Source of the DNA: a virus
DNA: 33,293 bases
Reading direction: 5' to 3' (one strand)
IMG/VR virus record: IMGVR_UViG_3300027983_000060
Coordinates: 1 to 33,293 of that record
How positions within the stretch are numbered: position 1 is the stretch's first letter; each line of letters starts with the position of its first letter. Made by a program: the position numbers and the translations under genes. Positions 1 through 33,293 of this stretch are shown one piece after another. The notes below the pieces were generated by a model, which worked only from the letters and a program-made list of their open reading frames with translations, did no database searches and had not been told where the DNA came from.

Positions 1-135
1 GTGTAACTGTTTGACTTGGATTTACACCAGCACGGCTTTGTTCAGCAACATCCTTACGTACTTTAATTGAACTTTGTACATCACGCTCGATAGCATCTAA
101 CATAGTAACAAGTTGTGGACCAGTTAATGAACTTA
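1..135. repeat. Terminal overlap, left copy (circular closure)
   Basis: Bases 1-135 match 33159-33293 except at two adjacent positions (127-128 are 'at', 33285-33286 are 'gc'). The repeat lies inside a gene, and both differences are synonymous in its reading frame (Ser TCA/TCG, Leu TTA/CTA). This is what overlap at the ends of a circular or circularly permuted assembly looks like, with population variation. A true short terminal repeat cannot be excluded. Confidence 0.9.
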
Positions 136-1861
136 TTAATGCACCACTAAATCCACCTGCTTTTTGACTTGCTGCAATGTCTCTGGCAAGTGCTTCTGGC
201 AATACATTTGGATACGCTGCATTAATCTTACTTAACTTGCTAATGATAATTGCCTGCTGAGCCCCTGGAATGAATTGTGCCATAGCAGCGGAAGTTTTAC
301 CCGTGTATGCATCATTATTAAGCATTGTACGAATATCGTTCATATATGGCTTAACTACAGCATTGTAGTTAATTTCATTTTCCTTATTAGCAAGTTGTTT
401 AACTGCTTGGTCACGCAATTCTATTTCTCGTGTAGGATTAGCAGGAAGTGTTTGACCACTTGCACTTGTAATATTTGCTCTGCTTAAACGTTCTTGCCCG
501 TCTGCATTAAGTGTTGGTCCCACTGACTGGGTTTGCTTAATATTACCTGCGGCAATTGCTGAATTACGCATCGCAGTTTCACGACCACCAACACCTTCGT
601 GTATGATAATTGCTGCTGCAACTTTATCCAACACTTCTTTGTTGCTAAAGTCTAACTTTTGGTCGGGTGCAATACCTGTACGTTGCGATAAATGCTTAAT
701 ATATGCCTCGGTGTTGTTTTCACTTGCAGGAGCATATTTCTGTACTGCCTGTGCAAGTGTAAGCCCGTTATAGTTTTTAACTAAGTTTGCTTTACCCGCA
801 GCAATGCCCTGCTCAACAGTTTCGAACTGTTGAAAGCCGTACTGACTGCCACCATTTGTAAGTGCCATCGGGTTAGATGGGTTAATGCTACGTTGCTTAA
901 CAGTTTGCGGATTAACATTACCACGACCACCTCCAGCATTAGCAATTGGAGCAACATTAGCAGGTGCTACAGCTTGCGGTGTAGGTTGTGAGCCATACTG
1001 TGGTACAGGTGGAGCATCCTTAACAATAGCCTTAGTAATAGCTTGCGCTTCTGTAGCCTTAGACCGGTCAACAACATTACCTAAGTATTTGCCGTATGCA
1101 GCTTGCATTTCCTTAGTCATGTAAGGGAACATAGCCTGCACACTCATTTTGTTTAGCTCTACATCTGGTGGTAATGGAGTGTTTGAAGCTGCTGCCTGTG
1201 TCTTAAGTTGTAAACGTGCCATTTTAGACTCAATTGAATTTGCGTCGTATAGACGTTTCTTAAAGTCTAAGTCTACTTGGTCACCTTCAGTCTTTTGACC
1301 TGCTTGCTTTAGTTCCTCGATACTCTTACCCTGAGTTACTGGAAACTCTGCTGTTGTCTTGTTTTGTTCCTTAACTTGCCCGGCTGCTGTAATACCTGCT
1401 GTTGCTTGTGTTTGTTTAGCCTTTTGTGCATCGATGCTCATTAACTTATTGTAAGCATCCAAGTCGTCCCACCCGCCCTTAGTCTTGGATGGATCACCAC
1501 CGCCGGCTGCTTGCATAAAGTTGCCCATCCCGCGTCGCATCGCTGTTTCACCATATCGCTGCGCATAATCAGCATTTGCAGCATCTATTTGTCCTGGGTC
1601 GAACTGATTCATTAATGTACTTGCAGGAGCATTAGGATTTCTTTGCTGCATAGTAGTGCCTTCATATGCACTTTGCATATTAGTTGGCATTTTACTTGGC
1701 AGAGTTTTAAGGATAATTTGTGCTACTTGTGATGGGTCCATCTGTGCCAATCCTGGTGCGGATTCTACAACTTTATCCCATCCTGATATAATCGCATTGT
1801 CGTCCAAGTCTGGTCGAGCGTTTTTAATAGCCTTATAAGCCATTCCTGAAATTTGTGCCAT
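1..1861 (-). CDS. Large virion protein with lysozyme-like domain (N-terminal 620 residues; continues across the junction)
   Basis: This long open frame starts at ATG 1861 behind AGAAGGAAAATAAG and runs off base 1. Joined through the circular overlap it continues to the stop at 33037, giving 1983 nt (660 aa) with no frame break. Residues about 305-425 look like a virion-associated peptidoglycan hydrolase domain. One stretch (RSINPSNPMALTNGG, then YGFQQF) resembles the 'RNNNPGN ... FxxF' start of these domains, and YAPASENNTEAYIKHLSQRTG matches their typical 'YAPPsENdTxaYI' segment in pattern. The rest is Ala/Gln/Lys-rich and helical, like a protein ejected into the cell. It sits among other candidate ejection proteins, so the likely job is opening the cell wall during DNA entry. 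The assignment rests on motif recognition only. Confidence 0.82.
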   Translation of the reverse strand, partial: MAQISGMAYKAIKNARPDLDDNAIISGWDKVVESAPGLAQMDPSQVAQIILKTLPSKMPTNMQSAYEGTTMQQRNPNAPASTLMNQFDPGQIDAANADYAQRYGETAMRRGMGNFMQAAGGGDPSKTKGGWDDLDAYNKLMSIDAQKAKQTQATAGITAAGQVKEQNKTTAEFPVTQGKSIEELKQAGQKTEGDQVDLDFKKRLYDANSIESKMARLQLKTQAAASNTPLPPDVELNKMSVQAMFPYMTKEMQAAYGKYLGNVVDRSKATEAQAITKAIVKDAPPVPQYGSQPTPQAVAPANVAPIANAGGGRGNVNPQTVKQRSINPSNPMALTNGGSQYGFQQFETVEQGIAAGKANLVKNYNGLTLAQAVQKYAPASENNTEAYIKHLSQRTGIAPDQKLDFSNKEVLDKVAAAIIIHEGVGGRETAMRNSAIAAGNIKQTQSVGPTLNADGQERLSRANITSASGQTLPANPTREIELRDQAVKQLANKENEINYNAVVKPYMNDIRTMLNNDAYTGKTSAAMAQFIPGAQQAIIISKLSKINAAYPNVLPEALARDIAASQKAGGFSGALISSLTGPQLVTMLDAIERDVQSSIKVRKDVAEQSRAGVNPSQTVT

Positions 1862-1862
1862 C

Positions 1863-3341
1863 TTATTTTCCTTCTAATTTTTTAATGCGATCATGCTGGT
1901 TAGCAAGTACCGCAAGCGCATTACTTAACGCGTCTGGGCGTTGAATAACTTTACCGGCTGGGGTATCAATAACACTATCCTTCATACCATGTTCCATATC
2001 TTGTGCCATTACACCATGTTGCTCTTGGTCATTGCCACGATATCTGTACTTATAGCCGGTAAGCTTTGCCATCATTGTATCTACATCGTCATCTTGAAGT
2101 TCTCTCTTATCAGTCTTCATACGTTCATCGCTGAACATACCCCATAACTTACTACCAATGTCTACAACTTTGCCAATTGTATTTGCAGTGTTGCTACCGC
2201 TCGATCCTGTAGTTGCTGCCGGGGCTGTTGCTGCTGCATTACCGCTGCGAGCCATTTGCTCCCCGGCCATCTTAGCAATTGCAGAACCCGCACCAATTTG
2301 TGCCTTACTTGCATTTGTAGCGCGGGTCATGTCATTTGCAAATTGCTGATTAGCAACTTGTAATGGCATTGTAGCTTGCTGGTTACGAATACCTGTATTA
2401 GTACCTTCGATAGTATTACGTGTATTGAAGTTGGCCATGTTAGCCGCTTGCTGCGCACCCTGGTTAGCAAGATTCATTGAGTTTCTTGCAGTAGCATTGA
2501 AATTATTTACAGCATCCTGTGCTTGTGCCTTCCTTGCTTGTTGGTCAAACTGTGATGTGTTTAGCGCACTGTTACCTTGCATTCCTGCTTGAATTGCTGC
2601 TAATGCTCGTGCTTGTGCAGACTGTGCAGTTTGTGCTCCAGCCATCGCATTTGCATTAGCACCGCTTTGTACGCCGCTTAGTCGTGCTGCTAATTCAGTC
2701 CCTGTGCCTGCATTACCTTGCATTTGCATTTGCTGAATTTGTGCTGCTCTGTCTTGTGCAGTTTTAGCACTTGTTTGGTTCATCGTTTGTGCAAGTGCAG
2801 CACGATCAGCATCCGTCATTCCACCATCTGTGCCAATTTGACTTAAACGAGATAATGCATCACGTTGACCTTGCAAACTTGCAGCGTCTGTGTTTACATT
2901 ATTCATTCCACTTGCTTCTTGCAATGCAGCCTGTGCTTCAGCAGGTGTCATTAAGCCTTGCATTACTTGCAAACTTAGTTGCGGAATAAGTGCTTGTAGA
3001 TTTGGGCTATTTACACCGGCAATAACATTGCCACCGCCCTTAAGCATCTCAATTGCTTTATCCTGCAATCCGCCGGATTGTAAGTTGTTAAGCCATGGTG
3101 TTGCAAGTGTACCAAGTAATGGAATAGCAGCTTGTTGAATTAAATTACCTAAGCCGTCGTACCAATTACCTTGCGCATCCTTTTGAGTTGCGCCGGCTGG
3201 AGGCGTATCCCAACTGCCGTTGGCAGAAGTGTCTCCGCCATATTGCGGTTGTGCCTTATCCCAACTGCCATTAGCAGAAGTGTCCCCGCCATAGTCATCC
3301 TGCCATAACGGGTTACCATAAATGTCTTCTGTCCATGCCAT
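1863..3341 (-). CDS. Virion protein with S74-like C-terminal domain
   Basis: 492 aa. The N-terminus carries a duplicated YGGDTSANGSWD segment (about residues 17-45). The centre is rich in Ala, Gln and Asn and probably helical (about 120-345). The last 89 residues resemble the Peptidase_S74 intramolecular chaperone: SDERMKTD at about 404-411 fits the S-D-x-R-x-K signature (Ser404 and Lys409 as the possible dyad), followed by YKYRY, GVMAQDME and a final coiled-coil-like LANQHDRIKKLE. S74 domains usually fold trimeric fibres and spikes and then cleave themselves off. Here the carrier lies in the ejection-protein cluster and is not fibre-like. It starts one or two bases from its neighbours, so it is co-transcribed with them. 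The exact virion role is unknown. Confidence 0.8.
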   Translation of the reverse strand: MAWTEDIYGNPLWQDDYGGDTSANGSWDKAQPQYGGDTSANGSWDTPPAGATQKDAQGNWYDGLGNLIQQAAIPLLGTLATPWLNNLQSGGLQDKAIEMLKGGGNVIAGVNSPNLQALIPQLSLQVMQGLMTPAEAQAALQEASGMNNVNTDAASLQGQRDALSRLSQIGTDGGMTDADRAALAQTMNQTSAKTAQDRAAQIQQMQMQGNAGTGTELAARLSGVQSGANANAMAGAQTAQSAQARALAAIQAGMQGNSALNTSQFDQQARKAQAQDAVNNFNATARNSMNLANQGAQQAANMANFNTRNTIEGTNTGIRNQQATMPLQVANQQFANDMTRATNASKAQIGAGSAIAKMAGEQMARSGNAAATAPAATTGSSGSNTANTIGKVVDIGSKLWGMFSDERMKTDKRELQDDDVDTMMAKLTGYKYRYRGNDQEQHGVMAQDMEHGMKDSVIDTPAGKVIQRPDALSNALAVLANQHDRIKKLEGK

Positions 3342-3358
3342 AATCTTATTCCCTTTTA

Positions 3359-5794
3359 TTATTTATTAGTCTTATCGGCGATCATTTTACCGATAAGTGC
3401 TAACGTTGGTTCAGCAATAGCACGAAGTGTCTTATGTAATACATTACGTTTCTTACCTGCTACTTCGTTTTGAATATCTGATGTACGGTTCTTGCCAATC
3501 CATATTAGTGAGTTTCTAACCACTTTGTTTGTCCAACCATCGCCTGCCTTGAATCCGTAGTTAACCAGCGGCAGGAATACTTTATGATAACCTTTCTGAT
3601 GTGATGTAGTTAAGTGTGTGGACGAATATTTTAGCCATACTTTGTTTTCTCTATATGGCAGACCATACATATCATTCATAGCAGTGCAGATAATCTTATC
3701 ACCACCACCACCACCTCCACCGAATCCTTGCCCTTGGTTAAGTCCATCTGGTCCATCTGGGCTAGCTGCTGTGGCAGCGGTGGAGCCTGGGTTGCTGTAA
3801 CCACCATCATCATTGACATCGAATCCTTGCCCTTGGTTAAGTCCATCTGGTCCATCTGGTCCACCTGTTGCTGCACCACCTCCACCCATTTGGAAGTTGG
3901 CTTCGTTCTCTATTGCTTGCGCATCCATTTGATTTCTTGCTCTGCTTGGACCTTCTACTGCATCTGCGCTTGGACCTTCTTGTGCTCCAAATGCTGCATT
4001 AATACCCATTGCGGCTAGTCCACCGAGTGTTCCAGCGATCATATTACCAATACTATTGGCTTGTCCCATAGTTACGCCAGTGTTTGTTGTTCCCACAGCA
4101 CTACTTGAATCGTTACCATAATTAGTACCATCACTGTAACCACCATCTGCACCGCTAGGACCATCACCACCCTGCTCGCCACCACCTAAGTTACCGTCAT
4201 ATGTATTGCCTGGGTTCTGTGCTTGAATTGCTTCCAATTGCTTTTGCAATATTTGCTTCTGTTCCTCTGACGCTTTATTAGCATTAGCATTAGCAGTCAT
4301 TTGCTGTAATGCAGCTTGTGCGGAACTTGAATTTAATTGTGCTCCATATCCGCCATATCCACCTTGTAATGCAAGCGGGTTATTCCCTGTTAATTGTGCA
4401 AGTGCAGCCAAGTTACCCTTTTGTGCTTCAGTAGCAACATCTGCTGTTCCTAATGTACGCGCAGTTGAACCAGTTAAATAATCTGACAGATTAATACCTG
4501 CTCCACCTGCTGCTGCATTGGAGTTGATACTACCTGTAAGTGAATTGAATTGATCTTGTGTAAGTCCCATACGTGCAAGCATAGCAGGATCTGCTGCTGA
4601 ACGTGCTGTTGCATTACCACCTTGGGATCCGCCACCCCTATTACCGTAATATTCGGGACCAAGGAATCCGGTGCTCCACTCACCATCAGCAGGATCTGCT
4701 GCTGAACGTGCTGTTGCATTACCACCTTGGGATCCGCCACCCCTATTACCGTAATATTCGGGACCAAGGAATCCGGTGCTCCACTCACCATCAGCAGGAT
4801 CTGCTGCTGAACGTGCTGTTGCATTACCACCTTGGGATCCGCCACCCCTATTACCGTAATATTCGGGACCAAGGAATCCGGTGCTCCACTCACCATCAGC
4901 AGGATCTGCTGCTGAACGTGCTGTTGCATTACCACCACTTATGCTACTTAAATATGCCTTTAGATCAGCATCCCTGTTTTCAGCATTAAGCGCAGTTTGT
5001 TGTGCGGTTAATTGGCTACCAATTGCACTACCAATGTCAGTTACACCTTGGTTTAGTCTACCAAGTGCTTGTTGGCGTGTAGCTTGCCCAACACCACGTG
5101 CAGTATTAACATCACCCTGCAAGTTAGTTGCACGGTCAAGAAACTCTCCACCCAATGGCTTAATTGTATTTGCTGCATCAGCAACTTTATTATAAACTGG
5201 GCTGTTTTGTACTAAGAACTGGTTAAGGTTAAGTCCACCTGAACTTGTCTGTGTGCCACCTGGTTGGTTTACAATGTCGCGAATTAAACTTGTTCGTCCG
5301 CCAACATTGCCGGAGAATTGTGCCTTATCCTGAGCCTTTGTAAGTGCTGAATATGCATCCTGTCCACCTTGCACATCGCCGAAGTTTTGTGGCCCACTAT
5401 ATCCACCTGCTAATTGCTTAGTAAGGTCAACGTTACCTAAAAAGCTTCTTGCATTATTAGCAGCACTATTAAGCAATCCGGAGTCGTATTGTGTTGTTCC
5501 TTGGTCTACTGCTGTTTTAAACTGGTTTGTACCTGTTTCCATTGCATTTCTTGCATCAGTGCCGGCACCTTCTACTACACCAGCTACTCTGTTACCCAGT
5601 CCTTGCGCTCCACCTGCATTTGCGCTTAAATAACGCTGCAAGTTAGTAAACGAACCTGAACTTTGTGGTGCTTGTGATGTTGTACCAGTCGAAGACGGTG
5701 TATCAATTGTTCCAGCTGCTGAGCTGAGTATTGGGTTATACTCCAACGGATCTTGCGTGCCTTCATTTACATTTTGATTTCTTATAAATGCCAT
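3359..5794 (-). CDS. Large Gly/Asn/Ala-rich virion protein with internal 35-residue repeats
   Basis: 811 aa, starting behind AAGGATAATAT. Residues about 1-285 are helical and Ala/Gln-rich. Residues about 287-404 hold three identical 35-residue repeats plus a partial fourth (core GEWSTGFLGPEYYGNRGGGS), encoded by a perfect 105-bp tandem DNA repeat. Further on come low-complexity Gly/Asn stretches with a duplicated GPDGLNQGQGF and a run of seven glycines. The last about 115 residues are different: a compact segment starting IICTAMNDMYGLPY with GYHKVF resembles a C-terminal domain seen in other podovirus structural proteins, where a Cys-Thr-x-hydrophobic start and a 'GYHxW' core recur. Probably an internal virion or tail-associated protein; precise function unknown. 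Confidence 0.78.
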   Translation of the reverse strand: MAFIRNQNVNEGTQDPLEYNPILSSAAGTIDTPSSTGTTSQAPQSSGSFTNLQRYLSANAGGAQGLGNRVAGVVEGAGTDARNAMETGTNQFKTAVDQGTTQYDSGLLNSAANNARSFLGNVDLTKQLAGGYSGPQNFGDVQGGQDAYSALTKAQDKAQFSGNVGGRTSLIRDIVNQPGGTQTSSGGLNLNQFLVQNSPVYNKVADAANTIKPLGGEFLDRATNLQGDVNTARGVGQATRQQALGRLNQGVTDIGSAIGSQLTAQQTALNAENRDADLKAYLSSISGGNATARSAADPADGEWSTGFLGPEYYGNRGGGSQGGNATARSAADPADGEWSTGFLGPEYYGNRGGGSQGGNATARSAADPADGEWSTGFLGPEYYGNRGGGSQGGNATARSAADPAMLARMGLTQDQFNSLTGSINSNAAAGGAGINLSDYLTGSTARTLGTADVATEAQKGNLAALAQLTGNNPLALQGGYGGYGAQLNSSSAQAALQQMTANANANKASEEQKQILQKQLEAIQAQNPGNTYDGNLGGGEQGGDGPSGADGGYSDGTNYGNDSSSAVGTTNTGVTMGQANSIGNMIAGTLGGLAAMGINAAFGAQEGPSADAVEGPSRARNQMDAQAIENEANFQMGGGGAATGGPDGPDGLNQGQGFDVNDDGGYSNPGSTAATAASPDGPDGLNQGQGFGGGGGGGDKIICTAMNDMYGLPYRENKVWLKYSSTHLTTSHQKGYHKVFLPLVNYGFKAGDGWTNKVVRNSLIWIGKNRTSDIQNEVAGKKRNVLHKTLRAIAEPTLALIGKMIADKTNK
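4583..4936. repeat. 105-bp perfect tandem repeat, about 3.4 copies
   Basis: Copies begin at 4583, 4688, 4793 and 4898; the fourth stops after 39 bases at 4936. I see no base differences between copies, including third codon positions. The period is 35 codons, so copy number can change without breaking the reading frame of the surrounding gene. Confidence 0.97.
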
Positions 5795-5803
5795 ATATTA
5801 TCC

Positions 5804-6223
5804 TTATAGTGCTAATAGCACAATATTGTATTTCGTGCTTGCTGTTAATCCTGCAATGTATTTAACAGTTACAGTTGCCGGGCTTGTATTAATATTTAAT
5901 ACCCAACTTGTTATGCTAATTGGCGTCAATAATGCAGTGCCTGCTACATCTACTATGCTTCCAATTAGCAAACACGTAGGTGTACCGCCTCCTGTATAGT
6001 TATACACAATAGAATTGAACCCGCCTGTTGCATAATCACTTGGTGTCACAAACGTTGCTGTGAGTTTTTGCCCTTGAACATTTTGACCAATAGTTAATCC
6101 TTTAGTTAAGGATTGAATAGTGCCCTCACAAAACAAGTTAAGAGGTGCAAACATTTGGTTAGCCCAATTCGGGGCTTTATCGTAGTCCGATATTGTAAAA
6201 CGCCTAAATACTGGTATTGCCAT
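5804..6223 (-). CDS. Small virion/tail protein
   Basis: 139 aa. The start codon shares its A with the stop of the nozzle gene (TAATG at 6225-6221), which indicates translational coupling. The protein begins FRRFTISDYDKAPNWANQ and then turns beta-rich and Thr/Gly-rich. Small proteins of this kind are often found directly after the nozzle gene in podoviruses, so a tail or decoration role is likely from context. I do not recognise a specific family. Confidence 0.75.
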   Translation of the reverse strand: MAIPVFRRFTISDYDKAPNWANQMFAPLNLFCEGTIQSLTKGLTIGQNVQGQKLTATFVTPSDYATGGFNSIVYNYTGGGTPTCLLIGSIVDVAGTALLTPISITSWVLNINTSPATVTVKYIAGLTASTKYNIVLLAL

Positions 6224-8790
6224 TATTTCTGCCTACTGGAAGTATTTTTATAGAACAACTCTAATCCTGACCATCCAAATTCGGTAAATGCTTCGGCATT
6301 GGTTAGGTTAACATAAACCCATCCGGCACGTTGCACTCTCTGCGGAACATAACGTCGAATTTTACCTTGTCCGCTTGGCCCACCGCCCCATGGAGTAACT
6401 CCCCAAGGATCAATACCCCAACCGCCTGTCCTATTAGGAATAAGATAATCCTCTTGTGGCGTACCTGTTGTATTGCTACTCATACGGCTTACAATTTGAC
6501 TAAAGTCTTGCTTAGTGAATATGTAAACAATTTCACTGTATTGCTTATTCATACCTGGGTTTTCGCAGTCTATTTGAATTGTTTGCACTTCAGTATATAC
6601 TGGTGTATATATTACAACATTACCTACTGTCCAATTTTGTATTTGGCTCATAGTAAGTGTAGTTTGTGTAAGCCCAACTGAAATATCTGTAATACGCGCA
6701 ACTGCACCTGTTAGAGTTTGTGTAACTGTCCAACCTGGAAGTAACTCTACACCCGGTGGTAATGCTGGATTATCAATAATAATAGTCTGTAAATTACCGG
6801 CTGTAGTATTGTTAGTTGTGTACTCATTATCAGCAAAGTCTGCTTGTGTAAATGTTTTACGTTCTTGGTAAACATAACTACCCAATGTTGGTGCTGTATT
6901 TCGGCTGCCGAGATATAATCTGCTGTCGCCACGGAACACAAGTCCACACGAAACAGCAAGTGTCCAACGTGTCCATACTTCAGTAATGTGATTATACACA
7001 TACTGCTGACGTGCTTGCACATCGACTGAACTTGTTGGCATATTTAATATGTACTTCCTGTCCGATTGGTATGCAATACCCCACGCAGTTGCCTTTAAAT
7101 TTGGAAACAATGTAGGGCTTGTATTCTCGATAATAGTTTTATCCAATACGAATGACATAATTTGACTATCTGAGTCGCTTAATGCAACTACACCTTGGTC
7201 ACTTAGAAAGTAAACTTTGTTGTCCAATTCTGCTGCTGTATTTGCTGCTAAAATTCTTACGTTATAATCAATAGGAGTAATTGTAAATGGAGGAGCTGCA
7301 TTGCTTATACGAAAAATACCGTCTTGCTTCAGCACCATTATACCGTCTCGCAGCGGTATAACACGCACAATTGGAGCATTGGCACTACCTACTTCTATGT
7401 AGTTAACAAGCGGTACAGCTTCTGGCTGGTTGAACTTACTAAAGTAAATCCTGTTTGGTCGTTCGTCGTTAGTTGAAGTAATTGGTGTTGCTTGTTCCCA
7501 CGAAGCTGCTCTACTTACAGTAATAGCAAAACTATTCTTTGTAAGGCTAAGTCTGTTGAAACGTAACTTGCCTGGTAAATCGTTTCCTGTTGATGTATAA
7601 TAGCAATCTAACGATGTGTTAGTTGCATAGGCATTAGCTATTAGTGCAATGTTGCTTGCAGTTACTTGAATATCTCCACCTGGATTTGTACCACCACTAT
7701 CTTGCACTGCAAATTCGCCAAGTGCTGCATTATTTGCAGCGGCACCTGTAAGTGTAAACACATTACCACCAAATTCACTCATAGTAAATGTGATAGTATC
7801 ACCAATTAATAATGCATCTGGTCCGTTACTTGCACCTGCTGCAATAAGTGTAATTTCAGCATTATGTAAGTTACGTGTATTTGCATAGAAAGCGTATTGC
7901 TTGAATGTACACACATCTAATGCCCAAGGTGGTCGATAATTGGATTGCAATATACCATCCTGGCCGTTGTTTGTATACAACGATGCACCCTTTAATGTGT
8001 CTGGTGTAATATCACTAATTGTAATACTTGCCGCTGCTGTGCATACATCTTCATAAACAAGTGCCATTTCGTCATCTGGTTCTGTTGCTAAGTTTGGGCT
8101 TGCTTCGCTTCTATATACTTGGAAGAAGAAGTTAAGCGGGTTAGCTTGAATCTCTTTTGGAGTTTGAAATGTAAGGGCTACGTTATCCGAATTTGCACTT
8201 GGATTTTGTACAACAATTCTACTTGAAGGAGCACCAAGTATTAACTGTTGGTTTGCATCCTTATATCCAAATACAACTCTGTAAGCAATATTTGTAAGAG
8301 TTGGTAAAAAGCCGCTTGGATCGCCTGCAACTACACCTGTGCCGGATAATCCAGGAGGTGCACCTGCTAAACGTGGTGTGCCAGATGGGCTATCCAGCCG
8401 ATATGTACCTTCGCCTGTTAGAAAGTAGAAGTTCTTATTGGTTTCTACTGCGCGTACTCTACTTTCTGGATTATTAGTATCCGGAACTGTATAAACACCT
8501 GCATATGCACCATATACACCATTACCTAATAGGTCGTCGTATAATAAGTTGTCCGTGCCATGCAATAACTTAACGCCTGCATATTGGAACATACTACTTG
8601 CATTTGTATTAATTGTTGAGAATGCATTGCTGAATCCCCTGCGTGTTGCAACAACGGATGGGCGATCAATTACAACGTTATTTGCAATCGTGAGTGCACC
8701 AGTTGGAGCGTTATTTCCAAATGTGCTTGGATTAAGGAATAACCCTTTAATCGCAAGTATAATACTTGTCGGTGTGCCTGGTTGAGCCAT
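6223..8790 (-). CDS. Tail nozzle protein (T7 gp12 / tail tubular B-like)
   Basis: 855 aa, starting behind TAAGGATATT. The size, predominantly beta content and place directly after the adaptor fit the podovirus nozzle that continues the tail tube. The N-terminus contains a segment about a reference frame of expected values (VIDRPSVVATRRGFSNAF, about residues 41-58), a common feature of this family. The middle has a propeller-like region (PNRIYFSKFNQPEAV, then IVRVIPLRDGIMVLKQDGIFRI, and VYFLSDQGVVALSDS). A 'YVYNHITEVWTRW' segment near residue 590 is typical of these proteins. An inserted Thr/Asn-rich domain occupies about 300-390. The family call comes from pattern recognition and synteny. Confidence 0.85.
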   Translation of the reverse strand: MAQPGTPTSIILAIKGLFLNPSTFGNNAPTGALTIANNVVIDRPSVVATRRGFSNAFSTINTNASSMFQYAGVKLLHGTDNLLYDDLLGNGVYGAYAGVYTVPDTNNPESRVRAVETNKNFYFLTGEGTYRLDSPSGTPRLAGAPPGLSGTGVVAGDPSGFLPTLTNIAYRVVFGYKDANQQLILGAPSSRIVVQNPSANSDNVALTFQTPKEIQANPLNFFFQVYRSEASPNLATEPDDEMALVYEDVCTAAASITISDITPDTLKGASLYTNNGQDGILQSNYRPPWALDVCTFKQYAFYANTRNLHNAEITLIAAGASNGPDALLIGDTITFTMSEFGGNVFTLTGAAANNAALGEFAVQDSGGTNPGGDIQVTASNIALIANAYATNTSLDCYYTSTGNDLPGKLRFNRLSLTKNSFAITVSRAASWEQATPITSTNDERPNRIYFSKFNQPEAVPLVNYIEVGSANAPIVRVIPLRDGIMVLKQDGIFRISNAAPPFTITPIDYNVRILAANTAAELDNKVYFLSDQGVVALSDSDSQIMSFVLDKTIIENTSPTLFPNLKATAWGIAYQSDRKYILNMPTSSVDVQARQQYVYNHITEVWTRWTLAVSCGLVFRGDSRLYLGSRNTAPTLGSYVYQERKTFTQADFADNEYTTNNTTAGNLQTIIIDNPALPPGVELLPGWTVTQTLTGAVARITDISVGLTQTTLTMSQIQNWTVGNVVIYTPVYTEVQTIQIDCENPGMNKQYSEIVYIFTKQDFSQIVSRMSSNTTGTPQEDYLIPNRTGGWGIDPWGVTPWGGGPSGQGKIRRYVPQRVQRAGWVYVNLTNAEAFTEFGWSGLELFYKNTSSRQK

Positions 8791-8797
8791 AATATCC

Positions 8798-9841
8798 TTA
8801 TCTACGTCCTACTGTACCACGTGCTCGGCTTGCTTTAAATGCCGAGTTAGTTGGTAACAGTTTAACTGGTTTGCCAATTACACGCGGGGCAATCATTTTT
8901 AGTGCCATTCCAAGCATATCGCTAAATTCTGTACGTGCAACTTTCCACCCTTCTGAATCTCCTGCTGCATGTATACACATTTCAGCTGCCTTTTGAACAA
9001 GTGCGGGTAGAACTTCTTTAGGAATGTTTTGTGCAAACACTGAATAGCCTCTTAGCGCAATCCAATCCCCTACTGCAATCCCTGCACCTGTACCTGCTGG
9101 TAGTGTTAATACGTTACCGCCTGAAATACTTGTGAGTAGTACATCATCCAATGGAGGGAATGAACCGTATACAACTGTATTCTGTGTCATATCGGGGCAA
9201 TAGTCATGCGGTGCAGTGCCTTTAATAGCGTTAATGCGAGTTACGCCGCTAATCCATGTATTTTGCACCTTGTCGATTGTTACAACATCACCTACTACGT
9301 TTGTTACAAGTCCTGCATTCGCAACAAGTGTTAAATCTGCTGGAGCGCGTTGAAATGTAATGCGTATAATCTTGTTATTTGCAAGCCCATATGGGAATAT
9401 TTGTACTTGGTTACCTTGTAGGAAGAATCCGCCCACTGCTGCTGTTTGGTTATTATAACTCATACTCCAGTTAATATTACCAAAGTTCTGTGCTGCTGCT
9501 TGAGTAGGTGTAAGTCTTGGTAGATTATAGAAACTGCCATCGTTGCCCACTAAGTAAATGTCACGTAAACGCATACCAACACTTTCGCCTGGAATGTATA
9601 TTACGTTTGTTACGTTTACTGGTGGATTACCCTCGCCATAGCTTGGTTGTACTGGCATCGTAAAGTCTCGTGTAACAACAAAGTGTTCCTCGAGTGTTGC
9701 CTCTATTGCTGGAACAATAAAACCTTTAAGACTTTGATCTAGATATTCTAATAGTACGGATTCAGAATATGCAGCACCACTGTCTGGAAGGGTTTCTTTA
9801 TTTTTGACCCGTGTTAGTAGATCGTCAGTTGTATCTGCCAT
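8798..9841 (-). CDS. Head-to-tail adaptor (T7 gp11 / tail tubular A-like)
   Basis: 347 aa, ribosome site GTAAGGAG before ATG 9841. It begins with a helical stretch of the type found in adaptor proteins (DDLLTRVKNKETLPDSGAAY) and ends with a helical stretch (LPALVQKAAEMCIHAAGD ... MLGMALKMIAPR). Between these is a beta-rich region (about 70-270) that would be the inserted barrel. The next gene is the nozzle, the standard order for the two tail-tube proteins. In most podoviruses the adaptor follows the capsid gene directly; here about 7 kb of fibre and lysis genes lie between. The adaptor call is probable rather than certain because sequence identity in this family is low. Confidence 0.78.
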   Translation of the reverse strand: MADTTDDLLTRVKNKETLPDSGAAYSESVLLEYLDQSLKGFIVPAIEATLEEHFVVTRDFTMPVQPSYGEGNPPVNVTNVIYIPGESVGMRLRDIYLVGNDGSFYNLPRLTPTQAAAQNFGNINWSMSYNNQTAAVGGFFLQGNQVQIFPYGLANNKIIRITFQRAPADLTLVANAGLVTNVVGDVVTIDKVQNTWISGVTRINAIKGTAPHDYCPDMTQNTVVYGSFPPLDDVLLTSISGGNVLTLPAGTGAGIAVGDWIALRGYSVFAQNIPKEVLPALVQKAAEMCIHAAGDSEGWKVARTEFSDMLGMALKMIAPRVIGKPVKLLPTNSAFKASRARGTVGRR

Positions 9842-9849
9842 AATGCTCC

Positions 9850-10128
9850 TTACTTACGGGCAAAGAAGTCTTTCATGCTTTGCTTAGACTTTTTACCCTC
9901 ATCTTCGTCTTCTGTTTCTTCGTCCGTTAGTTCTTTGTCTGCGTCGTAGTCCATCGATTCAGCACGTTCTGCAGCATTATCCAGTACATCACCTAAGCTT
10001 TCGCCTGGCTTGCCTGATATAATGTCAACTGACATAGACTTAGGCTTTATTTTCTCACCATCTTGACTCATCATAAAGCCTTTAAGTAAGTCGAGTACGT
10101 CACTCTTCATTTTTGTTGATTTGTCCAT
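9850..10128 (-). CDS. Small acidic protein of unknown function
   Basis: 92 aa with the start at ATG 10128 behind AAGGGGACAT. A longer frame to 10197 would overlap the fibre gene and lacks this site. The N-terminal third is basic (MDKSTKMKSDVLDLLKG); the C-terminal part is very acidic (DEETEDEDEGKK) and ends in a short basic helix (SMKDFFARK). It lies between a fibre gene and the adaptor gene in the late unit, so it may be a minor virion or assembly protein. No family recognised. Confidence 0.72.
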   Translation of the reverse strand: MDKSTKMKSDVLDLLKGFMMSQDGEKIKPKSMSVDIISGKPGESLGDVLDNAAERAESMDYDADKELTDEETEDEDEGKKSKQSMKDFFARK

Positions 10129-10168
10129 ATGTCCCCTTGTTGTATTTAGTTGTTTAAAATTCTCTCTA

Positions 10169-12289
10169 TTACGCCGCATTGATAACAGCCCACCCAACAG
10201 TTCCAGTGTCTGTAGCTGAACTGCTTGTAATCACAAATGAAACGTTTGGTGTTAGCGATCCGTATCTCAACATACCTTGTGTTCCACCAATAGTTTGATG
10301 TGTCAGTTGTATAATACTACCTGCACGAACAGATGTTGTGAAAACAGTGACAGTACCCGAAACTAATGTACTAGTTCCTGTAGTTATGTAAGGATTAGAG
10401 TTTACACTCACTCCACTTGAAGTAATCTGGATACCTACGTTAGTCCCGGCGTGTATTTTAACTGTGTCACTAACGTTTGCAACAGATAATAAGTTACCAA
10501 TTAATACGTTGTTGCTGCCTGTAGTTAACGAGCTAGCAGCAGATGTTCCAAGTACTAGGTTGCTGGCGCCGGTAGTAATTCCATTGGCTACATAATTGCC
10601 AACAAGTAAGTTATCCGAGCCATTTGTGCTGCTTTGACCAGCCCGGGCACCAATGGCGATATTGCTTCCGCCTGAGATTAAATTTTCTAAAGCCCGGCGA
10701 CCGATTGCAACGTTTTCTGAAGCATCAACTGCATTATACAACGCGCGAAATCCGATTGCGGTGTTGTTTATACCGTTTTGTAAGTCCATCATGGCCTCAA
10801 CACCTATAGCAGTGTTATTATAACCGAGAGTGTTACTAAACAATGCGTTTACACCAACTGCTGTATTTGATTGTCCACCAAACGGTGATAAGTCGAGTGG
10901 GTTAATTCCGTTAGTATTACTAGATAGTGCTGCATGACCTACAGCAGTTGAGTTGGCTCCTGCTGCAAGAAGCGTCATTGCGTTTACACCAAATGCTGAA
11001 GTCCCATTTGGACTTGAATTTGTATACCCAACAAGTGAACTACCAGTTCCACTGGCAGCGGCTGTGATACGCCCTTTGCTATCAACTGTAACATTGGCAG
11101 CGGTGTAACTTCCTGCAACTACAGCCGTATTTGCAAGAGTTGCTGCAAAGGTACCAGTTCCTGTTCCAGAGACATCACCTGTCAGTTGAATTGTTTGGTC
11201 GCCGGTATTGGATCCACTAGATGATCCAGAGATATTTGCACCAGTGACGTTACCGGATGCAGCCACGCTTGTAGGAGTTATTGCACCTAAACCAATTGCA
11301 ATTGCAGGTACAGTTGTAGGGTTAGTTACTACTACAGTTACACCCTGTGTTGATGTGCTGCTTACACTTGTTACGGAACCGCCACCTGAAACTAATTGCC
11401 AACTTGTATCAGTTCCGTCAGTGTAAAGTACCTTACCATTATTCGTGGCTTGAGATGGTGCTAGAGCATTAAATGCAGCGTTAGCAGTGGTTTGGCCAGT
11501 TCCACCTTTTGACAATGGCACTGTTGCTAAGGTTGTTGCAAAAGAACCGCTGCCGCTGCCGGTTACATCACCTGTTAATGTAATTGTTTGGTCACCAGTG
11601 TTGGTTCCCGAACTTGCACCAGTAAAAGTTCCACTTAAACTACCAGAAAAGTTTGTTCCGCTGAGTGCACCTGTTGCTGCTACACTGGTTGGAGTGATAG
11701 CGCCAAGACTTAATGTTAGATTTGGAGTAGTAGTTGGAGTTGCAACTATGCCTGTAATTCCATTTGCATCTGTAAAGCTGAATCCTACAACTGAACTTAC
11801 GCCGCCAACTGTTGCCCAATTAAGACCGGTTGGGTCGCTTGAATCTGCTTGTAACACTTGCCCGTTTAAGCCAACGCCTAAGCGTGTGTTTGCTGTAGAA
11901 AACGTGTAAATATCGCCCTTAGTTGTAAGGGGACTAGCACTTGCACCCCCAATTGGAGCACCGTTGAAATATAACGCATTTCCAACAACATACAACGATA
12001 AATTCGCTGTGTCCGTTGCATTACGCCAGGCCATTGCTTCCGTATTTGTTAAACGGATAACGCCTGTGCTTGAAGCTGGATTAAGACCACTACGGAAATA
12101 TGGGCTTGCTATGCCATAGTTTGGTCCAAAGTTTACTTCGCTTTGTAACGGGAATGGTCCACCAGCAAGTGTAAGAACACCGCCACTACCTAATGCGATT
12201 AAGTAGTTAGATACTTCCTGTCCCCAGCCTTGTTCGCCAGTGGCTGGGATTAAATACGGAATTCCGTTTAATGTGACTAATGTGCTCAT
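10169..12289 (-). CDS. Fibre protein 2 with YadA-head-like repeats
   Basis: 706 aa; ATG overlaps the holin stop as ATGA and has AAGGAAAGTAA upstream. The N-terminus (IPYLIPATGEQGWGQEVSNY) has the 'P-x-TG...W...YL' pattern also seen, more loosely, in fibre 1, so both may attach to the same virion site. Residues about 180-425 carry modules shared with fibre 1 (LGAITPTSVAA, GTNTGDQTITLTGDVTGSG, DSKGRITAAA). Residues about 425-600 hold repeats of the form N-[TV]-A-[IV]-G-x-x-A-L (NTAIGVEAM, NTAIGFRAL, NVAIGRRAL, NIAIGARAG), like the left-handed beta-roll of trimeric adhesin heads. The last about 80 residues are probably the receptor-binding or capping tip. Expected to be trimeric. Confidence 0.85.
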   Translation of the reverse strand: MSTLVTLNGIPYLIPATGEQGWGQEVSNYLIALGSGGVLTLAGGPFPLQSEVNFGPNYGIASPYFRSGLNPASSTGVIRLTNTEAMAWRNATDTANLSLYVVGNALYFNGAPIGGASASPLTTKGDIYTFSTANTRLGVGLNGQVLQADSSDPTGLNWATVGGVSSVVGFSFTDANGITGIVATPTTTPNLTLSLGAITPTSVAATGALSGTNFSGSLSGTFTGASSGTNTGDQTITLTGDVTGSGSGSFATTLATVPLSKGGTGQTTANAAFNALAPSQATNNGKVLYTDGTDTSWQLVSGGGSVTSVSSTSTQGVTVVVTNPTTVPAIAIGLGAITPTSVAASGNVTGANISGSSSGSNTGDQTIQLTGDVSGTGTGTFAATLANTAVVAGSYTAANVTVDSKGRITAAASGTGSSLVGYTNSSPNGTSAFGVNAMTLLAAGANSTAVGHAALSSNTNGINPLDLSPFGGQSNTAVGVNALFSNTLGYNNTAIGVEAMMDLQNGINNTAIGFRALYNAVDASENVAIGRRALENLISGGSNIAIGARAGQSSTNGSDNLLVGNYVANGITTGASNLVLGTSAASSLTTGSNNVLIGNLLSVANVSDTVKIHAGTNVGIQITSSGVSVNSNPYITTGTSTLVSGTVTVFTTSVRAGSIIQLTHQTIGGTQGMLRYGSLTPNVSFVITSSSATDTGTVGWAVINAA

Positions 12290-12498
12290 TTACTTTCCTT
12301 GTTGTCTTTATACGCTTTATACCAGCCATATCCTTTTTCGATTATCAGCATTATAAACCATAAGGCTGTAATTATTAATACCCAATCTGCTAATGCTACT
12401 CCAATAAAAGATAGAACTGGCACAGCGGTGGCACTGGTGGTTATACCAGTTTTGATTATAGTTATATCAGATATAGGTTCGAGTTTCATATTATGCAT
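12286..12498 (-). CDS. Holin, T7 gp17.5-like class II
   Basis: 70 aa, start at ATG 12498 behind GGAGGAG, overlapping the end of the beta-propeller gene by 8 nt. The N-terminal about 17 residues are polar. A Gly/Thr/Ala-rich hydrophobic stretch (about 18-37) is followed by a strong membrane segment (about 39-53, WVLIITALWFIMLII) and a short charged tail (WYKAYKDNKESK). Length, the acidic-aromatic turn before the second segment (ADW; NEW in T7) and the charged tail after an aromatic-Lys pair all resemble the T7 holin. T7 also places its holin right after the tail-fibre gene. Role: pore formation in the cytoplasmic membrane at lysis. Its ATGA overlap couples it to the second fibre gene. Confidence 0.8.
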   Translation of the reverse strand: MHNMKLEPISDITIIKTGITTSATAVPVLSFIGVALADWVLIITALWFIMLIIEKGYGWYKAYKDNKESK

Positions 12499-13480
12499 AT
12501 ACTCCTCCATACCAAAATGCTGATACTGGCATGGTTTGACTTGAAAATGTTGATCCACCATTAGTTGAATATTTATAACTGGTTGTAGAACCTGACGGAC
12601 CAGGTAAAAACACAACTTTGTCATTGGATCCGCTATAATCGCTAATAATTACCGATTGAGTGCAGTTCGTACTAACTGCCGTAGTACCAGATATAGCGGC
12701 ACCCCATGCACTGGTTAAATTAGTGCTGCCGGAAATTACTGTTTCATATGTGCCACTAATTGTATTATAACGATACCAAGAAAGTATATAGGAATTCTTA
12801 TTAGCCCCGATTGCATAAACGGCCGGAGTAGTAAGACTCGGTGATGCAGTATAGTTGGACTCAGTCCAACTCGTTCCATTTGTCGAATATAAGTATCTGC
12901 CTGTAAAACTTGCATCTGCTCCGGCTTGCCCAATTAACCAATAACCGTTGTTGTATTCGGGTTTTGTTAATGCTTTTGAAACTCCAAGTGTATGCCTTAG
13001 AGTAAAATTACTTTGATCAGTTGCAGAATATACCTTGCCTGTTGTTGTTACAGCGATGAATAATCCATCAGCGAAAGTGATATTCGAGAATTTCTCTGGT
13101 GGAGAAAATGTAGACCAAGTAAGTGCGTTGCTTGAATAGATATTATTAGTTGTTGAATTTGTTCGTAACCCAATGTATATACCATTACCATATGCTAAGC
13201 CAAAAAACGGAATTGATGAAAATGCCGAACTCGTAGTCCACGAAGCGCCCCAGTCATAGGATATCTTTGTTGTGGTAATAGACCCTGTTGCTGCAACCAC
13301 AAGAGTCCCAGCAGCTGGGCCTGCTGCCACGCCACCTAAGGTGCTAAATCCCTTTGTTGGGCCGGCAGTCCACGATCCTGTAGATCCATCATCTGACCTA
13401 TAACTGAAATTATTGTTTCCAAAAACAATAAATTTTCGTCCGGCTGGTGTCGCCGCCATTAATAATGAAACTGCACCCAT
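12491..13480 (-). CDS. Beta-propeller (Asp-box-like) tail or receptor-binding protein
   Basis: 329 aa from ATG 13480, whose A is the last base of the fibre 1 stop (TAATG), with AGGA eight bases upstream. A longer TTG-started frame is rejected for this reason. The sequence has regularly spaced Asp-box-like elements with the S/T-x-D/N-x-G-x-x-[WF] flavour: YRSDDGSTGSW, ISYDWGASWT, YSSNALTWS, YSTNGTSWT and YSTNGGSTFS. Such motifs mark sialidase/BNR-type propellers. No catalytic residues of a glycosidase were identified, so binding of a surface sugar or presentation at the fibre tip is more likely than hydrolysis. Its position between two fibre genes supports a receptor-binding role. Confidence 0.78.
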   Translation of the reverse strand: MGAVSLLMAATPAGRKFIVFGNNNFSYRSDDGSTGSWTAGPTKGFSTLGGVAAGPAAGTLVVAATGSITTTKISYDWGASWTTSSAFSSIPFFGLAYGNGIYIGLRTNSTTNNIYSSNALTWSTFSPPEKFSNITFADGLFIAVTTTGKVYSATDQSNFTLRHTLGVSKALTKPEYNNGYWLIGQAGADASFTGRYLYSTNGTSWTESNYTASPSLTTPAVYAIGANKNSYILSWYRYNTISGTYETVISGSTNLTSAWGAAISGTTAVSTNCTQSVIISDYSGSNDKVVFLPGPSGSTTSYKYSTNGGSTFSSQTMPVSAFWYGGVYA

Positions 13481-16400
13481 TATGTTAATCCTGTTCCTGT
13501 AATGATCCAATTCGTAGATGTAATCTTTAATGCTGTCGCAACACTATATTGTGCCATTGAACGAGTTCCTGTTGTTCCTGCTCCACCCAAGTACAATGTA
13601 TCTGTTGTTATCGCTACTGAAACTACTTGTGATGTCATATTGACGAAACTCAATGTAGAACCAATTGGATATGCTACAGATCCATTTGCAGGAATTGTAA
13701 ATGTTCGTGCATTTGCATCACTGGCAGGGTGAAAGATATGTTTACTGGCATCATCTAATACGCAAGTATAGTTGGCTGATTGGCTATTTTGTGCAATCCC
13801 TGTATTAACAACTTCTACCCAAGCCCCACCAAAGTATTTCATCAACTTACCGTCGGTAGTATTGACTACGAATGGAATCTTGCTTCCCACTGTGAAACCC
13901 ACTGGATCTATTGGTACACCTGTTGGCACAGTTTGCACAGTTTGCAACCATAGAAACCCTTCTGTGGATGCAGCCGGTAATGCGGAAGTGTAACCTAATA
14001 CAATGTTTGGATTTGTATCTACTGAAATTGTTAGTGCCTTAGCAGCAGCGTTTCTAAATACCATCGGCAATGCTGTGCCGGTTCCGCGCTTATAGGATTG
14101 CAAATATCCTTCGGTCGATGAACAAGCGATAAGCATTGCTCCGCAGTTATTAATATCGCTGTTATTCTGCACATTGAGGCCAGTGTCAGTGCTAGTACCG
14201 TTTGGTGCAAAAATTGGTGCAGTAAATCCATTTGTTGTACTGGTTTGAAATACTAACCTATTACTTGCAGTGCTATTTGACATATCGGCAGTTATTCTGC
14301 GTGCTGTGCCAACTAATTCTATATTACCAGTTACTCCAACCTTCGATCCATCCCAAATAAGGTTGCTACTTGCACCGAATGCACCAGCATTGTTGAATTG
14401 AATTTCTGTATTGGCACCAGCTGGTGTTCCTCCACTGCCATTGGCTGCCAATGTAATTCTTCCCTGTGCATCAATTGTGATATCTGCATTGGTGTAACTT
14501 GCTGCTGTTACTGCTGTGTCTGCTAAGTCAATGGTGCCAGATGAAGTAATTGCTCCGCCATTTAATCCAACTCCGGCAGTTACTGATGTTACCGTTCCAG
14601 TATTATTAGTGTATCCTGCTGGGTTAGTGTCGTCATATGGAATAAATGTCAATGCATCTGTTACATCCAAACTTGTTAATGTAACTGCTCCAGTTCTTGT
14701 ATTGAAACTTGTTACGCCACCTGCTGTGCCATTGGCTGCCAATGTAATACGCCCTTGTGCATCCACTGTGATATCTGCATTGGTGTAACTTGCTGCTGTT
14801 ACTGCTGTGTCTGCTAAATCAATTGTGCCAGATGAAGTAATTGCTCCGCCATTTAATCCAACTCCTGCAGTAACTGATGTTACCGTTCCAGTATTATTAG
14901 TGTATCCCGCTGGGTTAGTGTCGTCATATGGAGTAAATGTCAATGCATCTGTTACATCCAAACTTGTTAATGTAACTGCTCCAGTTCTTGTATTGAAACT
15001 TGTTACGCCACCTGCTGTGCCATTGGCTGCCAATGTAATACGCCCTTGTGCATCCACTGTGATATCTGCATTGGTGTAACTTGCTGCTGTTACTGCTGTG
15101 TTCGCGAGTGTTGTTGCATTTCCAATTGAGGTTACATCACCTGTTAAGTTAGCATTAGTGATAACCGTTGCTGCGAAACTTCCTGTTCCGGAACCTGTTA
15201 CGCCGCCGGTTAATGTGATAGTTTGATCACCAGTGTTTGTGCCTGAGAGGTTACTACCTGTAACTGTTCCTGATGCTGCTACACTTGTTGGAGTTATTGC
15301 CCCAAGTCCAACTGTGATTGCTCCACTTGTTGTAATTGGGCCGCCCAAACTTGTTACACCATCTGCACCAGTAATATCGATGCTTGTTACGGTTCCGCTA
15401 CCGCCGCCGGTGCCATTGGCTGCTGCTGTAATTCTGCCGTAGGCATCTACTGTTATATCTGTTAATGTATATGAACCTGGAGTTACTGCTGTCGTATCTA
15501 AGTCTACAGTAATTGCCCCACTTGTTGTGACAGGGCTTCCGCTTGAAGTAATTCTGCCTGCTGTGCCGTTTACTGTTACACTTGTTACCGTTCCAGTATT
15601 ATTAGTGTATCCCGCTGGGTTAGTGTCGTCATATGGAGTAAATGTCAATGCATCTGTTACATCCAATGATGTAAGAGTAACTGCGCCAGTTCTTGTATTG
15701 AAACTTGTTACGCCACCGGCTGTGCCATTGGCAGCCAATGTAATACGCCCTTGTGCATCCACTGTGATATCTGCACTTGTATATACACCTGGTGTGACTG
15801 CGGTGTCTGCTAAGTCAATAGTGCCGCTGGCAGTAATTGCTCCGCCATTTAATCCAACTCCGGCAGTAACTGATGTAACAGTTCCAGTGTTGGTTGTGTA
15901 ACCTGCTGGGTTAGTGTCGTCATATGGAGTAAATGTCAATGCATCTGTTACATCCAAACTTGTTAATGTAACTGCTCCAGTTCTTGTATTGAAACTTGTT
16001 ACGCCACCTGCTGTGCCATTGGCAGCCGATGTAATTCTTCCTTGTGCATCAATTGTGATATCTGCACTTGTATATACACCTGGTGTGACTGCTGTGTTTG
16101 CTAAATCAATTGTGCCAGTTGTTGTAATTGGCCCACCTGTTAATCCAATACCTGTTGCTACACTGGTAACCGAACCAGAACCAGTACCTGCTGCATGCCA
16201 CGCACTGTTTGAATAGAAATATAATCTATCGTTTGCATAGTCGATTGTAATGGGATTCTTACCACTATAACCACTTGGAACTGTAGGGACACCGGTTGGT
16301 GTCCCATTCATCGAGTTTAAGTATACGAATCTATCTGTTGCAGTGGTGGTTAATGCTGCGGTACCGCCCAATACTACGTTACCTAATGGTTCAATTCTAA

Positions 16401-17253
16401 TACCACGTAATCCGCTTGACAACATAGTGAGTGGAATTGCTAATCCGGTTCCGCGCAAATTTGTATCTAGATTTGCACCAGTTGTGCTTACGCTAATGGA
16501 TAATAGGGATCCATTAGCAATAGCACTATCTGTTTCTAATTGAAAGAACGCGGAAGTAGAAGTGCCATTTGGTACCACTTCTATTATAGTGGCTGTATTG
16601 AGTTGGTTTGTTTGGAATGCTGTTCTATTTGAGCCTGTACCACTGAATTGTGCTTGTATTCTGCGTGCGTTTCCGATTATATTGCTGTTACCAGTTACAC
16701 CTAATGTTGAACCATCCCACGTTAAATTGGCACTGCCGCCGAATGCGCCGACATTGTTGAATTGAATTTCTGTGTTTGCTCCACCTGGTATAGTACCACT
16801 ACCGTTACTTGCTGCTGTGATGCGACCATATGCATCAACTGTCAAATTTGGGTTTGTGTATATAGCAGGAGTTACTGCTGTTGTAGCTAAGTCTACTGTG
16901 ATAATGCCGCTTGATGTAATTGGGCTACCACTTGATGTAATGCGTCCAGCAGTACCATCTACTGTTACGCTTGAAACTGTCCCGAATACCAATGGCGGGC
17001 CTAATACGCCGCTGTTTAAAACTCTTACAACTAAGTTATTGCTGTTATCTAATGATAACCATCCAGCGTTACCGGTTGTCGTATTTGTTAGACCATGCAC
17101 ATATGGATCACCTGGAGTTGGGCTGCCGCCTGCAGTTGGATATAGTGCTGATGCTACTAAATTTACATATTGAGTTGTAGCTGCTGAATAATTGGTGTCA
17201 CCAGTAGTAGGCCACAATACAGTCTGCCCTGAAACTATTACGGGTGTTGTCAT
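13480..17253 (-). CDS. Fibre protein 1, long modular repeat protein
   Basis: 1257 aa, the largest protein here, starting behind CGAGGATTAACA. The N-terminus (VLWPTTGDTNYSAATTQYV) is the probable virion-attachment part. Most of the protein is beta-rich modules low in charge. One module, about 97 residues, contains GVTSFNTRTGAVTLTSLDV then TFTPYDDTNPAGY and GTVTSVTAGVGLNGG; four copies of the SFNTRTG part occur. Modules with ITVDAQGRITLAANG recur many times. Two related non-repeat blocks (about 170-320 and 970-1130: NAGAFG-like start, SNR-F-QT) look like duplicated folded domains. The last about 70 residues are distinct. Likely a trimeric fibre 5' of the beta-propeller gene and co-translated with it. 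Confidence 0.87.
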   Translation of the reverse strand: MTTPVIVSGQTVLWPTTGDTNYSAATTQYVNLVASALYPTAGGSPTPGDPYVHGLTNTTTGNAGWLSLDNSNNLVVRVLNSGVLGPPLVFGTVSSVTVDGTAGRITSSGSPITSSGIITVDLATTAVTPAIYTNPNLTVDAYGRITAASNGSGTIPGGANTEIQFNNVGAFGGSANLTWDGSTLGVTGNSNIIGNARRIQAQFSGTGSNRTAFQTNQLNTATIIEVVPNGTSTSAFFQLETDSAIANGSLLSISVSTTGANLDTNLRGTGLAIPLTMLSSGLRGIRIEPLGNVVLGGTAALTTTATDRFVYLNSMNGTPTGVPTVPSGYSGKNPITIDYANDRLYFYSNSAWHAAGTGSGSVTSVATGIGLTGGPITTTGTIDLANTAVTPGVYTSADITIDAQGRITSAANGTAGGVTSFNTRTGAVTLTSLDVTDALTFTPYDDTNPAGYTTNTGTVTSVTAGVGLNGGAITASGTIDLADTAVTPGVYTSADITVDAQGRITLAANGTAGGVTSFNTRTGAVTLTSLDVTDALTFTPYDDTNPAGYTNNTGTVTSVTVNGTAGRITSSGSPVTTSGAITVDLDTTAVTPGSYTLTDITVDAYGRITAAANGTGGGSGTVTSIDITGADGVTSLGGPITTSGAITVGLGAITPTSVAASGTVTGSNLSGTNTGDQTITLTGGVTGSGTGSFAATVITNANLTGDVTSIGNATTLANTAVTAASYTNADITVDAQGRITLAANGTAGGVTSFNTRTGAVTLTSLDVTDALTFTPYDDTNPAGYTNNTGTVTSVTAGVGLNGGAITSSGTIDLADTAVTAASYTNADITVDAQGRITLAANGTAGGVTSFNTRTGAVTLTSLDVTDALTFIPYDDTNPAGYTNNTGTVTSVTAGVGLNGGAITSSGTIDLADTAVTAASYTNADITIDAQGRITLAANGSGGTPAGANTEIQFNNAGAFGASSNLIWDGSKVGVTGNIELVGTARRITADMSNSTASNRLVFQTSTTNGFTAPIFAPNGTSTDTGLNVQNNSDINNCGAMLIACSSTEGYLQSYKRGTGTALPMVFRNAAAKALTISVDTNPNIVLGYTSALPAASTEGFLWLQTVQTVPTGVPIDPVGFTVGSKIPFVVNTTDGKLMKYFGGAWVEVVNTGIAQNSQSANYTCVLDDASKHIFHPASDANARTFTIPANGSVAYPIGSTLSFVNMTSQVVSVAITTDTLYLGGAGTTGTRSMAQYSVATALKITSTNWIITGTGLT
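14516..15097. repeat. 291-bp tandem duplication inside fibre 1 (two copies, related dispersed copies)
   Basis: Copy A is 14516-14806 and copy B 14807-15097; they differ at only a few positions. Strongly similar partial copies lie at about 15590-15790 and 15885-16085 with other sequence between. The period is 97 codons, matching the protein module, so the array can expand or contract in frame. Confidence 0.92.
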
Positions 17254-17294
17254 TGTTAATCCTCGAAATTTATACTATATTTATGCAAATGATA

Positions 17295-17335
17295 AAGCCC
17301 CAGTCCTGTTAAGGATATGGGGCTTGTTACAAGTT
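17295..17335 (-). terminator. Hairpin terminator after the major capsid gene
   Basis: On the minus strand the stem AAGCCCC (17335-17329) pairs with GGGGCTT (17301-17295). The loop contains a second short pairing (TCC with GGA). It is followed by TATCATTT, a weak U-rich tract. It sits just past the capsid stop and before the fibre 1 ribosome site, so it would limit read-through from capsid into fibre. Confidence 0.75.
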
Positions 17336-17341
17336 AATTAA

Positions 17342-18604
17342 TTAAAATGTAATACCAGTGAACTTCACGCATGATGCTGGCTTCTCAACCAATAGCGACT
17401 GTGCGCTATATAGGCGGAATGTAAAGCCTGCTGTGCTTGGATTCTGGATGAACACTTGACCATTGTCTGTACCTGGGATATTGAAGCTAACTTCAGTTGA
17501 TCCAATACGTACTGCACGGTCTGTAGGTAACATAAAAGCTTCGCCTTCTTTTACATACTTGTGTGCGTATACAGTGATCTTGCCGTTCTGGCTGTAAAAT
17601 TCCAATGCTTCGAAACCATTGCTGGCTTTCTTAGAACTGTATGAACTGTCGAACATACGGAACGCAACTTGCTCATTAGATAATGACTGCCATACACTTG
17701 GGTTAACGTAGATGGATACATCTTCGCTCAATCCACGTGCTGCTGCTGTTGCAACTCCAGCTTGAATCTTAGCAAGTGTCAACGCGCCAGAGACTGCTGA
17801 TGTGTTTGCTTTCCATAGCGAGTAAACTGCTGCGTCAATGCCGAACAATGTACCTGTGTTGGTCATGATTTTGTCTAGTCCAACTGCTTCGTCTGCACCA
17901 TCGCTACCTGCGCTATAGAAACGCAACCAACCACCAACTTCACCTGCTTCTACTGCTGTAATGTCGCCTGCTGCACCAGTAACAGTAATTGATTTACCAA
18001 CTACGTCAATTGATGCTACAACTAATGGAGCGGCTGTGTTTAAGTGTGCTGCGGCTGAGCTATATGCGTCCAACGATGCACCTTCCAACGGTGTCCACAA
18101 ACCAGCAGACCACTGTCCAGCTGCAAATGTGATGGTTGTCGATGTTGCGGATACGTTTGTAGCCAATAGCATTTCACCTAAGCCTGTTGCTGCCTGACCG
18201 TATAGCAAAGCCATTTCGATTCTACGACCAAAGGATTCCATAGCGTCTTGCATAACAAGTGCTGTAGCTTCTTTGAAACTGTTTGCGTTGTTCGAACGCG
18301 ATACTGCTTCGTACGAAATGCCACTGTTTTCGATGATTTGGAATGCTCCTAACGATGCATTACGTGTCTTCATTGAACTTGGTACTTCGATAGCAAACGC
18401 ACCATTATCTGGGCGGCTATATGTAAAGCCTTGTTCCGAGCGTACAATAACCGGTTGGTTATAAGTGAGACCAAGTAAGTGCTCGCGTCCTTGGAATTTG
18501 ATTGCTTTAACTAAAAGACTTTCGTCTGGGATTAAGTTAATAAGGTCGGAAGCATAAACTTCCTTAAATAGACCATTTAGGTCTGTTGTTGTGGTTCCAG
18601 CCAT
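17342..18604 (-). CDS. Major capsid protein (HK97-fold type)
   Basis: 420 aa, start ATG 18604 with CAAGGAG upstream. Directly follows the scaffold gene, as expected. The N-terminal part (FKEVYASDLINLIPDESLL) resembles the N-arm of podovirus coat proteins. The central region has a strand-rich insertion (about 155-235, ATSTTITFAAGQWS onward). VSIYVNPSVWQSLSNEQ (about 296-312) and the strand AFMLPTDRAVRIG (about 356-368) fit the spine helix/P-domain pattern of coat proteins. The C-terminus ends in beta strands. The gene is bracketed by a 14-bp inverted repeat upstream and a terminator downstream, unlike other late genes. Confidence 0.9.
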   Translation of the reverse strand: MAGTTTTDLNGLFKEVYASDLINLIPDESLLVKAIKFQGREHLLGLTYNQPVIVRSEQGFTYSRPDNGAFAIEVPSSMKTRNASLGAFQIIENSGISYEAVSRSNNANSFKEATALVMQDAMESFGRRIEMALLYGQAATGLGEMLLATNVSATSTTITFAAGQWSAGLWTPLEGASLDAYSSAAAHLNTAAPLVVASIDVVGKSITVTGAAGDITAVEAGEVGGWLRFYSAGSDGADEAVGLDKIMTNTGTLFGIDAAVYSLWKANTSAVSGALTLAKIQAGVATAAARGLSEDVSIYVNPSVWQSLSNEQVAFRMFDSSYSSKKASNGFEALEFYSQNGKITVYAHKYVKEGEAFMLPTDRAVRIGSTEVSFNIPGTDNGQVFIQNPSTAGFTFRLYSAQSLLVEKPASCVKFTGITF

Positions 18605-18715
18605 GATATAATTCTCCTTGAATAATGGCGTTAATAAAAATTACTCTATTTGTACCAGTTTTCCAATTTGTGGAGTTTACCCTCGGGGCTCGTAAAATCT
18701 TCTAACTAAGTGTTT
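18605..18715 (-). promoter_or_regulatory. Capsid gene 5' leader
   Basis: About 110 bases between the large inverted repeat and the capsid start, long for this compact genome. It ends in a strong ribosome site (CAAGGAG). A weak hairpin is possible on the minus strand at 18676-18696 (TTTAC with GTAAA around a GC-rich loop). No convincing promoter was found; -10-like TATAAA occurs further upstream beside the inverted repeat, without a good -35. Confidence 0.4.
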
Positions 18716-18757
18716 GTTATAGATTCGAATGTACCCTTAGGCTTTCGAATCTATAAC
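18716..18757 (-). other. 14-bp perfect inverted repeat between scaffold and capsid genes
   Basis: GTTATAGATTCGAA (18716-18729) is the exact reverse complement of 18744-18757, with a 14-base loop. There is no U tract after it in the minus direction, so it is not a standard terminator. It could be an RNA processing or stability hairpin that separates capsid mRNA from the upstream transcript, or a protein-binding site. Confidence 0.85.
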
Positions 18758-18774
18758 TGTATTTATACAAATGG

Positions 18775-19656
18775 TTACTTTCTCTTAAAGTATTCCCTTG
18801 GAGATACTACTTTCTTGTCCTTATCACGTGGTTGAATGTTAGTGTTAACCGACTTTGGTACTACTCTTTCTTTCATTCCGCTGCTTAGTGTAGACTTTGC
18901 TACCTTACGCATTGTATCTGCACCTAAGAACATTTCTATTTGCTGTTCTGACATACCACCCATAAAGGATTTAAAGTCTGTTACATAATCGTTACGCACA
19001 TACTCAATTACATCCTTTGGAGTTACATCATTGTAACCTGCTTGCAATGCTGCCTGCATATAGTACGCGATACGACCAACTGTACGCTCTGTTCTCGGTA
19101 ATCCAGCAGTTTCCAGTGTTCCAACAATTTCTTGCTGGATGTGCTCTGTATAACGTGCCATTTCTGTTTCAGTTTGTTCGCGTTCATACTCTTCTCTTGC
19201 AGACTTTTCACTTAGTTGATACTGTTCCAATTGACGCTTATAGTCTCTAAGTTCTTTTTGATCTTTACTAAGCATTGCTTCGTCTAAATCGTCTTGAATT
19301 ACAGACTCGGCAAATGCGCGTGCATCCTTACCAAGTAACTTGAATGCTTCGCGTGGATTATCGCGGAAAATGCTTAATACTTTCTCTGCTTCCTTACGTG
19401 TCATCCCTGCTTCCTGCATCTTCTTCTCTGCTGCCTTATTATGGCTATAGCCTCGACGCAGTTCGTCCTCGTCTACCTCCATTTCGCTACCATCGACTGT
19501 TACCTTATACATACGCTTAAGAGTTTCTGCTTTAGTTTCTCCTGGTGCTGCACCTGGTACATTGTTTGTTGGCTGGTTCTTAGACTGCGAGCCAACTCCT
19601 TGTGGTTCGTTTGATGTTTCTGAACTTACTTCTGTGTTTACTACGTTTTCTTCCAT
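18775..19656 (-). CDS. Capsid scaffolding protein
   Basis: 293 aa, start ATG 19656 behind GCAAAGGACGATA. It lies between portal and capsid genes, the usual scaffold position. The N-terminus is disordered and polar (about 1-40), followed by YKVTVDGSEMEVDEDELRRGY (about 50-70, split by a Val-rich strand), an element common at the start of podovirus scaffolds. A long charged coiled-coil stretch follows (about 125-170), and the C-terminus is basic (DKDKKVVSPREYFKRK), suited to capsid binding. Role: guides procapsid assembly and leaves before packaging. Confidence 0.87.
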   Translation of the reverse strand: MEENVVNTEVSSETSNEPQGVGSQSKNQPTNNVPGAAPGETKAETLKRMYKVTVDGSEMEVDEDELRRGYSHNKAAEKKMQEAGMTRKEAEKVLSIFRDNPREAFKLLGKDARAFAESVIQDDLDEAMLSKDQKELRDYKRQLEQYQLSEKSAREEYEREQTETEMARYTEHIQQEIVGTLETAGLPRTERTVGRIAYYMQAALQAGYNDVTPKDVIEYVRNDYVTDFKSFMGGMSEQQIEMFLGADTMRKVAKSTLSSGMKERVVPKSVNTNIQPRDKDKKVVSPREYFKRK

Positions 19657-19703
19657 TATCGTCCTTTGCTTAGATTATGGTTGGGTGCTCCATTATGGTT
19701 TAC

Positions 19704-19718
19704 ACCCAAATTTTGGGT
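19704..19718. other. 15-base palindrome at the portal stop
   Basis: ACCCAAATTTTGGGT has 7-base arms around one T and touches the last base of the portal stop codon. It lies in the 61-base portal-scaffold gap. No U tract follows on the minus strand. It may be a minor mRNA hairpin; significance is low. Confidence 0.55.
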
Positions 19719-21808
19719 TATACTGGTTGTGCCAGTTCTGGTCTTTCGCCTGTTAAAGCGTTTGCTGGTGAATTTGGCATGTTTACCTTACTTGCCTTCT
19801 CTTGCACTTGCGGATTAGGTCCGTTACTTGCACTCATCGTAGTAGCGGCTGCTTGGTTATTTCCAATTTGCTGTTGTTGTGGCATACCACTTGGTGCTGC
19901 ACCTGGTAAGCTTGGCTGGTTAGTAAGCATACGGAAATTTTGATACATCGGGTCACTTAACATCATGATGTGCTCTTGAATGTGTTGTGCCAACATACCA
20001 AACCTTTCCGGATCCATCCTAATCTGCGGATCACTTGCAAGTGCTGTGTGTTCCTGTATGTGTAAAATATGCTCGTCTGTAAACAATACTGGAACTTGCT
20101 CTCCATCCAATAACAGTTCGTTCTCGCTTGCTAAGTTAAGCAATACACTTGTTGGGCCTTGTATCATTGGTTCCAACGATCCTGTTTCTAATACCATTAG
20201 ATACTCTGCTGCTGTAGTAATAATTTGATTCTGCAATAAATCCTGTGCAATACTTAGTCTACCTGAAACTGTTTTGCTTAGTGGATTACCTGCCTGTACC
20301 TGTACTCTACTAATTCCACTAATGTCTTCATTTGTGAAACTCTGTTGTACAATACCTTTATTACGTTTGCCAGCAATTTGGATAATACGCGGTGTATTAG
20401 CATAGTCTTGCATGATTTGAATAGTAGCAGTGCCTACATCTTCCAATAGTTGTATGTATGACTGTTGTAACGGAGCATTGAATTGTATTGCCATAGATTG
20501 AACTAATGCAAGTGCCGAACCAGACTTTAGTGATGCTTCTGGGTTACCACGACTTACACTATTAACACCCGAGATTGTTTCCATATCCTGTTGCAATTGT
20601 AACATTGCTTTAAACAGCCCATCCGGTGCTGTTGGCATAATCATTACTTCTGGTTTGCCGCTTTGTGCATTATAGCTGATTGCTTGAAACCCCTGGCTTA
20701 GTGTGTCCGCCATAATGTTACTACCAGTTGGCAATAGAATTTTAGGAATACTAAAGTTTTCGTTAATTGAAAGAATTGTACTATAGTGCGCATCTAACAT
20801 TTCCTGTAACGGAAGTAAGTCTAAGCTAACAGACATACCCATTGGAGTGCCTGGTTGGTCATTTGCTACAATTCTATGTATTGGCAAGTGCTTATAAAGC
20901 AGAATGCTGTCTGTTAATACTGTGCCGTCTGGTAACATAGTAATTTGTCTACCTTCTGGGCATGCCGGGGACTTTACGTGGTAGAAATTCAGCACACTAA
21001 TAAGATCAGTTTCTATACTTCTATCCATAAACTGCCCAGCCATGTAGTGGTTAACATTGCTTACACCTAAGTTACAGTCGATAATCTCATCCTGATACTC
21101 TGTATAACGTTTAGCAAGATCATACTTGTTCTCATATGTGCGTAATACAATCCACGAACGCTGGCTGAAGTGCTTAAGGTTTGGATCACGTACTACGTCT
21201 ACTGGCTCATGACTGGAATACTTAATATCACCGTCGTGGCGTTTTTCACCAGTGTCTTGGTCTTGTGCAATTGCATTACCGGCTTGTGGTTCCCAGCGTT
21301 CACTAACGAAACCCTCGGTAAACAACAATGCATTTCGTGTTGCATCTCGTAAGTGACGTTCTACACGCTTTTCGCGCATCATATAATCCAATACACCTGC
21401 TGCAATAATAGTTTGCTTTTGGCTTGAACTATCACTGTTAGTGCTTTGTGGTTGCCAAGCAGGACGGTCTGTAATGGATAGTGTTTGGATATGTTCCAGT
21501 AAATTACGGAAGTGATTTACTTTAATTGTCCTATACTCGTTACTTTCGCCTGCCATAATTGTTTGACCAGCAACATACCTGTTTGGATTGTATGCATAGT
21601 AAAGTTTTCTCCAGTTCTCGAACCAGTTACTTGTTTTGCAGAATGTCCAATAATCGTCGCAACGCTTAAGAATTTCATCAGCACATTCCCTTGTAGGTGC
21701 CGCTGCAAAATATTTAAGTGCCCAATCGTCTTCCACTTGTTTGTCGTACAGATCTTCATCTAAGTTTTCGTCCACTATGGGATCGTTATTACCAAATTGT
21801 TCCATCAT
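19718..21808 (-). CDS. Portal protein
   Basis: 696 aa, with ATG overlapping the previous stop as ATGA. Size and position (after terminase, before scaffold and capsid) fit podovirus portals of the large P22-like kind. Recognisable parts are the N-terminal helical region (DDWALKYFAAAPTRECADE), the wing segment (KVNHFRNLLEHIQTLSITDRP, followed by AWQP), and the clip/stem-region helices preceding ISGVNSVSRGNPEASLKSG, a strongly conserved-looking portal element at about 410-430. The C-terminal about 100 residues are Gln/Pro-rich with helical character and may form a barrel. It is the DNA channel at one capsid vertex and the docking site for terminase and adaptor. Confidence 0.92.
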   Translation of the reverse strand: MMEQFGNNDPIVDENLDEDLYDKQVEDDWALKYFAAAPTRECADEILKRCDDYWTFCKTSNWFENWRKLYYAYNPNRYVAGQTIMAGESNEYRTIKVNHFRNLLEHIQTLSITDRPAWQPQSTNSDSSSQKQTIIAAGVLDYMMREKRVERHLRDATRNALLFTEGFVSERWEPQAGNAIAQDQDTGEKRHDGDIKYSSHEPVDVVRDPNLKHFSQRSWIVLRTYENKYDLAKRYTEYQDEIIDCNLGVSNVNHYMAGQFMDRSIETDLISVLNFYHVKSPACPEGRQITMLPDGTVLTDSILLYKHLPIHRIVANDQPGTPMGMSVSLDLLPLQEMLDAHYSTILSINENFSIPKILLPTGSNIMADTLSQGFQAISYNAQSGKPEVMIMPTAPDGLFKAMLQLQQDMETISGVNSVSRGNPEASLKSGSALALVQSMAIQFNAPLQQSYIQLLEDVGTATIQIMQDYANTPRIIQIAGKRNKGIVQQSFTNEDISGISRVQVQAGNPLSKTVSGRLSIAQDLLQNQIITTAAEYLMVLETGSLEPMIQGPTSVLLNLASENELLLDGEQVPVLFTDEHILHIQEHTALASDPQIRMDPERFGMLAQHIQEHIMMLSDPMYQNFRMLTNQPSLPGAAPSGMPQQQQIGNNQAAATTMSASNGPNPQVQEKASKVNMPNSPANALTGERPELAQPV

Positions 21809-22071
21809 TTACCCTTAATTGCAAGCTGTAACTTAAGAGATTCGAGTTCCGTTTTGGTGATCGCGATGGTCTCCCATGTTTTGTTTATCCGCTCATCGAA
21901 TTGTTTGTGCAACTCTTTAGCGGCAACAGCAAGTGCAGCATCAGCTGCTCCATTATTTATAGAGTTTCTTAGGTTAATTTCTAATTGCCGCTGATCTAGA
22001 TACTTATTAAGCAAGTAGAAACTCAATGCTGCAACTATTAGTAATACTAATGGCCAAACAATGAAACTCAT
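21805..22071 (-). CDS. Small membrane-anchored coiled-coil protein (possible inner-membrane spanin)
   Basis: 88 aa. An N-terminal membrane segment (about 4-21, IVWPLVLLIVAALSFYLL) is followed by a charged, helical region with heptad-like spacing. That is the topology of an i-spanin (Rz) or of small anchored phage proteins. No nested Rz1-like lipoprotein frame with a lipobox was recognised, so the spanin idea is only one option. ATGA overlaps join it to both neighbours. It lies between packaging and portal genes. Confidence 0.7.
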   Translation of the reverse strand: MSFIVWPLVLLIVAALSFYLLNKYLDQRQLEINLRNSINNGAADAALAVAAKELHKQFDERINKTWETIAITKTELESLKLQLAIKGK

Positions 22072-22307
22072 TTGTTTTCCTGTTTTGCATATTCTTCCTG
22101 CGAACGTTTGTCGTATGCTTCTTGTGCTTCGACAAATGCTTGCTTACCGAATTGTGCAAGTGTAATAGTTGGATAGTTTGGATCTACTACTTTACTTTCA
22201 GTTACGACGCCGTCCTCAACTGTAATTGACTCCAATCCATACATACCCATTGGTGCGCGTGTTACTCTGTGGAATATTCCACTTACCTTTACTTTCTCTT
22301 TTTTCAT
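22068..22307 (-). CDS. Small protein of unknown function
   Basis: 79 aa, start behind AAGGAGAATTAGT and overlapping the previous stop as ATGA. It has a basic N-terminus (MKKEKVKVSG), a short beta-like middle (YGLESITVEDGVVTESKVV) and a charged helical tail (EAQEAYDKRSQEEYAKQENK). No family recognised. Its coupling to neighbours makes it a genuine gene. Confidence 0.7.
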   Translation of the reverse strand: MKKEKVKVSGIFHRVTRAPMGMYGLESITVEDGVVTESKVVDPNYPTITLAQFGKQAFVEAQEAYDKRSQEEYAKQENK

Positions 22308-22555
22308 ACTAATTCTCCTTCTCTTTTAAGTTTCGCTCTAAGTTGTGTTAATGTTCCGCTCCAATAATTTGTACATTTTGCTGTACTTTTAAGTGGAGGG
22401 TCTCCCCTAGTTGTTACTGGTCTATTCCTCTGTGTTGACTCTTTATTACATGCTACACAAGCACTGGAACTCTTTAATCGTATCGAATAACCGTCGTCAT
22501 TTACGTGACCGTTAACACAAGGCTTACCTAAATAGTGTGTGTGCTTTAGTGACAT
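22304..22555 (-). CDS. Small zinc-finger-like protein
   Basis: 83 aa. Residues 10-39 contain C13-x3-H17 and C33-x2-C36 (GKPCVNGH ... CVACNKE). This is the zinc-binding pattern often found at the front of phage HNH/endonuclease VII-type proteins, but the catalytic His-Asn-His part is absent. The rest is basic (LRAKLKREGELV). Likely binds nucleic acid. Its start lies within the last 10 bases of the upstream gene. Confidence 0.75.
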   Translation of the reverse strand: MSLKHTHYLGKPCVNGHVNDDGYSIRLKSSSACVACNKESTQRNRPVTTRGDPPLKSTAKCTNYWSGTLTQLRAKLKREGELV

Positions 22556-22797
22556 GGTTCATCTGTTGTTCTGTTGATTAAATTGATAGCATCGAATACA
22601 AGTTTGGATAATGCTACATCCTCTGCATTGTCCTCACCATATAATGCAACACTAATTGTATATAATAGTGGTTGAACAACTGCGACATAATCCTCGAGCT
22701 CTTGTTTACGTTCTAATATATTATCCAATACTTCTTTAGCAATTTCGCTTGCTTCTAATGTTTTAATAGTTTCTACTAATGATGGTAGCTTTTTCAT
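22546..22797 (-). CDS. Small helical protein of unknown function
   Basis: 83 aa, beginning one base after the large-terminase stop behind AGGAGATAAG. Almost entirely helical and acidic (SLVETIKTLEASEIAKEVLD; ILERKQELEDYV). No domain recognised. Its location suggests a packaging or morphogenesis accessory, but this is from context only. Confidence 0.7.
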   Translation of the reverse strand: MKKLPSLVETIKTLEASEIAKEVLDNILERKQELEDYVAVVQPLLYTISVALYGEDNAEDVALSKLVFDAINLINRTTDEPCH

Positions 22798-22798
22798 C

Positions 22799-24271
22799 TT
22801 ATCTCCTAAAACTCATACCCTTACGTGGGTTGAATATTTGTTGTAATTCTCCAATTTGACCAGTATGCTTATTTTGTATCAGCGGATCAATAAAATGTGT
22901 ATGTATGTTTGCATTTCTAATTAGAGGTAACGGATCACTTGTTTCGTCTACATTGCGAATTAAGTATATAAGTGCGGCACAGTGGTCATAGTGACCGTAT
23001 ATCTTACTACGTGCAAACTTATCGCGTGATTTAGCCCACCAAGCACTTGCTGCACTTCTAAGTACAAACTCTGCAGCTGGTAGAAACTCTATGCGTTCGT
23101 CGAATATCCAGTCCCGCACTTTTTGTACCATTTGACTTTCTAACTTACTCTTGCTTGTACTTACGAATGGTAGACCATATGTGTTAATCATTTCCTGTTG
23201 AATAAGCACATTGTTACTATCGCATATGTAACGTATGTCTTTGCGATGTTCTGTAGTAGGCCAGAGTTCCTTTACCTTATCCTTAATGGCTATTGCAATT
23301 CTACCACTGCTTATTTCAGCACCACTTAGATCTAAATGGTCTTCTACAATTACAGACTTGGCACGATAATCATAGTAAGCAAATATAACTGCGGTCTTGT
23401 CTTTACCGCCCCAATCGACAACCACATACTTGGTATAGTACTGATGCAGGTCATCTACGATTTCGCGTGTTTTTTGTAGTATTTTGAGGCTTACTTCGTG
23501 TGTTAGCTCTGGTATCACTTGTAGACTTGATTCAGCGATACGCTGACATTCGTACTCACGTTTGAATAGTGTTGTATCCTGTCCTCTACAATCCTGTATA
23601 ATTTTGTTTAGTTGCTTTTCAGTTAAGGACTTATCGTCGTGAATTGTATATGTGCTAATGTGTCCAGACTCTTCGTGGTCTTTTAGAATATCTTGGTAAG
23701 GATGATCTAAGTTCTCGGGTGGTGTAGATGCAAAGATAAGTTTACCACCCGTTGTTTTCAACATAGGTGTTACAGATGGTAGAACACCAATGTCTAAGTC
23801 TGCCATGAATCCTGCTTCGTCTAATAATACTTGATGTGCTTTACCACCGCGTAAGTTAGCATAGTTCTTATTGTCAGTTCCTGCAAGTCTAATACGGCTA
23901 CCATTGCTGAATGCTAATGCACTACCGTCCAGCACTGGAATAAGTTCCTTTGGTGCATCTGCGAATATAGTGCGAAATGTGGCTTCTGTTACAATTTCTA
24001 TTACTTGGCTCTTAAGTGGTGCAATGTACGCAATGGTGGTGTAAGGTTCTCTTAGACACTCTTCTACTGCTATTGTAAACATGATAAACGACTTTCCGAA
24101 TTGTCTCGCACAGTCAATTACATAACTGTTACTGTCTATATCGTCACTTGCTAGAACTTCTCTAATTTTGTCGTAGATGGGTCGTTGATGTGGATACAAC
24201 AGATGGCGAAGGATTCCTCTATGGAAGAGTTCCTCTTTAATTTGCTGTTTAGTTAAGGTTATCTTCGCCAT
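22799..24271 (-). CDS. terL: Terminase large subunit
   Basis: 490 aa. N-terminal ATPase: Walker A-type ARQFGKS at residues 55-61, coupling region IAYIAPLKSQV (about 80-90), Walker B VLLDEAG at 148-154, and the motif FASTPPE. C-terminal RNase H-type nuclease: first acidic site in VVVDWGGKDKTAV (about 295), a second acidic position in YICDSNN, and a late Asp in HYDHCAALIYL near the C-terminus. Together these form the packaging motor and the headful or site-specific cutter. The start lies 23 bases inside the small-terminase gene. Length is normal for the family. Confidence 0.96.
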   Translation of the reverse strand: MAKITLTKQQIKEELFHRGILRHLLYPHQRPIYDKIREVLASDDIDSNSYVIDCARQFGKSFIMFTIAVEECLREPYTTIAYIAPLKSQVIEIVTEATFRTIFADAPKELIPVLDGSALAFSNGSRIRLAGTDNKNYANLRGGKAHQVLLDEAGFMADLDIGVLPSVTPMLKTTGGKLIFASTPPENLDHPYQDILKDHEESGHISTYTIHDDKSLTEKQLNKIIQDCRGQDTTLFKREYECQRIAESSLQVIPELTHEVSLKILQKTREIVDDLHQYYTKYVVVDWGGKDKTAVIFAYYDYRAKSVIVEDHLDLSGAEISSGRIAIAIKDKVKELWPTTEHRKDIRYICDSNNVLIQQEMINTYGLPFVSTSKSKLESQMVQKVRDWIFDERIEFLPAAEFVLRSAASAWWAKSRDKFARSKIYGHYDHCAALIYLIRNVDETSDPLPLIRNANIHTHFIDPLIQNKHTGQIGELQQIFNPRKGMSFRR

Positions 24272-24764
24272 CGTCGAACTCGATACTTTCTATTAGTTCA
24301 GCATCACTTATATTTCCGGCTGGACGTGTAGATAACTCCAGTTTAATCTCTTGGCGTTGAATTTCACCTGATAACAACTTATCTAAGTGAATAGCGGCAT
24401 TTAAATTGCCCGCTTCAGCATGTTGATATATCATTGCACGCACTCTGGACCCACATTCCGCACGACCATCATTAAAAGCGCTCAAGAACGCAGGGTTATC
24501 TAATATAGTCATTTCAGTAGTAGAATATACTCCAGCAATGTTTTTCATGCTGATACCAGCTTTCGCTAAGTTGAATACTTCTTCTGATCGCATAATCAGC
24601 TTAGGCTTTTGACCAGTTTCTTTCCAAGCAATAAGTTCGTTAATGCTCATATGAAATGGATTGTCGCGTTTGAAGTTGCCAGTTGTTTCTACTGGCATGA
24701 ATGTATCTGCCTTGCGTCCGCCCGCTGGAGAATATTTCTTCTTTGGTTTTTCTTCTTCTGACAT
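24249..24764 (-). CDS. terS: Terminase small subunit
   Basis: 171 aa, start ATG 24764 behind AGGAAGATAC. After a basic, disordered N-terminus (about 1-35), residues about 59-86 (SEEVFNLAKAGISMKNIAGV) form a helix-turn-helix typical of small terminases (DNA recognition), followed by a helical oligomerisation region (about 95-135) and an acidic tail (IESIEFDDGEDNLN) that would contact the large subunit. It is the first gene of the late minus unit and overlaps the large subunit. Confidence 0.88.
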   Translation of the reverse strand: MSEEEKPKKKYSPAGGRKADTFMPVETTGNFKRDNPFHMSINELIAWKETGQKPKLIMRSEEVFNLAKAGISMKNIAGVYSTTEMTILDNPAFLSAFNDGRAECGSRVRAMIYQHAEAGNLNAAIHLDKLLSGEIQRQEIKLELSTRPAGNISDAELIESIEFDDGEDNLN

Positions 24765-24855
24765 GTATCTTCCTGCTACTGGTTTACAGGTTAGTTTGTT
24801 GCTCTATGATTAGTTTACAACACGCTTATTTATCTCATTGCAAAAATTGTAGTCG

Positions 24856-24906
24856 TTAAAAAGCCAACACAACAGTCCCTAAGGTAAAGGGAGCCGAAGT
24901 GTTGGC
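24856..24906 (-). terminator. Intrinsic terminator ending the replication unit
   Basis: On the minus strand GCCAACAC (24906-24899) pairs with GTGTTGGC (24870-24863), then TTTTT follows at 24862-24858. Inside is a second stem (TCCCT with AGGGA, 24892-24876) with a 7-base loop, separated by a 6/5-base internal loop. It lies between the early genes and the small-terminase gene and would separate early and late transcription. Confidence 0.82.
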
Positions 24907-25049
24907 AGAATCTAAAGGATTATTATGACTTATTTACGCTATTATTTACCTCTCATGTAGCCAAGCAATGCTAAGCATAGTTGTCATTGGATTTTTCACG
25001 TTTTTTGGCGTATTTGACACCTGCTTGCACGTTATAGATACTCAACTGC
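24907..25049. other. Spacer after the 65-aa gene
   Basis: About 140 bases with no established gene. The minus strand carries the tail of a 37-codon frame (24971-25084). The plus strand has an 11-codon frame at 24927-24962 behind AAAGGATTATT, probably chance. No clear promoter for the late unit was identified here or in 24765-24855. Confidence 0.4.
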
Positions 25050-25084
25050 TTACTGCTTTTGTTCTGTATGCGAATCATCTCCAT
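24971..25084 (-). CDS. Possible 37-aa basic peptide overlapping the 65-aa gene
   Basis: ATG 25084 (or 25078) opens a frame ending at TAG 24973-24971. The peptide is strongly basic (SIYNVQAGVKYAKKREK) and overlaps the end of the upstream gene by 35 bases in another frame. The ribosome site is poor: GGAG sits directly against the second ATG. The frame could be chance or reached by frameshifting; it is listed because the extra-genic part looks protein-like. Confidence 0.25.
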   Translation of the reverse strand: MEMIRIQNKSSKQLSIYNVQAGVKYAKKREKSNDNYA

Positions 25085-25247
25085 CAAAAATATCCAATTG
25101 GGTTCGAAAGTCTTCTACAGTCCATCCATTCTCGATAATATATGCATCCGAGTATTCATCGAACTTGTCCTCTATCAGTTTCATTCGGGCTTGTTCTTTA
25201 TATGACAATGTTCGCAAGTGATCTAACATTTCTTTAAATTCTTTCAT
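25050..25247 (-). CDS. Small acidic helical protein of unknown function
   Basis: 65 aa from ATG 25247 behind TAAAGGAATCAAA; a longer frame to 25283 lacks a ribosome site. Helical (FKEMLDHLRTLSYKEQARMK) with an acidic C-terminus (IFDGDDSHTEQKQ). It lies between the repeat-rich origin candidate and the early terminator. Directly upstream are two copies of ATTGGCAGTA. Confidence 0.7.
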   Translation of the reverse strand: MKEFKEMLDHLRTLSYKEQARMKLIEDKFDEYSDAYIIENGWTVEDFRTQLDIFDGDDSHTEQKQ

Positions 25248-25274
25248 TTTGATTCCTTTAGTTGTTTGTTTAAC

Positions 25275-25297
25275 TACTGCCAATATTTACTGCCAAT
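25275..25297. repeat. Direct repeat of TACTGCCAAT, 13-base period
   Basis: TACTGCCAAT occurs at 25275-25284 and 25288-25297. On the minus strand (ATTGGCAGTA) this pair lies 28 bases before the 65-aa gene start. A tandem site with this spacing could bind a regulator. No good -10/-35 pair was found beside it. Confidence 0.7.
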
Positions 25298-25359
25298 TAA
25301 TCATACTAGAAGTGCTGGTGATTTTCTGTTGTTGTTGCTATCGCTAAATGTTGCATAAT

Positions 25360-25590
25360 TAAAAAATAGCACGAAATAGCACGATTAGCACGGGTAGCAC
25401 ACCACGCGTACACGCATACATATATATATAAGAATACATAACAAAACTTCGTATTAGCATATGCCATGCTACTTTGCTACTTTTCACTCAAATCACCTCT
25501 AAGAATGTTGTTTTTATTGGGTTTTTCGTGATTTTTACCCGTGCTACTATGCGTGCAACTTTTGCATGCTACTTTTTAAAAGTTGCACTT
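25360..25590. other. Candidate replication origin: iteron-like, AT-rich non-coding region
   Basis: No credible gene covers 25248-25568. TAGCAC(G) occurs four times with 9-10 base spacing (25368, 25378, 25387, 25396). TAGCACGGGTA at 25387-25397 returns inverted at 25537-25547. CATGCTACTTT occurs at 25466-25476 and 25565-25575, and GCTACTTT is tandem at 25469-25484. A 10-bp inverted repeat (GTGCAACTTT, 25554-25563 with 25579-25588) closes the right end. An alternating stretch (CATATATATATA) near 25420 would melt easily. It lies directly beside the helicase gene. Iterons plus an AT-rich melting region are classic origin features; function is inferred. Confidence 0.55.
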
Positions 25591-25736
25591 GTTAGAGTTT
25601 TCTTTTTGTCGAATACTAACCCGTGAATTTCAACATAATACCTTAAAATATCTACTCGTTGTTGAGACGATAAATTCTCATCGTTGATAGTATTTTCCAA
25701 AAATCTTCTATAACTTTGTGCTTGTGATCTATTCAT
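25569..25736 (-). CDS. 55-aa protein of unknown function
   Basis: ATG 25736 has an excellent ribosome site (GAGGAG, 7-base gap) and overlaps the helicase stop by 8 bases, the same overlap length as two other gene pairs here. Product: a basic small protein starting MNRSQAQSYRRFLEN, with DEN-SSQQRVDILRYYVEIHG and a basic end (FDKKKTLTSATFKK). It ends inside the right edge of the origin candidate, so a link to replication initiation is possible but unproven. Confidence 0.72.
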   Translation of the reverse strand: MNRSQAQSYRRFLENTINDENLSSQQRVDILRYYVEIHGLVFDKKKTLTSATFKK

Positions 25737-27150
25737 TTTCGTTCTCCTCTTCTATTCTGTCTTCTTCCCTACCTTCTATTTCCGCCCATACTCGTTTCTT
25801 ATTATCTCTTGATAATGCTCTCCATCCACGATGCGATCTCTGCGTTATCTTACTCTTAGTAGGTTTGTCTTTTTCATCGCCGGAGGCTTTGTAATCCGCC
25901 TCCATCTTCCACCACAACTTACGTATTTTTTCTGCATGCTCCACAATTGGATCCACAACTTCTTTCCCATCAATTTGTAAATCCTGCCTCTGTTTTAAAA
26001 ACCACATTGCTAATTTACATCCTGCCTCTGCATATTTAATATTAATGGTTTTATGTTCGTCGAATATAGCAAATGTAGCAGCCAACCTAACTGCGTGTTC
26101 GTACAACCTGGATATAAAGTTTTGATACTCTATGTTACATGGATCATGCATTGCAGCGCCCATTTTATTATAGAAGTCTATCATAACTTGTTCTGCACCG
26201 TCTTTCTTATCGAACTCTATTAAATCGAGTATCAATTGATTTGGCTCAACATCTTGATTATATTGAGCCGCTGCTGCATGTTGTTTTATTTGGGTTTTTA
26301 TAACCTTTTGCAACAAATGTAGTATCTTATCATGGAATGGATCAAGTGCTGCCTGGGTGTGTTTAATACTACTTAGGGAGGCGGATGTTACATATGGTTT
26401 TTTAAATAGTTCTGCTTGAGTGATAAGAATGCGGTTTGTGAAACCTTGATCCTTATATCTGTTATCTACGAGAAACCCAGCCATTTGTTGTTGTAATAAC
26501 ATCAACATATTAAACCGTCTATCGGTAAGTTCCACATTATCATCCTCTATACCTGTATTGCGTTCGATTTTTTCCCCCGACCACAGTTTCGACAACATAC
26601 TAATCATTTCCATAGACTTATTACTATCTTGGAAACTGTGACTGTTAAAGAACTCCGCTGCGTCTGTATTAAGCAAACATGAGAACGGCACACCTCTGAG
26701 CGTATTGATGATACCATTTGTTGTTCCTTTCTCGATACGCACTTTATGTCCGCGTGGGCGTTCAGGTAATGTTGGATAAGGTAATGTTGGGTCTTTTACT
26801 ACTGCTTCGACATCTTTAAGATATTTTTTCTTATCTACCAGGTATGCTGTTATATCTTGTTTCGTTGCCAACTTTTGTTGCTTCTCGAAATCCTTAATGC
26901 CGTCGAGTGTGTAGTCGGTAACACCCGATTTCATCCCACCACTTGGCACAAGTATCATAAAGTATTCAGACACAGGACATCGTTTCCACATAAGAGGGTT
27001 GGCGTCATTTAATCCTTGTGTTGCAAAGTTGGCGATAGACAATACTATGGGGATGGTCATCTCGTCCGGTGCGTTTGTTAGTTTCCCCAGTGCATCTACT
27101 GTATCTATTATTAGTTGTGGCAATAATGCCTTTGTCGTTTTATCTATCAT
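25729..27150 (-). CDS. DUF3987-type helicase-like replication ATPase
   Basis: 473 aa from ATG 27150, which overlaps the previous stop as ATGA (an in-frame ATG at 27156 is the alternative). The element SEYFMILVPSGGMKSG (residues 61-76) matches the DUF3987 nucleotide-binding loop 'PSGxxKS', with Met in place of the usual Gly before Lys. Next come a charged helical insert (about 85-125), a likely Walker B region (CLLNTDAAEFF, about 157-167) and a sensor-like FNMLMLLQQQ. DUF3987 proteins are RecA-fold ATPases found beside prim-pol-type primases in phages and plasmids, where they act as replicative helicases. The very acidic C-terminus may recruit partners. Confidence 0.83.
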   Translation of the reverse strand: MIDKTTKALLPQLIIDTVDALGKLTNAPDEMTIPIVLSIANFATQGLNDANPLMWKRCPVSEYFMILVPSGGMKSGVTDYTLDGIKDFEKQQKLATKQDITAYLVDKKKYLKDVEAVVKDPTLPYPTLPERPRGHKVRIEKGTTNGIINTLRGVPFSCLLNTDAAEFFNSHSFQDSNKSMEMISMLSKLWSGEKIERNTGIEDDNVELTDRRFNMLMLLQQQMAGFLVDNRYKDQGFTNRILITQAELFKKPYVTSASLSSIKHTQAALDPFHDKILHLLQKVIKTQIKQHAAAAQYNQDVEPNQLILDLIEFDKKDGAEQVMIDFYNKMGAAMHDPCNIEYQNFISRLYEHAVRLAATFAIFDEHKTINIKYAEAGCKLAMWFLKQRQDLQIDGKEVVDPIVEHAEKIRKLWWKMEADYKASGDEKDKPTKSKITQRSHRGWRALSRDNKKRVWAEIEGREEDRIEEENENE

Positions 27151-27623
27151 TTCCATCCTTCATCTTTATACATATCCCATATCTTCTGTTTTGATTCTAA
27201 TTCTGTGCTGCACGGTGTGTTATTAAACACATTTGAGTACTCGTCTGTGTCCTTTTCAACTAACCAGTAGTAACTGTTGTTAACTTCTGTTATTGATAGC
27301 CTATCTTTGCCTAACTTTCTAAATGTATTTTGTTCAGATTCGTGCCATCCGTTTACATAAAAGTTCTTCCTGCTTGTTGCTAACTTTTTAAGTTCTTCTT
27401 CTCTGGCACTACCGACACCTTTATACTCCTCTGACATTTTTTCAGCACAGTCACACCCTGTGCTTATTGCTCCTATTTCCAGGTGTTCCATTGTGTGCTT
27501 GTACCGAACTACAGGATTGCTGCACATCTCACATTTGAAATAATTGCCCTCACCTAAGTCTTCTATATTTGTGTTAATCCACCCTTTGTGTGGGTAACCT
27601 CCCTTCCATATAAACGCACTCAT
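27147..27623 (-). CDS. Zinc-ribbon-like small protein
   Basis: 158 aa. C31-x2-C34 and C57-x-C59, with His43 and His47 between (FKCEMCSNPVVRYKHTMEH, then GCDCAEKM), match a small family seen in phage replication regions whose pattern is 'CExC...IRYxHxxxH...GCxCA'. It probably binds metal and nucleic acid or a protein partner. It is coupled to genes on both sides by 4-base overlaps. Biochemical function is not established as far as I know. Confidence 0.82.
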   Translation of the reverse strand: MSAFIWKGGYPHKGWINTNIEDLGEGNYFKCEMCSNPVVRYKHTMEHLEIGAISTGCDCAEKMSEEYKGVGSAREEELKKLATSRKNFYVNGWHESEQNTFRKLGKDRLSITEVNNSYYWLVEKDTDEYSNVFNNTPCSTELESKQKIWDMYKDEGWK

Positions 27624-27988
27624 AGCAACTCCGCCTCAGTTAATGCTTCGATAACGTCAATATACTTCTCGGTTGCCAATACGAAGTCACACCACTTGTC
27701 ATCAATCTTATCTGACACCACACCCGCATCTTTAAAATCCTTTTTGTAGTCGAACGGGATATTGCCTTTCAGTTGTATCCATTCAGGGTTTGTGACTTGT
27801 AAGTGTTTCAGTGGGTGATTATCAATGTCTTCTGTTCTCACCTCGAAGTGTTTTTCCTCGTTGTTCCACTTAGCACCAGATGCTTTAGCATGTTCCTTCT
27901 CTGGTGCTGGTATCCTAAGTATGTATAGTTCACCTTTAGTGGAATTGTTTGCTTTCATTGCTCTTGCTATTTCTAATAATTTACTCAT
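27620..27988 (-). CDS. DUF5710-like small protein
   Basis: 122 aa, start behind AAAGGAAACAAA and overlapping the primase stop by 8 bases. Residues about 20-50 (LYILRIPAPEKEHAKASGAK, then WNNEEKHFEV) fit the 'L-x-V-P-x-x-E-K-x-x-A-K-x-x-G-A-x-W-D-x-x-x-K-x-W' pattern of DUF5710-type modules, which occur next to DNA-processing domains. The remainder is helical. It probably helps the primase or helicase, judged from context only. Confidence 0.76.
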   Translation of the reverse strand: MSKLLEIARAMKANNSTKGELYILRIPAPEKEHAKASGAKWNNEEKHFEVRTEDIDNHPLKHLQVTNPEWIQLKGNIPFDYKKDFKDAGVVSDKIDDKWCDFVLATEKYIDVIEALTEAELL

Positions 27989-28922
27989 TTTGTTTCCTTT
28001 TTAGTTTATTCATTAAATTGTCCATAAAGTTTTGGTCTTTATACTTCGCTTGTTTTCTATACCTCGGATTGTGTTGTCGAATCATAAAGTATAGCGTGCC
28101 GATGGATATGTCATCCCTTGTACGACCTGCTATCATCACTTCATATTTCCCGGCCAACCTGCTATCATCCCATCTGCTCCTCATGAGTTGGATTGTATCT
28201 GCTTCGCTGCACTCACTAAGCACTGCCCATGTGACATCGCGTCGCACATCGTAAGGCAGCGAAGGGTAATACTTGTGCAGTTCGTCTAAAATTTCGCCAA
28301 TTTCTTTCGAATTTAGCGGTGTAGATGACCCGCTATATACTTGCGGTGCAGGCCTCGCCGCAAGTATAGCACCCCGTGCAATATATGCCTCTACAACACC
28401 CTCTGATGTTAACACTCTGCCTGTTGTTTCTTTCTTAACAGCGTTGATAGTTCCAAAGAACAACCTTGCCGGATCTTTACAACTAATGTCGGCCGCACCA
28501 TGCACTGCGAGTAGACTTTCGTATAATACTCTCATGTCTTCTGCAACTGTGATAGGTGATTCCAACATATACACTAACCTGAATCTGTTATCTGTATCTG
28601 TATGCGACGGTGTTGTATAATATCCACTTCCGTATTTTTGATAAAACTCGTGCGTTTCTAACTGCTTTATTGACATGCCTTTATCAATATCGACCAATGC
28701 TAATTGTTGTGACACAAAGTCTGTTTCGATCCGGTGATCTGTTTTTAGTGCGCAGGTCATGGCGTGACCGAGTGTAGTGAGCACCTCAAACACTTCGTCG
28801 AATTCGAACTCACCTGTTACCCATCCGTGACTTAGATAGACTCGCTGTCCATTTATAGTAGCGATCCTATTATCATCGAATATGGGCTTACCGATTATTT
28901 TTGGATGAAAACTTATTAACAT
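27981..28922 (-). CDS. Archaeo-eukaryotic-type (prim-pol-like) DNA primase
   Basis: 313 aa from ATG 28922 behind GAGGAGG; a GTG-started extension to 28955 is unlikely. Catalytic pattern of the AEP superfamily: motif I in LALVDIDKG (Asp78 and Asp80), motif II in TTPSHTDT (Ser106-His107), and motif III probably in the stretch ISCKDPARLFFG (Asp150, with Asp145 nearby). The C-terminal third (YYPSLPYDVRRDVTWAVLSE) is a helical accessory domain like those following prim-pol cores. It makes primers, and perhaps short DNA, for replication with the DUF3987 helicase. No polymerase gene accompanies it. Confidence 0.84.
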   Translation of the reverse strand: MLISFHPKIIGKPIFDDNRIATINGQRVYLSHGWVTGEFEFDEVFEVLTTLGHAMTCALKTDHRIETDFVSQQLALVDIDKGMSIKQLETHEFYQKYGSGYYTTPSHTDTDNRFRLVYMLESPITVAEDMRVLYESLLAVHGAADISCKDPARLFFGTINAVKKETTGRVLTSEGVVEAYIARGAILAARPAPQVYSGSSTPLNSKEIGEILDELHKYYPSLPYDVRRDVTWAVLSECSEADTIQLMRSRWDDSRLAGKYEVMIAGRTRDDISIGTLYFMIRQHNPRYRKQAKYKDQNFMDNLMNKLKRKQNE

Positions 28923-28974
28923 TGTTCCTCCTCGTAATAAGCACGACTTCTGCACAGTGACTTATGGATGGCAT
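28888..28974 (-). CDS. Possible 28-aa leader peptide overlapping the primase start
   Basis: ATG 28974 has GGAG six bases upstream and opens a 28-codon frame (begins MPSISHCAEVVLITRR) that runs through the primase ribosome site and ends 32 bases inside the primase gene. Translation of this leader could open or block primase initiation. It lies at the end of the structured leader. Plausible but short. Confidence 0.35.
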   Translation of the reverse strand: MPSISHCAEVVLITRRNNVNKFSSKNNR

Positions 28975-29003
28975 TTTTAACTCCAGAGTTATGGATATAA
29001 ATT

Positions 29004-29238
29004 AAACCCCAGAAGTTATTATCTTTTTCTTGTCGCAGGGGCACCATACTTGCTATGGGCGGAAGTTCGGGATCTCACTCCTTTACTCAATCGAAAGCCC
29101 CAGTGAAGGGGCGATCGAAAGTGAGATTTTGCGACAAGAAACGAAGCAAGAACTGCTTCAGCCGAAAAGGCCAATAAAGGCCGATTCGGGGTTTCAGATT
29201 TTAACTCAGACTACATATAGCAAGAACTGCTACATGCA
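29004..29238 (-). ncRNA. Highly structured leader or small RNA upstream of the primase
   Basis: No gene fits here, yet base pairing is extensive. P0: AAACCCC 29004-29010 with 29188-29194. P1: TTTCTTGTCGCA 29026-29037 with 29130-29141 (12 bp). Within P1: P2 29041-29060 (7 bp, one bulge), P3 ATCTCACT 29072-29079 with 29120-29127, and P4 GCCCC/GGGGC 29097-29112. After P1: P5 29143-29159 and P6 29162-29189 (CCGAA and GGCC stems). Outside: P8 29212-29238. P5 and P8 share GCA-AGAAC-TGC (plus strand). P8 gains two G-U pairs on the minus strand only, giving 11 bp, and sits at the start of the minus transcript. P3 gains two G-U pairs on the plus strand, so strand choice is favoured, not proven. Confidence 0.6.
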
Positions 29239-29240
29239 TA

Positions 29241-29269
29241 TTTATACACTACTCAGTCAAATCAGTCAA
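29241..29269 (-). promoter_or_regulatory. Sigma70-type promoter for the primase unit
   Basis: Minus strand: TTGACT (29269-29264), 17-base spacer, TATAAA (29246-29241). Each hexamer matches 5 of 6 consensus bases. The predicted start near 29234 falls at the first leader hairpin. TTGACTGA is repeated with a 9-base period across the -35 region, which might be a regulator site. Confidence 0.75.
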
Positions 29270-29278
29270 CTTACCGAG

Positions 29279-29455
29279 TTACTTTCTGAACTTTTTACCC
29301 AAAGTCGTGTACAAGTAATCCATCATTTTCTTTCTACCAACCCATGCCTCATACGACTGTGTTTTCATCTCTACACCGTCCAATGTAACTTTAGCCACAG
29401 TCCTGCATTTATTTTTTAGCACATCCACCAGATATTGTTCTTTACTTAGGTCCAT
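29279..29455 (-). CDS. 58-aa basic protein of unknown function
   Basis: ATG 29455 has GGGAG five bases upstream; a TTG extension to 29467 is rejected. The product is basic and probably alpha/beta (EQYLVDVLKNK, AKVTLDGVEMK, WVGRKKMMDYLYTTLGKKF). It is the first early gene on the minus side of the divergent control region, which is where regulators or host-takeover proteins often sit. No family recognised. Confidence 0.68.
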   Translation of the reverse strand: MDLSKEQYLVDVLKNKCRTVAKVTLDGVEMKTQSYEAWVGRKKMMDYLYTTLGKKFRK

Positions 29456-29486
29456 ATTTTCTCCCAACTTATTATGTTATTATTAT

Positions 29487-29524
29487 TATTATTTATCACG
29501 ATTGCCCACTATTGATAAATAATA
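29487..29524. promoter_or_regulatory. 12-bp inverted repeat: probable operator between divergent units
   Basis: TATTATTTATCA (29487-29498) and TGATAAATAATA (29513-29524) are exact reverse complements with a 14-base spacer. The element lies between the minus early genes and the plus operon. Its right arm covers the -10 of the minus promoter candidate at 29519-29547. Symmetric arms suggest a dimeric repressor or a mutually exclusive promoter pair. Confidence 0.65.
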
Positions 29525-29547
29525 CAGATAACTACACGAAAGGGCAA
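29519..29547 (-). promoter_or_regulatory. Candidate early promoter, minus strand
   Basis: TTGCCC (29547-29542), 17-base spacer, TATTAT (29524-29519): 4/6 and 5/6 matches to sigma70. It would drive the 58-aa gene. The -10 lies inside the inverted repeat. The plus-strand promoter is less clear; TTATCA ... TGA-TAAATA with 17-base spacing (29493-29521) is a weak extended -10 candidate. Confidence 0.5.
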
Positions 29548-29551
29548 GTAA

Positions 29552-29872
29552 ATGGATAACTTCGAAGAAGCAATTGCAGCGTACACACAAAAGAAAGAAT
29601 CTGTGATAACAGAATACACCACTATGCAAATCAACACACGCACTATAGACATTCGCAAATATAAAGGTAATAAAGTATTACCACCTGGATGCACTCACGT
29701 CAAACCAATGCGGGACACTCCACTGAAACGATGCAGAGTAATCACACCAGACGGAATATATGAATCCATTATCGCTGCGGCAGAGTTTTACGGCGTTACC
29801 CCAGCGGCGATAGCACATAGATGTGGTCATTGGACAAAACATAATTTTTATTACGAGGACATAAATGAATAA
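29552..29872 (+). CDS. NUMOD-like DNA-binding protein, one domain
   Basis: 106 aa, start behind AAAGGGCAAGTAA. Residues 61-101 read CRVITPDGIYESIIAAAEFY, GVTPAAIAHRC and end in NFYY. This is the 'V-x-T-P-x-G-x-F-x-S-x-x-x-A-A-x-x-x-G-V-x-x-x-x-I-x-x-R' pattern of NUMOD1-type helix-turn-helix modules that read DNA in phage homing nucleases. No GIY-YIG or HNH catalytic residues are present. The N-terminal 60 residues are unlike the next gene. First gene of the plus operon; perhaps a regulator acting on the adjacent inverted repeat (inference). Confidence 0.78.
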   Translation: MDNFEEAIAAYTQKKESVITEYTTMQINTRTIDIRKYKGNKVLPPGCTHVKPMRDTPLKRCRVITPDGIYESIIAAAEFYGVTPAAIAHRCGHWTKHNFYYEDINE

Positions 29873-30287
29873 GAAACCAGGAAGAAAACCAGGATTCGTG
29901 GTAAGTGATGAATCGAAGCTACAAGCAAGAAACTCAAACCCGTATAAAGTTCGTGTGAAAACTGCATTAGGTGAGTTTTTGGGGTACGAAGATGCTGCTA
30001 CAGCACACGGCATTACACCCTCTTTGATAAAACATAGATGCCAAAAAGGAGCACATCAACGCGAAATTGGAAAACTACGAGACATAGAAAGCAATAGGGG
30101 CAAACAGCCATTTGATTGCCGTGAATACTTTTCATACACATATAAGAAAATCATCCGACCAGTTAAGACCCCGCACGGAGAGTTTCTGAGTGTTACCGCC
30201 GCTGCAAAATTTGAAGGCGTGACAAGTGCAGCAATTTGTCATAAACTAAAGCGTAGTAATACCGAATATTTTTACTTAGGAGAATAA
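29865..30287 (+). CDS. NUMOD-like DNA-binding protein, two domains
   Basis: 140 aa, overlapping the previous gene by 8 bases, with GAGGACATAA upstream. It begins with a basic, AT-hook-like GRKPG. Two copies of the NUMOD-like module follow: about 29-60 (VRVKTALGEFLGYEDAATAH, GITPSLIKHRC) and about 98-138 (RPVKTPHGEFLSVTAAAKF, GVTSAAICHKL, EYFYLG). No nuclease motif is seen. Its domains align with that of the preceding protein, so the pair likely arose by duplication. Confidence 0.78.
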   Translation: MNKKPGRKPGFVVSDESKLQARNSNPYKVRVKTALGEFLGYEDAATAHGITPSLIKHRCQKGAHQREIGKLRDIESNRGKQPFDCREYFSYTYKKIIRPVKTPHGEFLSVTAAAKFEGVTSAAICHKLKRSNTEYFYLGE

Positions 30288-30288
30288 T

Positions 30289-30582
30289 ATGGCCACCAGA
30301 GACGACTATAGGAAGGGAATGGACTTAGACTTAGACAAATACATTCACCAAGGAATAACGAATGTTCCATACACCCACTCACCATCAGCACAAGACTTAC
30401 AGTCATCTATTCTACAAAAAGAAAACGAACTGCGCATACTTAAAAGAAAGTATGAACAGAAACTGATGAGCGAAGTATTATCTGGTCCTACACGCTATGA
30501 AATGCAACAACACGAATCACTTCGCAATGCTTGGAATGAATACTTAGCTATTCGCGCATTGTTGGGATTGGAGTTGGGATGA
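30289..30582 (+). CDS. Small coiled-coil protein of unknown function
   Basis: 97 aa, start behind TTAGGAGAATAAT. Residues about 34-62 (LQSSILQKENELRILKRKYE) are a clear coiled coil; the C-terminus is helical and hydrophobic (YLAIRALLGLELG). Its TGA overlaps the next ATG, so it is translated with the nuclease gene. No known family. Confidence 0.72.
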   Translation: MATRDDYRKGMDLDLDKYIHQGITNVPYTHSPSAQDLQSSILQKENELRILKRKYEQKLMSEVLSGPTRYEMQQHESLRNAWNEYLAIRALLGLELG

Positions 30583-30917
30583 CTCCGTCCGCTAAGAGAG
30601 CCAAAGGAACACAGTTATGCGAATGGGTGGCAGATAAAATTCGCGAAGTGTTTTCTGAGTTGCCAGCAGATTGTGTCATAGTGCCGAAATCTAGTGCTCA
30701 TGGGGAAGATTTGCAATTCAGTGCTGAACTGGAAGCCATGCTAAACATTTCAGTGGAATGTAAAAACCAACGAAGTTATGGTCATGCTTATAAAGATATG
30801 GAACAATGCGTAAAGAACAGTAAAGGTAAGACACCGATACTGATAGTAAAGGCTCCATATAAAGAGCCGTTGGTAATCATGCGTTGGGCTGATTATCAAA
30901 ACACATTAGGAGAATAA
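30579..30917 (+). CDS. PD-(D/E)XK nuclease, Holliday junction resolvase-like
   Basis: 112 aa. Active-site pattern: Glu15 in the first helix (AKGTQLCEWVADKIRE), Asp44 in SSAHGEDLQFS, and the E-x-K pair Glu60/Lys62 in SVECKNQ. The arrangement 'GEDxQxS ... ISVECKNQ' is familiar from small phage proteins, including those of cyanophages, annotated as putative Holliday junction resolvases. Role: cutting branched DNA during replication or before packaging. It is read from the strand opposite to the primase and helicase. The specific substrate remains inferred. Confidence 0.82.
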   Translation: MTPSAKRAKGTQLCEWVADKIREVFSELPADCVIVPKSSAHGEDLQFSAELEAMLNISVECKNQRSYGHAYKDMEQCVKNSKGKTPILIVKAPYKEPLVIMRWADYQNTLGE

Positions 30918-30918
30918 A

Positions 30919-30948
30919 ATGAACGAAATCAATTGGAGTAAAGTATAA
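30919..30948 (+). CDS. Nine-codon micro-ORF (MNEINWSKV)
   Basis: It starts behind TTAGGAGAATAAA, as good a ribosome site as any in this operon, and its TAA shares the A with the next gene's ATG (TAATG). It may exist to deliver ribosomes to the following start or to regulate it. The peptide itself need not be functional. Confidence 0.45.
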   Translation: MNEINWSKV

Positions 30949-31313
30949 TGTGGCCATTTAAGAAAACAAACTACGTACAGCAAGAACTTGCAGATAAGCA
31001 ACTTGACCTAATCGCACGTATAGATGAATCACTTGTTGCAGCACATATCGATAAGGTGTTTGCGGGTAAAATGCTTATAAAGACTACAGTAGTTCCGTTC
31101 ATAAGTACACTACTACCCACGGACACTATTAGGCGTAGAATTTCGCTTGAATATAGCGAATCCTACATACCCCGCAGCGTTGCGTTTATAGTTGACAGTT
31201 ACGGAAATTGGATATTCCTATATGCTGTGCGTAGTGAGGTAGGAAGTACGGAATTGGTATGCACAATGTTCGTGGAATTGCTTACACGAACAAATAATGC
31301 ACGTTCAGCTTAA
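30948..31313 (+). CDS. Protein of unknown function, last gene of plus operon
   Basis: 121 aa. Mixed alpha/beta: an N-terminal helical part (QQELADKQLDLIARIDESLV), then hydrophobic strands (TTVVPFISTLL; SVAFIVDSYGNWIFLYAV) and a C-terminal helix (ELVCTMFVELLTR). No signal peptide or membrane span is evident. Its stop overlaps the stop of the converging membrane-protein gene by three to four bases, with no terminator seen between the units. No family recognised. Confidence 0.7.
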   Translation: MWPFKKTNYVQQELADKQLDLIARIDESLVAAHIDKVFAGKMLIKTTVVPFISTLLPTDTIRRRISLEYSESYIPRSVAFIVDSYGNWIFLYAVRSEVGSTELVCTMFVELLTRTNNARSA

Positions 31314-31480
31314 ATATGTCCGTATTTCGCGATGTGGCTCCCAACTGCAACAAAACTCGGGCCGCCAAGCAGTAGTACAATAAAAATCACTCCGGCAAAA
31401 AAGCCGTATCGCAATAATACCCATCCGAAAAGGGATATTACAGCAATCATTCCTAATATAAAAAGTATCATAAACAACAT
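31310..31480 (-). CDS. 56-aa membrane protein (possible second holin or antiholin)
   Basis: ATG 31480 has AAAGGA five bases upstream. The product is almost entirely hydrophobic: one membrane segment at about 2-23 (ILFILGMIAVISLFGWVLL), a single Arg-Tyr turn, and a second at about 26-47 (FFAGVIFIVLLLGG), then a short polar end (GSHIAKYGHI). Two-segment proteins this small are often holin-related or superinfection proteins. It has its own strong promoter, unlike the virion genes upstream. Function is inferred from topology only. Confidence 0.72.
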   Translation of the reverse strand: MLFMILFILGMIAVISLFGWVLLRYGFFAGVIFIVLLLGGPSFVAVGSHIAKYGHI

Positions 31481-31508
31481 ATAGTCCTTTGTGTGTGTAT
31501 ATGCTTCT

Positions 31509-31537
31509 ACTATAACGCCTGTTTAGCGGTTTGTAAA
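31509..31537 (-). promoter_or_regulatory. Sigma70-type promoter for the 56-aa membrane protein
   Basis: TTTACA (31537-31532), exactly 17 bases, TATAGT (31514-31509); each hexamer matches 5 of 6. Two direct copies of AAACCGCT flank or overlap the -35 on the minus strand and could bind a regulator. The start point would fall about 20 bases before the ATG. Confidence 0.7.
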
Positions 31538-31561
31538 GCGGTTTATTTTGTCCAATCCACT

Positions 31562-33034
31562 TTATCCAGGCGCCACGTCCTTTTTATACCCTTTAGGATC
31601 TTTTAATGCTTTTGCTAAATCGTCCATTGATTCGTTGGACGACCTAGACTGTGGTCCGGTGTAACCATCGTCGACCATACCCATTACATTTGGATTATTG
31701 GACTGACCAGTACGTGTACTAATCATCTTACCACCTTCATAACGTGCAGTTGGTAATGCAGTTTCAGTTGCTTCTCTAACAACACTTTCAGTATTACTTA
31801 CAGCACGGCCAGTAGGAGTTGAAGTTGCATTCATTGCAGCAACACGTTGAGCATTTTCACCACCGCTTGCCGTTGCTTGTTCCATTTGTTGAGCAGTTTG
31901 CTTAACTGCTGGATTACTTGCACCACGTGCCTTTGTTAAGTAATTTGCCATTTGGTCAAATGCAGCAGATTCCTTTGCTGACCCCATTGGAGCACGTTCT
32001 GGCCATGTTTGTGGTGTTGGTTGTGTAGGAGCTACTGCTGGTTCCGGTGTTGGAGCAACAGGCTTACGCTGCGGCATAACTGAACCACTTTTGTTAATTG
32101 TATATTCGTAGTTAGGATTAGCAGGACCACTTGGAATAATTGATTCCTTAGGTGTAGTAGCACTTGGTGTTACTGGAGGTGTTGGAGGTGTCGTTGAACT
32201 TAATGAGGGACCACCGCTTGGCTTGCCACGCATTGTTTGTTCTAATGCTCCACCAGCACGGCCCATCATTTGAATTCCTTTACCCGCTCCCATACCGGTT
32301 AAACCACCAGCTGCAGAAATCATTGCTGAACTATATGGGTCAGTTCTCCAATCCTCGGGTGTAATGCCGGGTCCACCCATAGCACCACTAACTGAAGGGC
32401 TAATAGCTCCACCTAATCCACCAACTGTTACGGGACCAAGTTTACCAGTTACAGTAGGTGCAAGGTCTTTGTAGTTTTGTAGAAATTCTTTTACTTTAGG
32501 GAATTGAGTTACTTTACCACCGCCAGCAGCAACAACAGGAACTGCACCGCCAACTGCTGCACCAGTAACACCACCTATGTTAGCAGCACGTGGTACGTCT
32601 TGAACAGTTTCGGCACTGCCGGCACCTTGTCCACTGCCCATTAATCCACCAACAAGTGCTGATTCAGCAATACGGCTTCCTATGTTTGTTACGCCCTTAG
32701 TTAGTGCATTTGTGCCTTTTGCTAATGCACTTGCAGGAGTAAAAGCACCAGCAACTTGGCCAGTTGCCCAACTAAGCGGATTGTCTCTGGCAAATTCACC
32801 CTTTTGTGCCCGTGCTTGGTCTCGTGCTTTAGTATAACGATCACCCATATTACCGTCACCGAAAGGGTTTAATGCACTCATAGCACCACGGACTTCATCA
32901 TCAAATCCAAGCATAGCTGAGTCTTGTACTGCACGCAAGCCAGTCATTATAGGGTTTGTTTGGCCTACAACTTGGTCATTTGCACCCCAATTGTCGACAA
33001 CTTCATCATCTTTACCCCAATTATTATCTGCCAT
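31562..33034 (-). CDS. Glycine/alanine-rich ejection or internal virion protein
   Basis: 490 aa, start ATG 33034, two bases past the stop of the junction-spanning gene. The N-terminal half follows a pattern seen in many podovirus internal virion proteins: MLGFDDEVRGAMSALNPF, then YTKARDQARAQKGEFARDNP, then LSWATGQVAGAFTP, then Gly/Ala-rich helical hairpins (SRIAESALVGGLMGSGQGAG; AANIGGVTGAAVGGAVPVV) able to insert into membranes. The second half is Pro/Thr-rich and disordered. Probably ejected with the DNA to help it cross the envelope. Last gene of the late unit. Confidence 0.8.
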   Translation of the reverse strand: MADNNWGKDDEVVDNWGANDQVVGQTNPIMTGLRAVQDSAMLGFDDEVRGAMSALNPFGDGNMGDRYTKARDQARAQKGEFARDNPLSWATGQVAGAFTPASALAKGTNALTKGVTNIGSRIAESALVGGLMGSGQGAGSAETVQDVPRAANIGGVTGAAVGGAVPVVAAGGGKVTQFPKVKEFLQNYKDLAPTVTGKLGPVTVGGLGGAISPSVSGAMGGPGITPEDWRTDPYSSAMISAAGGLTGMGAGKGIQMMGRAGGALEQTMRGKPSGGPSLSSTTPPTPPVTPSATTPKESIIPSGPANPNYEYTINKSGSVMPQRKPVAPTPEPAVAPTQPTPQTWPERAPMGSAKESAAFDQMANYLTKARGASNPAVKQTAQQMEQATASGGENAQRVAAMNATSTPTGRAVSNTESVVREATETALPTARYEGGKMISTRTGQSNNPNVMGMVDDGYTGPQSRSSNESMDDLAKALKDPKGYKKDVAPG

Positions 33035-33036
33035 AA

Positions 33037-33293
33037 TTATCCCTTAATTTTTGTAACGCCGTCTCTTATATATTGCGAACCTTTAGGTAATGCATCATAC
33101 GCTTCACGTGTAGTTATAGTTGGAACACTACCTTTACTTTGCACTGTAGGAGTTTGCGGTGTAACTGTTTGACTTGGATTTACACCAGCACGGCTTTGTT
33201 CAGCAACATCCTTACGTACTTTAATTGAACTTTGTACATCACGCTCGATAGCATCTAACATAGTAACAAGTTGTGGACCAGTTAGCGAACTTA
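33037..33293 (-). CDS. C-terminal end of the lysozyme-domain virion protein (continues at base 1861 to 1)
   Basis: The frame is open from 33293 to the stop at 33039-33037. Bases 33159-33293 duplicate 1-135, so only 33037-33158 are new sequence, adding about 40 residues and the stop to the partial gene at 1-1861. An internal ATG at 33261 is not a start; the frame continues upstream through the overlap. The C-terminus is Thr/Gln/Pro-rich and ends in TKIKG. Confidence 0.85.
   Translation of the reverse strand, partial: SSLTGPQLVTMLDAIERDVQSSIKVRKDVAEQSRAGVNPSQTVTPQTPTVQSKGSVPTITTREAYDALPKGSQYIRDGVTKIKG
33159..33293. repeat. Terminal overlap, right copy
   Basis: Right-hand partner of bases 1-135, with two adjacent synonymous differences at 33285-33286. 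Confidence 0.9.

Follow-up and report, generated by a model that had tools for sequence, protein, structure and literature searches.

The window, i.e. the whole stretch of 33,293 nucleotides analysed here, is a 33.3-kb IMG/VR virus record with a terminase and a P22-type portal; one of its proteins weakly matches the SU10 capsid family, scoring under that family's cut-off. On the minus strand a non-coding region is flanked by a 58-aa gene (29279-29455) and a primase-like gene, and the genes from this region to the window end are co-directional (Table 1). A promoter-like TTGACT-17-TATAAA is found just upstream of the region, matches that good being frequent by chance, and the transcript would start near 29234 if this candidate is used. 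Between the divergent early operons there is an inverted repeat containing a TTA run (29475-29536), which is a possible origin or promoter region.

Table 1. Features of the RNA and of the adjoining genes, in window coordinates
Feature	Position	Strand	Evidence
Conserved core: three-way junction closed by stem P1, with arms P2 and P3	29025..29142	-	fold z -6.42, covarying homologues
P1 5' arm UUUCUUGUCGCA	29130..29141	-	inverted repeat; compensatory changes in L007, L051, L087, L127
P1 3' arm UGCGACAAGAAA	29026..29037	-	inverted repeat, covariation
P2 5' arm AUCUCACUU	29119..29127	-	fold; 7/7 modelled P2 pairs vary on both sides
P2 3' arm GAGUGAGAU	29072..29080	-	fold, covariation
P2b and P2a hairpin, UCGAUC-GCCCC-UUCACU-GGGGC-UU-UCGA	29091..29118	-	P2a almost invariant, P2b covaries
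P3 hairpin CCAUA-GCAAG-UAUGG	29044..29058	-	GCAAG loop in 4/5 distinct sequences
P0 hairpin GAAGCA-GUUCU-UGCUUC, directly 5' of P1	29143..29159	-	
5'-terminal 11-bp hairpin, window only; loop and stem top common with P0	29212..29238	-	
Possible sigma70-type promoter TTGACT-17-TATAAA	29241..29269	-	10/12 matches
J3/1 GCCCC, possible pseudoknot 5' side, partner 29010-29006	29038..29042	-	tentative
GGGGU, possible pseudoknot 3' side; alternatively pairs with AAACCCC in window-only enclosing stem	29006..29010	-	tentative
GGAG ribosome-binding site and ATG of short ORF overlapping primase start	28972..28984	-	sequence
Primase-like gene, the replication operon's first long gene	27981..28922	-	phrog_2135 DNA primase, E 8e-8
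DUF3987/helicase gene, downstream, same direction	25729..27156	-	

Fold of the minus-strand RNA

Folding of the minus strand from 28990 to 29250 gives an MFE of -94.6 kcal/mol (z -7.64; 0 of 200 shuffles as low), the plus strand of the same region showing a weaker fold (z -5.93). The minus-strand MFE contains a three-way junction, an enclosing stem AAACCCC/GGGGUUU, hairpins and an 11-bp 5' hairpin (29238-29228/29222-29212) with two G-U pairs on this strand. The 12-bp stem closing the junction (29026-29037/29130-29141) is perfect in an inverted-repeat search, and the core folded alone (29025-29142, z -6.42) forms the three-way junction far beyond chance. Fold, G-U usage and gene order agree with the initial annotation in placing a large structured RNA on the minus strand upstream of the primase gene, and the 12-bp stem, the internal junction and the 5' hairpin are as described there.

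Two further elements of that description belong to the window only. The enclosing 7-bp stem is present in the MFE of 28990-29250 but is gone once a longer stretch is folded, and none of the homologous sequences compared carries it. Both hairpins with the GCA-AGAAC-TGC core exist, but the idea of a recurring protein- or RNA polymerase-binding element does not extend beyond the window, the doubled hairpin being absent from the homologues compared. A near-identical 16-nt repeat AGCAAGAACTGCTWCA (29145-29160 and 29219-29234), likewise seen in the window only, makes up the tops of the two hairpins. Since the enclosing stem and the repeated hairpin are unseen in homologues, we take the 118-nt core plus the one hairpin immediately 5' of it as the conserved unit.

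Two simpler assignments were rejected. P2a is followed by UUUC and is embedded in a larger conserved fold, and so does not fit an intrinsic terminator, which is a G+C hairpin with a U run after it. No conserved protein frame runs over the RNA, as no minus-strand ORF of at least 50 aa covers the core in L051 or L127, and the core lengths are 114, 118 and 119 nt.

Homologues, covariation and distribution

Homologues were found on five other IMG/VR contigs (L007, L051, L087, L064 and L127), the six records including the window amounting to five distinct core sequences, all metagenomic (the L064 core is identical to that of L127). L007 was obtained by blastn of the region against terminase relatives, and its RNA adjoins a homologue of the divergent window gene 29552-29872. 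The search for members relied on exact-pattern scans: the DNA pattern AGTGAGATCN{3,18}CGCCCATAG returned L007 and chance matches, nothing else, and the hairpin pattern GCCCCTTNANTGGGGCTTTC returned 109 stretches, mostly terminator-like, including L051, L087, L064 and L127. Among these hairpin-pattern loci the covariance model R1 identified L051 (E 2e-19), L087 (E 7e-19) and L064 (E 2e-9), and L127 was found subsequently by model search of the same loci. Among the matches listed, relaxed hairpin patterns added nothing but chance matches, comprising at least 96 new loci and three matches inside terminase-type genes. Pattern scans of genome contigs gave no match; with blastn the cores matched phage records over short hairpins only, and the window core matched no plasmid.

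L040 and L066 were not counted as members because of weak model scores and doubtful topology. L066 shows a different large fold round the same GCCCC-GGGGC hairpin (12555-12664); it is closed by a 12-bp stem, and the 3' arm of this stem overlaps the ribosome-binding site of an unassigned ORF of 119 or more aa.

The members have a common architecture with a core of 114-119 nt. P1 comprises 9-12 bp; P2 comprises 6-9 bp and leads over an asymmetric internal loop into P2b and P2a; P3 begins at a conserved CCGCC, and an A/U-rich linker lies 3' of P1. P2a and its surroundings (GAU(C)-GCCCC-UUNANU-GGGGC-UUUC) are almost constant, the P2a stem sequence being identical in all homologues, while every homologue whose sequence extends far enough upstream has, at the P0 position, a hairpin unrelated in sequence. 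Single members carry additional repeats: in L051 a AAAAGAWWAATACTAT-like direct repeat on the minus strand (5204-5219 and 5358-5373) flanks the RNA 5' of P0 and 3' of P1, and in L127 the minus-strand motif AUAAGUGGUCC / AUGAGUGGUCC is present twice, once where P3 ends on its 3' side and once in the linker (3179-3189 and 3218-3228).

Covariation was assessed across the five distinct sequences. In the alignment A4, 94.4% of cells pair compared with 74.8% after shuffling, both partners change in 19 of the 33 pairs (8.5 shuffled) and the covariation score is 0.561 (0.186 shuffled); none of 500 shuffles reached the pairing, the double-change count or the score, and sliding the partners by 1-3 columns left 0-5 double-change pairs. 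The check by covariation among homologues proposed in the initial annotation was thus passed, by shuffles and not by R-scape. A4 is a model-fitted alignment leaning towards the model, and each member was therefore also folded alone. Without constraints the window, L051, L087 and L127, i.e. four of the five distinct members, adopt the same P1/P2/P2b/P2a/P3 shape, and the MFE of L007 keeps P1, P2a and P3 with a differing P2. The z-scores of the five folded singly range from -5.1 to -6.4 and are better for the sense than for the antisense strand in every case. RNAalifold on the plain sequence alignment A7 misplaces P2, MAFFT misaligning its 5' arm, so the covariation count rests on A4, checked by the independent folds and by hand.

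The close pair L051/L087 differs by two compensatory changes, C-G to U-A in P1 and U-A to C-G in P3, and in P0 by A-U/U-A to G-U/U-G. Because the helices curated by hand hold six G-U and zero A-C pairs on the primase strand, the RNA was assigned to the strand of the primase gene. Judged by sequence comparison, the fold is a real RNA, its shape being kept while its letters change. Taken by itself, P2a looks like a common phage terminator, and most of the 109 pattern matches were due to it, as would be expected of a chance fold or a functionless terminator cluster; this explanation is contradicted by the shuffle test, the covariation across P1, P2, P2b and P3 and the five independent folds, and we regard it as extremely improbable.

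The distribution of the RNA looks patchy and modular, as it is missing from most close relatives of the window phage; the other terminase or portal relatives lack it where their contigs reach that far, so the operon does not depend on it. The records of L051, L087, L064 and L127 gave no match to the window portal or capsid proteins, in a comparison having no positive-control record and including some records that may be incomplete, and on this basis the RNA seems to occur in at least two phage backgrounds besides that of the window. Among phage records with a related primase, those checked lack such an RNA next to the primase.

Position in replication operons and probable function

The core is oriented sense to the following gene in each of the six records; the distance from its end to the first start codon of the replication operon is about 43-61 nt, and in the window this codon is the ATG of a short ORF overlapping the primase start. 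The downstream operons encode, where seen, a primase and/or a helicase of the D5/VapE/DUF5906/DUF3987 type. The primase-like proteins of the window, L064 and L127 are homologous with 30-39% identity, the L051 operon encodes a Prim-Pol (PF09250), and the helicase-type proteins belong to differing families (DUF3987, VapE-like, DUF5906). As an unassigned 171-aa gene precedes the VapE-like helicase in L007, the common factor is the replication operon and not one enzyme. The RNA is promoter-proximal in the window and L007, and lies within a run of co-directional genes in L051, L087 and L127, deep in the operon in L051 and L127.

A cis-acting leader fits best, because the sense orientation is fixed and the distance to the first start codon near-fixed. 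We therefore hold, with somewhat better than even confidence, that the RNA is an element of about 120 nt regulating in cis from the 5' or intercistronic leader of a phage replication operon. A regulatory leader for replication genes had been among the roles considered in the initial annotation, and the sense position upstream of the primase gene together with the covariation makes it the most likely one, the RNA probably being a control element in the leader of these genes. P0, the three-way junction P1/P2/P3 and the A/U-rich linker precede the ribosome-binding site of the first gene of the operon. In the proposed model the RNA would act in cis on the mRNA of which it forms the start; the invariant hairpin and the junction may be bound by a small molecule or by a protein of phage or host, and this putative binding would set translation or elongation of the replication genes.

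The near-invariance of P2a would also be expected of a site binding in trans, and the compact, very stable fold with a 5'-side hairpin in every member could suit a distinct small RNA, released by processing or transcribed on its own and acting in trans during infection, e.g. as a decoy or antisense regulator, in a logic like that of the phage P4 CI and P1 C4 RNAs, which arise from a leader preceding replication or antirepressor genes. We consider this unlikely, as no terminator follows the core, the distance to the start codon is always about 43-61 nt and Rfam holds no C4-type match even at permissive thresholds.

The constant neighbourhood of primase/helicase genes in unrelated phages, and the AT-rich, imperfect nature of the inverted repeat at 29475-29536 in the window, could instead point to a replication origin or a primase/primosome recognition site, working either as an RNA primer or in the form of folded single-stranded DNA. 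Such a site is decidedly unlikely in view of the fixed orientation and near-fixed start-codon distance, the G-U pairs on the RNA strand, the absence of iterons round the RNA in the four regions searched and a cumulative GC skew of the window without clear turn at the RNA.

Processive antitermination of the HK022 put or EAR type, in which the RNA would modify RNA polymerase soon after the early promoter, is quite unlikely as well. The promoter-proximal position in the window and L007, followed in the window by co-directional genes to its end, would suit it, and the A/T-rich stretch after P1 resembles, as an impression only, the -10-like element contained in putL (PMC9378689). However, the RNA sits deep in the operon in L051 and L127, and no strong terminator turned up on the minus strand when 17000-29000 was scanned, leaving little reason to expect antitermination. 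Moreover, HK022 put RNA is about 70 nt long and made of two stem-loops (PMC9378689), as opposed to the 118-nt three-way junction of the window. What the two have in common is being early, structured phage RNAs in a leader close to where an early operon begins; put acts through the nascent RNA alone, and the family described here has a 114-119-nt junction with other conserved elements, sometimes deep in the operon.

Switch-like pairings and relation to known RNAs

Returning to the cis-acting leader, the conserved, covarying, sensor-like domain that characterises riboswitches and translational operators is present in the predicted mRNA leader, as judged from covariation and sense position. Two pairings were examined as a possible expression platform. 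Hiding of the ribosome-binding site by the linker appeared good by eye but failed the shuffle test, being not stronger than with shuffled linkers. A five-base pseudoknot between J3/1 (29042-29038) and GGG (29010-29006) can be drawn by eye in the window and in L007, L051 and L087, the window differing from the others by a C-G to G-C change, and has a mismatch in L127; it beats shuffles (p<0.05) in L007 only, and blocking the putative pseudoknot strand opens the ribosome-binding site likewise in L007 only. The switch between competing GGGG and CCCC segments, as drawn in the initial annotation, is not supported, since its enclosing stem is not conserved and the switch tests were mostly not significant. 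As the switch-like pairings (Shine-Dalgarno hiding and pseudoknot) are not consistently above shuffled controls, the regulatory step is inferred. A more specific proposal, which we put forward tentatively and consider possible, is that the RNA represents a new regulatory class which unrelated phages carry as a module; its junction would sense a protein or other molecule tied to replication onset and switch the operon on or off, possibly via the J3/1-GGG pseudoknot.

Rfam 15 covariance models gave no match to the window or the five homologous loci at either curated gathering or permissive thresholds, in line with the initial annotation recognising no known class, and no description of the RNA was found in the literature, open-licence papers being those searchable. 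We conclude that the RNA represents a new family of leader RNAs, cis-acting on phage replication genes by a mechanism that is putative. It is similar to orphan riboswitch candidates and autogenous translational operators in combining a junction with few invariant nucleotides and a sense position shortly upstream of a start codon, but it is tied to phage replication genes instead of metabolism, and no significant expression platform was found. The P4 CI and P1/P7 C4 antisense RNAs are also structured RNAs preceding a phage operon, that of P4 carrying a primase-helicase gene; the window RNA differs from these in size and fold, has no Rfam match and lacks known target repeats. The pRNA of phi29 is a phage RNA built round a three-way junction, whereas the RNA reported here lies beside replication genes, is not tied to a packaging ATPase and has no Rfam match.

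Structured control RNAs are seldom described in phages, and a covarying RNA before the replication operons of unrelated phages suggests a common way to time phage DNA replication. The covariance model offers a concrete query for other viromes, and the element is small enough for reporter and binding assays.

Further hairpins were noticed in relatives of the window phage. L015, a relative without the RNA, has a strong terminator-like hairpin GATGCCCC...GGGGCATTTATTTT just before the primase gene (about 6670-6730), and L004 (7000-7480) and L006 (2360-2640) carry short repeated hairpin-like arrays in the corresponding non-coding region (GCGATAGCGAAT... and GGCGTTGCTTGCGTT... between the two).
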